A stretch of DNA of 64,000 bases, from positions 1-64,000 of the forward strand of contig CAMDHK010000003.1 of assembly GCA_945897965.1 (NCBI GenBank), given 5' to 3'. The translations under genes and the position numbers were made by a program. The notes under the pieces were generated by a model. That model searched no databases and was not told the DNA's origin. It saw only the letters and a program-made list of their open reading frames with translations. Positions within the stretch are counted from its first letter, which is position 1. Each line of letters starts with the position of its first letter. Source of the DNA: Candidatus Kuenenia stuttgartensis. GTDB lineage: Bacteria; Planctomycetota; Planctomycetia; Gemmatales; Gemmataceae. This document shows positions 1 to 64,000 of the stretch, in pieces.

Positions 1-198
1 GTTGATTACTGGGAGCTTTATGATCGTGAGAAAGATCCTAATGAAATGAAAAGTTTTTATGCTGACCCTTCTTATGCTGATATTGTTAAAGAGTTGAAAG
101 CTGAGTTGGCAAAGTTGAGATCTGATTTGAAAGACAATGTAGGTTCCCCTAAAGAGGCTTATGGCAACTCTGAGAATCAAAAAAAGAAGAAGCAGTAG
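1..198 (+). CDS. Sulfatase, C-terminal fragment (5' truncated by window edge)
   Basis: Open frame from base 1 reads [43 protein letters not shown]...KKKKQ*, a typical sulfatase C-terminus ([13 protein letters not shown]...); absent from the ORF track because it has no start. Confidence 0.8.
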
Positions 199-214
199 TA
201 TGCTTCTTTTTTTT
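187..214 (+). terminator. Rho-independent terminator; the upstream gene's stop codon lies in the loop
   Basis: AAGAAGCA-gtagta-TGCTTCTT followed by a T-run. Confidence 0.6.
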
Positions 215-240
215 AAGTTTGTTTATATGGAGTGTTTTGT

Positions 241-1452
241 TTAAAAATCTGGAGTTACTTCGCCACCCGCTTTACTTCCTAGGGCGTTATAAGATTTCTG
301 GTTGATTCCATCCACAATAAACTTAACAGACCCATCGCCCATGGAAACAACAATACCTCCTGTATGGTAACTGTTGAACCCTCTCGATTGCCAAGACTGT
401 GCACCACATGCAGCGGGATTGCAAGGTGTATTTACAGCAGTATTACTATTTATATTTAAGCCCATTTGCATACAAGGCCTAATGTAATTTGGTGGCAGGG
501 AAGTTCCACCGATAGAAAATCCTTGGTACCATCCTACTTTATTCCCTGCTGCATTGGAAACGGTATGGCCAATCATGATAGTATTTGATAAGCCGTCAGT
601 TACATCGCTAGGTCGTACATTTTTTGCAGTGGTTGCGACTCCAGTAGGATTAGTTGGGCCTTTGCCCCCACCGAAGAATCCTCTTCCCCCATTGCCATAT
701 TTATCCCCACCCAACCAAGCAGTTGGTTGCGGTGCGCCATCAGAAACGAGTGGATCTCCGCCGTTATTGTACCTCTGCCAAGAACCAGACGCAGTGTATT
801 GATCGCAACCGTCATCTCCAATTTGGCCATTATTGGTCGCGCCATATGGATAGCCAGAACTGGTTGAGTAACCGTCTCCATAAGATCCGTAATAACTTGA
901 ATGTTGGGCGTAAAAACCACCAGTTCTTTGACTAGCATTTGGAGGAGTGTCGCCAACAGCAGCAGGAGCACCATTTTGAGGAGGGCACCCCCAATCCGGG
1001 GAGCCATATACCCCTGTCATTGCGGAACCTGATTCTCCATAGGTGTTATTCGAAGCAGGTTTAGGGTCGGAAGGGCAATTGAGTGATTGGATTACAGCCA
1101 TTCTAACGGGCAGGGTTCTTGGTGTTGAATAGCTGTCATTAAAATCTACAAGTTTAGCTAAAGCTTCTTGTTCAATGTAGGGAAGTAATTTTGGAATCCA
1201 GCCCCAATTTGCCAAACCTGATTGTCCACCGGTAGCATCGAACTGAGTTTGGGGAAAAGCATTATAAACAGCTAGGTAATTATGCATAGCCAGGCTAAGT
1301 TGCTTAATATTATTGCTGCATTTGGCTCGCCCTGCAGCTTCTCTGACTTTTTGAACTGCAGGAAGCAACATGCCAATCAAAATAGCAATAATTGCAATAA
1401 CTACAAGTAATTCGATAAGTGTGAAAGCTTTTCGTAGAATATATTTTGGCAT
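241..1452 (-). CDS. DUF1559 prepilin-like protein, array copy 1
   Basis: N-terminal [34 protein letters not shown] prepilin motif; C-terminal [24 protein letters not shown]1559 signature. Confidence 0.95.
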
Positions 1453-1476
1453 CGGGGACCTTTCCTTTTTAAGAGT

Positions 1477-1941
1477 TTATTCTGTAATCTGAAAATCAAT
1501 TACATTGTTTTTTCTAGCAACTTCCGCAGTAAGACCAGAAGTTTCGGGCCTAAAGTATTTTAAAGGGGTAATGATTTTGCCCCTAACATAATCAAGGGCA
1601 TCTGCTGGTTTTAACTTGCTATCGCCACCTTCTTCAGCGCGAATTGTAATGCTGTATTTGCCAATTTTAGCACCATCATTGATTTGAAAAGAAGTAAGTT
1701 TGTATTTCCCATCTTTATCGGTACTGCCTGCTGCAACCCTTGCGGTTGTGTCTTCTGGGATAAAATTAATTGCGGCATCGGCAAGGGGTTTGCCTTTGAA
1801 AAAGATTGTTCCTGAAACAGGAGCCAAACCTCGATCGTCACCAGAGCATCCAAAATGAATGATAGATAATACAAGAAAAATCAAGTACCTGGTTTTTGTT
1901 GAAGTATTGGAATTCTGGAGATAATGCATAATGACTGTCAT
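1477..1941 (-). CDS. Transthyretin/carboxypeptidase-regulatory-like lipoprotein, array copy 1
   Basis: Lipobox IIHFGC; LAPVSGTIFFKGKPLADAAINFIPED Ig-like motif; nearly identical to 3229..3681. Confidence 0.85.
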   Translation of the reverse strand: MTVIMHYLQNSNTSTKTRYLIFLVLSIIHFGCSGDDRGLAPVSGTIFFKGKPLADAAINFIPEDTTARVAAGSTDKDGKYKLTSFQINDGAKIGKYSITIRAEEGGDSKLKPADALDYVRGKIITPLKYFRPETSGLTAEVARKNNVIDFQITE

Positions 1942-1998
1942 TCTAGGATGATTTTAAAAATTTTTCTTTATCTGGATGACGAGAATCTTAGAAGAAAT

Positions 1999-3204
1999 TT
2001 AATCATTGTTGACCTCACCACCCGCTTTGCTGCCCAAAGCGTTAAAAGATTTCTGGTTTATTCCATCCACAATGAATTTAACAGACCCATCGCCCATGGA
2101 AACAACAATTCCTCCCGTATGATAACTGTTAAAACCTCTTGCTTGCCATGAGCCTGAACCACAAGAAGCTGGTCGACATGGGGTATTTGCGGCATTTATG
2201 CTATTGATATTTAAACCCATTTGCATGCATGACTTAAGATAATTGGGGGGGATTGATGTTCCAGCGATTGACATACCCTGATACCAGGCTGACTTTCGGT
2301 CTGCACCGTTAGAGACAGTGTGGCCGATCATGATAGTGTTGGATAATCCATCTGTAACATCAGCAATTCTTACTGTTGGGGCTGTTGTATCCCTAGGTTT
2401 TGATCCGAAACCACCCATACCTATATCAGGACCAGGTGCAAAGAATCCTCTTCCACCTGATCCATTCTTGGCTCCGCCCAAATAACCGTCTGTTGGTTGA
2501 GGAGCACCATCCGAAACCAACGGGTCTCCCCCGTTGTTGTATCGGGCCCATGAACCTCGTGCTGTGTATTGGTCACAACCATCATCGCTTGCAGGATTAT
2601 AAGCATACCCTGCACTGGTTGAATAGCCATCACCATAAGAGCCATAATAACTTGAATGTTGGGCATAATAACCAGTAGCTAAATCAGGCGAATATGAAGG
2701 GTTTCCGTAGGTGGAAATTCCTAGAACCCTTTCGTTAGGATCAGCACCCCAGTCGGGATAGCCATAAACACCATCACCATTATTGTAATCGCCATAGGTT
2801 GTATTAGAGGCGGGTTTAGGGTCAGAAGGGCAATTTAAGGATTGGATGACCGCCATTCGAAGAGGTTTTAACTGGGTTGTGAAGTATAAGTTTTTAAAAT
2901 CGACTATTTTTGCCAAGTTTTCCTGCTCGATATAGGGAAGAAGTTTTGGCGTCCACCCCCAATTGGGCCATTGAGGCCCCCCAAGGGCGGAAAACTGTGT
3001 TTGGGGAAAAGAATTATAAACACCTAGGTAATTTTGCATAGCCAAGCTTAATTGCTTGACATTATTGCTGCATTTAGCACGAGCAGCGGCTTCTCTAACT
3101 TTTTGAACTGCAGGAAGCAGTAAACCAATAAGAATTGCAATGATGGCAATAACTACTAATAATTCAATTAAAGTGAAAGCTTTTCGAAGGTTATGTCTTG
3201 GCAT
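1999..3204 (-). CDS. DUF1559 prepilin-like protein, array copy 2
   Basis: Same architecture as copies 1 and 3. Confidence 0.95.
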
Positions 3205-3228
3205 TAGAAAGCCATCCTTTGAATCAGT

Positions 3229-3681
3229 TTATTCGGATAGTTGAAAATCGATTACATTGTTTTTTCTAGCAACTTCTGCAGTAAGACCAGAAGTTTCGGG
3301 CCTAGAGTATTTTAAAGGGGTAATGATTTTGCCTCTTACAAAATCAAGGGCGTCTGCTGGTTTTAGCTTGCTATCGCCACCTTCTTCTGCGCGAATTGTA
3401 ATGGCGTATTTGCCAATCTTAGCACCATCATTGATTTGAAAAGAGGTGAGTTTGTATTTCCCGTCTTTGTCGGAACTGCCTGCTGCAACCCGTCCAGTTG
3501 TGTCTTCTGGGATAAAATTAATTGCGGCATCAGCAAGGGGTTTGCCTTTGAAAAAGATTGTTCCTGAAACAGGAGCTAAACCTCGATCATCGCCAGAGCA
3601 TCCAAGATGAATAATAGAGATTAAAAGCAAAATCCAGTACCTGGTTTTTGCTGAAGTATTGAAATTCTGGAGAATATACAT
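3229..3681 (-). CDS. Transthyretin/carboxypeptidase-regulatory-like lipoprotein, array copy 2
   Basis: Lipobox IIHLGC; LAPVSGTIFFKGKPL. Confidence 0.85.
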   Translation of the reverse strand: MYILQNFNTSAKTRYWILLLISIIHLGCSGDDRGLAPVSGTIFFKGKPLADAAINFIPEDTTGRVAAGSSDKDGKYKLTSFQINDGAKIGKYAITIRAEEGGDSKLKPADALDFVRGKIITPLKYSRPETSGLTAEVARKNNVIDFQLSE

Positions 3682-3750
3682 AACGAATTCCCTTCTAGGA
3701 AGATTTTGAGAAGTTTTCTTTATCTGGATGACGAGAATCTTAGAAGAAAT

Positions 3751-4956
3751 TTAATCATTGTTGACCTCACCACCATCACGACTTCCAAGCGCATTGTATG
3801 ATTTTTGATTTATGCCATCGACTATGGTTCTAACAGAGCCATCTCCTAAGCAAACACCAATAACTCCGGTATGATAACTGTTAAATCCCCAAGCTTGCCA
3901 GCCCGGATCTCCGCAAGAAGCAGGTTTGCAAGGGGTGTTGTTGGCTTGAGTGCTGTTGATGTTAAGGCCCAATTGCATGCAAGGTCGAATAAAATTAGGG
4001 GGCAAAGAAGTTCCGCCTACGGATTGGCCTTGGTACCAAGAAGATCTATTGTGAGCGGCATTCGAAACAGTGTGACCAATCATGATAGTGTTTGAAAAAC
4101 CATCTGGAACATCAGCAATTCGGATCGTATTTGCAGTTTTTGAAGTACTTCCAGAGGGAACATTGCAATTTGGTACTCCCGTGTTGCCCCTGCCCGCAAA
4201 AAAACCTCGCCCCCCACTTACATCACCAGAGTTTCCTTTACCACTGCTTCCAAGATAGTTGGTGGTTTTAGGTCCCGCAATTGGGTCTCCACCGTTGTTG
4301 TATAGTGCCCACGACCCCCTTGCGCTGTATTTGTCGCAACCATCGTCCGATGCTGCATTGTAAGGCTTTCCCGCACTTGCAGTATACCCATCGCCAAAAG
4401 ATCCTACGTAACTGGAATGCTGAGCGTAATAAGTGTTATTTGGAAGGTCGGGGCCATCACCCGGCTGAACTTCAGCCGGGGCTATTGTGCAACTCCAACC
4501 GCTTGCATTTCCAATAACGCCCACCCCGCCGTTATAATCGCCATAGGTATTGTTGGAAGCTGGTTTAGCGTCAGAGGGGCAGTTAAGTTGTTGCAAAACA
4601 GCCATGCGCAATGGCTTAACCCTGGCAGTTCCATAACTATAGTTAAAATCGGGAAGTTTACCTAAAGCCTCTTGTTCAAGATAAGGGAGTAGTTTTGGGA
4701 TCCATCCCCAGCAGGCGAGCCCTGTCCAAGAACCATCAGATGGAAACTGTGTTTGGGGGAAACAATTGTAAGTGCCGGCATAATTTTGCATAGCTAGGCC
4801 AAGTTGTTTTAGGTTGTTGCTGCATTTAGCACGAGCAGCGGCTTCTCTAACTTTTTGAACTGCAGGAAGCAGTAAACCAATAAGAATTGCAATGATGGCA
4901 ATAACTACTAATAATTCAATTAAAGTGAAAGCTTTTCGCAATGGATTGTTTTTCAT
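3751..4956 (-). CDS. DUF1559 prepilin-like protein, array copy 3
   Basis: [47 protein letters not shown]-terminal [24 protein letters not shown]. Confidence 0.95.
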
Positions 4957-4977
4957 GGGAGAGATCTTTTTAAGGAG

Positions 4978-5430
4978 TTAATCAGTCAGTGCGAAGTCTA
5001 TAACATTGTTTTTCTTAGCAACATCTGCTGTTAATCCGGAGGTTTCTGGCCTGGCATATTTAAAAGGCGTGAGCATTTTTCCTCGAACATTAGTGATATC
5101 ATCTGCAGCTTTAGGGGGGCCATCGGGAATTTCGTAGGCACGGATAGTAACGGTATGTTTACCGATTTTTGCACCATCATTGATTTGAAATGAAGTCAGT
5201 CGATATTTACCATCTTTGTCGGTGCTGCCTACGCCAACTCTGATATTATCTTCGTCGGGAGTAAAAATCACCCCGGCATTGGGAAGAGGTTTCCCATTAA
5301 ATAAAACAGTTCCTGAAACGGGCGCTAAACCCCTATCATCGCCAGAACAGCCTGCTATAGTCATTAAAATAAGAAACAATACTGAACGCAACATCTGTAC
5401 TCTCGGCAGGTGTGTGAAGTTGAACAACAA
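4978..5430 (-). CDS. Transthyretin/carboxypeptidase-regulatory-like lipoprotein, array copy 3 (first gene of the array; start may be the internal Met near 5394)
   Basis: MLRSVLFLILMTIAGC lipobox; LAPVSGTVLFNGKPLPNAGVIFTPDED. Confidence 0.85.
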   Translation of the reverse strand: MLFNFTHLPRVQMLRSVLFLILMTIAGCSGDDRGLAPVSGTVLFNGKPLPNAGVIFTPDEDNIRVGVGSTDKDGKYRLTSFQINDGAKIGKHTVTIRAYEIPDGPPKAADDITNVRGKMLTPFKYARPETSGLTADVAKKNNVIDFALTD

Positions 5431-5442
5431 AGCAGTAAGTTG

Positions 5443-5471
5443 TTTTTAAGCTTTATTTGTGATTTAGTCAA
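5443..5471 (-). promoter_or_regulatory. Possible sigma70-type promoter for the lipoprotein/DUF1559 array
   Basis: Minus strand TTGACT - 17 nt - TAAAAA in the divergent intergenic region 5431-5647. Confidence 0.3.
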
Positions 5472-5647
5472 TAAAAATTGTTTTTATGGCTTAACTCACG
5501 TAGTTGTAAATCTGAGAAAAAATAAAGTTCATGTAAAGAGTTGGAGGTTTTGTTGCCGATAAGATAAGTTGGCCTTGTGTTCTGCTGTTTTTTCTTTTGT
5601 AAACAGAATGATTTGTGTTAGATTAATCTTTGTTGGATTAGGTTTAG

Positions 5648-8116
5648 GTGTTAATGATCGGTCCCGCCTTGAGACAAGCCTATATGTTGTATCTTCTTGC
5701 GTTATTATTTGCAATCTATACGAGTTCCGCAAGTTTTGCTTGGGGCGCCGATGGTTTGACCATTGAACCTCCAGTAATTGAGTTAAAAGGCCCAGGCGAA
5801 CAAGTACAAATCAGGGTTTTAAACGCCAAGGGTGAAGATGTAACTGCTAATTGTGTTTTTAAGTCACACGATGGCAACACCGTTCGGGTTTCTAATAAGG
5901 GGCAGGTGATATCCAACAAAGCTGGCCAAACGAAAATCGAAGTTGTCAATCAAAGTTCGGTTCAATTAGTTGCAGTTAAAATAGCTGAAGCAGATGCGGG
6001 TTCAAAAGTAACGTTTGAAAAAGACCTTCAGCCGATTTTGACGAGGTATGGTTGCAATGCTGGTTCATGCCACGGAAAGCAAAGAGGTCAAAATGGTTTT
6101 CAATTATCTCTTTTAGGGTTCGATAATGACTTTGATTTTTATGCGCTTACTTCGGAATCACGCGGTAGGCGGATATTTCCAGCTTCGCCCAAAGACAGTT
6201 TACTTTTGAAAAAGGCCTCCGGGCAGGTTCCGCATGGGGGTGGAAAAAAGCTTCCCGAAGATGGTAACGCTTATGCCCAAGTTCTGGAGTGGATTAAAAA
6301 TGGCCAACCTAGATCCACACATGATGAACTTAAAGTTGTAAACATTGAAATAATTCCTTCTGAAGTTAAGATGCTTCCCCGAACTAAGGTTCAGACTCGA
6401 GTTTTAGCGCGCTACAGCGATGGCACCAGCAAAGATGTCACCCATCTAGCAGCTTTTCAATCAAGTGAAAGTGTTCTTGCGTCAATTGATGCCGAAGGTA
6501 TGATTCAATCGGGGCCACTTCCTGGTGAAGCAGCTATCATGGCTCGGTTTATGGAAAAGTTTAGCGTTTGTTTGGTTACTTTACCTTTGCCAGAAACTTT
6601 AAATGTAAATTTGCCTACGAGAATTGATTCTCAGCATTACATCGACCGATTGCTTTCGGATAAATTTGTAAAGCTGGGGCTTTCTCCTTCTGACTTAGCT
6701 GCGGATCACACTTATTTAAGAAGAGTATATCTTGATCTAATCGGAAGGTTGCCAACCCCTGAAGAGTCTCGATCATGGTTGGCAGAAACAGCCCCTGACA
6801 AAAAAGAAAAGCTGGCGTTACGTTTACTTTCACGACCAGAATATGCTGATTTTTGGGCTAACAAATGGGCTGACCTTTTAAGGCCAAATCCATTTCATGT
6901 AGGTATGAAAGCGGTTTTTGTGCTTCATACCTGGTTGCGCGATTGCTTTCGCAAAAACCTTCCTTATGACCAGTTTGCGAAACAAATTATTACAGCAGAT
7001 GGTAGTACCTTTCGCGATGGTGCATCTGTGGTCATTCGAGATAAAAGGCAACCGGATGAACTTACCACCGTTATCAGTCGGCTATTTTTAGGTATCAGGC
7101 TTGAATGTGCCAAATGCCATCACCATCCATTTGAAGTTTACGGGCAAGATGATTTTTATCATTTTGCGGCATTCTTTGGCAGGATTGGAAAGAAAGGGAC
7201 GGGTATTTCAGCTCCGATTTCAGGTAGTGAAGAAATGTTTTTTCTTGCCAAAAAGGGTGATGTCAAGCATCTTCGAACAGGCGAGATAATGAAACCAGCG
7301 CCTCTAAAAGGCAAAGTAATGGAATTCACAGAAGACGAAGACCCAAGGCAAGCGCTTGCTGCTTGGATTACCTCGGATGAGAACCCCCTATTTGCTAAAG
7401 CTGCGGTCAATAGGATTTGGGCCGATTTAATGGGGAGAGGATTAGTTGATGCAGTTGATGATCTTAGAGCTACTAATCCTCCTTCTAATCCTGCTTTACT
7501 TGATGCTTTAGCGGATGATTTTCGCAAGCATCATTACGATGTTAAGCACCTTCTTTATACGATTGTTACTTCAAAAGCATATGCGCTTTCCAGTAAACCC
7601 AATGAGCGAAACCAAGGCGATACCCGTAATCATTCCAGGCATTACCGAATGCGTCCCCGGGCTGAAGTTTTGTTAGATATGGTAAGCGATGTCACCGGGG
7701 TTGCAGAAAATTTTCCTGCGATGCCTGAAGGTTCAAGAGCTATGGAAATGTGGACTTTTCGGTCAGCTTCTGAGTTTTTAGACAGCTTTGGCAGGCCCGA
7801 TCCTAATCAAGATCCTCCGTGTGAACGAAGTTCCGACTCTACAGTTGTGCAGGCCTTGCATCTTATGAATGCGAAGAATATTCAGGCTAAAATAGTTGCT
7901 GATAATGGAATTGCCTCGAAATTAGCATCTGGTTCGGGTAGTATTGAGCTGGCTATTGAAGATTTGTACCTGCGTTGTTATTGTAGATTTCCCACCAATG
8001 CTGAACGCGATGGTGTGATTTCGCTTGCGAAAAGTAAAAACCAAGCCAGAAAACAAACCTTGGAAGATTTGCTTTGGGCTTTGATAAATTCTCCTGAGTT
8101 CGTTTTGGTCGACTAA
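5648..8116 (+). CDS. Planctomycete cytochrome-type protein with Ig-like, DUF1549 and DUF1553 domains
   Basis: Signal peptide; CNAGSCHGKQRGQNGFQLSLLGFD; DUF1549-like LSDKFVKLGLSPSDLAADHTYLRRVYLDLIGRLPTPEE; CAKCHHHPFEVYGQDDFYHFAAFF; DUF1553 C-terminus. Start may be GTG 5648 or a downstream ATG. Confidence 0.9.
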   Translation: MLMIGPALRQAYMLYLLALLFAIYTSSASFAWGADGLTIEPPVIELKGPGEQVQIRVLNAKGEDVTANCVFKSHDGNTVRVSNKGQVISNKAGQTKIEVVNQSSVQLVAVKIAEADAGSKVTFEKDLQPILTRYGCNAGSCHGKQRGQNGFQLSLLGFDNDFDFYALTSESRGRRIFPASPKDSLLLKKASGQVPHGGGKKLPEDGNAYAQVLEWIKNGQPRSTHDELKVVNIEIIPSEVKMLPRTKVQTRVLARYSDGTSKDVTHLAAFQSSESVLASIDAEGMIQSGPLPGEAAIMARFMEKFSVCLVTLPLPETLNVNLPTRIDSQHYIDRLLSDKFVKLGLSPSDLAADHTYLRRVYLDLIGRLPTPEESRSWLAETAPDKKEKLALRLLSRPEYADFWANKWADLLRPNPFHVGMKAVFVLHTWLRDCFRKNLPYDQFAKQIITADGSTFRDGASVVIRDKRQPDELTTVISRLFLGIRLECAKCHHHPFEVYGQDDFYHFAAFFGRIGKKGTGISAPISGSEEMFFLAKKGDVKHLRTGEIMKPAPLKGKVMEFTEDEDPRQALAAWITSDENPLFAKAAVNRIWADLMGRGLVDAVDDLRATNPPSNPALLDALADDFRKHHYDVKHLLYTIVTSKAYALSSKPNERNQGDTRNHSRHYRMRPRAEVLLDMVSDVTGVAENFPAMPEGSRAMEMWTFRSASEFLDSFGRPDPNQDPPCERSSDSTVVQALHLMNAKNIQAKIVADNGIASKLASGSGSIELAIEDLYLRCYCRFPTNAERDGVISLAKSKNQARKQTLEDLLWALINSPEFVLVD

Positions 8117-8129
8117 AAAGGAATTTCTT

Positions 8130-9443
8130 ATGAATACTTTTATCAAAAAGATGCCTTCAAGACGCGATGGCCTGATTCTTGGGTTAGGTGGTTTACTAGG
8201 TGGCGGCTTTTGTTCGGCTTTGCAAGCTCGTGAACTCGCAACCCGTAAAGTGCAAGCTAAAAGCGTTATCTTAGTTTGGTTAGATGGTGGCCCTACTCAT
8301 TATGAAATGTTTGATCCTAAACCTGATGCACCAACTGAAATCCGCGGCTCTTTCAAGCCGATAAGCACTAAAATCCCAGGTATCCAATACTCTCAGCATC
8401 TCCCCCAGCTTGCTTCGATTGCAGATAAGCTTGCAATTGTTCGTTCTGTTCAGCATGATCAAGGTAACCACGGCGCAGGTAATCATTACATGATGACAGG
8501 GGCGCCACCCAGAATCCCAGTAGGATGTGGTGCTTTTGTTAGCTTTCACCCTAGCATGGGCTCTGTTGTTTCTTCAGAATTAGGCGCCCCTCCTGGATTG
8601 CCCCCTTATTTCTCTTTGCCTTCGATGACTCGATCAGGCGGCCCTAATTTCCTTGGAGCCCGACATGCCCCGTTTGTAGTCGATGGCAGCCCTAACAGTG
8701 CTAATTTTAGAGTTCGCGATGTAAGTCTTCCCAAAGAATTGGACGGTTCAAGAAAAGTAAACCGCGAAGAAATGCGCCAAGCTGTTGATAAATTTGTCCG
8801 ATTTGCTGACAAGCAAGTTGGTGATCCTGCAACCGCAATGGACGATCATTACCGACAGGGGCTTGACCTCATGCGTTCTGCAGAAGCACAAGCTGCTTTT
8901 GATATTCAGCGCGAGCCAGACTCTGTGCGCGAAACCTATGGCAGAAATGATTTCGGCCAGCGAGCACTTCTTGCTCGTAGATTGGTTGAGGCTGGTGTTC
9001 CATTTATTGTTCTTAATGATGGTGGTTGGGATCATCACACCAATATTTTCCCTACTTTGGAAAAACGATTACCTAGTTTCGATGCTACTATTGCGGCATT
9101 GGTTAAAGATCTTGATCAACGGGGTATGCTTGAAACTACATTGGTTTTGGTTTTAGGTGAATTTGGTCGTACTCCACAAATTAACAAAGATGGTGGCCGC
9201 GATCATTGGTCAAATGCAATGTCTATCATGGTGGCGGGTGGCGGAACTCCAGGTGGTCAAGTTGTTGGTGCCACTGATAAACGTGGTTACGCAGCTTGCG
9301 AAAGAGTTCTTACTCCTGAGCATTTCTCTTCAACCATATATTCCAAATTGGGCATTGCGCCTGATAAAATTCTATATGCGCCTAACGGTAGGCCTTCACA
9401 TATTGTTAGCAATCCTGAAATCATCAAGGAGCTTATGGGGTAA
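8130..9443 (+). CDS. DUF1501 domain-containing protein
   Basis: SVILVWLDGGPTHYEMFDPKPDAPTEIRGSFKPISTKIPGIQYSQHLPQLA; LGEFGRTPQINKDGGRDHW. Confidence 0.93.
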   Translation: MNTFIKKMPSRRDGLILGLGGLLGGGFCSALQARELATRKVQAKSVILVWLDGGPTHYEMFDPKPDAPTEIRGSFKPISTKIPGIQYSQHLPQLASIADKLAIVRSVQHDQGNHGAGNHYMMTGAPPRIPVGCGAFVSFHPSMGSVVSSELGAPPGLPPYFSLPSMTRSGGPNFLGARHAPFVVDGSPNSANFRVRDVSLPKELDGSRKVNREEMRQAVDKFVRFADKQVGDPATAMDDHYRQGLDLMRSAEAQAAFDIQREPDSVRETYGRNDFGQRALLARRLVEAGVPFIVLNDGGWDHHTNIFPTLEKRLPSFDATIAALVKDLDQRGMLETTLVLVLGEFGRTPQINKDGGRDHWSNAMSIMVAGGGTPGGQVVGATDKRGYAACERVLTPEHFSSTIYSKLGIAPDKILYAPNGRPSHIVSNPEIIKELMG

Positions 9444-11053
9444 TGCGTCATTGGCTTTACCTTATAATTGTTGTTTTAACATTACAAAACCCTTGCTGGG
9501 CTGTTGCCCCGGTTCTTACGTATGTTTTTCCTTCGGGCGGGCAGGTTGGTACTACGGTTCAGGCAAACCTGAATGGTACATTTCCCGATTGGCCTCCTAA
9601 AATCGTGGTTTATTCCCCAGATATTAAAATTGAGTTCAAAGAGAAAAATAAAGCCTCAATTATAATTGATCCAAAAGCTTCTCCAGGCCCAAAAGTATTC
9701 AGATTATTTAATAAAGATGGCACTTCTGCTCCCAAGGCTTTTTGGGTTGGAACAATTCCTGAAATCGAAGAAGTCGAGCCTAATAACACTTATATTAAAC
9801 CACAATCAATTGGGCCTGGGCCCGTTTTAATTAACGGAAAGTTAGGGGTTGCGGGCGATACGGATTCGTTTGCGGTTGATGCTAAAAAAGGTCAAACGAT
9901 AGTTGCTCATCTTTTAGGGAATCATGGCATTGAATCCCCCATGGATGCAGCAATCCAAATCTTATCGCCTGATGGGTTTATTCTAGCTGAGAATCATGAT
10001 CGATTTGGCCTTGATCCGTTTATCGCATTTATCGCACCCAATGATGGGGCTTATCGCATTCGTGTTTTTGCATTTCCATCTACGCCAGATACCACAATAA
10101 GATTTTCGGGTGCAGACACTTATATTTACCGTTTAACAATTACTACAGGACCCTACATTGATCATGCTTTTCCTTTATCTGTGCAAACAGGTAAGCCCCA
10201 GGTACTTAACCTAAAAGGCTGGAATCTATCTAAAGATTTTGCTGTATTAAACATGAATGTTTCTCCAGCCCTGACCGAAAGTAGAATATTTAAAACTGGG
10301 GCCGCTGGGAACTTGTCTGTTACATGCACTCCTTATCCTTCTTTGGTTTTCGCAAAAGATAAACAAATAATGTTTCTAGATTCACCTTCCATTATTAGTG
10401 GTTGTTTAGATGTTGAAAAATATCATTCTTTTGAACTTAGATTCAAAAAAGGTGAGAAATATAAACTTAAAATTGATGCTCGTTCGATTGGTTCCAATCT
10501 TGACCCTCTTGTAGTTCAAAAAGATGCTTTAGGAAAAGAACTTAAACGAGTAGATGATGAGGGGGCTGCTAATCGGGATGCTTCTTTTGAAGTAACTTCC
10601 ACAGGTGAGCCAACATTCCTGAAAATCACAGATTTACATAATCATAGTGGAGAAACTTATTACTATCGAATGAGTGTTATTCCGGTTGTTCCCGATTTTG
10701 AATTTTCCATTGATGGGGAAACTTTCGCTCCCAAAGATAATAAACCAGTTGAAGTGCCAATTAAGTTTACTAGAGTTGCTGGGCATTCTGCAGATATTGT
10801 TTTTAAAGCAATCGATTTGCCTAAGGGGTGGTCTGCCGAGGATCTTAAAGTAACATCTAAAACTGTTAGCCCGGTGAAGCTTTTAATTAAACCTGATGAA
10901 AAATCTGAATCAGGTTTTTTTAAAATAACGGCTAAATCTGGCGATGCTTTGAAGATAGGTAATCGTTATTTGCCTCCTCTTGAATCTACTTTAACTGACT
11001 ATTATCTACTGACGGAATTCAAGGAAAACAAAGAGATCAAAAAGAAAAAGTAG
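9443..11053 (+). CDS. Secreted PPC (pre-peptidase C-terminal) domain protein
   Basis: EVEPNNTYIKPQSIGPGPVLINGKLGVAGDTDSFAVDAKKGQTIVAHLL; ATG overlaps the upstream TAA by one base. Confidence 0.85.
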   Translation: MRHWLYLIIVVLTLQNPCWAVAPVLTYVFPSGGQVGTTVQANLNGTFPDWPPKIVVYSPDIKIEFKEKNKASIIIDPKASPGPKVFRLFNKDGTSAPKAFWVGTIPEIEEVEPNNTYIKPQSIGPGPVLINGKLGVAGDTDSFAVDAKKGQTIVAHLLGNHGIESPMDAAIQILSPDGFILAENHDRFGLDPFIAFIAPNDGAYRIRVFAFPSTPDTTIRFSGADTYIYRLTITTGPYIDHAFPLSVQTGKPQVLNLKGWNLSKDFAVLNMNVSPALTESRIFKTGAAGNLSVTCTPYPSLVFAKDKQIMFLDSPSIISGCLDVEKYHSFELRFKKGEKYKLKIDARSIGSNLDPLVVQKDALGKELKRVDDEGAANRDASFEVTSTGEPTFLKITDLHNHSGETYYYRMSVIPVVPDFEFSIDGETFAPKDNKPVEVPIKFTRVAGHSADIVFKAIDLPKGWSAEDLKVTSKTVSPVKLLIKPDEKSESGFFKITAKSGDALKIGNRYLPPLESTLTDYYLLTEFKENKEIKKKK

Positions 11054-11082
11054 ATTTCAACTTGTAATCACGAGGTGTAAAA

Positions 11083-11886
11083 TTGTTCCATAGAAATTTG
11101 ATGTTTGTAGCGATTTTGTTTTTATCATTTACCTCAGTTTCTTATGGGCAAAAGAAAAACCTGATTTTGCCAGGCGAAACTTTCACTGTTTCTGAACGGC
11201 CCGCTTTTGTCTTGTTACCTGATCAGGCTAAACGAACAACTCCCCAACCTTGGATTATTTATGCCCCCACTTTGCCATCATATCCTGATCAGCATGAAAA
11301 GTGGATGCACGAGCAGTTTCTTAATGCGGGCGTTGCAGTTGCTGGAATAGATGTTGGCGAAGGGTATGGCGGGCCCAAAAGTAATCAGCTTTTTACAGCC
11401 TTGTATAACGAACTTGTACAGAAAAAGGGATATTCACCTAAGCCTTGTCTTTTCGGGAGGAGCAGAGGTGGACTGTGGGTTTCAAGTTGGGCGATTGAAA
11501 ATCCAACTAAGGTTTCCGGAATTATCGGGATTTATCCAGTTTTTGATTTTCGCACATACCCAGGTATTGATAAAACTGCTCCGGCTTATGGTTTAAGTAA
11601 AAGTGAATTGGAAAGTAAACTGAGTGAATTAAATCCGATTTCTAGAATTAGTGTGTTGGCAAAAGCTAGAATCCCTGTCGCTTTGATTCACGGCGATATC
11701 GATAAGGTTGTCCCTTTAAAAGAGAATTCACAAGAATTTTTCAACCAATACAAGTTAGAGAACCAGCAAGACCTTGTGAAATTAATCATTCTCAAAGGGC
11801 AGGGTCATAATTTTTTCGAAGGGTTTTTCAATTCTCAAGAGTTAGTTGATTTTGCAATTGCTCGTGCCAAGGCGGGTACGAAATAG
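11083..11886 (+). CDS. Secreted alpha/beta hydrolase
   Basis: CLFGRSRGGLWVSSWAIENP nucleophile elbow (GRSRG); RIPVALIHGDIDKVVPL; catalytic His in GQGHNFF. Confidence 0.8.
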   Translation: MFHRNLMFVAILFLSFTSVSYGQKKNLILPGETFTVSERPAFVLLPDQAKRTTPQPWIIYAPTLPSYPDQHEKWMHEQFLNAGVAVAGIDVGEGYGGPKSNQLFTALYNELVQKKGYSPKPCLFGRSRGGLWVSSWAIENPTKVSGIIGIYPVFDFRTYPGIDKTAPAYGLSKSELESKLSELNPISRISVLAKARIPVALIHGDIDKVVPLKENSQEFFNQYKLENQQDLVKLIILKGQGHNFFEGFFNSQELVDFAIARAKAGTK

Positions 11887-11891
11887 TTTGG

Positions 11892-11913
11892 TTTCAACTG
11901 ATCATGGTTGAAA
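11892..11913. terminator. Hairpin between convergent genes
   Basis: TTTCAAC-tgatcatg-GTTGAAA. Confidence 0.4.
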
Positions 11914-11919
11914 TATATT

Positions 11920-13287
11920 TTACTTGGCATCTGCTTTTAATTCTTTAAATCGAATTCTTAGCAACTTCAATGATTCTTGATGCTGTTCGCTTTTAATCAG
12001 ATTGTTTTCTTCCAGTGGATCGGCCTTGAGGTCGTATAGTTCTTCTGTATTAAAATTCGGCCAGAATATATATTTCATATCTTTTCTCACCAAGGCTTCA
12101 GAAGCTGGAATGAAATCTTTATTCTTGATGATTGCATGTTCATAGAAAAATTCCTGCCTCCAATCTTTAATATTCTCTTCGAGGTAAAGTGGTGCAAAAT
12201 TTCTTCCTTGCATTGTTATTGGAGGTTTTACCTTTGAAGCGTTTAATATTGTTGGTGCTAGATCGACATTCAAAACAAATTCATCATTTGTTTTTCCAGC
12301 TTTACTTTTTGGCATTCTAGGATCCATAACAATTAAAGGTACTCGTATGCTTTCTTCATAAGGGTACCATTTGTCAGCTAACCCATGTTCCCCATGGAAA
12401 TAGCCGTTGTCTGTGGTAAAGATTACTAGGGTATTATCCAGCAGTTTTCTTTTTTCTAATTCCGCTATTATTTTGCCGCTGGTGGCATCTACTTCAGTTA
12501 CAAGACGGTAGTAATTTTTCATATATTCTTGATATTTTTCTGGTGTATCGAAACGCCAGTGCCAACGGTTTCTGCCTTCGTTTTTTTCATTTGAAATAAA
12601 CGGTGGTAATTTTTTGAAATGGCTTTCTGTTGCGGTGACTGGGATCGGGATTTTTACATCCTTATATAATTCCATGCTTTGGGGTTGAGGAAGATATTGT
12701 TTTGGGTTCCCGTCAACTGCGTGGGTAGCGAAAAATGAAACAGTAAGGAGAAATGGTTTATCATTTGGTTTTGTTTGAAGAAATTCTAGTGCATCATCTT
12801 CGTTTTTTTTTGTTACATGAATCATTTCGCCGTTAGTTTGCTTGATCCAATGGTTACCTGCATAGCTTTTCCCGTAATCATATTTTTCTTTTGGGAAGGC
12901 TCCGTTGTGCCATTTGCCTATATGGCCAACATAGTAACCGTTCTTCCTTAGGAGGCTGGGATAAGTTTCTTCCCAAGGTGTTTTAAACATGGCGAAAGCT
13001 TGGTTTCCATGCCTTGACATCCATTGACCGGTTAAAAGATTTGCCCTACTTACACCACAAATAGATGTAGTGACACAATTACGTGTGAACCTTATCCCAT
13101 TTTTTGCCAAGGAATCTAAATTAGGAGTTTTTACAATTGGATTACCAGCACACCCGAGGGTGTCATGGCGCCAATCATCTGCGTATAGAATTAGAATATT
13201 CAACGGTTTTTCTGTAGCAGCTTTTAAGTATTGCGGAATGTTCATAGCGAGAATGAAAAACATAAAAACAAGTCGAAAATTTGACAT
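11920..13287 (-). CDS. Sulfatase family protein
   Basis: [89 protein letters not shown]. Confidence 0.93.
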
Positions 13288-13480
13288 AAACTGATTCCAT
13301 AATTAAGGCCATGTGATTCTTTGGTCATTATAAAGCATTTTAATCTGTCAGAATATTTGTTTAATTTAAACTTTTAAACAGAATCTATTAAAAAAGCTTG
13401 TATTTTATGTCACTAAATACGATATTAATGATGCATTGCGTTATTGGTCATTTTATTTGTTCCCACCTAGGAGTTTGTAA

Positions 13481-14053
13481 ATGAAGCGATTAATGTCTTT
13501 AGTTGTAAGTTTAAGCTTAGTTTTTACTGTTATTGGGGAAGAGCCAGCTAAGGTAGCAACTAAGAAAGTTGAAATTGGCAGTCAGGCCCCAGTTTTTAAA
13601 ATTAAAGATGCTTCGGGCAAAGAAATCAACCTTGCAGATTTAACTGCCAAAGGCGCAGTTCTTGTACGTTTAACTTGTGGTTGTTCAGGTTGTGATCAAG
13701 AGTTGGCATATTTTCAAGCGATTCATGATGCTTATAAAGAATCAGGTTTGACTTCCCTAGCGATTTTCAAAGAACCTGATGCCAAAGTTGCAACATATGC
13801 AAAAGCAAAGAATATTAGCATGCTTTATGCTGTTGATACCAAAGGTGATAGTTGGAAAATTTTTGATACGAAAACAATGCCTACTAATTTCTTAATTGAA
13901 AAAGGTGGCAAGATTGTTGCAATTGCGCCAGGATGCGACCCAAGTGGTTTGGTAGCTAAAAAACTTTCTGAAAAAGTTGCTAAAACTGTAAACACAGAAA
14001 ATGTGGATGTTAAGAAGCAAGTTGAAGATAATAAGAAAAAGGTCGTTAAGTAA
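13481..14053 (+). CDS. Secreted redoxin / thioredoxin-like protein
   Basis: Signal peptide; VEIGSQAPVFKIKDASGKEINLADLTAKGAVLVRLTCGCSGCDQELAYFQAIHDAY. Confidence 0.8.
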   Translation: MKRLMSLVVSLSLVFTVIGEEPAKVATKKVEIGSQAPVFKIKDASGKEINLADLTAKGAVLVRLTCGCSGCDQELAYFQAIHDAYKESGLTSLAIFKEPDAKVATYAKAKNISMLYAVDTKGDSWKIFDTKTMPTNFLIEKGGKIVAIAPGCDPSGLVAKKLSEKVAKTVNTENVDVKKQVEDNKKKVVK

Positions 14054-14067
14054 AAATTTAGTTGTTA

Positions 14068-14107
14068 AAAAGCCCTGCTTGATATTATTTCAAGCAGGGC
14101 TTTTTTA
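14068..14107 (+). terminator. Rho-independent terminator
   Basis: AGCCCTGCTTG-atattattt-CAAGCAGGGCT followed by T-run. Confidence 0.9.
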
Positions 14108-14111
14108 TTAA

Positions 14112-14582
14112 TTAACGGGCCCGATATAGCTCAAATCTTCCGTTATCTTTTTTGCTAGAATAATTCGCCATAAATGAACCATCATCAGCAAGAGCGCTGT
14201 ATTCAAAGGTTCCAAAACCTAGTAGTTTCTGACTTCCAGTAAGCGTAAGTTTATCGCCTTCTTTACCTGTAACCGATAGCGTTGCTTTATATCTAAATGG
14301 TATAACTTTGAAAAATCGACCAGAAAAAGTAACTTCATAGGCTTCATAGGAGTTAGTTCCAACAGATCTAAAAACAGCTTTCATGGGTCCTTTGTGGCCA
14401 GAACCATCGCTTATCCAATTCCCACTCCAACTCCCGGCTAAGTTTGGTGTGTTTCCCTTTTCTTGTGAATTAACAAAAGAACAAATCATTAAACTTGCGA
14501 TAAATACGCCTGCTACTAATCTTGTTTTCATATAAACCTCGATTGAATGTAATTGTAAAACACTTGAAACTGATTTTAACAA
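14112..14582 (-). CDS. Secreted hypothetical protein
   Basis: Signal peptide MKTRLVAGVFIASLMICSFVNS; N-terminal extension before this Met is doubtful. Confidence 0.6.
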   Translation of the reverse strand: MLKSVSSVLQLHSIEVYMKTRLVAGVFIASLMICSFVNSQEKGNTPNLAGSWSGNWISDGSGHKGPMKAVFRSVGTNSYEAYEVTFSGRFFKVIPFRYKATLSVTGKEGDKLTLTGSQKLLGFGTFEYSALADDGSFMANYSSKKDNGRFELYRAR

Positions 14583-14640
14583 ATTTAATCAAAGTTAAAA
14601 GTAATATTGGAAAACTAGAATAATAGGACGCGCATAAGGC

Positions 14641-15306
14641 TTAGTTTTTAATCCATAATTGTGATTTTAAAAAGGAGCATAAATAATATTTTTCATTTTT
14701 AAGAATGAATTTGTTTTCGATCAACAAGGATGTAGGGTCTTGGAGTGAGTTGGCAGATATTCGTGTGAAGATTCTAAAAAAAAGATACATTCCAAACAGT
14801 AGCAGCGAAGTCAAAGTTTTTTTACAGAATGAATTTGGAACATTAAAATCTCCATAAATTAACTTTCCCTCAGGTTTTAAGCTGAGTGAAACTTTCTTTA
14901 TAAGATTTGTTAATTCTGGATAAGTAAAACAATCTAGAAAAAAATTTGTAACAACCAAATCATATTTGAATTTTGGGAAATCCCAATCAAAAACATCGCT
15001 GTGAATAAAAATCACTTTTGAACTATTGGGAAGCGAAGTGATTCTAGTGTTTGCCAATTCGATCATGTTTCTGCTAATATCAATTGATTCGATTTCAGAA
15101 TTATCAGTTGATTTTAATAATGATTCAAGAAATCTCCCATTTCCATCACCTAATATAAGTACATTTTTTACTGCACTTAATTCAGCAAGTTGACTTATTC
15201 TGCATTGTTGAAGCTGATTTCCGAAACTAATCGTTTCTAGAAAATGATACCACGGTGCCAATTTGTCAAAGCACGATTTTTTCATGCAATAACCCATAAT
15301 ATCCAA
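14641..15306 (-). CDS. Class I SAM-dependent methyltransferase
   Basis: VLILGDGNGRFLESLL (motif I), YDLVVTNFFLDCF, LSLKPEGKLIYGDF. Confidence 0.8.
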   Translation of the reverse strand: MDIMGYCMKKSCFDKLAPWYHFLETISFGNQLQQCRISQLAELSAVKNVLILGDGNGRFLESLLKSTDNSEIESIDISRNMIELANTRITSLPNSSKVIFIHSDVFDWDFPKFKYDLVVTNFFLDCFTYPELTNLIKKVSLSLKPEGKLIYGDFNVPNSFCKKTLTSLLLFGMYLFFRIFTRISANSLQDPTSLLIENKFILKNEKYYLCSFLKSQLWIKN

Positions 15307-16100
15307 GGTGATAAAAGAGATACATCTGCAAGGACCCTTGATATTCTTGGTTTGTTTGAACCTGCAAATTTATTGACCAAAATCAAACAGATTAATGTGA
15401 TTGCTGCTGCAAATAAAATAGGTTTCTCGCATATGAACATTGAATAAAATATAAATAAAATTAGTATCAAGTCGATTTTTGAAAGTGAATTGCAATTCGA
15501 TTCCCAAATGTCAATTAACCTGCAGTTTAACCAGCATAATAAACAAAATAATAGTACTGCGGGTAGCCATGTTCTTATTTCTATATTTGAAATTATTACG
15601 GGTAGAGCAACCCCCGACCCAAAACCTATTCCCACTAATAATTCTTTACAATTGTTTCTTAGTTTTATGTTGGCGATGTTTGCATGTACTAACAAAAGGT
15701 AAATACAAATGAAGCCTACTAATATGAGACCACCTAAAATTAAAGATTTTGAAAGTGAAAAACATAAACATATTGAAGTTGTAAATGTAAAAGTAATCAT
15801 CGCAATTGTTATTTTTTGATTTCGAGCAACAAACAGATGTCTTTGAGTTTTATAAATTCCTTTCAGCGAATCAAAAAAATGATCCAAAAGATAGATGAAC
15901 CATACTGTAAAAAAAAGTGAAGCTGTTTCGGTTTTTGAAATTTCAATTTTAAAGTTTTCTGCAAGAAAATGTTGCCAAACAATTGCAACAATAGGTGCAT
16001 CTAGTGCCAAAATATTAAAAAATAACCACCATGGGGTCGATTCTTTATTTGGTTGTGCGTTTGATGTTGGGCCATTAGAATTAATAATTAAGTTTTCCAT
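15282..16100 (-). CDS. Integral membrane protein, UbiA-like
   Basis: Multiple hydrophobic helices; IYLLDHFFDSLKG resembles a UbiA Asp-rich motif; overlaps the methyltransferase by 25 nt. Confidence 0.6.
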   Translation of the reverse strand: MENLIINSNGPTSNAQPNKESTPWWLFFNILALDAPIVAIVWQHFLAENFKIEISKTETASLFFTVWFIYLLDHFFDSLKGIYKTQRHLFVARNQKITIAMITFTFTTSICLCFSLSKSLILGGLILVGFICIYLLLVHANIANIKLRNNCKELLVGIGFGSGVALPVIISNIEIRTWLPAVLLFCLLCWLNCRLIDIWESNCNSLSKIDLILILFIFYSMFICEKPILFAAAITLICLILVNKFAGSNKPRISRVLADVSLLSPWILWVIA

Positions 16101-16257
16101 AGTTTTATTTCATTAGGTTGCTAAGTCGTTCCATTCAAAATGCTTTAAGCTTTTAAAGTTATCTTTAACCTGTAATTCAATTATGTTTTAAATCTGACAG
16201 TATTTGCTAATATTATAGTAGGTGTTTAGATTTGTTTCGTAAGGGTTATGAGGCTTT

Positions 16258-18684
16258 ATGTTCATTTATAATTGTTACAAGCTTATTCTTATAATTATTT
16301 TATTCTTGATTTATAATCCTGTTTCTTATGCAGAAAATAATGCTCCAGAATTTACTTCTGTAGGGTTACCTTTCTTACAGAAAAATTGCCTTTCTTGCCA
16401 TTCTGGTGCTAAACCTAAAGCTGAATTATCTCTTGATGGCTACAAAGATTCAGTATCTTTGATTAAAAATCGAAAAGTTTGGGATAATGTTGTTAAAAAT
16501 ATCATTTCTGGTGAGATGCCTCCAAAGAGTAAACCTAGGCCGACTGTTAAAGAGTCCGAAAATTTCATTTCCCTGGTTCAGTCAATTTTTGATTTCAATG
16601 ACCGTAACGCAAAACCTAACCCAGGTAATGTTACAGTGCGAAGGCTTAACCGTGTTGAATATAAAAATACGGTGCGCGATTTAATAGGGATTGATTTTGA
16701 TCCTACAGATAATTTTCCCTCGGATGACATTGGCCATGGTTTTGACAACATAGGCGATGTATTAACTTTGTCACCTGTTTTGATGGAACGCTATCTTTCT
16801 GCTGCTGAAACTATCATGTCCAGGGCGATAGTTCCTGATCCTGCGCCTGTTATTAAACGTCATTTATCTAGCAGGTATACTGAACCTTCGCTTTCGGATC
16901 AGACTGCCGTAAAAATTATTGAAGGACAGTTTAGAAGGATGGAATCAGATTCCAAGGAAAACAATTTGTCTGGCCCTTTGCATACTAGTTACATGTGGGA
17001 AAGTGACGGTGAATATGTTTTTCGAGCGAAAGTATATGGTAATAGTGTTGATTCGAAACCTGTACGTTTAGCTGTTTTAATTTCTGACAAAAATCTTTCT
17101 TCTAAGTCGCCTGATTCTGAACTGGAATTATTAGCTGGCAATATTCCAAAAAACTCTTTGATTTTAAAAACATTTGAGATAAAAGCTGACAAGCCTGCCA
17201 ATGCCGAGGTTATTGAAGTAAAAATTCCTGCAATGAAAATTCGAGAAAAAATACTTATAGCACTTTACAAAACTATGCCTGGTAATGCTGGGAATAAAGC
17301 TTTTGTGCAATATATGGCGCTTGATGGTCCTCTCGATAGTCGGCCAACCAGTCACCGCGAATTGCTGTTAGTTGATGCTGGAAAATCAAAAGATATACAG
17401 ACGCGCGAAGTTATTTCTCGATTTCTTTTTAAGGCTTTTAGGCGCCCTCCTAATCCTGATGAGATTCAACGTTCAATTGCTTTGGTAGATAATGCAATAA
17501 AGAATGGCGAAAAGTGGGAGTCTGCCATGCAGTTTGCGATGCAAGCGGTTTTATGTTCTCCCAAATTTTTGTTTAAATTGGAGATGGATGGAAAACAGAA
17601 TAATACTGAAGTAAGGAAGCTTGATGATTTTCAACTTGCTTCAAGGCTTTCTTATTTTATTTGGAGTTCCATGCCTGATCAGATTTTATTTGATCTGGCG
17701 TCTAAAAAACAACTTGGTGCGAATCTTGATAACCAAGTTGTTCGGATGTTGCAGGATTCTAAATCTTCCGCATTGGTACAAAATTTTGCTCTCCAATGGT
17801 TGCAGATAAAACGATTGGATTTGGTTTCTCCCGATATTAAGCTTTTTCCAACTTTTGATTTAAAACTTCGTTCAGCAATGAGAACCGAAACAGAATTGTT
17901 TTTTTCTTCGATTATTAAAGAAGATCGAAGTATTTTAGATCTGATTGATTCAGATTACACCTTCTTGAATGAAACTTTGGCTAAGCATTACGGGATTGTT
18001 GATACCAAAGGTAATATGGTTGGTAAAAAAATAACTCAACCGGGTGGATCTCTTATTAGGGGTGATGAATTTATTAGAGTTGCACTTTCAGATAAATCTC
18101 GGGGGGGATTATTAACCCAAGCTAGTATCCTTACTGCAACTTCGAATCCAACCAGAACTTCCCCGGTAAAAAGAGGGCGCTGGGTTCTCGAGCAAATTCT
18201 AGGTTCGCCTCCGCCTCCTCCTCCGCCTGATGTTCCTGAATTGTCTGCAGATGATAAATCTGTCGCCCAAGGTTCCCTTAGGCAAAGGATGGAGCAGCAC
18301 CGCAAAAATCCTAGTTGTGCTAATTGTCATGCCAAGATGGACCCGATTGGCTTTGCGCTTGAAAATTTTAATGCTATTGGCGCTTTTAGGGCTAAAGATG
18401 GAAATTTTGATATCGATGCTTCGGGTGAATTTTCAGATGGTACAACTTTTAAAGGGCCTGCAGATCTTAAAAACATTGTTAAACTTAAAAAAGATGATTT
18501 TACACGATGTTTGACTGAAAAATTGATGATTTATGCTTTAGGCAGGGGGTTGGAATATTACGATAGGCCAGTTATTGAAAAGATTGTTAAGCATGTTTCC
18601 GATAATAACTATAAGTTTTCCTCATTGGTTTCTGCGATTGTTCAAAGCGATGCTTTTCAAAAAAGCCTGAAAGTTGAGAATTAG
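16258..18684 (+). CDS. DUF1587/DUF1592/DUF1588/DUF1585 cytochrome-type protein
   Basis: FLQKNCLSCHSGAKPKAELSLDGY; VRRLNRVEYKNTVRDLIGIDF; LTQASILTATSNPTRTSPVKRGRWVLEQILGSPPPPPPPDVPEL; CANCHAKMDPIGFALENFNAIGAFR. Confidence 0.93.
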   Translation: MFIYNCYKLILIIILFLIYNPVSYAENNAPEFTSVGLPFLQKNCLSCHSGAKPKAELSLDGYKDSVSLIKNRKVWDNVVKNIISGEMPPKSKPRPTVKESENFISLVQSIFDFNDRNAKPNPGNVTVRRLNRVEYKNTVRDLIGIDFDPTDNFPSDDIGHGFDNIGDVLTLSPVLMERYLSAAETIMSRAIVPDPAPVIKRHLSSRYTEPSLSDQTAVKIIEGQFRRMESDSKENNLSGPLHTSYMWESDGEYVFRAKVYGNSVDSKPVRLAVLISDKNLSSKSPDSELELLAGNIPKNSLILKTFEIKADKPANAEVIEVKIPAMKIREKILIALYKTMPGNAGNKAFVQYMALDGPLDSRPTSHRELLLVDAGKSKDIQTREVISRFLFKAFRRPPNPDEIQRSIALVDNAIKNGEKWESAMQFAMQAVLCSPKFLFKLEMDGKQNNTEVRKLDDFQLASRLSYFIWSSMPDQILFDLASKKQLGANLDNQVVRMLQDSKSSALVQNFALQWLQIKRLDLVSPDIKLFPTFDLKLRSAMRTETELFFSSIIKEDRSILDLIDSDYTFLNETLAKHYGIVDTKGNMVGKKITQPGGSLIRGDEFIRVALSDKSRGGLLTQASILTATSNPTRTSPVKRGRWVLEQILGSPPPPPPPDVPELSADDKSVAQGSLRQRMEQHRKNPSCANCHAKMDPIGFALENFNAIGAFRAKDGNFDIDASGEFSDGTTFKGPADLKNIVKLKKDDFTRCLTEKLMIYALGRGLEYYDRPVIEKIVKHVSDNNYKFSSLVSAIVQSDAFQKSLKVEN

Positions 18685-18782
18685 GTAGTCCAATGTTTGA
18701 AATATCTCTTTTTCTGCCTTGCATTTGGTAAAATTAATTGTGGATAATGAGTTAAGTAATTGCATTCGAATTGGAGTTTTAG

Positions 18783-20123
18783 ATGAAACCATTTAGCCTG
18801 CTATCTCGCCGAACTATCCTTAAAGGATTGGGCATTTCTGTTTCTTTGCCTTGGCTTGAGGCTATGGGGCCAGTTGCCACTTGGGCTAATGCAAGCCCTA
18901 GTCAAAATATTGCCCCTAATCGTATGGCTTTTCTTTATGTGCCAAACGGCAAAAATATGGCTGATTGGACTCCAAAATCTGAAGGCACTGATTTTGATAT
19001 TACCCCAATTCTTCAGCCTCTTGCTAATGTTAAAGACAAACTGTTGGTGTTAAGTGGTCTTACTGCTGACAAAGCAAGGCCTCATGGTGATGGCGGTGGC
19101 GATCATGCTCGTGCTTTAAGCGCTTTCCTTACTGGTGCTCAACCCCGTAAAACTGATGGCACCAATATTCGTTCTGGTATTTCAGTCGATCAAGTAGCCG
19201 CTTCTCGCATTGGTGACAAAGTTAGGCTTCCTTCCATCGAGATTGGTTGCGAGCAGGGGGCCATGGCAGGGAATTGCGATTCTGGTTACAGTTGTGTTTA
19301 TTCATCCACCATGTCTTGGCGTTCGTCCACACAACCTCTTCCCAAAGAGGTTAATCCAAAATTAGTTTTTGAAAGGCTTTTCGCAACTGGCCCTGATGCT
19401 GGTAAAGCAAAACGCGAGGCTCGAAATAAAAGCATTCTTGATTATGTTCGTGATGATTCAAAAAACATTGCTAATCAACTTGGTAAATCAGATATTAGGA
19501 AGCTAGACGAATATTTTACCGCAATTCGTGATATCGAACTTCGTATTGAGCGCTCTGAAAAACTTCCAGCAATTAAACTTCCTAATACTCCTGCGCCTAA
19601 GGGTATCCCTGCAGTTTTCGAAGAACATATCAAACTAATGTGTGATCTTATCGTGCTTGCATTCCAAGCTGATATTACGCGGGTTGCAACTTTTGTTTTG
19701 GCCAATGAAGGCAGTAATAAACCTTATCCTTTTATTAAGGTTCCTGAAGGTCACCACGATTTGTCTCACCATGGTAATGATCAAGTGAAAAAAGAAAAGA
19801 TAAAACAAATCAATCTGTTTCATGTTTCTCAACTTGCATATCTCCTTGAGAAATTGAAGGCCACGAAAGAAGGCGAAGGGAATCTTTTAGATCATTCAAT
19901 GATTGCCTATGGTAGTGGTAATTCTGATGGTAATGCTCACAATCACGATGACCTCCCTATTTTGCTAGCTGGCGGTGGATGTGGCACACTTTCCTCTGGA
20001 AGGCATTTACGTTTCTCCAAGGAAACTCCTCTAAATAACCTTTGGCTTTCCATGCTTAATCGAATGGATATTAATATCGATAGGCTTGGTGATAGCACTG
20101 GCGCTCTTGCAAACCTTAAATAG
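18783..20123 (+). CDS. DUF1552 domain-containing protein
   Basis: LSRRTILKGLGISVSLPWLEAM; RMAFLYVPNGKNMADWTP; HARALSAFLTGAQPRKTDGTNIRSGISVDQVAA. Confidence 0.92.
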   Translation: MKPFSLLSRRTILKGLGISVSLPWLEAMGPVATWANASPSQNIAPNRMAFLYVPNGKNMADWTPKSEGTDFDITPILQPLANVKDKLLVLSGLTADKARPHGDGGGDHARALSAFLTGAQPRKTDGTNIRSGISVDQVAASRIGDKVRLPSIEIGCEQGAMAGNCDSGYSCVYSSTMSWRSSTQPLPKEVNPKLVFERLFATGPDAGKAKREARNKSILDYVRDDSKNIANQLGKSDIRKLDEYFTAIRDIELRIERSEKLPAIKLPNTPAPKGIPAVFEEHIKLMCDLIVLAFQADITRVATFVLANEGSNKPYPFIKVPEGHHDLSHHGNDQVKKEKIKQINLFHVSQLAYLLEKLKATKEGEGNLLDHSMIAYGSGNSDGNAHNHDDLPILLAGGGCGTLSSGRHLRFSKETPLNNLWLSMLNRMDINIDRLGDSTGALANLK

Positions 20124-20162
20124 GTTCAGGTTAGCTGTAATAATTCGTATTGATGGGAACTT

Positions 20163-21077
20163 ATGTCAGAAATTGTCGTAGCAGCTTTTTATAAGTTTGC
20201 AAAATTACCTGATTTTAAACAGTTACAGGCGCCTTTTCTTGAGTTTTGCCTCTCCGTAAATATTAATGGTACTATTTTACTTGCTGCAGAAGGAGTGAAT
20301 GGCACTGTTGCTGGTTCTCGAAGTAGTATTGATTCTTTAATTTCATTCCTAAAAGCTGAACCTCGCTTACACGATATTGAACATAAAGAATCTTTTACAA
20401 ACGAACTACCGTTTGATCGCATGAAAGTAAAACTTAAAAAAGAAATAGTCCCCTTGGGCGTTTCTACCGTAGACCCAAATGAATTGGTTGGAACTTATGT
20501 TTCTCCTGAAGAATGGAACGAATTAATCAGCGACCCCGAAGTGGTAATTGTTGACACCCGTAATGATTATGAGGTTGATATTGGTACGTTTAAAGGTGCA
20601 ATAGACCCTAAAACAAAGCGGTTTCGTGATTTCCCTGCATTTGTAAGCGCTACCCTGGATCCTGATAAACATAAAAAGGTGGCCATGTTTTGTACCGGCG
20701 GGATCCGGTGCGAAAAAGCTTCGTCCTTCATGCTGCAACAAGGGTTTAAAGAGGTCTTTCATTTAAAAGGGGGCATTCTTAAATACCTTGAGAAAATACC
20801 CTCAGACAAAAGCCTTTGGGATGGTGAATGTTTTGTTTTTGACCAACGAATTGCAGTAGGTAATGGTTTGATTGTAGGGGATCATGAGCAATGTTATGCT
20901 TGTAGGCATCCTGTCTCGCCCCAAGATCGTGAATCATCAAAATTTCGTTTAGGTGTTTCCTGCCCGTACTGTTTTGATAACCTCCCAGAGAAAACTCGCG
21001 CTCGAGCTATCGAACGCCAAAAACAAAATGTACTTTCAAAAAAACGAAGAGAGCAAACGCCCTGTTCGGATGATTAA
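20163..21077 (+). CDS. trhO: tRNA uridine(34) hydroxylase / rhodanese-related sulfurtransferase
   Basis: [54 protein letters not shown]; catalytic [15 protein letters not shown]. Confidence 0.93.
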
Positions 21078-21096
21078 AATAATTCAGTTGGTGGTC

Positions 21097-21855
21097 CTAT
21101 AAATTTCTTTGAAAAAGATCGCTAGCTAGGCTAATGCAAAGTTTCCCTACTGCGGGATCGTATCTCTCGCCTTCGTCTCTTAAAAACGCATGGGCGGCAT
21201 TGAATTCATGCCAAGTAAACCAAACTCCTGCAGTTTCAAGAGCTTTATAAATTGTTTGCCTTCCGTCCAAAGGCACATGAGGGTCTTGCTTTCCAAATAC
21301 CATTAGCATTTCGCCTTTGATTTCCCTTGCCCTTGCAAGCGAATCTGCATGGTCGCCTTTGCCTAGAGTTCCCGAATGAAGGTCGGTAGGATAGAAACAA
21401 GCGGTTGCAAGAATTTGGGGCAATATTGCCGCTCTGTAGGCAAGATGGCCTCCTAGGCAAATCCCAACTGCTCCTAATTTTCCATTACATGCCGGATATG
21501 CTTGCAATGTTTCCACCGTTGCTAGGATATCTGCATCAAATTCAGCCATTGTAATAATTTTTTTAAGTTCATTACCCCTATTTTTGCCTGCTTCATCATA
21601 ACCAAGGACACAGCCTGGAAGTTCGTGGGAGTGATAAACTTCAGGCACTGCAACAATATAACCCATGGATGCAAACTTGAGTGCCAATCGTTTAACTGGA
21701 AGTGTTTGTTGGAATATTTCAGAATAAAGGATTAGACCGGGTCTTTTCCGGACAGGTCTTCCTGGTTCATCAGGAGAATAAAGATATGTTCTCATGAGAC
21801 CGCTGGGTGTTGTTATTTCGATTTTCGAATCTTTTATTATCATCTGTTTCTCCAA
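21097..21855 (-). CDS. Dienelactone hydrolase family protein
   Basis: GKLGAVGICLGGHLAYRAA; VFGKQDPHVPLDGRQTIYKAL; HEFNAAHAFLRDEGERYDP. Confidence 0.9.
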   Translation of the reverse strand: MEKQMIIKDSKIEITTPSGLMRTYLYSPDEPGRPVRKRPGLILYSEIFQQTLPVKRLALKFASMGYIVAVPEVYHSHELPGCVLGYDEAGKNRGNELKKIITMAEFDADILATVETLQAYPACNGKLGAVGICLGGHLAYRAAILPQILATACFYPTDLHSGTLGKGDHADSLARAREIKGEMLMVFGKQDPHVPLDGRQTIYKALETAGVWFTWHEFNAAHAFLRDEGERYDPAVGKLCISLASDLFQRNL

Positions 21856-21976
21856 AGGTTAATTTATCGTAATTGAGTTGAACTATTATCCATAATTTTG
21901 ATTTACCGGTACTATCTTAATTTGCCTTTCAATATTAGCGGGGCAAAAAGCCGTGGAATCAAATCTTTAGGTTGTT

Positions 21977-22393
21977 TTAATCTGAATCTTTAATGTCGTT
22001 GCGTCGGAATGATTTTTTTTCTGAGGTATGTTTTTTGTTTTGCAGTCGTTTACGAATCTGGGAGTTTGGGATTTTAGTAGGCTTACGAGATACTACTGGC
22101 TTAAGAGCGCTTTTTAAAAGTGCGCATAATTTTTGAATCGCATCGGATTTATTCGCAATTTGGGTCCTGTACTTCTGGCTTGTAATAACAATGCAACCCT
22201 CTGAATCTAAAAATTTCTTTACTTCATTATTGTTTGCAATTGTTAAAACTTGATCAGGATACAATGCTTTAGAATCCGAAAGTTTGAAATGCAGCCTAAC
22301 TTTGGTTTCAACTTTGTTAACATTTTGACCGCCTGGTCCGCCCGACCTACTAGTCTCAAAAGTTACCTCAGAAGTGATGATTTCTCTATTAAT
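21977..22393 (-). CDS. arfB: Peptide chain release factor-like (ArfB/YaeJ) with unusual start; the track lists only the C-terminal 95 aa
   Basis: Minus-strand frame upstream of the listed ATG reads ...INREIITSEVTFETSRSGGPGGQNVNKVETKVRLHFKLSDSKALYPDQVLTIANN, including the GGQ motif; basic C-terminal tail. No ATG/GTG/TTG between the in-frame TGA (22403-22405) and the conserved sequence. Confidence 0.75.
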   Translation of the reverse strand: MNREIITSEVTFETSRSGGPGGQNVNKVETKVRLHFKLSDSKALYPDQVLTIANNNEVKKFLDSEGCIVITSQKYRTQIANKSDAIQKLCALLKSALKPVVSRKPTKIPNSQIRKRLQNKKHTSEKKSFRRNDIKDSD

Positions 22394-22454
22394 GTTTTGC
22401 TCTCATCGATTAAAACAAGTTGATTTCTTTATAAACAATTGAACAATGAACTTA

Positions 22455-22846
22455 TCAGCTTTTTAAATTTAGATCAACATTGCTGCATTCAAAACCTTCA
22501 GCATTCCAAATTTTTGCTTGGTTAATTCCCGCTAAGCGGGCGATCCATCCTTCTGGGATTCTTTCTAACCTAGTATTTTGCCAAGAGGCAGCTTCATTGA
22601 AATAATTACGAGCTAGAGCAACTCTATCTTCTGTGTTCGAAAGTTCGTGTATTAAAGCGGAAAAGTTTTTTGAAGATTTTCAGTTTCAGCCGTTCCCTTA
22701 ATTTCAACTAATCCGATAAACACACCTTTGATCGAGGATGTTGGTAAATCTTCGATGATGCGGATTTTTTTTAGGATTTGTTTGTAAATCAACATTAAAA
22801 CTGAAATGAATATTAGCCCAATTACCAAAATGTAAATATTGTTCAT
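22455..22846 (-). pseudogene. Remnant of a GIDE/LemA-type membrane protein with a large internal deletion and a frameshift
   Basis: N-terminal part 22652-22846: MNNIYILVIGLIFISVLMLIYKQILKKIRIIEDLPTSSIKGVFIGLVEIKGTAETENL; about one base out of frame follows a LemA-like C-terminus: NFSALIHELSNTEDRVALARNYFNEAASWQNTRLERIPEGWIARLAGINQAKIWNAEGFECSNVDLNLKS*. Confidence 0.75.
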
Positions 22847-23196
22847 CAGAAGTTATGCCCAAGCATTTAAAATTTTCAACTAATCAGAATTGTTGATAAT
22901 AACTTAGCAGTTTCGATATTTGCAAAATAATTGGCTAATTTTTGATTAGTGTAGTACAGAAAATCTTGCCTAATGACTTTTAAAATAGCAGATTTGATGT
23001 TGTTTTAGATCCAGCAATTTAGATTTAAGTGTTGAGATTTATGATAATTTGAGAACAGTAATTATCATCTACTGATCGAATTAAGCATTATTATCGAATT
23101 TAAGATAAAAGTTTGAAAACAAGCGAAGAGAGGAGGTTTGATCACCAACAATATGTAGCTAAACCAACCGAATAGTTTAGTAATTATTAAATAAAA

Positions 23197-23269
23197 TGGA
23201 GGCTAACGGAGTCGAACCGATAACATCCGCCTTGCAAAGGCGGCGCTCTCCCAATTGAGCTAAGCCCCC
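23197..23269 (-). tRNA. tRNA-Ala (anticodon TGC)
   Basis: Reverse complement GGGGGCTTAGCTCAATTGGGAGAGCGCCGCCTTTGCAAGGCGGATGTTATCGGTTCGACTCCGTTAGCCTCCA; cloverleaf with TTTGCAA loop. Confidence 0.95.
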
Positions 23270-23348
23270 AGTATGTAATGATTTAAGTTTAAAGAATTCG
23301 AACTTATCTTACAAGTTCAATTTCTTAAATTTAAACCAAAACATTTAT

Positions 23349-23422
23349 TGGGCGTACTTGGATTTGAACCAAGGACCTCAGCTTTATCAGAGCTGCGCTC
23401 TAGCCAACTGAGCTATACGCCC
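23349..23422 (-). tRNA. tRNA-Ile (anticodon GAT)
   Basis: Reverse complement GGGCGTATAGCTCAGTTGGCTAGAGCGCAGCTCTGATAAAGCTGAGGTCCTTGGTTCAAATCCAAGTACGCCCA. Confidence 0.95.
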
Positions 23423-23630
23423 TCGCATTTTTAACATTTTAGACACCAAGGCCTTAGTGTCAATTGGCGTTGGCAAACATTAATGAGATAGTTGTCAAAA
23501 ATCGCCCTTATTTTTGAAACGATCCTCAAAATCATTTACCTAGTATTTCCAGCATCTTCTGCATTAAATACTATGTTTAGACCCCAACTTCTTCTAACAT
23601 ATAAAAATACTATCGGTTTTACTCTGATTA

Positions 23631-25712
23631 ATGGGGATTTTCATGGCAGTGGACCTATATTCAGCATGTCCTTGTGGCAGTGGCAAAAAATTCAAATGGT
23701 GCTGTTCCTCGGTTTGGGGACCAATTGAAAAGGCATATGAATCCTTTTCTAAAGGGCAGGTGGAAAGCGCTATCGCCCAAATGAAGACCCTTCAAACCAC
23801 TAATTCTGATAATCCAGAAGTTTTTGGTAGGCTTGCTGAGTTGCTATTGCTAAGCGGGCAACCTACACAAGCTGAGGCTGAACTCGAAAAAGCCTTTAAA
23901 ATAAATTCCAATTATCCCTTCGGCTACTACCTTCGAGCAGGCCTTCGAATTGATGAAGGAGAATGGGAAGGCGCTTTAATTCTTTTGCGCAAGGCTGCTA
24001 TTTATTATCATATTGATTCCAAGGACGACCTTGCGCGCGTTTACAATCTTATTTTCCGTTGCGAAATGAATCGAAATAAACCACTGGCGGCTAAAGTTGC
24101 TTTGCAGATAGCGGCAAGGCATGCTCCCGCAAACACCCAACTTAAGGAAATGCTCGTTAATTTAAGTGGGCCACAGTCACGCCTGCCTAAGATTATTCGT
24201 AATGATATTGCTTTTATTCCAACTGAAAAAACAGTTGATAATCCCTCTTTTGTTGAGTCGGAAGATATTCGCCTTGGAAGTCTTCCCGATATTTTCAAAA
24301 AGAAGATTGAGGAAAACCCAGCGGATAATGGTGCAAAATTCAACCTTGCTGTTGCATTTGCCTGGCTTGGCATGAATAAAGAAAGTTCCCACGCTTTAGA
24401 TGATTTTATCAAGAAGGAAAAGAATGACACTTTGTATCGCAAGGCGGGGGTCTTGCAGGAAGTCCTAAAATTTGCAATCGGCATGGATGAAGAAAGTGAC
24501 TATATAAATTATCATATTGGAATACCTTTATCGAACCCTGAACCGGTTTCCAAATGGCTTTCTGAATTACAAAATACCCGCAGAATTCTTCCTCTCCATC
24601 AAGACAAAGAAAATGGCACCATTACTTTCTTCTTGTTGGAAGAAAGTGCTTCAGGATTGATAACAACTGGGGTCCCTACTAAGGAATTTTCTAAGGTGAT
24701 TGGCTACCTTGCCATTTATCCGCAAACCATGGTTGCATGGGGCTATGACTCGAAAAAAATCGAGAACTTAAAGCATGAGTTTATTACTAAGCTTCAGATC
24801 CCAATTAATCAGATTGTTTCTACTACGAATACAGCGGATTTTGGAAGCGTTTTGCTTCCTGCAGCCATTGTTCCTTTGGCGGCAAAAGATCAAGAGCAGG
24901 CTAAGAAAATGGCTTCTGGTCAGATGGAAAAATATTTTGAAGAATCGTGGATTAATCAGCCTCGTAAATCACTGTTGGGAAATACGCCCGTTGATGCAAG
25001 TGTTCACCCTGTATTAGCCAAAAAGCTTGCAGGAATTATCGACTTTTACGAAGAAATCCTCGAAACGCAAGATTCCAGTTTGTATGACTTTAACCGGCTG
25101 AGGCATAAGCTTTTGTTGGGCGAAAATTTGGCGCAACTTGCGGATTTGGCATCCAAGCCAGTTAAAAACATGAATGCTGCGGAACTTGCCAGTGTTGATT
25201 CTGAGGATATGAATCTTGAGCAATTGGAAGAAGCATATCGAGCAGCGATTGCATTGGATGCGCAGGAAGTTGCTTATAAATTTGCAAAGCTTATGCCTGC
25301 CAAGGGGTTGGTGCCTGGGCATGGCCTGTTTGTTTCCATTATTAAATATCTTGCTGAAAAAGAAATTGATAACGGCAACAAGCCTGCGATGGTCGAATTA
25401 TTAAATACGGCGATTGCTAAGTTGAAGTCAGAGAATCTTCCAGAGCAAACTGCTGAACTGCAAATTGCAAAAATGAAAAATTTTGCAAAAGTGAATGATA
25501 TTTTTCAGGTCATCAAGGTTGTAGATGAAATTCTTGCAAAGCATCTAGACAATGACAAGTTGTTGGTAGCTGCAGCAGAAACAATGATCAAATTGAATCA
25601 AAAATCGGAGGCAAAGAAAGTCTGCGAAGCTGGATTAAAATTTGCCAAGGCAAAAAATAAGGGTGATCTTATTGAGTTTTTTAGCGACATGTTAAAATCT
25701 GCAAGCAAGTAA
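23631..25712 (+). CDS. SEC-C motif and TPR repeat protein (start may be ATG at 23643)
   Basis: N-terminal CPCGSGKKFKWCC SEC-C zinc motif; PEVFGRLAELLLLSGQPTQAEAELEKAFKINSNYPFGYYLRAGL TPR-like. Confidence 0.85.
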   Translation: MGIFMAVDLYSACPCGSGKKFKWCCSSVWGPIEKAYESFSKGQVESAIAQMKTLQTTNSDNPEVFGRLAELLLLSGQPTQAEAELEKAFKINSNYPFGYYLRAGLRIDEGEWEGALILLRKAAIYYHIDSKDDLARVYNLIFRCEMNRNKPLAAKVALQIAARHAPANTQLKEMLVNLSGPQSRLPKIIRNDIAFIPTEKTVDNPSFVESEDIRLGSLPDIFKKKIEENPADNGAKFNLAVAFAWLGMNKESSHALDDFIKKEKNDTLYRKAGVLQEVLKFAIGMDEESDYINYHIGIPLSNPEPVSKWLSELQNTRRILPLHQDKENGTITFFLLEESASGLITTGVPTKEFSKVIGYLAIYPQTMVAWGYDSKKIENLKHEFITKLQIPINQIVSTTNTADFGSVLLPAAIVPLAAKDQEQAKKMASGQMEKYFEESWINQPRKSLLGNTPVDASVHPVLAKKLAGIIDFYEEILETQDSSLYDFNRLRHKLLLGENLAQLADLASKPVKNMNAAELASVDSEDMNLEQLEEAYRAAIALDAQEVAYKFAKLMPAKGLVPGHGLFVSIIKYLAEKEIDNGNKPAMVELLNTAIAKLKSENLPEQTAELQIAKMKNFAKVNDIFQVIKVVDEILAKHLDNDKLLVAAAETMIKLNQKSEAKKVCEAGLKFAKAKNKGDLIEFFSDMLKSASK

Positions 25713-25790
25713 GTTTTTAATTTAAGGTATCTTGATGTAAATGTTTTGTTTTGTGAGTGCATTATTTGCACAGCAGAATGAAACAAGAAC

Positions 25791-28016
25791 ATGGATTTTT
25801 ATCAGAGTGCCAAAATGAATATCATTGCTACCGATAGTAAAACTGGATCTGAGTTTGATGATCCAAAATTGTATTTGAATCGAGAATTAAGCTGGCTTGA
25901 ATTTAATCGAAGGGTGCTTGAAGAAGGGAAAGATTCTTCGGTTCCTTTGTTGGAAAGATTAAAGTTTCTTGCTATTTTTGAATCAAATCTAGATGAGTTT
26001 TTCATGGTAAGGGTAGGGGGATTGCAACAAAAGTTTCAGGCTGGTGTTGCAATGGGTTCTGGTGCAGATAAGACTCCAGTTAAAATCCAATTAGAAAAGA
26101 TTTGTGCCAATGTTAGCCAGATGACGACCGAAGCTTACGATTGTCTGCACAATGATATTTATCCCGCTCTTGAAAAAGAGGGGATTATTTTCATTAAACA
26201 GGCGGACTTTAATGAAACAGATAAAGCTCATATTGCAGAAATCTTCAACCGAGAGATTTTTCCTGTTTTGACTCCTTTGGCTATTGATCCTGTTCATCCT
26301 TTTCCGCACCTACTCAACAAATCGCTGAATCTTGTTGTGCAATTGCAAAGGCCACGAGGTGGCGAAACCTTGATGGCTGTTGTTCAAGTGCCTGCAGTAT
26401 TGCAAAGATATGTGCCTTTACCCATTCAAGGGCGGCCGAGTTGCAAGCATGTTTTTACAACTCTCGAAACTATCATTCGTACTCATCTTCCAGATTTATT
26501 TCCAGGGATGATTATTGACCACGCAACTGCATTTAGAGTTACCCGCAATAGTGATTTTGAAATCGAAGATGATGATGTTGAAGATTTGCTAAAAACCATC
26601 GAAGAAGAGATTCGTAAGCGAAGAAGGGGGATGGCGGTTCGCTTGCAAATAGAGTCATCTGCAACCATTGATGTTGAGAATTTTCTTGTTAAAGCGTTGG
26701 GATTAGATGGGATGGATGTTTATCGAACCAAAGGATTTTTGGATTTGACCGGCTTATTTCAAGTCCATGGCTTACCTGGCTTCCCGCACCTTCATGATTC
26801 TCAATTTGTATCCCAACTTTCACCTGATTTTGTGAAATTCAGCAGCCCTTGGTCTGCGATTCGTGCCAAAGACATTCTCGCCCATCATCCGTACGAGACT
26901 TTTGGCCATACCATGGATTTTATTGAAGCCGCAGCAAACGATGATAAAGTACTTGCGATTAAACTTACCCTGTATAGAACGAGCAGCGATTCTCCAATCG
27001 TGCGCTCTCTTCAAAGGGCCGCAGACAATGGCAAAGCTGTTACCGCAGTGATCGAGATTAAGGCAAGGCTGGATGAAGAGCGAAATATATTGTGGGCCAG
27101 AGAACTTGAAAAATCAGGTGTTCATGTTGTCTTTGGTTTTGTTGGATTAAAAACCCATTGTAAAGCAGCTTTGGTGGTTAGAAGGGAAGATGATGGACTA
27201 AGACGGTATGTTCATCTTTCCACCGGCAACTATAATCCTCAAACAGCTAGAATGTACACCGATTTAGGTTATTTCACCTGCAACAATGATTTTTGTGAAG
27301 ATGTGTCGGCTTTATTTAATTATCTAACGGGTTATTGTGAGTTGCCAAAGTGGAAGAAATTGATTGTTGCGCCTAGTAGGCTTCAAGATTTTATGCTGGA
27401 AAAAATTGCATTAGAAGCATCCGTTGCTCAACAAGGTAAGCCTGCCAAAATTATAGCTAAAATTAATGGCTTGTTAGAGCCCGCGATAGTAAAGGCATTA
27501 TACAGGGCAAGCAATGCAGGGGTAAAAATAGACATAATTTGCAGAGGAATTTGTAATCTTAGGCCCGGGTTGCCTGGGGTTAGTGAAAATATACGTGTTA
27601 TTTCTATTGTGGATCGGTTTCTCGAACACAGTCGAATTTATTATTTCGAAAATGGTGGGAACCCTCAGGTTTACATTGGTTCTGCGGACTGGATGGACAG
27701 AAATCTTAGCCGAAGGGTTGAAGTTGTTTTTCCAATTGAGCCTCTTGATGTAAAATCTCGAATCATTTCTGAGATTTTAAGTATTTCTCTTAATGATAAT
27801 ACCAAAGCTAGGGAATTACAGTCTGATGGTTCTTACAAAAAAATTGCCCCAAAAGGGAATACTCCTAGAATCCGGAGTCAGGAAAAATATCTTGAGTTGG
27901 CAACAAGTAATGCTCAAAAAGTTTCAGTTGAATTGCAATCTGAAATTGCAAATGACCAAAAAAGCGAGAAACAACCTGTAATTATCAAATCAAGAAGAAT
28001 AAAAAAGAACACTTAG
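25791..28016 (+). CDS. ppk: Polyphosphate kinase 1
   Basis: YLNRELSWLEFNRRVLEE; FFMVRVGGL; VAVIEIKARLDEERNI-like segment; HLSTGNYNPQTARMYTDLGYFTC; LEHSRIYYFENGG. Confidence 0.97.
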   Translation: MDFYQSAKMNIIATDSKTGSEFDDPKLYLNRELSWLEFNRRVLEEGKDSSVPLLERLKFLAIFESNLDEFFMVRVGGLQQKFQAGVAMGSGADKTPVKIQLEKICANVSQMTTEAYDCLHNDIYPALEKEGIIFIKQADFNETDKAHIAEIFNREIFPVLTPLAIDPVHPFPHLLNKSLNLVVQLQRPRGGETLMAVVQVPAVLQRYVPLPIQGRPSCKHVFTTLETIIRTHLPDLFPGMIIDHATAFRVTRNSDFEIEDDDVEDLLKTIEEEIRKRRRGMAVRLQIESSATIDVENFLVKALGLDGMDVYRTKGFLDLTGLFQVHGLPGFPHLHDSQFVSQLSPDFVKFSSPWSAIRAKDILAHHPYETFGHTMDFIEAAANDDKVLAIKLTLYRTSSDSPIVRSLQRAADNGKAVTAVIEIKARLDEERNILWARELEKSGVHVVFGFVGLKTHCKAALVVRREDDGLRRYVHLSTGNYNPQTARMYTDLGYFTCNNDFCEDVSALFNYLTGYCELPKWKKLIVAPSRLQDFMLEKIALEASVAQQGKPAKIIAKINGLLEPAIVKALYRASNAGVKIDIICRGICNLRPGLPGVSENIRVISIVDRFLEHSRIYYFENGGNPQVYIGSADWMDRNLSRRVEVVFPIEPLDVKSRIISEILSISLNDNTKARELQSDGSYKKIAPKGNTPRIRSQEKYLELATSNAQKVSVELQSEIANDQKSEKQPVIIKSRRIKKNT

Positions 28017-28023
28017 ATTAAAG

Positions 28024-28722
28024 GTGATACGCATGGATGCAATTTTATTGGCCGCAGGTTTTGGAACCAGATTGCGCCCTCATACGCTTACCACTCCAAA
28101 GCCATTGCTACCAATCCAAGGTAGACCTATTTTAGATTGGACTTTAGGTTCTTTGCCTAAAGAGATCACAAGGGTTGTAGTGGTGGTTCACTATCTTGGC
28201 GAGCAAATTGAAAATTTTATGCATCAGCAAAAGTGGTTTAAAGATTTTCAAATCGTTCGCCAAGACCCTCCTAAAGGAACCGGGGATGCTTTGCGAAGTT
28301 GTAGGGCGTTTGTAAAAACTCCAAGCTTTATTGTTTTAAATGGTGATGATCTGTATGGTGCTCAGGATTTAAAAAATCTGGTTAAAGTTTCTGCTGGAGT
28401 CATTGTGAAAGAGGTTGTTGATCCTTGGAATTTCGGCGTTGCATCTTACAATGCAGATGGAAGTTTGGAAAAGATGACGGAGAAACCGAAAATTCAAGGT
28501 CCAGCTATGGCAAACACTGGTGCCTATCATTTTCCTCAATCGGTATTTTCACAGGAACTTGGCATTTCAAGCAGGGGAGAGTACGAAATAACCGATTACC
28601 TTTCAACCTTGGCAACACAACAACGGGTTGATGTAATACCAGCAACTTTCTGGTATCCAGTCGGCACGGTTGAAGCATGGGATTCTGTGCAGAAAATCAA
28701 TTTATCTGCATTGATCCGTTAA
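28024..28722 (+). CDS. Nucleotidyltransferase (NDP-sugar pyrophosphorylase family)
   Basis: MDAILLAAGFGTRLRPHTLTTPKPLLPIQGRPILDW. Confidence 0.9.
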   Translation: MIRMDAILLAAGFGTRLRPHTLTTPKPLLPIQGRPILDWTLGSLPKEITRVVVVVHYLGEQIENFMHQQKWFKDFQIVRQDPPKGTGDALRSCRAFVKTPSFIVLNGDDLYGAQDLKNLVKVSAGVIVKEVVDPWNFGVASYNADGSLEKMTEKPKIQGPAMANTGAYHFPQSVFSQELGISSRGEYEITDYLSTLATQQRVDVIPATFWYPVGTVEAWDSVQKINLSALIR

Positions 28723-29369
28723 TTGAGGAATGGGTTGTTTTTTGCTTCCTCACCTATTGTTGTAGTTGAGCCGTGGCCGGGGTAAACTTTTGAATCTGGT
28801 GGTAAGCATAGAAGTTTTTGTTTAATGCCACTAACTAGTTTTTTGAAATCTCCCCCCGGAAAATCACAACGGCCAATGCTGTCTTCAAATAAAATATCAC
28901 CACCGAATACATGAAATTTTGAATCTTTGGCAATATAGGCTATATGGCCCGGGGAGTGACCAGGTATTTCTTGAATGTTGAAGGCAATATTCGCAAACAC
29001 CGCATCTTCGCCATCTTTAAGGGTGATGTCTGCGGGGGGTGATACCATTTCAAAACCCAGCAACGAACTTAAATTTAATTTTGGGTTTGTAAGCGCTGGT
29101 GCTTCATTTAAACCGATTGCGATTTTTGCATCGGGATAAGCCGCTTTTATACCTGAAACGCCTGCAATATGGTCGGGATGGGCATGCGTTAAGCAAATAG
29201 CTTCTAACTTTAAATTTTTCCCTGATAGGTATTCTAAAAACTGATCGACATCCGAACCTGGGTCAAATATGATCGCTTTACTTTTTCCTTCAAGATGAAC
29301 GATATATCCATTTTCTTCAAAAAACTCTGATGTAACTTTAAAAACCACAATGTTTTCATTATTATTCAT
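28719..29369 (-). CDS. MBL-fold metallo-hydrolase (glyoxalase II-like)
   Basis: ICLTHAHPDHIAGVSGIK; IPGHSPGHIAY; VFGGDILFEDSIGRCDFPGGD; VYPGHGSTTTIGEEAKNNPFL. Confidence 0.93.
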   Translation of the reverse strand: MNNNENIVVFKVTSEFFEENGYIVHLEGKSKAIIFDPGSDVDQFLEYLSGKNLKLEAICLTHAHPDHIAGVSGIKAAYPDAKIAIGLNEAPALTNPKLNLSSLLGFEMVSPPADITLKDGEDAVFANIAFNIQEIPGHSPGHIAYIAKDSKFHVFGGDILFEDSIGRCDFPGGDFKKLVSGIKQKLLCLPPDSKVYPGHGSTTTIGEEAKNNPFLN

Positions 29370-29570
29370 ATATTTAGGCCCTAAACACTATTGAAGTTTT
29401 CAGCCAACATGGCGTATAACCCCATCGTCTTTGTTGATTTCGTAGTTTGTTTTATTTCTAACGCTTGAATAAGCATTAAATTTAATCATTCTATTGATGA
29501 TCATCGAACATGTTCATTTTCTTGTGTTATTTATTTATAAGGACTAATAATTAAAATTTCTCTTGGTATT

Positions 29571-30416
29571 ATGATGCAAACAATTACCCAAGGCCGCTTT
29601 CCTAGGTTGGCATATATTTTTTTTGGTGGAATCCTTGGCGTATTCATCATTGCTACGGGGAATGTTACTCAAGCAAAGCCAGACAATAGCCTAAAGCAAA
29701 TCGAAGAAGAGATAATACAAGAGATTAAAAAGCATCCATCAAAATCGAACGATTCCATGGATAAACCCCTTGAGTTTATTCTTGCTGCGGTGAAATCGTT
29801 TGAAAATGTAAAAGATTATAGCGCTACACTTTTTCAGCTTGAACGTATCAAAGGCAAATTACAACCAGAAGCCTCGATTCAACTAGTGGCAACTGCGGGT
29901 AAACCTTTCTTTTTACACATGAAATGGTCTGAACCCAGATCGAGTAAAGGGCAAGAAGCCATGTACACTACAACTAAAGACCCTTCAAAAATGCGCGTCA
30001 AAGGCGCAGGATTTTTGGGGGCAGTTGGCTTTATTACCTTAGACATCAATGACCCAAAATCCACCGCAAATAACAGACATAATGTTTCCGAAGCAGGCAT
30101 GGAAATGCTTATAAAGACTTTAGAACATGGTTGGATTGAAGAAAGCCGAAGAAAAGCAACGGAAGTCTTAGTTAGTGATGTGGTTTGTTATGATCGTCCA
30201 TGCACACGATTAGAATTAACACACCCTGTTAACACTGATGGGTATTTTCTTTTTTATAAAAACATTGTGTTTTTTGATAAAGAAAATAACCTTCCGATTC
30301 GTATAGAAAATTATTCTTGGCCAAAAGATGGAGAAAGCGCTCCTCTTGAAGAGGCTTATGGATATAAAGATCTAAAGCTTAATCCCGGCTTGGATCTTGC
30401 CGTTTTTCAAAAATGA
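29571..30416 (+). CDS. DUF1571 domain-containing protein
   Basis: VKDYSATLFQLERIKGKLQPEASIQLVATAGKPFFLHMKWSEP; GAVGFITLDINDP. Confidence 0.75.
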   Translation: MMQTITQGRFPRLAYIFFGGILGVFIIATGNVTQAKPDNSLKQIEEEIIQEIKKHPSKSNDSMDKPLEFILAAVKSFENVKDYSATLFQLERIKGKLQPEASIQLVATAGKPFFLHMKWSEPRSSKGQEAMYTTTKDPSKMRVKGAGFLGAVGFITLDINDPKSTANNRHNVSEAGMEMLIKTLEHGWIEESRRKATEVLVSDVVCYDRPCTRLELTHPVNTDGYFLFYKNIVFFDKENNLPIRIENYSWPKDGESAPLEEAYGYKDLKLNPGLDLAVFQK

Positions 30417-30440
30417 TCCGACCTTACGGGATTTCTTTCA

Positions 30441-30989
30441 ATGGATTCTAACCGACAGAAGCTTCTAGAAGCATTTAAGTCTCGCGCATTTCAGACTGGG
30501 CATTTTGTTCTAGCTTCAGGAAAAACCAGCACCTATTACATAGATAGTAAAAAAGCTCTCTTCAATTCTTTAGTTATCGACCTCTTGGGTGAGATTTTTT
30601 GGGAAATTATAGCCCAATTGAATCCTGATGCGATTGGTGGTTTAGAAGTGGGAGCGATCCCCATAACCGCTGCTACACTGGTGAAAAGTCAGCAGCATGG
30701 CGTTTCCCTTGAGGGCTTTTTTGTTCGGAAAAAAGCAAAAGAACATGGAAGTAAGCAAAGGATTGAAGGGGTGTTAGCCCCAAGTTCAAAAGTAATCATT
30801 GTGGATGATGTTCTTACGACTGGCGGTTCCGCAATGGAAGCTGTTGAAGAAGTTGAAAAAATTGGGTGCAAAGTTGTTGCAGTAGTTTGTATTGTTGACC
30901 GACTGCAGGGGGCTAGAGAATTAATAGAACCTCATTGCCCATTCATCCCGCTTTTTACTATTCGGGATTTTGGGGTAACGCCTCAGTAA
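30441..30989 (+). CDS. pyrE: Orotate phosphoribosyltransferase
   Basis: FQTGHFVLASGKTSTYYIDSKKALF; VIIVDDVLTTGGSAMEAVEEV. Confidence 0.93.
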   Translation: MDSNRQKLLEAFKSRAFQTGHFVLASGKTSTYYIDSKKALFNSLVIDLLGEIFWEIIAQLNPDAIGGLEVGAIPITAATLVKSQQHGVSLEGFFVRKKAKEHGSKQRIEGVLAPSSKVIIVDDVLTTGGSAMEAVEEVEKIGCKVVAVVCIVDRLQGARELIEPHCPFIPLFTIRDFGVTPQ

Positions 30990-30990
30990 T

Positions 30991-31770
30991 TTAGTTGGAA
31001 AGATTTAAAACTTTATTGGAATTAATCCATAATTGGTTTTCAAGTTCCGTCATAGAAATGCCTAATGCGCTTGCTAGGGTTTTAATGGTGTAGTTTACAT
31101 AAGATGGCTCATTTCTTTTGCCTCGAAAAGGTTCGGGCGCAAGATAAGGAGCATCGGTTTCAACTAGAATTCGATCGATTGGGCATTTGGCTGCAACATC
31201 CCTGAGTAAGTCGTTTTTCTTGTAAGTAATCATTCCTGCAAATGATAAGAACAAGCCTAAACTTAAGCATATTTCTGCATTTTCAAAGGTACCCGTAAAC
31301 GAATGAAGAATTCCTTTAATTGGGCCATTGTTGTGCATATCATTTTCTAAAATAGGCAGCATGTCATTCCAAGCATCTCTACAATGAATCAAGATTGGCA
31401 AATCGTATTTTCTGGCAAGTTGAATTTGCGATATAAAGTAACGGATTTGTAAATCGAAGGGGCAGTAATCCCTAAATCGATCTAGTCCTATTTCCCCAAG
31501 AGCAATCGGTCCTTTTTCTTTTATAAATGATTCTAGTAACTCAAGACTGTTCTCCGGGTTTTGTGTAATGGAGTTAGGGTGAATCCCTGCACTGAAATAC
31601 ACTCCTGGATACTTAGTTGCTATTTCTAAGCAACGTCTGCTTGAATCGATTCCTGTTGCTACGCACAAAACCCTATTGTTGGTTTCTTTGGTGAATCCCC
31701 CGATAATACTCTCTAAGTCTGTGGAGTATTTTTCATCATCAAGGTGAGCATGAGTGTCAAATAGTGGCAT
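30991..31770 (-). CDS. tatD: TatD family hydrolase (start set at MPLFDTHAHL; track ORF is N-terminally over-extended to 31848)
   Basis: MPLFDTHAHLDDEKYSTDLESII; ALGEIGLDRFRDYCP; LVETDAPYLAPEPFRGKRNEPSYV. Confidence 0.93.
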   Translation of the reverse strand: MPLFDTHAHLDDEKYSTDLESIIGGFTKETNNRVLCVATGIDSSRRCLEIATKYPGVYFSAGIHPNSITQNPENSLELLESFIKEKGPIALGEIGLDRFRDYCPFDLQIRYFISQIQLARKYDLPILIHCRDAWNDMLPILENDMHNNGPIKGILHSFTGTFENAEICLSLGLFLSFAGMITYKKNDLLRDVAAKCPIDRILVETDAPYLAPEPFRGKRNEPSYVNYTIKTLASALGISMTELENQLWINSNKVLNLSN

Positions 31771-31787
31771 ACAAAAACTCTTGAAGT

Positions 31788-33530
31788 TTACTTTACCAAT
31801 GTGATTTGAATCAATTCTGATATCGCTGAAGTGCTGGGCATGTACCAAGAAAGCATTAAGTTCGGAAATATGCCAAGAGCAAGAATGGGTATGATAATTG
31901 CAAAAGTTAAAATGATTTGAGGAAGTTTGATATCACAAAGGGGTGGCGTACTTGAACTCTCACCCAGAATAATATTTAAAATGCGATAGCATCCAATGAT
32001 CACAAGTATATAGCTAATACCCGTGATTAATGCTGGAATAAACCCAAATTGCAGCACAGAACCTGCTAATAAAAATAACCCAAGGGAGTTGATAAATCCT
32101 GGGCACCCAAGAGTTGCAACCAATAAAATTGAAAATGAACAACCAATAATAGGTGCTTTTTTTAGTGTTCCAATTTTGAAATCAATTATATCAACAAGAA
32201 TCTGGTCTTTTAATTGTTTCCACAAATAAACCAATCCTGTTATGCACAAGTATCCGCCTAGAAGCCATATCAGCGAACCAGCAAATGTTTTTGCTTTCCA
32301 AATATTTGGCGCCCCTGCAAATGAATTCATTATGCCCATATAACAAATGAATTGTAACCAGCAAGAAAGAAATGCGATGAAGCGTTCGGGCGAATTTACA
32401 AATAAGAACATGAAGCTTATTGCCACTGTTATCCCAACCATTACCCATGTCAGCCAATGGGCAGAAGAAACTATACCTGCAGGAAATATTTGAATGCCAA
32501 ATCGGGTGAAAATGTAAATGCCAAGTAATGGAAATGCCCCTGCTAAAAGCATTGCTACCGGCAGGCGAGTGTCTTGATATGTTTTATAAATCAAAGCCAT
32601 TAATGGAGAAGAGAATCCTAATAGTAATGCTGCGCCTAGAACAGCAAGAAGCGAAAATGTATGTTTGGTTTTTGCAGATTTACTTAAATTGGTTCGCGAT
32701 TGTGCGACTTGTTCAAGTCCAACGCGCTGGAATGCTAAAATATTGAAAGAATGGTAAGACAAGTAATCCGTGCGTTGTTTTTCAGACCAATCTGGGTGTG
32801 CTCTTTCGATTTGTTTTTGTACAATTTCGATCTCACCTTCATTTGCAAATTTGGTCAAATCAGATTTATAACAATAAGTTAAAACGCCCGCTAAAATCAA
32901 AAGCCCAATAGTGTTGACAGTACCAAAAATAAATGCCGAGTTGTTTTTGTTTTGTCCTCCCCAGTTCTGGAGCAAAAAGTAATAAGACAAAATACTTATT
33001 GCTAGAAAAATTAAAACGATCACGCCATCAATTGCCAGTAGTGTACCTATCAATCCAAATTCGGAAATAAATAGTAATGGAAAAAAATTACCTTCCATGG
33101 CTGAACCGAACCATGCGGCAAGTAATGCGACAAAATAAATTAAAGCGACTAAAACGATAATCGCAAGACTTAAGCCATCAAGCCCAAGTAAAAAATTTAT
33201 GCCTAATTTAGGCATCCAACGAACTTTGGTTACCCAGTCAAAACTTTTATGCACTTCGTAACCAGGAACTAAATCTACATTCTTTCCTCTTTCAAAAAGG
33301 GAAGTTTGCATTCGGGTGTTTTCATTATCAAGCACCCCTAATTGCTCAACCGTGTCGTATTTGAATTGAACGGCCATACCTAAAGAGATTCCTAAGGTTA
33401 ACGCCCCACCAAGGGCAGCAATCCAAGGGGTAATTTGATTTAAACTGAACGAAGAAAAGTAGCAAATTAATGCAAAAACTAGGGGGGTTCCCAATAATGC
33501 TAAAAACCAAGCTAAATCTAGTTCCTGCAT
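31788..33530 (-). CDS. NuoM-like (complex I antiporter-type subunit) membrane protein, apparently lacking channel residues
   Basis: GINFLLGLDGLSLAIIVLVALI; FGLIGTLLAIDGVIVLIFLAISILSYYFLLQNWGG; LLVATLGCPGFINSLGLFLLAGS all align to NuoM motifs. Confidence 0.75.
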   Translation of the reverse strand: MQELDLAWFLALLGTPLVFALICYFSSFSLNQITPWIAALGGALTLGISLGMAVQFKYDTVEQLGVLDNENTRMQTSLFERGKNVDLVPGYEVHKSFDWVTKVRWMPKLGINFLLGLDGLSLAIIVLVALIYFVALLAAWFGSAMEGNFFPLLFISEFGLIGTLLAIDGVIVLIFLAISILSYYFLLQNWGGQNKNNSAFIFGTVNTIGLLILAGVLTYCYKSDLTKFANEGEIEIVQKQIERAHPDWSEKQRTDYLSYHSFNILAFQRVGLEQVAQSRTNLSKSAKTKHTFSLLAVLGAALLLGFSSPLMALIYKTYQDTRLPVAMLLAGAFPLLGIYIFTRFGIQIFPAGIVSSAHWLTWVMVGITVAISFMFLFVNSPERFIAFLSCWLQFICYMGIMNSFAGAPNIWKAKTFAGSLIWLLGGYLCITGLVYLWKQLKDQILVDIIDFKIGTLKKAPIIGCSFSILLVATLGCPGFINSLGLFLLAGSVLQFGFIPALITGISYILVIIGCYRILNIILGESSSTPPLCDIKLPQIILTFAIIIPILALGIFPNLMLSWYMPSTSAISELIQITLVK

Positions 33531-33651
33531 AGTGATACCTAATTGTTCAAGATTAATAATTAAGTTTAAAACTTTACCAATTAAAATGGTAAACTACTAA
33601 GACTTGGTTACCCTATAATGACACTCGGGTGCAACCCCTTATTTTAGCGAA

Positions 33652-34383
33652 TTGCCTAGTTTAACAAACTGGACTGGAAGTATGATTCAGCAAAAAGTAA
33701 TCCAAAAGTTTAATAAAAACAATAAACATAAGGTTATTGATTACTTCTGGAACAACCAAAAACTTAATTCACGCAGTACCATTGGTAATGAACCAAAAAC
33801 TAATGGGTCTGAAGTTGAAGGATATCGATCAGATTCAATTGCGGCATTGGAAGCATTGCTTTTTCTCGCAGATGAACCCTTGGTAACAAAAAAAATCGCT
33901 TCTGTTTTAGGTTGTAAGAACAGTTCCGAAGTGCGAAGTTTACTAAAAGAATTGCAAAAAAAATATAAAGTTGAAAATAACAGCTTTCATATCGAAGAAG
34001 TAGCTGGCGGTTTTCAGTTGCTTTCAAAAAAAGAATTTCATCCTTGGCTTGCAAGAGTTTACGCACGAAATGTTGAAGTTCAAGTTAGTTCAGCCATGAA
34101 AGAAACTTTGGCTATTGCAGCTTACAGGCAACCAATTACTCGAGCAGATATTGAGCAAATACGCGGGGTTAATTCTTCGGAAGTGATTAGAAATTTGGTT
34201 GAAAAAAACTTGCTTCGAATCGTCGGAAGAGATGTTACTCTGGGAAGGCCTGTTTTATACGGCACAACTCGAAAGTTTCTACAAATTTATGGGTTAAAAT
34301 CACTCAAGGATTTACCAAAAACAAATGAATATGGAACTCCCGGTGCAATTCCTGATGAAGATGTTTCGTCAACCGAACAATAA
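33652..34383 (+). CDS. scpB: Segregation and condensation protein B
   Basis: ALEALLFLADEPLVTKKIASVLG; MKETLAIAAYRQPITRADIEQIRGVNSSEVIRNLVEKNLLRIVGRDVTLGRPVLYGTTRKFLQIYGL. Confidence 0.93.
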   Translation: MPSLTNWTGSMIQQKVIQKFNKNNKHKVIDYFWNNQKLNSRSTIGNEPKTNGSEVEGYRSDSIAALEALLFLADEPLVTKKIASVLGCKNSSEVRSLLKELQKKYKVENNSFHIEEVAGGFQLLSKKEFHPWLARVYARNVEVQVSSAMKETLAIAAYRQPITRADIEQIRGVNSSEVIRNLVEKNLLRIVGRDVTLGRPVLYGTTRKFLQIYGLKSLKDLPKTNEYGTPGAIPDEDVSSTEQ

Positions 34384-34408
34384 CTAATCTCGTTTAATAA
34401 GATAAGCT

Positions 34409-35599
34409 GTGTCTACCTCTAAAATAAAACAAATACCTGAAGACTTTTCTGTAGAAGAGCTAACAGAAACGTTGCCTTCCGGGCATGGCGGTTTTTCATT
34501 TTATTCGCTCAAGAAAAAAGGGTCGACCACTCCCGATGCAATTCAACGAATTCAGAAATCTTGGAAATTAGAAAGTAGGCAAATATCGTTTGGCGGCCTT
34601 AAAGACAAGCATGCAGTTACTACTCAATTTTTTTCAATTAAAAATGGCCCCAAAAAGAATCTAGATCTTTCAGATGTTATTGTGAAATATCTTGGTGAAA
34701 TATCAGGGCCATACGATGCCAGTCATTTAGCTGGAAACCGTTTTGGAATTATCATTAGAAATATCAATTCTGACCAAGCTAAGAAAACAGATACCATAAT
34801 TAATGCTTTGCCAGGGACAGGCATACCCAATTATTTTGATGACCAGCGATTTGGTTCAATTGATTCTTTGAAAACCGATTTTATTGCGAAAAAAATGATC
34901 CTTGGTGATTTTGAACAAGCATTAAAAATTGCGCTAACTTCGCCTTACACTCATGATAACAAGATGGCAAAAAAGGAGAAAACACTTCTGATTCAAAAGT
35001 GGGGGGATTGGGCTGGATTGAAAAATGTTCTACCGCGTGGTCATTCCCGAACATTGGTTGAGTACCTTTCGTTTAATCCCCTAGATTTTAAAGGTGCTGC
35101 TGAAAGGCTCCGCCCTGAACTTGGGGGAATGTATGTTACCGCATACCAAAGCTATTTATGGAACAATATTTTGGCTCGATGGATTAACATTAATTTTACA
35201 CAATCAGAAATTTTTTTAATCAAACTAAAACTTGGGTTATATCCTGGGGTTCGATTTGCTTCTGTCGCAAATATTAAAATAATGGAAGAGTCCTTTATTC
35301 CGCTGCCATCTTCCCGCTTAAAAATCATAGAAAATGACCCATTCTTTAAAATAATTAATGAGGTTATGGCTGTGGAAGGACTAACACTTGAAGAAATGAA
35401 AATCTCAGGAACCAGAAAACTATTTTTCTCAAAAGGAGAGCGGAAGGCTTTTTATTTTCCAACTAATATTGATCATGAAGTTCTTGATGACCAATTTAAC
35501 AAAGGTAAAAAAGCTGTAAGAATTGGGTTTGATTTGCCCAAGGGTGCCTATGCCACTCTTTTGATCAAATGTTTACAAACATTGTTTTGGAATAATTAA
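34409..35599 (+). CDS. truD: tRNA pseudouridine(13) synthase TruD (GTG start)
   Basis: IPEDFSVEEL; SFGGLKDKHAVTTQFFSI catalytic Asp motif; NYFDDQRFGS; GGMYVTAYQSYLWNNIL. Confidence 0.92.
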   Translation: MSTSKIKQIPEDFSVEELTETLPSGHGGFSFYSLKKKGSTTPDAIQRIQKSWKLESRQISFGGLKDKHAVTTQFFSIKNGPKKNLDLSDVIVKYLGEISGPYDASHLAGNRFGIIIRNINSDQAKKTDTIINALPGTGIPNYFDDQRFGSIDSLKTDFIAKKMILGDFEQALKIALTSPYTHDNKMAKKEKTLLIQKWGDWAGLKNVLPRGHSRTLVEYLSFNPLDFKGAAERLRPELGGMYVTAYQSYLWNNILARWININFTQSEIFLIKLKLGLYPGVRFASVANIKIMEESFIPLPSSRLKIIENDPFFKIINEVMAVEGLTLEEMKISGTRKLFFSKGERKAFYFPTNIDHEVLDDQFNKGKKAVRIGFDLPKGAYATLLIKCLQTLFWNN

Positions 35600-35688
35600 G
35601 ATTCACACTTATGATTAAGGCAACTTAATTATAAGTATATGGTTGTTTTTTGTTTAAGCTGTTAGTCCTTAAACTGAAAGGATTTTAG

Positions 35689-36138
35689 ATGTTAATGCAC
35701 CGACTTATTCATCCTGAGATTAATCGTATTCTTGGCAGGGCAGGGCACCATGCTAAAATTTTAATTGCAGATGGTCATTACCCAGCTTCCACAACTCTGG
35801 GACCAAATGCTGAACTTATTCATTTGAATTTTGCACCAAATATGCTTACTTGTGCACAAGTTCTTGATGTTATTTTGTCTGCTGTTCCAATCGACGAAAT
35901 AAATACCATGATGTATGAAACAACAGGCCCTTATGGTTTACAAGAAGATCCGAAAGCTTGGAATGATTTCCGGTCAATCATTAAAAAGTCGGGCCTAGAT
36001 TTTGACCTTAAGCCAATTCCTAAATGGGACTTCTATAAGGCTGTAGCTACAAACGACCATATCCTCACTATTCAAACAGGGGATACGGAAAGATTTACCA
36101 ATTTAATTCTTTCGATCGGTGTCCGAATGGATGACTGA
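35689..36138 (+). CDS. RbsD/FucU-type mutarotase
   Basis: LIHPEINRILGRAGHHAKILIADGHYPAST; VLDVILSAVPIDEINTMMY. Confidence 0.88.
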   Translation: MLMHRLIHPEINRILGRAGHHAKILIADGHYPASTTLGPNAELIHLNFAPNMLTCAQVLDVILSAVPIDEINTMMYETTGPYGLQEDPKAWNDFRSIIKKSGLDFDLKPIPKWDFYKAVATNDHILTIQTGDTERFTNLILSIGVRMDD

Positions 36139-36242
36139 TAAATCTAAGAATCCCTTAAACTTTATGATTTTTTGATCTTTATTAATATTCCTTGGAATTG
36201 TTAGCTAATCTGACTAATAATTCATTATTAAACGATTATTGA

Positions 36243-36944
36243 ATGGTGGAGGATTTGATGTCCATAAAATGTAATATGAACAGTGCTTCAGTTTCTGGTT
36301 TTTTAGAAGAATCAGAATCGAATTTAGTTAATAAAACCGCTATTTCTGAGAAAAATGGAAATAACATGGACGGAAATACAATTGATCTTGATATGATTAA
36401 AAATGCGGTAAAGATGATTTTAAAAGCAATTGGGGAAAATCCGGATCGACCTGGTTTGATTGATACCCCTGCTCGTGTTGCTAAAATGTACGCTGAAATG
36501 TTCTCTGGTATCAATGGGGACCCAGGCAAGCATTTGCGTGTTACATTTCCTGAAAATTACGACGAGATGGTTATAGTTAAAGATATACCGTTTACGAGTA
36601 TGTGTGAACATCATTTGCTTCCCTTTACTGGGGTTGCTCATATCGCATACATTCCAAATGGTAAAGTTGTTGGACTTAGTAAACTTGCTCGGGTTGTTGA
36701 AGATGTATCTAAAAGACCCCAAGTTCAGGAACGAATGACTCAAACTATTGCAGATCTAATGGACAAAGAATTAAAATGCTCAGGAGTTGCAGTTTTTCTT
36801 CAGGCTGAACATTCTTGCATGAGTATTCGAGGCGTAAAAAAACATGGTTGCACAACCATTACTAGTGTTTTGCGTGGTGTGTTTAAAACTAATCTTTCAA
36901 CCAGAGCCGAAGTCCTTTCCCTGATCAACCAAAAATCTTCCTAG
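36243..36944 (+). CDS. folE: GTP cyclohydrolase I
   Basis: GENPDRPGLIDTPARVAKMYAEMFSG; FTSMCEHHLLPFTGVAHIAYIPNGKVVGLSKLARVVEDVSKRPQVQERMT; EHSCMSIRGVKK. Confidence 0.97.
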   Translation: MVEDLMSIKCNMNSASVSGFLEESESNLVNKTAISEKNGNNMDGNTIDLDMIKNAVKMILKAIGENPDRPGLIDTPARVAKMYAEMFSGINGDPGKHLRVTFPENYDEMVIVKDIPFTSMCEHHLLPFTGVAHIAYIPNGKVVGLSKLARVVEDVSKRPQVQERMTQTIADLMDKELKCSGVAVFLQAEHSCMSIRGVKKHGCTTITSVLRGVFKTNLSTRAEVLSLINQKSS

Positions 36945-36951
36945 GTTCCGC

Positions 36952-37401
36952 ATGATCATTAGAAAAGAATATAAGTTCTATGCTGCTCATCGCAATGAAG
37001 ATTTGCACGATAAATGTAGCAATATTCACGGCCATCGGTATGGTATTATCTGCTTCTTTGAGGTTGAACGAACTGGTTCTATCTCAACCCTTTTTTCTGA
37101 TTTTGATGCTAAGATAGAACCTTATCTTAAATCTAATTACGATCATGCCATGCTGATAAATGTGAATGATCCACTTTACTTGACTCTTTGTGACCACATG
37201 AAGCGGACTGGCGAAGATTTTCGCTTTAAAAAATTCAATGAGCCTACGAGTGTTGAAAATCTATCATGGCATCTTTTTAGTGAAATCACTGCCATGGGTT
37301 TTATTCTTTCCAAAATTGAAGTTAAAGAAACAGACTCATCTGTTTTTGTTTATTCCAAGCAAGATTGGTTAAATGACAAACTTACTTTTTTTAAGAAATA
37401 A
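36952..37401 (+). CDS. queD: 6-carboxytetrahydropterin / 6-pyruvoyltetrahydropterin synthase family
   Basis: KEYKFYAAHRNEDLHDKCSNIHGHRYGI; FSDFDAKIEPYL; NYDHAMLIN; EPTSVENLSWHLF; 7 bp downstream of folE. Confidence 0.85.
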   Translation: MIIRKEYKFYAAHRNEDLHDKCSNIHGHRYGIICFFEVERTGSISTLFSDFDAKIEPYLKSNYDHAMLINVNDPLYLTLCDHMKRTGEDFRFKKFNEPTSVENLSWHLFSEITAMGFILSKIEVKETDSSVFVYSKQDWLNDKLTFFKK

Positions 37402-37466
37402 TAATCCACCGTTCAGATAATTACACATAATTTTTAGGCTGGTAAGCTTAGCAAGTTGTTCATTGG

Positions 37467-38855
37467 TTATGCAATAATATCCTTGTGAACAGTACCTTCA
37501 ACATCGGTTAATCTGAAATCTCTTCCTGAATAACGATAGGTCAATTTTTCGTGATTAATCCCCATTAAATGAAGCATGGTAGCATGCAAATCGTGTACAT
37601 GCATTTTCTTTTCTTCGGCTGCAAAACCAAATTCATCGCTAGCTCCATGAACATAGCCGCCTTTGACACCACCACCTGCAAGCCAAACAGTAAAACCATG
37701 ATTGTTATGATCTCTGCCTTTAGATCCTTCAGAAGTCGGGGTACGCCCAAATTCGCCTCCCCACAAAACCAAAGTTTCATCCAACATTCCTTTGGATTTT
37801 AAATCTTTTAATAGCATTGCAATCGGTTGATCGGTTTGCTGGGCAAGTTGGCGATGTTGTGCAATATCATCATGATTGTCCCAAGGTTGTCCGCCTCCAG
37901 TGAATATTTGCACAACTCTAACGCCTCGTTCAACCAATCTTCTCGCAGTAAGGCAAGCTTGTGCAAAAGGTGAACTTCCGTACCCTTCCCGGATGTTTTT
38001 AGGTTCATGGTTTAAGTCGAATACTTCCTGTGCTTCAAACTGCATCCGAAAAGCCATTTCAAGAGATTGGATCCTAGTTTCAAGTTGATTATCAGCACCG
38101 CCCCTTTTTTCGAGATGCACTTGATTGATTTTTGAAAGGTAATCCATCATTTCTCGTTGTGAAGTTTTTCCAAGGGATGAGTTGGATACATTTTGAATGA
38201 TTTTTTTAGGGTCCATGGTGGAATTGTTGATATGAGTGCCCTGATAAACACCAGGCAGAAAACTGCTGCTCCATAATTGTGGCCCAACCACAGGTTTGCC
38301 TGGACACATTACTACAAATCCAGGGAGATTTTTATTTTCAGTTCCAAGGCCATAAAGAAGCCACGATCCCATGCTAGGCCTAGTGGGTTGTGTTTCACCG
38401 CTCGTCATCATTAATAAAGAAGGTTCATGATTAGGTATATTAGTATGCATCGAGCGAATAACGCAGATATCATCAATGCAACTTGCTATTCCCGGAAATA
38501 TTTCACTGACTTCAACACCAGATTTTCCATGCTTGCTGAATTTGAAAGGAGATTGCATTAAACCGCCTGTTTTTCTTTCAGTGGATTTGTTTGCAATATC
38601 GGGGCGTTGGCCATTGTATTTGATTAACGATGGTTTTGGGTCGAAAGTGTCAACTTGAGAAGGTCCACCATTCATAAAAAGGTGAATCAAGTATTTCGCT
38701 TTTGGTTTAAAGTGAGGTTCTTTAGGGTTTAACGGGTTACCACCACTAGGAGCACCTTGTAAAAATCCTGAATCTGAAAGAAGGCTTGTTAGGCCTATCA
38801 TACCAGTTCCTGCTCCCAGATTATGAACCATTTCTCTGCGTGTTAATAAAGACAT
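37467..38855 (-). CDS. DUF1501 domain-containing protein
   Basis: KAKYLIHLFMNGGPSQVDTFDPKPSL; WGGEFGRTPTSEGSKGRDHNNHGFTVWLAGGGVKGG. Confidence 0.95.
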   Translation of the reverse strand: MSLLTRREMVHNLGAGTGMIGLTSLLSDSGFLQGAPSGGNPLNPKEPHFKPKAKYLIHLFMNGGPSQVDTFDPKPSLIKYNGQRPDIANKSTERKTGGLMQSPFKFSKHGKSGVEVSEIFPGIASCIDDICVIRSMHTNIPNHEPSLLMMTSGETQPTRPSMGSWLLYGLGTENKNLPGFVVMCPGKPVVGPQLWSSSFLPGVYQGTHINNSTMDPKKIIQNVSNSSLGKTSQREMMDYLSKINQVHLEKRGGADNQLETRIQSLEMAFRMQFEAQEVFDLNHEPKNIREGYGSSPFAQACLTARRLVERGVRVVQIFTGGGQPWDNHDDIAQHRQLAQQTDQPIAMLLKDLKSKGMLDETLVLWGGEFGRTPTSEGSKGRDHNNHGFTVWLAGGGVKGGYVHGASDEFGFAAEEKKMHVHDLHATMLHLMGINHEKLTYRYSGRDFRLTDVEGTVHKDIIA

Positions 38856-38874
38856 TGCTCAGTTCTTTCTAAAT

Positions 38875-41538
38875 TTAATCGATGTACATGAATTCATTGC
38901 TTGCCAAGAGGGCCTGTGCCATTCGTTCCCAGCGGTCCATTTTGTTTATTGGTTTATCGTTGTTTTCTTCATTAGCATGAAGAAAAAACATTGCCAATTC
39001 TAATTCATTTGGTGAAGGCGGCCTCGAAAATAATATTTTGTACGCAGCGTTGATATTTTCTGCTTCTGATTTAGAAATAGCTTGAATTCTTTTTGCTAGC
39101 AATTTGGATTGTTCAATAACAAAAGGACTGTTGATGATGAATAATTGTTGCTGTGGTACAGTAGTTTCGATTCGTCTTTCACTGGTGATATTTGGATCAG
39201 GGAAATCAAATATTCGCAAAAGTGAATTTAGTTCATGTCTGCTGATTTTTGCGTAAAGGGTTCTTCTTTTTGAATTGTCATCGCTAAGGTTGAAAGTTGG
39301 ACCGCCAATGGTTTTATCTAGTGAGCCTGCTGCACTTAAGATGGAATCGCGCCAAGATTCAATATCAAGTCGTTTTCTGTTGAATTTCCATAAGTAGGTG
39401 TTATCTGGATCAATATTCATGTTGTTCGCGATGTTTTTTGATGATTGCTTAAATGTATCAGAGCAAAGGATATATCTATGTAATGATTTAATCGACCAGC
39501 CAGAGTTGATTAAATATTGTGAAAGGTGATCAAGTAACTCAGGATTTGAAGGTGCTTCACCTAGTTTTCCAAAATTGCTAGGTGTTGCCACTATGCCTTT
39601 GCCAAAATGCCATGCCCATATTCTATTTGTTATTACCCTTGCAGTAAGCGGATTATCAGCGGTTGCGATGGCATCAGCTAGTTCAGTGCGACCACTACCC
39701 TTAGCGAAATTTTTACGATTATCATCAGATAAAATTTTAAGAAAGCGCCTTGGCGCTAATTCCCCTTGCTTAGATGGGTTTCCTCGTATGTATATTTTTA
39801 AATCTGATGGAGTTGATTCTGCTATGGCATTTACAATAGGCAAGTTTTCGGGAGTTATTTTTTTTAACTCTCGGTTGTTGTCTTCAAGATTTTTTAATTC
39901 TTCTGCTTTTTCTTTGTTAAGTTCTTTTTTCCAAGAATCACCTAAAGCCAATATCCCATCTGCTTCAAAAAAAGCAGCGTAAATTTCAGAGTTCTTGTTC
40001 GGTTTATCTTTGGCAGCAGTAGTTTTTTCATTACGTATTATTTTTAAAAGTGATTCTTTAGCTTTGGCTGCTGCTTGTTTCTTTTGTTCTTGCGTGGAGT
40101 TCTCTTTTATTTCGTTCCAAGGATCTGTAAAAAATGAGAACTTCTTGTTAGCTTTATTCTTCTCAATAAATTTTACCCATTTCTCGAGCATGACTTTTTC
40201 ATTCGGGTAATCATTAAATGAGGTTTTGGGATTGGATTTTTTTTGGTCGATATATTGGTAACTTAACTCGTAATATTTTTCGAATTCTAAACAACGCTTT
40301 TCAACAAAGGGAAGTCTTTCGCTGTGAATGAAATAGTTTAATTTGTTTTCAGAGTCTGTTAATTTCTGCTTTGCTTTCTCGTATATTTTCAATTCTTCTA
40401 ATGAGCATACTGGTGTGTTGTTTAATTTTGATGAATGAAATACACCTGCTATTGAGTAATAATCTTGAGTTGGTATTGGATCAAACTTATGATCATGGCA
40501 GCGAGCGCAACTAACAGTTAGGCCAAGAAAACCCCTAGACAGCGTATCAATCCTATCGTCAAGTTCATCTGCAATTGCACGAGCTGCATCGGTGTTTTTG
40601 TAATATTGAGCGCCTAGACCAAAAAATCCCAAAGCTGCAAGATTCTCTGTTCTTCTTGGTTCTGGAGTCAAATCTGCAGAAATTTGGTATCTAACGAAAT
40701 CCGTGAATGGCATATCTGTATCAAATGCCTTAATAACCCAATCTCTATACTTATAAGCATCGCTATTGGGTTTTACTCCAAAGGTATGTGCTTGGTCTTC
40801 TGCATATCTCGCAACATCTAGCCAGTGCCTTCCCCATTTTTCTGCATATGTCTTGGTTGAAAGGTATTTATCAACAAATTTAGAATAGGCCGCATCGGAA
40901 TTGTCCCGATTAAATTCTTCAACATCTTCAACAGAGGGTGGCAATCCTGTTAAGGTAAAACTTAGCCTTCGTATGAGTTCATTAGGTGTTGCTTGAATTG
41001 ATTTTGATAAACCTTTTGCAACTAATTGGTTTGAAATGAATGTGTCAATTAAGCTGCTGGTATTTTTTGCGGTATTAGGTTTTGTATCTTTAATTGGTTT
41101 AAAAGCCCAAAAGTTTTTACTCTTATCCCAATCAATTGCTTCTGTGGTTGTCTTTGATTTGTTTTCTCTAGGGTCCGAAGCGCCTTTTGCAATCCATTCT
41201 TTGATGTTGTTAATCGCAGTTGCACTAAGTTTTCCTTTGGGAGGCATTTTTAAATCGCCTTGATAAAGTATGGCTTTCATTAAAAGGCTTTTATCAGGAT
41301 TCCCGGGAACTATCGCGGGCCCGGTGTCTCCTCCTTTTAACAGTGCTGCTTTAGAATCAACCAACAAGCCTCCACGTACTTTCTTTCCTTCTGCATGGCA
41401 TTCATAACAATGCTCAATCAGGATGGGCCTAATGTTGGATTCGAAGAAAGTAAAATCTTCTGCTTTTGCAAAATTTGATAATGCATCAAGGAGAAAATAA
41501 GAAGCAAGTATATTTAAAACAACTCTTTTATTAAGCAT
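38875..41538 (-). CDS. PSCyt1/DUF1549/DUF1553 cytochrome-type protein
   Basis: FFESNIRPILIEHCYECHAEGKKVRGGLLVDSKAALLKGGDTGPAIVPG; RLSFTLTGLPPSVEDVEEF; CARCHDHKFDPIPTQDYY; TNRIWAWHFGKGIV. Confidence 0.95.
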   Translation of the reverse strand: MLNKRVVLNILASYFLLDALSNFAKAEDFTFFESNIRPILIEHCYECHAEGKKVRGGLLVDSKAALLKGGDTGPAIVPGNPDKSLLMKAILYQGDLKMPPKGKLSATAINNIKEWIAKGASDPRENKSKTTTEAIDWDKSKNFWAFKPIKDTKPNTAKNTSSLIDTFISNQLVAKGLSKSIQATPNELIRRLSFTLTGLPPSVEDVEEFNRDNSDAAYSKFVDKYLSTKTYAEKWGRHWLDVARYAEDQAHTFGVKPNSDAYKYRDWVIKAFDTDMPFTDFVRYQISADLTPEPRRTENLAALGFFGLGAQYYKNTDAARAIADELDDRIDTLSRGFLGLTVSCARCHDHKFDPIPTQDYYSIAGVFHSSKLNNTPVCSLEELKIYEKAKQKLTDSENKLNYFIHSERLPFVEKRCLEFEKYYELSYQYIDQKKSNPKTSFNDYPNEKVMLEKWVKFIEKNKANKKFSFFTDPWNEIKENSTQEQKKQAAAKAKESLLKIIRNEKTTAAKDKPNKNSEIYAAFFEADGILALGDSWKKELNKEKAEELKNLEDNNRELKKITPENLPIVNAIAESTPSDLKIYIRGNPSKQGELAPRRFLKILSDDNRKNFAKGSGRTELADAIATADNPLTARVITNRIWAWHFGKGIVATPSNFGKLGEAPSNPELLDHLSQYLINSGWSIKSLHRYILCSDTFKQSSKNIANNMNIDPDNTYLWKFNRKRLDIESWRDSILSAAGSLDKTIGGPTFNLSDDNSKRRTLYAKISRHELNSLLRIFDFPDPNITSERRIETTVPQQQLFIINSPFVIEQSKLLAKRIQAISKSEAENINAAYKILFSRPPSPNELELAMFFLHANEENNDKPINKMDRWERMAQALLASNEFMYID

Positions 41539-41695
41539 AAATTAATCTTACATCATGGGGTGAGAATATACGGCTAGACCAGTTATTTTAGTTAAATTAA
41601 CAGGTTTTTGCAAATCATTATTTTAGGTATAAGCCACATATCCCTCCAAGTTGTACTTTCTCGAAGGATTTTAGGCCAAAATGCTTGATTATTTA

Positions 41696-42622
41696 TCAGC
41701 GCAGTGGTTTATCGCTTATTGCCACGCCATTGGTTTCCAAAATTTGAAAGTGATGGATGCTAGCGTTTTTACTATTAGTGTAAGTCCACACGATTTTTTT
41801 ATCTCTGTTCACTTCAATAAGTTTTGTTTCATTTGCTTTTGCATGATGGGAAGTAATAACAGTATTCCCATTAGGAAGACGATGACCGCCACATGCATCA
41901 TTAATTGGTTTTCCTGGTAAATCATCATTTGATAGCGACCAAACTGTCTGCCCTTTGGGATCAACTTCAATTACTAGATTTCCTAAAGTACAATTAATTA
42001 GAGTGTTCCCATCAGGAAGGCGAATTGCAGTAAACGGCCAGTTGGGGGTTTTTACTTCCCAAACAATTTTACCATCTGGAGAATATTCGCGTACAACTTT
42101 GTCTAAGAGTTGCGGGATAAGATAATTGCCATTGGGGAGTTTACGAGCCATTCTTGTTTGTAAATGATGATCTTTTGTTTGAGCTTGAATAGGCATATCG
42201 ACGATGATTTTTCCTTCGCGGGAAACCTCAATCAATCGAGGTTTCGGTCCTGCTTCAGTGAACATAATGTTTCCGTTATCTAAAGGCATAACCGTATTTA
42301 CTTCTGATTGAGTGCCTTTAAATTCAAAAACAGTTTTACCTTCCTTGGTGATTTCTAGAACAGCCCCGCCTGGATATTCTTTTCCTTTTGATACTGCCAG
42401 CAAAGCGTTTCCGTTAGCTAAAAGCCATCCATCTCTTGAAGATTTTGGTATTTGCCAAGAAATTTTTCCGTCATTATCAACAAAAAATGTTTCTGCCCCA
42501 AAAACAATGAATGAATGGCTTATTTCAGCAGATAATGAAAAATTTAAATTGGTGAAAACTGAAATTATAATAAGTGGAAGTAAATATAATAATCGTGGTA
42601 TTGAGGGGATGTGAATCATCAT
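41696..42622 (-). CDS. PQQ/arylsulfotransferase-like beta-propeller protein
   Basis: Repeated LPNGNYLIPQL, LPDGNTLINC, LPNGNTVITSHH followed by ...EVDPKGQTVWS blade motifs. Confidence 0.8.
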   Translation of the reverse strand: MMIHIPSIPRLLYLLPLIIISVFTNLNFSLSAEISHSFIVFGAETFFVDNDGKISWQIPKSSRDGWLLANGNALLAVSKGKEYPGGAVLEITKEGKTVFEFKGTQSEVNTVMPLDNGNIMFTEAGPKPRLIEVSREGKIIVDMPIQAQTKDHHLQTRMARKLPNGNYLIPQLLDKVVREYSPDGKIVWEVKTPNWPFTAIRLPDGNTLINCTLGNLVIEVDPKGQTVWSLSNDDLPGKPINDACGGHRLPNGNTVITSHHAKANETKLIEVNRDKKIVWTYTNSKNASIHHFQILETNGVAISDKPLR

Positions 42623-42801
42623 AAATCCTTAATATTTAGTAAGAGAAAAACCCATAGTAGCCATTTTACACATAAATTTTGTTACGAAGTCTAGTATTCT
42701 AATCAATCTTTTTAATCAAACCTAAAACATCAAAATAACTATAAAACCAATTTGTAGGAAATTCCAATTGTAATTTTGTTGCTTGAATAAATAAGGTTTA
42801 A

Positions 42802-43878
42802 TTACTTTAAATCCTTAAGATTTAATTTCTGTTGAAGAACAACTCCGCCTTTTTCATCACAGACTTGGAATCGCAATATTGGTAGATCTGAAGACCAATC
42901 GATTTCGATCATGCCGAAATTTGTATCAAAGTAAGTTAAACCTAAGCGATAAGAATTTATTTCGTTTGAGAATCGTGTTCCTGCCTTTGAAAAGTTACCA
43001 CTGGGGGTATTAAGACTGCTGGAGGTTATCTCATAAATAGGATAGTTGATCCCAAATGATTTAGCAGGCATTTTCATTATTTCTGCCAAATGCCTGTCCC
43101 CACTTAAAATTACAAGGCCGTTAGCATTGGTTTTGCTTATTAATTTGAAAAGTTTTTCTCTTTCAGAGGGGAAATTACCCCACATTTCGGAACCATGTTC
43201 ATCAGGGATTGCTTGTACGCTTGAACATAACAATCTAATTTCTGCAGGCTGAGATAAAACTTTTTCTAGCCATGCCCATTGAGGATTTCCAAGCACGGTG
43301 GAATTCGGATCTCGGTTAGGTGCGTATTTACCACGGTAACCTTCACCAGGTTCACCTGGTTTATAACCTTTTTTAAGTGGACTGCGAAAATAACGGGTAT
43401 CCAAAAGAATGATTTGAATTCTTTGGCCTGGTTTCCCAATTATTTCTGAATGATAAACACCTTCTTGGGTTCTACGGGGGCTCTGTTTTGCAACTCCAAA
43501 AAAATCAAGAAATAACTGTTGGGATTCTTTTTTTTTGGGGTAATCAGCTCCTGCATCATTTCCGCCGTAATCATGGTCATCCCAAGTTGCAAGAATTTTT
43601 GTTTTCTTTTTTAATTCTACATATCCTGGTTGTTCGCCGAGCATCTCCCATTTTTTCTTGAGTAATACCATATCTTCTGTATCGCCATAAATATTATCAC
43701 CTAGAAATAGGAAAAGTTGTGGGTTCTTTTCGATGATTGACGCCCAAATTGGTTGAGGTTTATCCTGTTTCGCACAAGAACCAAAGGCTATTCTAGTTAA
43801 TGTTTCTTGGGCTAAAAGTTTTTGTTCATTTGTAAAAAACAACAGTAATAATAAAAAAACATTTGTTTTAATATTCAT
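42802..43878 (-). CDS. PhoD-like alkaline phosphatase/phosphodiesterase
   Basis: RIAFGSCAKQDKPQPIWASI; LFLGDNIYGDTEDM; ATWDDHDYGGNDAGADYPKK; LVILSGDRHLAEI. Confidence 0.93.
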   Translation of the reverse strand: MNIKTNVFLLLLLFFTNEQKLLAQETLTRIAFGSCAKQDKPQPIWASIIEKNPQLFLFLGDNIYGDTEDMVLLKKKWEMLGEQPGYVELKKKTKILATWDDHDYGGNDAGADYPKKKESQQLFLDFFGVAKQSPRRTQEGVYHSEIIGKPGQRIQIILLDTRYFRSPLKKGYKPGEPGEGYRGKYAPNRDPNSTVLGNPQWAWLEKVLSQPAEIRLLCSSVQAIPDEHGSEMWGNFPSEREKLFKLISKTNANGLVILSGDRHLAEIMKMPAKSFGINYPIYEITSSSLNTPSGNFSKAGTRFSNEINSYRLGLTYFDTNFGMIEIDWSSDLPILRFQVCDEKGGVVLQQKLNLKDLK

Positions 43879-43928
43879 AGTTAAGCTTTCAGGTGTTTTT
43901 GAATTTTACTTAATAAGTTACACAATGA

Positions 43929-45293
43929 TTAAGCAAAAAGACAATCCATTACTTTGCCACGATTTAGCTGGGAAGGCCGTTTTTGTCTATCTACTATTTC
44001 GGCATCAGGCTCGATGCCCAATGCATGGTAAACGGTAGCACCGAGATCATCGGGAGTGAAAGGGACAGAAACTGGATAGGCACCAATTTTATCTGATTTT
44101 CCAACAACATTCCCACCTTTAACTCCAGCGCCAGCAAACAATGTGGTGTAACAGGCAGCCCAGTGGTCTCGGCCATTACCACTAATTTTTGGTGTCCTGC
44201 CAAATTCCCCGGTAACGATCACCAGAGTTTCATCGAGGAGCCCCGTGGATTCCAAATCATCAAGCAAACAAGATACTCCCCGATCAAGAGGAGGCAAAAG
44301 TTCGTTTTTCAATCGGGTAAAATTGTTGCCATGTGTGTCCCAATTTTGAACCCTACCCATATTTGCCTGAACTACGGGAACTCCAGCTTGGGATAACCTT
44401 CGTGCAAGAAGTAAAGATTGGCCAAAGGAGTGATTCCCATACCTGTTTCGACTTGCTAAAGGTTCAAGATTTAAATCAAAAGCTTTGGCAATTTTACCAG
44501 AAGCCAAAACTGAGAGTGCAAGTTCTTGTTGATGCGCCAGTCTCTTTGTTGAGGCAATCGATTCTAGATTTTTTTGTTGATCGTTTACTTGCTTTAACAG
44601 GAGGTTTCGTTCATTAACCCTATCAATAGCAATTCCAGGGAAAAGCGAAACATTGTCGACCTTAAAATCAGGTTTTGCAGGGTCTTGATTAATTTGCCAT
44701 GGATCATGCCTTGGTCCAAGGAAGCCAGCATGTTGGCCTGGCCAAGTTAAAGGCCCTTCTAAAAGAAAGGTTGGAAGGTTTATCCCGCTGGGAATACCAT
44801 CAGATCGGGGCCTAAGGTAATCTAACGCAGAACTAAAAGAAGGCCAATCATCTCTGGAAGCAACTTTGTCAAAAAAACCACCTGGTTGTTGATGCCCTGT
44901 TATTGTGTGATGGGTTGCCACTAAGTGGTTGTTTTCTTTGTGTGCCATACTTCGCACTAAAGCATATTTATTAGCACGCATAGCCAGCATGGGAAGATGT
45001 TCGGAAATCTGAATACCAGAAACATTTGTTGATATAGGCTTAAATTCGCCTCGGATTTCAACCGGCGCATCAGGCTTCATATCAAACATATCAATATGAC
45101 TTGAGGCCCCGGTAAGGAAAACAAGAATAACCGACTTAGGTTTTTTAGTATTTAAGGAAGCAGTCAACCCAAGATTACCCATGCCTAAACCAAATAAACC
45201 TGAAAAGCCTACTTGAAGTAATTCTCTTCTTATTATGCCTGTGGAGTGCAAATGTTGCTGTTTTTGATTATTCAAGGCGGGATCCCTTAACAA
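43929..45293 (-). CDS. DUF1501 domain-containing protein
   Basis: KSVILVFLTGASSHIDMFDMKPDAPVEIRGEFKPISTNVSGIQISEHLPMLA; VTGEFGRTPKISGNGRDHWAACYTTLFAGAGVKGG. Confidence 0.95.
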   Translation of the reverse strand: MLRDPALNNQKQQHLHSTGIIRRELLQVGFSGLFGLGMGNLGLTASLNTKKPKSVILVFLTGASSHIDMFDMKPDAPVEIRGEFKPISTNVSGIQISEHLPMLAMRANKYALVRSMAHKENNHLVATHHTITGHQQPGGFFDKVASRDDWPSFSSALDYLRPRSDGIPSGINLPTFLLEGPLTWPGQHAGFLGPRHDPWQINQDPAKPDFKVDNVSLFPGIAIDRVNERNLLLKQVNDQQKNLESIASTKRLAHQQELALSVLASGKIAKAFDLNLEPLASRNRYGNHSFGQSLLLARRLSQAGVPVVQANMGRVQNWDTHGNNFTRLKNELLPPLDRGVSCLLDDLESTGLLDETLVIVTGEFGRTPKISGNGRDHWAACYTTLFAGAGVKGGNVVGKSDKIGAYPVSVPFTPDDLGATVYHALGIEPDAEIVDRQKRPSQLNRGKVMDCLFA

Positions 45294-45406
45294 GGATTCA
45301 ATGTCAATACTTTAGGATAAGCTTAAATCGGCATTTCTGGAAGACTTTTATTTGGAAAAATGGGTGAGAATTCATGTTGGGTTAAATTATTGTCATTAAA
45401 CAATGA

Positions 45407-47383
45407 TCAATCATAGGTTTTGAGCCCAAATTGGTTTAAAGCCTTAATAACTATTTCGTTTCGTAATAAACTAAGGAATTTAAGAATTTCCGGGCGTTTA
45501 ATCCTGTTTTTAGGCATTACAAAGTCATACTGTTCTTCGGCAATAGGAATAAAACAAAGGTCGGTATTTTCAACTGCAGATTGTATTGCAATCCCCCAAT
45601 CGGAACGCTTTTGGAGTATGGATGCAACCACTGCGGTATGGGATTTTACCTCTGCAAGATAACCACTGGGGCGTACATTTTTTAGTAACCGGTCTATAAG
45701 AATTCTGGTTCCACTGCCTTTGTTTCGATTTACCATCAAGAGATCTGATTGATGAGTAGCAATGTAAATTGCTGCGGCTAAATCTTTAACTGCGAATCTT
45801 TGATCATCTGGCCTAAATACAAAGCCCTGTAATCGCCCGTAACCTTTAATTAATTCAATTTCATTATTAAGAAATGGCTGGTTGTAAGTGTTGGATTGTT
45901 CATCCAATAAATGAATACCTGCAATATCGCACTCATTTCTTTTTACCGCTTCCAAGCCTCCAGTACTGCCAACAGGGAGAAATTTCGCGGTAATCCCAAT
46001 TTCCCTGAGTTTGCTTATTAAATAATCCAATCCAATGCAGTGACTTCCGATGATTACCAAATCTGCAGGTTCGATTTCTTTCCCAATCAGTTGAACATCA
46101 ACAATTTCATCTGCCTCAAGATATTCGTTTTTTTTGGGTATCACGATAAACCCATCAGCTTTTGCAAAAGCAGTAACCGAACCCGACCCTTTTCCCATTG
46201 GATAAGCGTAGTATTGAGAATTAATAGTTTTTTCAGGTTCTCCATTAGTGTTATTCTGGACTAATCCCACTAACAGGAATTCCGTTCTACCTCGCTCAGA
46301 ATTCACCCTGAAGGGAAGAGTTGCTTTAATGGTTTTTTTGTTTCTGACTAATTTGCCAGCCATGCATTTTAATACAGGCGCTACGAATTCTTGAAAAGTA
46401 AATATTGCAGAAGTGGGAAAGCCTGGGAGAACTACCACCGGAATTTTTCGTTCCTGATGATTGACAACAGCAAGACATAAAGGTTTACCAGGTTTTAGCG
46501 CTATGCCATGTGCTACAATTCCGGGTTTTCCTAGTTCAGCAACAACTTTATAGGAAAGGTCACCACCGCCTTTTGATGTTCCTCCTGAAAGAAGAATTGC
46601 ATCATATTTTAAGCAGGAATCCAGAGTGGTTTTTAAATTTTCCCAGTTATCTTTTATAATTCCCAAACAGACAACTTCGCAGCCCAGTTCTCTCACAGCA
46701 TCAGCAAGCACGGTGCTGTTACTATCGTAAACACACCCAAGAGGCAAAAGCATGCCCGGCGCAATGATCTCATCCCCCGTCGAGAAAATTGCAACAATAG
46801 GCTTCCGAACAACAGAAACCATATTTATGCCGAGTGCTGCGAGAACCCCTGTTTCTCGGGATGATAAAACCTCTCCTTTTCGTAAAACGATTTCACCTTT
46901 GCTAATATCAGTTCCAGCAAAACTAATGTTAGCTCCGGGTGCAATAGCTCTGTTAATCAACAATCTGTCGTTTTTAAAATCAGTATGCTCGATCATGACA
47001 ATTGCATCAGCACCTCTGGGCAACATGCCCCCGGTAGCAATTGGTAGAGCTAAATTAAATTCAACTACTGTTCTTGGTTGAAAACCCGTAACGATGTTTT
47101 CATCCCCAACTTTTAATGATTTGATTGAATCTTCGGAAGCGCCAAAAGTATCTTCAGCCTTCAGAGCAAAACCATCAACATTTGATCGGTCAAATCCAGG
47201 CACATCAATTGGTGCGTAAACATCAACTGCAAGAACTCTGCCTAATACCTGATCAAGAGGGACGGTTTCGCTCTCAAGAGCAGACATATTTAATTCTGAT
47301 TGGAATAATTCTTCCGCTAGATCGCGATCGATCACATTAAGAAACTGTTTTTGATTGATTGATTCGTTCATATATTTAGTCAT
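45407..47383 (-). CDS. moeA: MoeA-type molybdopterin molybdenumtransferase fused to a periplasmic-binding-protein-like domain
   Basis: PIDVPGFDRSNVDGFALKAEDTFGASE; IATGGMLPRGADAIVMIEHT; VAIFSTGDEI; C-terminal GSHCIGLDYLISKLREIGITAKFLPVGSTGGLEAVKRNECDIAGIHLLD...VNRNKGSGTRILIDRLL. Confidence 0.92.
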   Translation of the reverse strand: MTKYMNESINQKQFLNVIDRDLAEELFQSELNMSALESETVPLDQVLGRVLAVDVYAPIDVPGFDRSNVDGFALKAEDTFGASEDSIKSLKVGDENIVTGFQPRTVVEFNLALPIATGGMLPRGADAIVMIEHTDFKNDRLLINRAIAPGANISFAGTDISKGEIVLRKGEVLSSRETGVLAALGINMVSVVRKPIVAIFSTGDEIIAPGMLLPLGCVYDSNSTVLADAVRELGCEVVCLGIIKDNWENLKTTLDSCLKYDAILLSGGTSKGGGDLSYKVVAELGKPGIVAHGIALKPGKPLCLAVVNHQERKIPVVVLPGFPTSAIFTFQEFVAPVLKCMAGKLVRNKKTIKATLPFRVNSERGRTEFLLVGLVQNNTNGEPEKTINSQYYAYPMGKGSGSVTAFAKADGFIVIPKKNEYLEADEIVDVQLIGKEIEPADLVIIGSHCIGLDYLISKLREIGITAKFLPVGSTGGLEAVKRNECDIAGIHLLDEQSNTYNQPFLNNEIELIKGYGRLQGFVFRPDDQRFAVKDLAAAIYIATHQSDLLMVNRNKGSGTRILIDRLLKNVRPSGYLAEVKSHTAVVASILQKRSDWGIAIQSAVENTDLCFIPIAEEQYDFVMPKNRIKRPEILKFLSLLRNEIVIKALNQFGLKTYD

Positions 47384-48629
47384 AAAGGTTGATTTTTACA
47401 TTCTCTCCAGAAGGGTAACCTTCGCATTCACCCGGCACCATTAAAAAACCATCAGCAATCGTTGTGGTGCTGAGCATTGATGCCCCACTTATTGCCAGGG
47501 GTTCTGCAAATCCGTTATTAATTTTCACACGAACATAATCCATTCGGCCTACCATGGATGAAATTTTGGAAGCGAGCGGGAGAGTTATTGATTTGTAAGG
47601 CAACTCACAATTAATCCCTGCAAACTTCCTAATTGCTCTACTTGCAAAAAGGTCATATGAACAAAGACATGACACAGGATTACCTGGTATTAAAAACACA
47701 TATTTACCATTAATGATGCCGAGTCCAGAAGGGCTAGCTGGCCTTAATGCCACACCATGAATTAAAATTTCCCCAAGTTCTTTTACAAGAGAAGGGGCGT
47801 GATCTTCCTGACCAACAGAACTTCCCCCACTGACCAAGATAAAATCTGCATTTGATTTTGAAAGCGCATCACTTATTAATTCTCGTCGGTCTTCTAGAAA
47901 AATAATGTTGGGATGAATCTGGATGTCCCTGTAAACCAAAGCATCAAGCATCACAGAATTTGAATCAACAATTTGGTATCCTTTGGGCATAGAACCCGGC
48001 TTTAGCAATTCATCTCCTGTAATAAAAATATCCACAATAGGTTTTTTTATAACAGAAACAGAAGGTGTTCCGATCGAAGATAAAATACCAACATCTTGGG
48101 GTCGAAGTTTTCTTCCTGCAGTTAAAAGCTCTTGCCCAATTTTGACATCCTCGCCAATTCTGCCAACATTTTTCCCAGGGGGAATAGATTCGATAACTCT
48201 TAAAACTTTGTTTTCTTCTTGAGCTAATTCCACGGGAATAACTGAATCAGCACCTTCGGGCATGGGCGCGCCGGTCATTATCCGAACTGCAGTTTGAGTT
48301 GTAACGCAGCCTTCAAAAGGTTTACCAGGCAATGATAAGCCAAGGACTTTAAAATCTAAGGGTGAATATGTTGCTGCCCCAAAGGTTTCCTCCCCACGAA
48401 TCGCATAACCGTCCATTGCTGAACGATTAAAATTTGGAACTTTTACTGTTGATATAATTGATGACGAAAGGACCCTGCCTGCAGCTTTGTTTAAACAAAC
48501 GACTTCAAAATTTTTTGATGGCGAAATTTTATCATCAATAATAGTTAAAAAATCAACGACATCTTTTTTTTCTTTAAAGCCTTTCATGCGGATATCTGTG
48601 CTGTCTTTTTTATCTTTATCTTGTGGCAT
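47376..48629 (-). CDS. moeA: MoeA-type molybdopterin molybdenumtransferase
   Basis: VKVPNFNRSAMDGYAIRGEETFGA; IMTGAPMPEGADSVIPVE; VDIFITGDELLKPG; LVSGGSSVGQEDHAP; overlaps the next gene by 8 nt. Confidence 0.93.
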   Translation of the reverse strand: MPQDKDKKDSTDIRMKGFKEKKDVVDFLTIIDDKISPSKNFEVVCLNKAAGRVLSSSIISTVKVPNFNRSAMDGYAIRGEETFGAATYSPLDFKVLGLSLPGKPFEGCVTTQTAVRIMTGAPMPEGADSVIPVELAQEENKVLRVIESIPPGKNVGRIGEDVKIGQELLTAGRKLRPQDVGILSSIGTPSVSVIKKPIVDIFITGDELLKPGSMPKGYQIVDSNSVMLDALVYRDIQIHPNIIFLEDRRELISDALSKSNADFILVSGGSSVGQEDHAPSLVKELGEILIHGVALRPASPSGLGIINGKYVFLIPGNPVSCLCSYDLFASRAIRKFAGINCELPYKSITLPLASKISSMVGRMDYVRVKINNGFAEPLAISGASMLSTTTIADGFLMVPGECEGYPSGENVKINLYD

Positions 48630-48736
48630 AAATCAATCCTAAGTAATAGTTTCATGCTTACTTTTTGTTTTAATAATATTATATTAAATGAGTTGGGAAT
48701 TTATTTGTAACAGGTTATTAAAGAAAGAATGCTCAA

Positions 48737-49336
48737 TTGCAAGTTTTACAAAATAATTCGACAATTGAATCGAGAAGCCGTTTCAAATTTTTGACGGGTG
48801 CTCGAGGTCTTGAGTATCCTTACAGTGTTTTATTGCTTGTTTGTTTTGGGATAATTGCTGGCATATCTGTTTCTAACCTTAAGTTATCAATAGGAATTCC
48901 AGGCCATGCAATTATCAAGGTAATGATACCAATGGCGCTGGGGTTATCATTAGCGCCTGCAAGGTCCGCAGGGTCAATCATGGGTATTTCCGGGCTGATC
49001 ACTGCTTTTATTGGCCAAACACTTACCGAAGGCCCTGGTACTGGTACGGGAGCGTATACCAGTCTTGTTTGTACAGGAGTGCTTATGGATTTTACACTGT
49101 ATTTTGCGAATACAGGCTGGAAATTATATACAGGGTTAATGGTATCAGGATTAATCGCAAATTTGATAGCGCTTTATGTGCGAAGTGGATTCAAATCTTT
49201 TTTGAAAATCAACATTTTTGATTTTAACACTTGGTTTCAAACTGCTGCTTTTACTTACCCAATCTGCGGTTTACTTGCTGGGCTACTTTGTGCACTGCTA
49301 GTGTTTAAATTAAAGAATCCGTCCAACAATCGTTAA
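48737..49336 (+). CDS. Integral membrane protein (TTG start), possibly ECF-transporter S-component-like
   Basis: Five to six hydrophobic helices; divergent from the moeA pair; fold assignment is a guess. Confidence 0.6.
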   Translation: MQVLQNNSTIESRSRFKFLTGARGLEYPYSVLLLVCFGIIAGISVSNLKLSIGIPGHAIIKVMIPMALGLSLAPARSAGSIMGISGLITAFIGQTLTEGPGTGTGAYTSLVCTGVLMDFTLYFANTGWKLYTGLMVSGLIANLIALYVRSGFKSFLKINIFDFNTWFQTAAFTYPICGLLAGLLCALLVFKLKNPSNNR

Positions 49337-49343
49337 GCAAACA

Positions 49344-49979
49344 TCAAGAAAGATTGCTTACAGCGTTGGTAACAAAATCAAGCATTTTTGTTGGGCATTT
49401 TTCGCCAAGGGCATTTTCAACTCCAGATGCAACATCCACGCAATATGGATTGGTAACACTGATAGCTTTGGCAATATTTAAAGGAGTTAACCCGCCAGCA
49501 AGAATCCAAGGGCGAGGAAACTTCAATTTTGAAATTAACTCCCACGGGCCCGGAATACCAGTACCGCCAAACATTCCTTTACTTTTTGTGTCCACTAAAA
49601 TTATTGAAGGTGGAATTTTTTGATTAGAAATTGATTCAAGCTTGTTTTGAACAAAATCTAAGCTCATTGATTCATCAATCGATAAAATACCAATCCAAGG
49701 TTTATTTTTAAGAATATCTAATTCAGGAACAGACCCATGGAATTGATAATAATCAATCCGAGGAATGGTTTTTAGGACTTCTTCAACTTGGGTTACGTTA
49801 GCGTTGGCAAATACAGCGACTACAGAAGTAAACGGTGGAAGATTATTGGCTATTTCTAATCCGATATCGGTTGAAATATAACGGATAGAGTCGGGAAAGA
49901 AATTAAGACCAATTGCATCACACCCAGCATCAACGGCGGCCAAGGCATCCTTAACAGTTTTTAAGCCGCAAATTTTCAC
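49344..49979 (-). CDS. trpF: Phosphoribosylanthranilate isomerase
   Basis: MKICGLKTVKDALAAVDAGCDAIGLNFFPDSIRYIS; YQFHGSVPE; WILAGGLTPLNIAKAI; VDVASGVENALGEK. Confidence 0.94.
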   Translation of the reverse strand: MKICGLKTVKDALAAVDAGCDAIGLNFFPDSIRYISTDIGLEIANNLPPFTSVVAVFANANVTQVEEVLKTIPRIDYYQFHGSVPELDILKNKPWIGILSIDESMSLDFVQNKLESISNQKIPPSIILVDTKSKGMFGGTGIPGPWELISKLKFPRPWILAGGLTPLNIAKAISVTNPYCVDVASGVENALGEKCPTKMLDFVTNAVSNLS

Positions 49980-50032
49980 CCGGACTCTTTTAATGATATT
50001 GACCCTTATTAGTCCAAGATTAAATTAGAATA

Positions 50033-50476
50033 TCAAGCTGCTTTTTTTCTGCTTTCTCCAATTCCAGCTTCAAGATACCAAGTCGGAGGAACAGGCCTGC
50101 GATTAAGCTCTTCCGCAAAATTCCAAAAGCAGACACAAGGTTCACCAGGTTTCCATGAAAAGAAAGCTTTGCGATTATTTACCAGCGTAGGAAAACCTAT
50201 TAATCCTAGTTCTGGAACTAAAGGTTCCACACCAATATTCTTTATTTCAATTAACGTGTTTTCAAGGGTCATTTCTGTTACATAGAGTTCGTCTGTAACT
50301 TCGTAGCTTTTTCTTCTTTCTTTCCAATTGAGCTTGTTTTTTTTCTTTTCGTAGAAATTCTTTTCGGATCGTAAAATCCTAACCCTAGAAGATACACATT
50401 TTAAGTCTTCTGCGACCCTGCTTGCTAAAGGAAGCATGGATTCAGCAGTTTCTAAAGTCATAATGTCCATGAACAT
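50033..50476 (-). CDS. DUF2203-like protein
   Basis: TLETAESMLPLASRVAEDL; IEIKNIGVEPLVPELGLIGFPTLVNNRKAFFSWKPGEPCVCFWN. Confidence 0.7.
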   Translation of the reverse strand: MFMDIMTLETAESMLPLASRVAEDLKCVSSRVRILRSEKNFYEKKKNKLNWKERRKSYEVTDELYVTEMTLENTLIEIKNIGVEPLVPELGLIGFPTLVNNRKAFFSWKPGEPCVCFWNFAEELNRRPVPPTWYLEAGIGESRKKAA

Positions 50477-50674
50477 TTTCCTGAAGCTAGGAGTCTATAG
50501 TAATTCTAATTTCTTTTAATTAATTCGGAATAAGCAAGATTCGACCTAAACCTATTAAGGTCAATTCGTAAGGAGAATTATTTAAATGGTGGGAATATTG
50601 AATACTGTTAACAATTATGCCGGTTACTCATAATTGCCATTTGGGTAAAGAATGATAGTTGTAAGGAACAAACA

Positions 50675-52555
50675 TCATTCTTTCCACTGAACAAAGCCTT
50701 CCAAGGCAAAAAATTCGGGAAGGCCAAGTTGATCAAACATCCTTGCAGTTCCAAGGTTTCGATCTTCTGCACGCTGCCAGAACTCTCTTCGGTCTGAATT
50801 TCCGGGAAACATGGCGCGATCTTTTTGGGATTGATGGCGAAATATTGCCATTTTCTTTCTTTCAAGTTCTTCCGGGCCTAAAGGGACGACTCTTTCTAAG
50901 TCTTGGGGTTCCCATTCTTCCCAAGCACCACGGTAAAGCCAAATTTCAGAGGAATCACCTTTGGTTCTTGCACGCCGAACTGCCTCAAAAATTGCCTCTG
51001 CGCAAACCCTGTGGGTACCATGAGGGTCCGATAGTTCGCCCGCCACATAAATTTGATAGGGATTCAATTTTGCAATCAAATTTTGAATGTCATCAATATC
51101 TGCAGGGTGAATAGGTGCTTTGGCAATGGTTCCTGTGCGATAAAATCGCAAGTTCATGAATTCTAATTGTTCGGGGGGTATGCCACATGCAAGTGCCGCT
51201 GCTCTAGCTTCCGTTTCCCTAATTAGGGATTTAATTTTCAACAAATCATCGGTATCAGATTGCCCCGGTACTTTTTTATCCAAGAAGTTTCTTACTCTTT
51301 CCTTTACTTGATGAGTTTGTTTTTCATCAATTTCGAAAAGACTATTAAAAGCGGCAGCATAATCGGTAAAGCGCCATGCATCATGATCAAATACAGCAAT
51401 GTTTCCACTGGTCATGTAAGCAACGAAAACCTTATGGCCCTGTTCGACAAGACGAATCAAGGTTCCCCCCATACTAATTACATCGTCGTCTGGATGTGGG
51501 CTGAAAACAAGAATGTTTTTTTTAACCGTTCCTGCTGGTTCATTACAAATGGTATCCATCAATTGCTTGAAAACCTTCAAGCCCAATACGCTAGCAGGCC
51601 CGTGTTCTCTAAGAAGTTCATAAAGTTCGTGTTCACGAAAATCATCATCGGAAAGTTTTAACAATCCTTTGCCCGTCTTTAGGCTTAGCTCGATAACAGC
51701 TTTCCTAATTAAAGTATCATTCCATGAAACAGGTCCAACAGCCCAAGGCCTATCGATTGCAGAAAGGCTTTTGGAGGCAGCTTGATCCAAGATATAAGTT
51801 GCATCCTGATGTTCTTGAAGGAAACTTGCGGTAACATTTTCAGAAACAGGGCCTTCTAAAGCTTTTGCAACAATCGGTGCTTTGTGTTCACCATACGCCA
51901 TTAGGATAACTTTGCGTGCATCCATAATGGTGCCCACGCCCATGGTAAGGGCACGAAGTGGGACATTTTCTTCCCCAAAAAAGGCTTGTGCAGCGTCTCG
52001 ACGAGTAACAGCATCTAAAGTGGCAAGTCTGGTTCGACTATGACGGGTGGAACCTGGCTCATTAAAGCCCATATGCCCGGTTCTACCTATGCCAAGGAGT
52101 TGTAAGTCAAGCCCGCCTGCTTGTCTTATTTTTTTTTCGTAGTTAATGCAGAATTCTTCAATCTTTTCAAATGCTAGGGTGCCATCTGGAATATTAATTT
52201 GATTATCTGGGATGTTTACATGATCAAAAAAAGTTTCACGCATCCATCTTCGATAGCTTTGAGGGTGAGTGGAATCTAAAGGATAATATTCATCAAGGTT
52301 GAATGTAATCACCTTGGAAAAATCTAGCCCTTCCATTTTGTGCATGCGAATAAGTTCGCGATATAAACCAACAGGTGTTGAACCAGTTGGAAGGCCCAAA
52401 ACAGTAAATTTGCCCTGAATCAAGTTCTGTTTTATAATTTCTTCAATCTGAAGTGCAATATGCCTTGCAGCTTGATTACTAGTTGAAAAAACAAGAGTTG
52501 GGACCTTGGTGCGCGGGATGTAGTGTGATGCCATAGTTTTTCCAGACATAACCAA
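50675..52555 (-). CDS. nagB: Glucosamine-6-phosphate deaminase fused to a PIG-L/LmbE deacetylase-like domain
   Basis: VLGLPTGSTPVGLYRELIRMHK; TFNLDEYYPLDSTHPQSYRRWM; LGIGRTGHMGFNEPGS; ILVFSPHPDDDVISMGGTLIRLVEQGHKV; LSDPHGTHRVCAEAI. Confidence 0.95.
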   Translation of the reverse strand: MVMSGKTMASHYIPRTKVPTLVFSTSNQAARHIALQIEEIIKQNLIQGKFTVLGLPTGSTPVGLYRELIRMHKMEGLDFSKVITFNLDEYYPLDSTHPQSYRRWMRETFFDHVNIPDNQINIPDGTLAFEKIEEFCINYEKKIRQAGGLDLQLLGIGRTGHMGFNEPGSTRHSRTRLATLDAVTRRDAAQAFFGEENVPLRALTMGVGTIMDARKVILMAYGEHKAPIVAKALEGPVSENVTASFLQEHQDATYILDQAASKSLSAIDRPWAVGPVSWNDTLIRKAVIELSLKTGKGLLKLSDDDFREHELYELLREHGPASVLGLKVFKQLMDTICNEPAGTVKKNILVFSPHPDDDVISMGGTLIRLVEQGHKVFVAYMTSGNIAVFDHDAWRFTDYAAAFNSLFEIDEKQTHQVKERVRNFLDKKVPGQSDTDDLLKIKSLIRETEARAAALACGIPPEQLEFMNLRFYRTGTIAKAPIHPADIDDIQNLIAKLNPYQIYVAGELSDPHGTHRVCAEAIFEAVRRARTKGDSSEIWLYRGAWEEWEPQDLERVVPLGPEELERKKMAIFRHQSQKDRAMFPGNSDRREFWQRAEDRNLGTARMFDQLGLPEFFALEGFVQWKE

Positions 52556-52682
52556 TTACATGGTGATTAATAATTCCTATCTATTTAACAGTAGTTTATC
52601 ATATGATGCCATAGATAAGACTTGTAAAAATATCGTCATGTTTTTGAGATAAAGAATAAAATTGACCCGAGGATCTAAGGCC

Positions 52683-53705
52683 ATGTACATTTTTCTTAAT
52701 GGTGCAAAGCAAAATGTAACCGATTTGGTCACGGTGGATGGATTATTAGCGCAATTGAAGCTTGAAAGTCGGAAAGTTGCGGTCGAATTAAACAAAAAGG
52801 TAATTCCACTTAAAGATCATGGTCATACTGCTATTAATGAAGGCGATTATGTTGAGGTTGTGACTTTGGTCGGTGGAGGAAGTGGAGAAGAGCTAAAAAT
52901 GGATACTCCCTTGAAAATTGGGAAATTTGAGTTTAAAAGCAGATTAATAACAGGAACAGGAAAATATTCGACTCTAGAGCAAATGAAATATTGCCTAGAT
53001 TTAAGTGATTGCGAGGCAACGACAGTCGCAGTTCGAAGAGAAAGGCTTGTTGATAAACAGGGTCGTAGTATTCTTGATTTTCTTGATTTAAAAAAACTCG
53101 TGATTTTGCCTAATACTGCAGGGTGTTACTCCGCTGAAGATGCAGTAAGGCACGCTCGATTAGGCCGTGAATTGCTTAGAAATCTTGAAAATCCAGGTTC
53201 AGAATGGGTCAAATTAGAGTGCCTTGGCGATCCTAAAACGTTGCTGCCTGATCCTTTTGAAACCCTTAAGGCAACCGAAATACTCGTAAACGACGGTTTT
53301 CAGGTTCTTGTTTATACCAGTGATGACCCAATATTAGCGCGAAATTTGCAAAAAGCAGGTGCGACTAGCGTAATGCCTGCAGGGAGTCCTATTGGCAGCG
53401 GCCAAGGTATATTGAATCCCAATAACATTCGAATTATTTTGGAGTTTTTGAAAGGGGAAAACCCAGACTACCCCGTTATTGTTGATGCAGGGGTGGGTTC
53501 TGCAAGCGATGTGGCCAAAGCAATGGAGTTAGGATGTGATGGCGTCCTGTTAAATACCGCAATATCAGGAGCAAAATTTCCAGAAAAAATGGCTTTGGCG
53601 ATGCGCTGGGCCTGTATTGCTGGTAGATTGTCTTATCTTGCTGGAAGAATTCCGAAAAAGCTGTATGCACAAGCTTCAAGTCCTTCAGAGGGGCTTATTT
53701 TCTAG
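52683..53705 (+). CDS. thiG: ThiS-ThiG fusion (sulfur carrier + thiazole synthase)
   Basis: [46 protein letters not shown]...[15 protein letters not shown] (ThiS) then [26 protein letters not shown]...VRRE...[24 protein letters not shown]...[29 protein letters not shown] (ThiG). Confidence 0.95.
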
Positions 53706-53766
53706 CAGATTGTTTATATATTACTTACATAGCAAGGATTACCCTAAATTCGGAGGCTTTAGTTCC

Positions 53767-53928
53767 ATGGTTGAGAGAAGAATCGAACTGGATCGCAGAT
53801 ACCAAAAAAAGAAAAAGATGACCAAGCTTAAGCAAAAGCTTGCCATGGCTAAAGATAATCGTGAAAAAGAAATAATTGTCAACAAAATCAAGGTTATCAG
53901 CCCTTGGTGGACTGAACCTACCAAATAA
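53767..53928 (+). CDS. Small basic protein (53 aa), resembles DUF6800-type planctomycete proteins
   Basis: ATG at 53767: MVERRIELDRRYQKKKKMTKLKQKLAMAKDNREKEIIVNKIKVISPWWTEPTK; followed by a terminator. Confidence 0.6.
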   Translation: MVERRIELDRRYQKKKKMTKLKQKLAMAKDNREKEIIVNKIKVISPWWTEPTK

Positions 53929-53956
53929 TTACCTTATCAACTGGTAAAATGAAGTG

Positions 53957-53983
53957 CACCCGGATATATTTCCGGGTGTTTTC
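53957..53983 (+). terminator. Rho-independent terminator
   Basis: CACCCGGA-tatatt-TCCGGGTG followed by TTTTC. Confidence 0.8.
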
Positions 53984-54016
53984 ATTTATATTTCGGCTTT
54001 GATTGGAGAATAAATA

Positions 54017-55399
54017 ATGGCAATGGAATGTGTTGCATCAGCTAGGAAAGCTGAATCGATAGGTAAAAAGTTTACCATTAAAGGGTGGGTAAGAACGCGC
54101 AGGGATTCTAAAGGTGGTTTTAGTTTTCTTGAAATAAACGATGGCTCAAGTTTTGGCAATTTGCAAGTAATCGCCAACAACACTTTGCAAAACTATCAAA
54201 CGGATATTTTGAAAATAGGCACGGGTTGCAGCGTGGTGATCGAAGGCGTAATCAAAGGCTCCCCAGCAAAAGGCCAAGAAACAGAATTGGTTGCAGATTC
54301 AGTTCAGGTTGTTGGCTGGGCCGACCCTAACACCTACACAATGCAGAAAAAAGGGCACACTTTTGAATATCTAAGAACCCAAGCACATCTAAGGCCAAGA
54401 ACAAATACCTTCGGGGCTGTTGCTCGGGTTCGCAATCAGATTTCTAAATCAATCCATGATTTTTTTCAGGAACAAGGTTTTCTTTACATCAACACCCCCA
54501 TCATCACCCCAAGTGATTGTGAAGGGGCAGGGCATATGTTCAGGGTTACAACTTTAGATTTTCTTAACCCTAAAACAATCGCTAAGGCAGAAGACGATTT
54601 CTTTGGGAAACCAGTTTTTCTCACGGTTAGTGGGCAACTCGAGGGCGAAACTTATGCTTGCGCCCTAGGGAAAATCTATACCTTTGGCCCCACTTTCAGG
54701 GCTGAAAACTCCAATACTTCTAGGCACCTTGCGGAGTTCTGGATGGTCGAACCCGAGGTTGCTTTTAATGATCTAATTCAGAACATGGATCTCGCTGAAT
54801 CTTTTATTAAAAGAATTATTCGTGATGCATTGAATCAATGTGGCGAAGACATGCAGTTTTTTGAAGATCGAATCGAAAAAGGACTCATCCAAAATCTCGA
54901 ATTGGTACTCAATAAAGATTTTCAACGAATCTCTTATACTGAAGCTGTTGAAATTCTTAAAAATTGTGGGCAGACTTTTGAATTTGAAGTCGCTTGGGGC
55001 AAAGATTTACAATCAGAACACGAGCGCTATCTTGCAGAAAAACACTTTAATGGCCCTGTCATCCTGTACGATTATCCCAAAGAAATAAAAGCTTTTTACA
55101 TGCGACTTAACGACGATGGTAAAACCGTTCGGGCCATGGATGTATTGGTGCCTAGAATTGGAGAAATAATCGGAGGTAGTCAAAGAGAAGAACGCCTAAA
55201 GATCTTAGAAGCTAGAATGAAAGGTGCAGGTTTGAACCCTGAGGATTATTGGTGGTACTTGGATCTGAGAAGGTTTGGTGGCGTGCCCCATGCTGGGTTT
55301 GGCTTGGGTTTAGAGAGGTGCGTTCAATTTATAACAGGCATGGCTAATATAAGGGATGTAATCCCATATCCGCGAACACCAGGCAGCGCAGATTTCTAA
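54017..55399 (+). CDS. asnS: Asparaginyl-tRNA synthetase
   Basis: [117 protein letters not shown]. Confidence 0.97.
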
Positions 55400-55402
55400 G
55401 GT

Positions 55403-56227
55403 TTAATTAAAAAACTTATATCGAACTATGCAATAAAGGGCGTTAAACCCGTCTTTAAGGCCTATTTTTTTGCCTTCTTCATAGGTTCGCCCATCATAAC
55501 TGACAGGAACTTCAAAAACACGCCATGCAGGTTTCTTTTTCTTGGCAATTTTAGCAGTGAATTCAGGCTCGAATCCAAACCGATTAGATTTGAGATCCAT
55601 GCCTTCCAACACTTCTTTTTTAAACACCTTGTAGCATGTTTCCATGTCGGTGAGATTAAGATTAGTAAGCATGTTTGAAAGTACGGTAAGAATTTTGTTG
55701 GTCACCATGTGCCAAAAATAAAGCACACGATGTTTTTCGCCAATAAATCTTGAACCAAAAACAATATCCGCTTTGTTTTCAATAATAGGTTGCAGTAACG
55801 ACGGATAATCATCTGGATCATACTCCAAATCCGCATCTTGAATGATAATAACATTGCCAGTGCAGAGTTTAAACCCATCCCTGAGGGCTGCGCCTTTACC
55901 CTGGTTTACTTTCTTGTAAAGGATTTTTGTATTTTCATCTTCAAATTGGGGAAGCATTTCCCTAGTGCCATCAGTGCTAAGATCATCAACCAGAATAATT
56001 TCTTTAGGTATGGGAACCATCCTAACTCTGCGTAAAACCTCAGTAATCCAGCGTTTTTCGTTATAAACAGGAATCACAACAGAAAGCTTGAAGTTTTCAG
56101 GTATTTTGTAAAGCCCTATAGCTCTGCAATTATTCAAACCAATCATGTCAGCCAGCTTTTCTATTCTGACATTATGCGCTTCAACATCTTGCCCAGATGA
56201 CGAAATATTTTCTCTGCCCTGATCCAT
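55403..56227 (-). CDS. Glycosyltransferase family 2
   Basis: LSVVIPVYNEKRWITEVLRRV; EIILVDDLSTDGTREML; GKGAALRDGFKLCTGNVIIIQDADLEYDPDDYPSLL. Confidence 0.94.
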   Translation of the reverse strand: MDQGRENISSSGQDVEAHNVRIEKLADMIGLNNCRAIGLYKIPENFKLSVVIPVYNEKRWITEVLRRVRMVPIPKEIILVDDLSTDGTREMLPQFEDENTKILYKKVNQGKGAALRDGFKLCTGNVIIIQDADLEYDPDDYPSLLQPIIENKADIVFGSRFIGEKHRVLYFWHMVTNKILTVLSNMLTNLNLTDMETCYKVFKKEVLEGMDLKSNRFGFEPEFTAKIAKKKKPAWRVFEVPVSYDGRTYEEGKKIGLKDGFNALYCIVRYKFFN

Positions 56228-56381
56228 TAATAAATCCTTCCAGTTATGAAGATAATCATTTATCGGTAATTACATTGGTTTTGGTCAAGCTCAAAGGTCT
56301 TATATCGTGCTGGCATTGACATAAAATTGGCGAAAACTTAAAGATGCTAAACAGTAGATAAACATTGCCGCTTTAGCATGG

Positions 56382-57584
56382 ATGCTAGTAGATGTGGTCT
56401 TTAATCCCAGGGAGGGGAATCAAAAAATGGCTGATACAAATCAAATGAATGTTCCTTTGTGCGATTTACAAGCACAATACATGTCAATTAAACCTGAGCT
56501 CGAAGCTGCAGCCTTAAGGGTGTTGGCATCTGGGCAAGCGATACTTGGGCCCGAAGTTACAAAATTTGAAGAATCAGTCGCAAAGTTTTGTGGCAGTAAC
56601 TATGGTGTCAGCTGTAATTCTGGTAGCGATGCTCTTTTGCTTGCTTTGTGTGCTGCGGATATTGGGCCTGGTGATGAAGTTATAATCCCACCCTTTACTT
56701 TCTTTGCTACCGCAGGTGCGATTTGCAGGACAGGAGCCAAGCCTGTTTTTACAGATATTGATTATGCAACTTTTAATATTGATCCCATGCAAATTGAAAA
56801 CAAAATAACTCCCCGCACAAAAGCGATCATGCCTGTACATCTTTTTGGTCAATGCGCCGACATGGAACCTATTTGGAGAATAGCCGAACGACACAATTTA
56901 TTAGTCATCGAAGATTCTGCACAATCCCTAGGTGCTGAGTACCAAGGAAAAAAGACTGGAAGTCTGGCTGCCTTGGCGTGCATGAGTTTCTACCCGACAA
57001 AAAATCTGGGCGCCTTTGGTGAAGGTGGTATGGTGATTACCAACGATGCAGAATGGGCAAACAAAATGAATTGCCTTCGCGTTCATGGAATGGAACCCAA
57101 GTACTATCACAAGTACATAGGTTGGAATGCCAGAATGGATGCAATTCAAGCTGCATTTTGTAATGTGAAGATGAATTATTTAGAACAATGGCTTAAAAAT
57201 CGTCAAGCTGCTGCAGCAAGATATGATTCTATTATTGACGAAGAGCATCTAGGAAGCTTTTTGAAAAAACCGACGCGCAAACCGAATCGCAATCATACCT
57301 TCAATCAATATGTGGTAAGAGTTGGTGGCGGTGAAAGGGACGCATTGGTTCAATACTTGCGATCTGAAAAAATTGGTTGTGAGATTTACTACCCTCTACC
57401 TTTACACCTTCAGGAATGCCTTCAATTCCTAGGCCATGCAAAAGGTGATTTTCCTACCAGCGAAACGGCTTGTAATGAGGTGATGGCACTTCCAATGTTC
57501 CCAGAAATTACTGCGGAACAGCAAAGGCTCGTTATTAGGACTTGTGCCTCTTTCCTGAGGCAAAAAGTTCGAAAAGTGGCTTGA
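56382..57584 (+). CDS. DegT/DnrJ/EryC1/StrS aminotransferase (start may be ATG at 56427)
   Basis: VPLCDLQAQYMSIKPELEAA; NSGSDALLLAL; VIEDSAQSLGAEYQGKKTGSLAALACMSFYPTKNLGAFGEGGMV. Confidence 0.95.
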   Translation: MLVDVVFNPREGNQKMADTNQMNVPLCDLQAQYMSIKPELEAAALRVLASGQAILGPEVTKFEESVAKFCGSNYGVSCNSGSDALLLALCAADIGPGDEVIIPPFTFFATAGAICRTGAKPVFTDIDYATFNIDPMQIENKITPRTKAIMPVHLFGQCADMEPIWRIAERHNLLVIEDSAQSLGAEYQGKKTGSLAALACMSFYPTKNLGAFGEGGMVITNDAEWANKMNCLRVHGMEPKYYHKYIGWNARMDAIQAAFCNVKMNYLEQWLKNRQAAAARYDSIIDEEHLGSFLKKPTRKPNRNHTFNQYVVRVGGGERDALVQYLRSEKIGCEIYYPLPLHLQECLQFLGHAKGDFPTSETACNEVMALPMFPEITAEQQRLVIRTCASFLRQKVRKVA

Positions 57585-57585
57585 T

Positions 57586-58902
57586 CTATCTTTTTAATAA
57601 ATCAAGCACTGCAGATACCGTCGCGTTGATGCCTGTCTCTAAGGATGCAGGCATATCGGGGTGATAATACTCTGAATGCAATGATGGTAAAGAGGCGTTT
57701 TTGTTTATCAAAGACCCCTCATATTTTTTCTTGGCTGCAGTTCCTAAAAAAAACATACACGAAGGAATGCCTGCTTTACCATACCTGCTAAAATCTTCAC
57801 CCCACATTACTTGCTCAGGCATTGAAACAAATTCTTTACCCAACTTATCTTCCCAAACTTTCCGCAATCTTTGAGTTAAAGGAATGTCATTGGATAAGGC
57901 TGGAGTAAATTCATTATTTCGAATTAAAATTTCTGGCTCTGGGGCATTGGCTCCAATCGCAGCAGCTTTGACTATGCGTTCTATTCCACTTAAAACCTGC
58001 TTGCGCACATCATCTTTGAAGGTTCTTACAGTAAGTTGGAGTTTAACTTCACTAGGAATGATATTGTGCTTGGTCCCCCCATGAATTGAACCTACTGTAA
58101 CAACAGCCGGATCAAGTGGGTTCACCTCTCTGCTTACCAAAGTTTGCAAATCTAGGATAATTCTTGCAGCAAGAACTATGGGATCAATGGTGGCGTGTGG
58201 AGCAGCACCATGTCCGCCCTTACCTTTTACCACAATATCAACGGAATCAACATTGGCGCATGCAAGTCCTTCGCGAACAGCAATAGTTCCCGCGGGCCTT
58301 GAAGCATCGCAATGTAACGCTATGCAAAAATCGGGCTTGGGGAAATCCCTGAATAACCCATCGTCCAGCATCGCTTTTGCGCCCGCACCAATTTCTTCAG
58401 CAGGCTGAGCAATAAAAACCAAAGTGCCGGACCAGTTGTTTTTTATTGAAGTTAAAATCCGGGCAGTTCCTACCCAGTTTGTCATATGCAAATCATGTCC
58501 GCATGCGTGCATGACTCCCGTATCTAATCCTTTATCATTTCGGGCCACAGCTTTGCTTGCATAAGGTAGTTTTGTGTTTTCAAGCACAGGTAAAGCATCC
58601 ATGTCGGTTCGCACCAAAACAGTTGGCCCTTTGCCATTCCGAAAAACACCAACAATTCCAGTTCTTCCGATTTTCTCTTTAACTTCAAAACCAAGTTTTT
58701 TTAATTCTGAAGCGAGAACAGCGGCAGTCTTAAATTCTTGGAAGGATAATTCAGGGTTTGCGTGAAGATATTCATAAAACTTCATTAGTTCGGGTGTGTG
58801 ATTTGTTGTAAGCTCCTTGGAAAACTCCTCGCTAAAAGCAGAGGTTGTGTAAAACATCTGGACAATAATAAAAACAAAACACAAATGTTTGAACATGAAC
58901 AT
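57586..58902 (-). CDS. Secreted M20-family amidohydrolase
   Basis: YLHANPELSFQEFKTAAVLASEL; VLVRTDMDALPVLE; MHACGHDLHMTNWVG; FIAQPAEEIGAGAKAMLDDGLF. Confidence 0.95.
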   Translation of the reverse strand: MFMFKHLCFVFIIVQMFYTTSAFSEEFSKELTTNHTPELMKFYEYLHANPELSFQEFKTAAVLASELKKLGFEVKEKIGRTGIVGVFRNGKGPTVLVRTDMDALPVLENTKLPYASKAVARNDKGLDTGVMHACGHDLHMTNWVGTARILTSIKNNWSGTLVFIAQPAEEIGAGAKAMLDDGLFRDFPKPDFCIALHCDASRPAGTIAVREGLACANVDSVDIVVKGKGGHGAAPHATIDPIVLAARIILDLQTLVSREVNPLDPAVVTVGSIHGGTKHNIIPSEVKLQLTVRTFKDDVRKQVLSGIERIVKAAAIGANAPEPEILIRNNEFTPALSNDIPLTQRLRKVWEDKLGKEFVSMPEQVMWGEDFSRYGKAGIPSCMFFLGTAAKKKYEGSLINKNASLPSLHSEYYHPDMPASLETGINATVSAVLDLLKR

Positions 58903-59033
58903 GAGAGGTTTCCTCGGGAATACTTTGGTGAATCAAACCTTTTTAATGTTTTATACCGGATTTAACTTTACAGTTAGCGAAATTAGCTATAATTCCAATT
59001 GTGGTTTTGGTTACCTTAAGGAAGGGGATGGTC

Positions 59034-59387
59034 ATGCAGTTCAGAACAATTCCGCTTGCTCAAAGGCAAGATATATTTTTTAAACTTGTTACTTTGCAGG
59101 ATGCGAAGAGCAAAGGCATCAGAGAATCTAAAAAGATTATTATCGATCAATTTCAAATCGATGATGCTACTCTTGAAAAAATCACTGAAGAAGGAATGGA
59201 TCGTAATTGGCCACCTTTATCAGATAGTGAAGAAGATGTTCAGGTTTCTGATTCTCATGTCGATGCGGATTCTGTAAAATCGATTGATTCGGATGAAGAA
59301 GCGATTGAAGCCATCGAGTCAAATGAAGAAACAACTGAATCTACCGAAGCAACTGATGATGAAGTAACGCATTTACCCGAAGCGTAA
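59034..59387 (+). CDS. Hypothetical protein with acidic low-complexity tail
   Basis: ATG at 59034 gives MQFRTIPLAQRQDIFFKLVTLQDAKSKGIRESKKIIIDQFQI...; tail rich in D/E/S/T; terminator downstream. Confidence 0.65.
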   Translation: MQFRTIPLAQRQDIFFKLVTLQDAKSKGIRESKKIIIDQFQIDDATLEKITEEGMDRNWPPLSDSEEDVQVSDSHVDADSVKSIDSDEEAIEAIESNEETTESTEATDDEVTHLPEA

Positions 59388-59425
59388 TCCCTCATCTGGT
59401 TGCTGATTAAACAATTAACGATAAT

Positions 59426-59460
59426 AAAAAAGGCCCCTGTTATGGGGCCTTTTTGTTTTT
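59426..59460. terminator. Rho-independent terminator, probably bidirectional
   Basis: AAAAAAGGCCCC-tgtta-GGGGCCTTTTTG with flanking A and T runs between convergent genes. Confidence 0.85.
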
Positions 59461-59468
59461 AACTAATA

Positions 59469-60674
59469 CTACTTTATTTGCTCTAACAAGAATGTGCCCT
59501 TCTTATTAGAAGAGATGATATCTAATTTGCCATCACCGTTGATATCAACAATAGCAAATTGAGTTCCAATCCCCGAATCATTATCTAAAACAACAGGATT
59601 GAAAGTGATAATACCATCCGAGCTTTTGCTGCCTTTAAGCATATAAACATAAGCAGGTAAACTTGAACCAGGCTCACTTTTCCCATGAGAATAAAACCTT
59701 TTGCCTGTGACCATATCTTTTACGCCATCCCCATCTAAATCTACAAAATGCATGGCGTGTGTTTCAGAAACTAACTCAGGGAATAAAACCCGAGTATTAA
59801 AAGTTGGTTCCTTAGCATTATCTTTGATCTGCTTGTGCCACCAAATCCCATATTTATGTGCTGAACTAGAAAGTACATCAACCAATCCGTCACTGTCCAA
59901 ATCGATGGCGTGCATATCTGCGGAAGAATCACCAATTTTGGCAGCATGAAATACCCAAGGTTTTCCTTCATATTTGGCAGGTTGTTCCCACCACCCGCCT
60001 GTACAAATAACATCCATTCTGCCATCTTTATTGATATCCCCGATCCCTAAGCCATGAGCGTACTTGAAAGTTCCAGGTATCTCTTTGCCTTCCGAGCTTG
60101 GCAAGCTAATGGGATTCATGGTCCAAGTTTTAGTTGGATCATCACCATTAGGGGTAAAGAAAGCCATTTGCCCCATGTGCTCCTGTTTTGCAGGCTGAGT
60201 ACCCATGAGAAGAACTTTTTTCCCGGTACCCAAAAGATCAACATAAAGGGGGGTTTCGTTACATGCGCTCGACCAAATTTCGTGCTGCTTCCAGTGCCCA
60301 TCTTTGCCTTTGGGATTTTCAAACCAATGGCATGGCGCACCTGGAAAACCAATAACGATTAAATCTGGGTATCCATCTTTATTAATATCGTCAGCCCAGC
60401 AAGCGAAGGATTGACTATATCCTTTAAGGCCATCGCCATAATTTCCAGGTTTTCGAATTTCATGCATTTTCCAGCTCGGGGCTTCGTACCAAGCTTCACC
60501 GTTGAGAATGTCCATCTTTCCATCTTTGTTCACATCAGCCACTGCAACCCCTTCAGACCGGAAAACCGTGTCGATCGTGGTTTTCTTCCAGTTTGGGGAT
60601 GGGGGCAAAGCTTTAACGGGGTCAGCATTAACGGTAAAAGCCAGAATAGGCAGAAAAACAAAAGATAACGTCAT
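59469..60674 (-). CDS. Secreted FG-GAP/VCBS repeat protein
   Basis: Repeated DVNKDGKMDILNGEAW, DINKDGYPDLIVIG, DINKDGRMDVICTGG, DLDSDGLVDVLSSS, DLDGDGVKDMVTG, DINGDGKLDIISSN. Confidence 0.93.
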   Translation of the reverse strand: MTLSFVFLPILAFTVNADPVKALPPSPNWKKTTIDTVFRSEGVAVADVNKDGKMDILNGEAWYEAPSWKMHEIRKPGNYGDGLKGYSQSFACWADDINKDGYPDLIVIGFPGAPCHWFENPKGKDGHWKQHEIWSSACNETPLYVDLLGTGKKVLLMGTQPAKQEHMGQMAFFTPNGDDPTKTWTMNPISLPSSEGKEIPGTFKYAHGLGIGDINKDGRMDVICTGGWWEQPAKYEGKPWVFHAAKIGDSSADMHAIDLDSDGLVDVLSSSAHKYGIWWHKQIKDNAKEPTFNTRVLFPELVSETHAMHFVDLDGDGVKDMVTGKRFYSHGKSEPGSSLPAYVYMLKGSKSSDGIITFNPVVLDNDSGIGTQFAIVDINGDGKLDIISSNKKGTFLLEQIK

Positions 60675-60971
60675 AGCAAACTTACTCCGAGGTATAGGAT
60701 ATATTCCCCATATTTACTAATGGGTAATTGAATCGTCTGCTTAATATAATTGATAAATGAATATTTGCGAAAACAAAAATGTATTCAGTAACAAATTAAT
60801 TACACAAGGTTGGGTATCGATTTTGCCGGAACGGAAATAATGTTTCAAACCATTTTTCTTAACATCTTTTTCACAAAGAACTTAATTTTTACTAAACTTT
60901 TATTAGGGAAGACACTTGGTTCGCTTTACAATTAATCAAGTTGGTACGAAGCTATTAAAAGGAAAACAAAC

Positions 60972-61349
60972 ATGAGCAAAAAGATGTTGGACTTGGTTCT
61001 TCCCCGAATTGCAAGAGTACTTAGCCGCCAGTTAAAAAGTTATCGCGCAGGTACAATTGATGACGCAACTTTTTCAGACAAATTTGATTCAATTCTTCAA
61101 CAACAATGTGAATGGCTTAACAAACAAGGTTTTCAAAGTGTCGATGCATCAATAACAGTGCACGCAGCCCTGATCGTTTTAAGTTCCCCAGGGTTAAAAG
61201 CCGAATCAAAGCGTCTTGATACACCTCTTGAAGTGATCGAATTCAGGGCAATCTGCGAATCCGCCAAAGATCTTGGCGAAACACTAGGCGTTCCAACTTA
61301 CGAAGTAGTGGAAAAACTCAGCAGCTTGCTAGCATTTCATATGAAATAA
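60972..61349 (+). CDS. Hypothetical protein
   Basis: 125 aa ORF with preceding aaaggaaaacaaac and clear intergenic promoter region; no family recognised. Confidence 0.6.
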   Translation: MSKKMLDLVLPRIARVLSRQLKSYRAGTIDDATFSDKFDSILQQQCEWLNKQGFQSVDASITVHAALIVLSSPGLKAESKRLDTPLEVIEFRAICESAKDLGETLGVPTYEVVEKLSSLLAFHMK

Positions 61350-61354
61350 CTACT

Positions 61355-61792
61355 TTACCTGTTCAGGCTTTTGACTAATTCCTGAAGGTTTTTTCTGTTA
61401 ATCGGAAGGTTATTGTTGTCAACATAATCAATATTAAGGGCCTCCCAGCCATCTTTACTAGAGGTATCAACTTTAATAACCGCATCCCCAAGATATTTTT
61501 TGTTTGACACAACCCCGAAGTATTCCATTTTTAAGTTTATTTCTGATCTGTTTTCCTTGTCTTTTACTTTCACGATTTCATACTTTACCATTTCAATTTT
61601 TTGGGCTGTTGGGTGAACAGCCTTAATCAAAGCTTTTCCCAATTCAGCCATGAATGTTTTTTCTTCTGAATTCCTTTTCTTAAATGATGGAATGTCATCG
61701 TTTATCCAACTTCGGACACTAGCCCCAGTCACTAAAAACACGAATCCTGCAAAAAAACAAAGTGGTAGCCAGTAATTTTCCTTGCTATTCAT
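61355..61792 (-). CDS. Hypothetical membrane-anchored protein
   Basis: N-terminal helix WLPLCFFAGFVFLVTGASV; no family recognised. Confidence 0.55.
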   Translation of the reverse strand: MNSKENYWLPLCFFAGFVFLVTGASVRSWINDDIPSFKKRNSEEKTFMAELGKALIKAVHPTAQKIEMVKYEIVKVKDKENRSEINLKMEYFGVVSNKKYLGDAVIKVDTSSKDGWEALNIDYVDNNNLPINRKNLQELVKSLNR

Positions 61793-61843
61793 TATCTATT
61801 CCTCCTTAATGATTTACTTACCCAATTCAAAAGGATCTTTGTC

Positions 61844-64000
61844 ATGAGTAAGACTAAATTACACGTTCTGTTTCTATATTCGCTTATTTGGATCATTTAT
61901 TCTACTAATTTAATTAATGCTCAAAAATTTTTACCTAATACTACACTTTTAGAGGCAGGTGATTTAGGAACCAAAATGGTTTCGGGTATAGGAACTTGGT
62001 TGGATACAAAGACATTAGAAAACCAAACTTTAAGAAACGATAAATTTCTAAGTAATGCAAAAAAAGATTCGTTGGATCCAAAAGTCTTAGAGCAAAAAAA
62101 ACTAACTTTGAAAAAGATTTTAGGGATAATTGATGCTCCCAAAAGTACAGAAGATTTAGAACTCCTTGAAACCCTTAATAATCCAGCGCTTATTTTTGAA
62201 AACAAACAATACAAAATCCTTAAAATTCGCTGGCAAGTTATTGAAGGCCTGCACGGCGAAGGTTTGTTAATTGAACCAAAAGGAAAGCCAATAGCCCAAA
62301 TTGTTGCCATTCCCCCTCCTGATATTATTCCTGAAAGTTTCTGTGGGCTTACCAATGATAAATTAATTCCAATGGGGAAAATTCTTGCAGATTTAGGATG
62401 CAGGGTTATTGTTCCAACCCTTATCGATCGAAAACAGGGCTTTTCCAATAACCTAGACATTTCAAGAAAAACCAACATTCCAAGACGTGAATTCATCTAT
62501 CGAATGGCATACGAGATGGGTTTTCAAATTAATGGTTTGGAAATTCAAAAACTACTTCCGCTGATTAATTGGTTCTCTTTCAAAGACCCCTCAATTCCAA
62601 TTGGTGTTGCAGGTAATGGTGATGGTGCATTTCAAGCATTGGTTTTAAGTTTTCTCGATAATCGCATTAAAAGTTCATGGATTGATGGTTATCACCTAAA
62701 CCGAAATAAATCATGGTCAGAACCACTTGATCGTAATATCTGGAATTATTTGAAGTATTTTTCTGATGCGGAATTGATTTCATCAAGTAATGGTTCAACT
62801 TTGATTTCAAGTTTTAGCTATCCACTTTACAAAGGGGCAGAGAAAATCGGCAACCTTAATCAAGCTGCGCCAGGGGTTTTATCTGCACCTGCAAAGGATT
62901 TGATTATCAAGGAAAACGAAATCCTTACTTCTTTTTTGAAAACATTAGGTTCTGAAACAAAAGTAGTGTTTGAAAATATAAATCCGGATTCAACATTAGT
63001 CCACTTGGGCACGAAATTTATTTCAACATTGTCCGATATTAAATCAAAACCGATCATCGAGACTCCAACAGTTACGCTTGATTTTACCACTACCGCAGAG
63101 GAACGCCAGCAAAGGCAATTCAACGAATTGATTGCTTTTATTCAAAAATCATGGCGTAAATCAGAGAAGGTTCGACAGGAATTAATTTCTAAATATGATT
63201 CATCAACTGTTGAAAAGTGGGAAAAGAGCTCAGAACCATTAAGGAAATATTTTTCAGAAGAAGTGATAGGGAAACTTCCCGCTGCTACTTTGAAGCCAAA
63301 CCCGCGATCCCGCATTATTTATGAAAACAAAGATTTAACAGGCTATGAAATTGCTCTGGATATCCACGACAATGTATTTGCTTATGGAATATTGTTGGTG
63401 CCTTCAAACATGAAGGTTGGAGAAAAACGCCCTGTGGTGGTTTGCCAACATGGGCTTGAAGGAAAACCAACAGATGTTTGTAACCCGGACAAAAAAACTC
63501 AATATTATAATTCGTTTGGCGCAGAATTGGCAAGAAAAGGGTACATTGTATTCGCTCCACAAAACCCATATTTGGGCAGAGATTTGTTTCGTGAATTGCA
63601 AAGAAAGGCAAACCCTTTAGGGTTGAGCCTTTTTTCATTCATCGTTCAACAGCATCAAGTCACATTGGATTGGCTTAAAACGCTTCCGTATGTTCAACCA
63701 GACAAGATAGGTTTTTATGGGCTAAGTTATGGTGGGAAAACAGCAATGCGCGTCCCTGCAATTCTAAAGGATTATTGCCTTTCAATTTGTTCCGGGGATT
63801 TTAATGAGTGGGTGGGGAAAAATGTGCTGGTTGATTACCCGGGAAGTTACATGTGGACCTATGAATACGAAATGTATGAGTTTAATTTAGGTAAAACTTT
63901 TAATTATGCGGAAATGGCAATGTTGATAGCACCCCGACCTTTCATGGTGGAACGAGGGCATTCGGATGGGGTTGGGATCGATGAGATGGTTGGTTGGGAG
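61844..64000 (+). CDS. Secreted alpha/beta hydrolase (dienelactone/acetyl-xylan esterase-like), 3' truncated by window edge; missing from ORF track
   Basis: Open frame from ATG 61844 (MSKTKLHVLFLYSLIWIIYSTNLINAQKFLPNTTLLEAG...) to window end; VVCQHGLEGKPTDVC; DKIGFYGLSYGGKTAMRVPAI; LIAPRPFMVERGHSDGVGIDEMVGWE. Confidence 0.9.
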   Translation, partial: MSKTKLHVLFLYSLIWIIYSTNLINAQKFLPNTTLLEAGDLGTKMVSGIGTWLDTKTLENQTLRNDKFLSNAKKDSLDPKVLEQKKLTLKKILGIIDAPKSTEDLELLETLNNPALIFENKQYKILKIRWQVIEGLHGEGLLIEPKGKPIAQIVAIPPPDIIPESFCGLTNDKLIPMGKILADLGCRVIVPTLIDRKQGFSNNLDISRKTNIPRREFIYRMAYEMGFQINGLEIQKLLPLINWFSFKDPSIPIGVAGNGDGAFQALVLSFLDNRIKSSWIDGYHLNRNKSWSEPLDRNIWNYLKYFSDAELISSSNGSTLISSFSYPLYKGAEKIGNLNQAAPGVLSAPAKDLIIKENEILTSFLKTLGSETKVVFENINPDSTLVHLGTKFISTLSDIKSKPIIETPTVTLDFTTTAEERQQRQFNELIAFIQKSWRKSEKVRQELISKYDSSTVEKWEKSSEPLRKYFSEEVIGKLPAATLKPNPRSRIIYENKDLTGYEIALDIHDNVFAYGILLVPSNMKVGEKRPVVVCQHGLEGKPTDVCNPDKKTQYYNSFGAELARKGYIVFAPQNPYLGRDLFRELQRKANPLGLSLFSFIVQQHQVTLDWLKTLPYVQPDKIGFYGLSYGGKTAMRVPAILKDYCLSICSGDFNEWVGKNVLVDYPGSYMWTYEYEMYEFNLGKTFNYAEMAMLIAPRPFMVERGHSDGVGIDEMVGWE

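Follow-up and report, generated by a model that had tools for sequence, protein, structure and literature searches.

The window, by which we mean the whole 64,000-nt stretch of DNA analysed, is part of a metagenome-assembled planctomycete genome of 4.39 Mb in 393 contigs. On its minus strand, at 31788-33530, lies a gene with an ATG start (ORF call) that encodes a 580-aa NuoM-like membrane protein with 13-14 predicted transmembrane (TM) helices. This gene, referred to here as the orphan, has tatD, scpB, pyrE and truD as neighbours. The tatD-like nuclease gene (30991..31770, minus strand; a start at 31770 is better than the TTG at 31848) begins 17 bp downstream, and the two genes are probably co-transcribed. 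This arrangement is inherited from an older operon, and as evidence for a link to TatD it is weak. On the other side, 121 bp from the orphan and divergently transcribed, is a scpB-like gene (33652..34383, plus strand). The two flanking genes are those of an ancestral nuoHJKLMN operon, and no relics of nuoH, nuoJ, nuoK, nuoL or nuoN were detected in the window, including the space between the orphan and scpB. The plasmid search gave no match. These planctomycetes also carry another scpB-like gene, with about 32% identity to the orphan-side copy (G001:C266, G004:C13, G003:C17 and G005:C158).

The original prediction described the product as NuoM-like, which is borne out by both homology and predicted fold. 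The NuoM profile TIGR01972 matches with an E-value of 4.5e-34 and 118 bits, which is below the family cut-off of 263.8. The antiporter domain PF00361 has no match in the orphan and scores 190-223 bits in operonic and canonical NuoM. Sequence matches in the PDB are NuoM/ND4 chains throughout. The AlphaFold2 model (alignment of 16) has a pTM of 0.83 and a mean pLDDT of 75.9, and a Foldseek search with it places NuoM/ND4 chains best, with a TM-score to target of 0.77-0.85. The 14-TM antiporter fold of NuoM/ND4 is thus predicted for the orphan, the LDGLSL and GxPG motifs are kept, and the predicted number of TM helices is unchanged across all orphans (13-14). By sequence and predicted fold, the orphan is a NuoM homologue. 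It shares its superfold with the antiporter-like proteins MrpD and DabB (MrpD TM-score to target 0.76-0.79), but it has no adjoining mrp or dabA gene, and the DabA/DabB pair of the genome is on another contig, C98. This pair (G000, L016:1-4246) is of the inorganic carbon uptake type; its DabB looks short at 455 aa, and it is followed by a NuoM/N-like protein of 441 aa with a degenerate antiporter domain (PF00361, 42 bits).

The orphan has lost the charged residues of the NuoM channel. This was seen in an alignment that joined it to 12 further orphans, to 20-21 operonic relatives, and to the NuoM of its own genome and of E. coli K-12. In E. coli numbering, the channel glutamate E144 is replaced by A177 (33000..33002, minus strand, as for all codons given here), the channel lysine K234 by L304 (32619..32621), the central lysine K265 by L335 (32526..32528), H322 by L392 (32355..32357), H348 by G426 (32253..32255) and E407 by L485 (32076..32078); M311 is found at the H241 position. 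All of the charged and histidine residues at these seven positions are kept in E. coli, the genome's own NuoM and 20/20 operonic relatives; therefore, the charge loss is no alignment accident. The changes at E144, K234, K265 and E407, and the loss of the histidine in the AHGLSAAG motif, had been called by eye, and each call was correct. Profile and multiple alignment place no Glu or Lys at the channel positions. In NuoM, E144 and K234 form an ion pair, and K265, H322 and E407 lie along the proton path (PMC9271201). Since all titratable channel residues are lost, the established mechanism makes pumping very unlikely, and the orphan is very probably incapable of proton translocation.

The remaining charges differ among genera. 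The predicted TM helices contain 1-2 charged residues in the window genus, G034, G027, G096 and genus g15, and four in G097. Genus g25 has 5-8, none of them at the classical positions, and one operonic and one canonical NuoM have 7-8.

The genome also contains a canonical complex I that looks complete, with NuoC to NuoL on contig C13 and a NuoM that keeps all of its charges beside NuoN on contig C239. The window gene is therefore an extra NuoM, and the possibility that it is the only one in the genome is ruled out. No NuoL, NuoN, NuoH, NuoJ or NuoK partner is encoded beside the orphan, and the single NuoH and single NuoD of the genome belong to the canonical complex.

The origin of the extra copy is evident from related genomes. 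In most other Gemmataceae genera, the site between scpB and tatD is occupied by nuoHJKLMN, which encodes the membrane arm of another complex I; both flanks were seen in L053, L056, L097 and L099. Outside its own group, the orphan is most closely related to the NuoM of these operons. This operonic NuoM has the same locus, the same length and the same TM6-TM7 insert, and it is sister to the orphans in the tree; in contrast to the orphan, it keeps E144, K234, K265, H322, H348 and E407 as well as five partner genes. NuoD and NuoH are each present twice in genomes with the operon, and once each in the window genome, in G034 and in those congeners that gave matches; the other orphan genera tested have one NuoD (split or absent in the most incomplete of the metagenome-assembled genomes). 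A lone M gene at the scpB-tatD site, its nesting among operonic NuoM and the single NuoD and NuoH together identify the orphan as all that is left of the second complex I. Its ancestor was the NuoM of that deleted complex and not the present NuoM of the genome. The original prediction of a paralogue holds in so far as a canonical NuoM is also present, but the line of descent is through the deleted complex. Likewise, no nuo genes lie beside the orphan, as had been noted, but its isolation is not by chance, because it sits at the site of the deleted nuoHJKLMN, 17 bp from tatD. Elsewhere, in L051 (G014), tatD does not adjoin the M gene, which also has no NuoN match beside it, so the second operon may have been partly eroded or rearranged there too.

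The complex that disappeared probably had 11 subunits. Complex I-like enzymes with 11 subunits and without nuoEFG are known (PMC11238625). In L057, an outside genome, nuoA, C, D, H, J, K, L, M and N are found together and nuoEFG are not nearby, which points to this type; the second nuoD of Gemmataceae-type genomes is located apart from nuoHJKLMN and also has no nuoEFG beside it. Unlike in the 11-subunit enzymes (PMC11238625), the rest of such a complex was not found in the window genome.

The M gene stands alone between scpB and tatD in five genera: g1 (the window genome, G001, G002 and G004), g29 (G034), g22 (G027, G096 and G097), g25 (G030, G108, G109 and G110) and g15 (G020 and G105, where the flank was seen on the scpB side only). 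The reading frame is intact in 13 of these 14 genomes, and in G108 an assembly gap falls inside the gene. When 102 genomes from across the order were searched with the orphan alignment, the best match of every carrier reached at least 390 bits and all other genomes gave about 300 bits or less. True gene loss in the congeners G003, G005 and G006 was considered and not concluded, since these assemblies lack the whole locus: the scpB copy that adjoins the orphan is missing too, and pyrE has no good match. Orphan absence cannot be called there. The named records are environmental metagenome-assembled genomes, and the orphan group consists of lake bacteria.

The 13 orphans cluster within operonic NuoM in the M tree, as a single group with a support of 100/100 and with long branches flagged; this agrees with the shared locus in indicating common descent from a NuoM. 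The orphan genera also cluster in a PPK tree that does not depend on the M gene, with a support of 90/85 that is not conclusive by itself. Both trees give the same order, with g1 beside g29 and g15 with g22 and g25. The simplest reading of these sequences is one deletion of the partner genes followed by vertical inheritance.

The orphan is maintained by selection. The dN/dS among four congeneric copies (six pairs, 93-94% identical) is 0.10-0.17; the values for its neighbours are 0.09 (tatD), 0.06 (scpB), 0.07 (truD) and 0.035 (pyrE). Identity between genera is only about 20-40%, and the distance ratio to PPK across genera is 4.9 for the orphan and 1.8 for operonic NuoM. The low dN/dS together with the fast change between genera indicates a protein that is kept under weaker overall constraint. 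A pseudogene with a broken frame or neutral evolution is ruled out by this dN/dS and by the intact reading frames in 13 genomes. A relic that decays slowly and has no new function is very unlikely. Such a relic would account for the disappearance of every other subunit of the complex, the fast divergence and the loss of most channel features; however, the dN/dS already disfavours decay, the frames have stayed open in five genera across that range of identity, and new invariant residues have been gained.

These new residues are part of a shift in conservation along the protein. Regional identities were calculated from five sequences per set, with the membrane core taken as residues 113-222 and 293-554. 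The mean pair identity of the core is 0.20 among orphans versus 0.68 among operonic NuoM, and TM7-TM12, the former channel lining, is the least conserved part of the orphans (22-24%). The loop between TM2 and TM3 (residues 58-112; 33195..33359, minus strand), which is predicted to be periplasmic, shows the reverse, with an identity of 0.42-0.47 among orphans versus 0.29-0.34 among operonic NuoM (0.42 versus 0.34 in the sets of five). It is the best-conserved stretch of the orphans outside TM1-2. Compared by site, the shift between loop and core has a p of 9e-17, an approximate value that treats sites as independent. Within the loop, the alignment gives the orphan signature D59 T60.... G65. L67..... 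R73 (33312..33356, minus strand), with G110 further on; its general pattern is [FY][KR][YF]DT-x4-G-x-L-x5-R. Each of D59, T60, G65, L67, R73 and G110 is invariant in 13/13 orphans and is found in 0-2/20 operonic NuoM. The class we propose, a neofunctionalised orphan of the second complex I, is defined by a lone M gene at the scpB-tatD site that has lost the channel charges and carries the D59-T60-G65-L67-R73 signature; it comprises 13 complete sequences in five genera.

In complex I structures, the termini of the 14-helix NuoM core and the TM2-TM3 loop are on the periplasmic side; by homology, the orphan loop would be periplasmic as well. The charge counts per loop neither support nor exclude this side. 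AlphaFold2 models the loop at low confidence (pLDDT 46-50), and a PDB sequence search for homology to another domain returned only weak NuoM matches.

A hydrophilic insert of about 80 residues had also been singled out in the middle of the protein. An insert of about 70-80 residues is indeed present between TM6 and TM7 (residues 223-292; 32655..32864, minus strand), but it is not special to the orphan. Operonic relatives that bear the channel charges carry it too; therefore, it is ancestral and was rejected as an innovation. Its identity is 0.26 among orphans versus 0.36 among operonic NuoM.

The conservation pattern also bears on two other possible functions. The orphan could still be a transporter that passes another substrate, e.g. 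a small uncharged or lipid-like solute, through the NuoM cavity. The full helix set is kept and some genera have a few other polar or charged TM residues, which is consistent with such a role; however, low conservation in TM7-TM12 is the opposite of what is expected for a substrate path, and this function is improbable. Somewhat less improbable, but still doubtful, is that the orphan belongs to the remaining 14-subunit complex I as an accessory or regulatory component, docked on the canonical membrane arm as a non-pumping partner, a brake or an assembly factor. In favour of this, the orphan comes from a subunit of complex I and has retained the fold, and a canonical NuoM is found in at least one genome of every orphan genus. 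On the other hand, the orphan is not near the canonical nuo genes, and the NuoM from which the canonical complex stems is a distant relative in the tree. In addition, conservation among orphans is lowest in the membrane core, where NuoM touches neighbouring subunits.

The reading we prefer, to which we assign a probability of about 0.6, is that the NuoM fold has been reused as a non-pumping membrane protein that acts through its predicted periplasmic loop. The non-pumping antiporter fold with a new role that was originally proposed is supported at the sequence level by the charge loss, the purifying selection and the new invariant loop signature. In this sequence of events, an ancestor of the five genera deleted the second complex I between scpB and tatD and retained M alone. 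The M protein kept its 14-helix fold but lost all titratable channel residues. The membrane core became a loosely constrained scaffold and conservation moved to TM1-2 and the TM2-TM3 loop, so that the N-terminal part and this loop would form the working surface. Descent, deletion, charge loss, selection and the shift in conservation are shown by the sequences, whereas the absence of pumping, the periplasmic side and the binding of a partner are inferred. Most probably, the protein would be anchored in the membrane and transport nothing, and its outer loop would bind or position a partner. The more specific form of this idea has about even odds: a stand-alone, non-transporting "pseudo-pump", comparable to a pseudo-enzyme, which outlived its own complex and binds a dedicated partner with an outer loop that evolved anew. 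Several observations weigh against the preferred reading. The loop is modelled at low confidence and its side rests on the topology of NuoM, the speed of the orphan relative to PPK also fits a largely relaxed constraint, and g25 keeps more TM charges than the other genera.

Antiporter-like subunits are treated as meaningful only inside complex I, Mrp or membrane-bound hydrogenases. The fold and descent of the orphan are of a known kind; in a literature search of incomplete coverage, we could not find a description of a lone, charge-less NuoM or a paper on a second complex I in Gemmataceae. At this locus, the states that preceded and followed one repurposing event are both readable, since the ancestral operon is intact in sister genera and was lost once, and constraint can be traced from the proton channel to the outer loop. 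If the preferred reading is true, the orphan would be the equivalent of a pseudo-enzyme in membrane transport, and a natural case of an intact NuoM fold stripped of every channel charge. Such genes may pass in annotation as "NADH-quinone oxidoreductase subunit M", although they are very probably unable to pump.

The window also has two groups of repeated genes. At 241-5430 (minus strand), a gene pair is present in three tandem copies that are 59-89% identical to each other; the pair encodes a 401-403 aa pseudopilin-like protein (start: 16 protein letters not shown) and a 150-154 aa lipoprotein-like protein. At 37467-47383 (minus strand) and 5648-9443 (plus strand) are several diverged copies of a pair of large planctomycete proteins, one of the cytochrome-domain type and one DUF1501-like.
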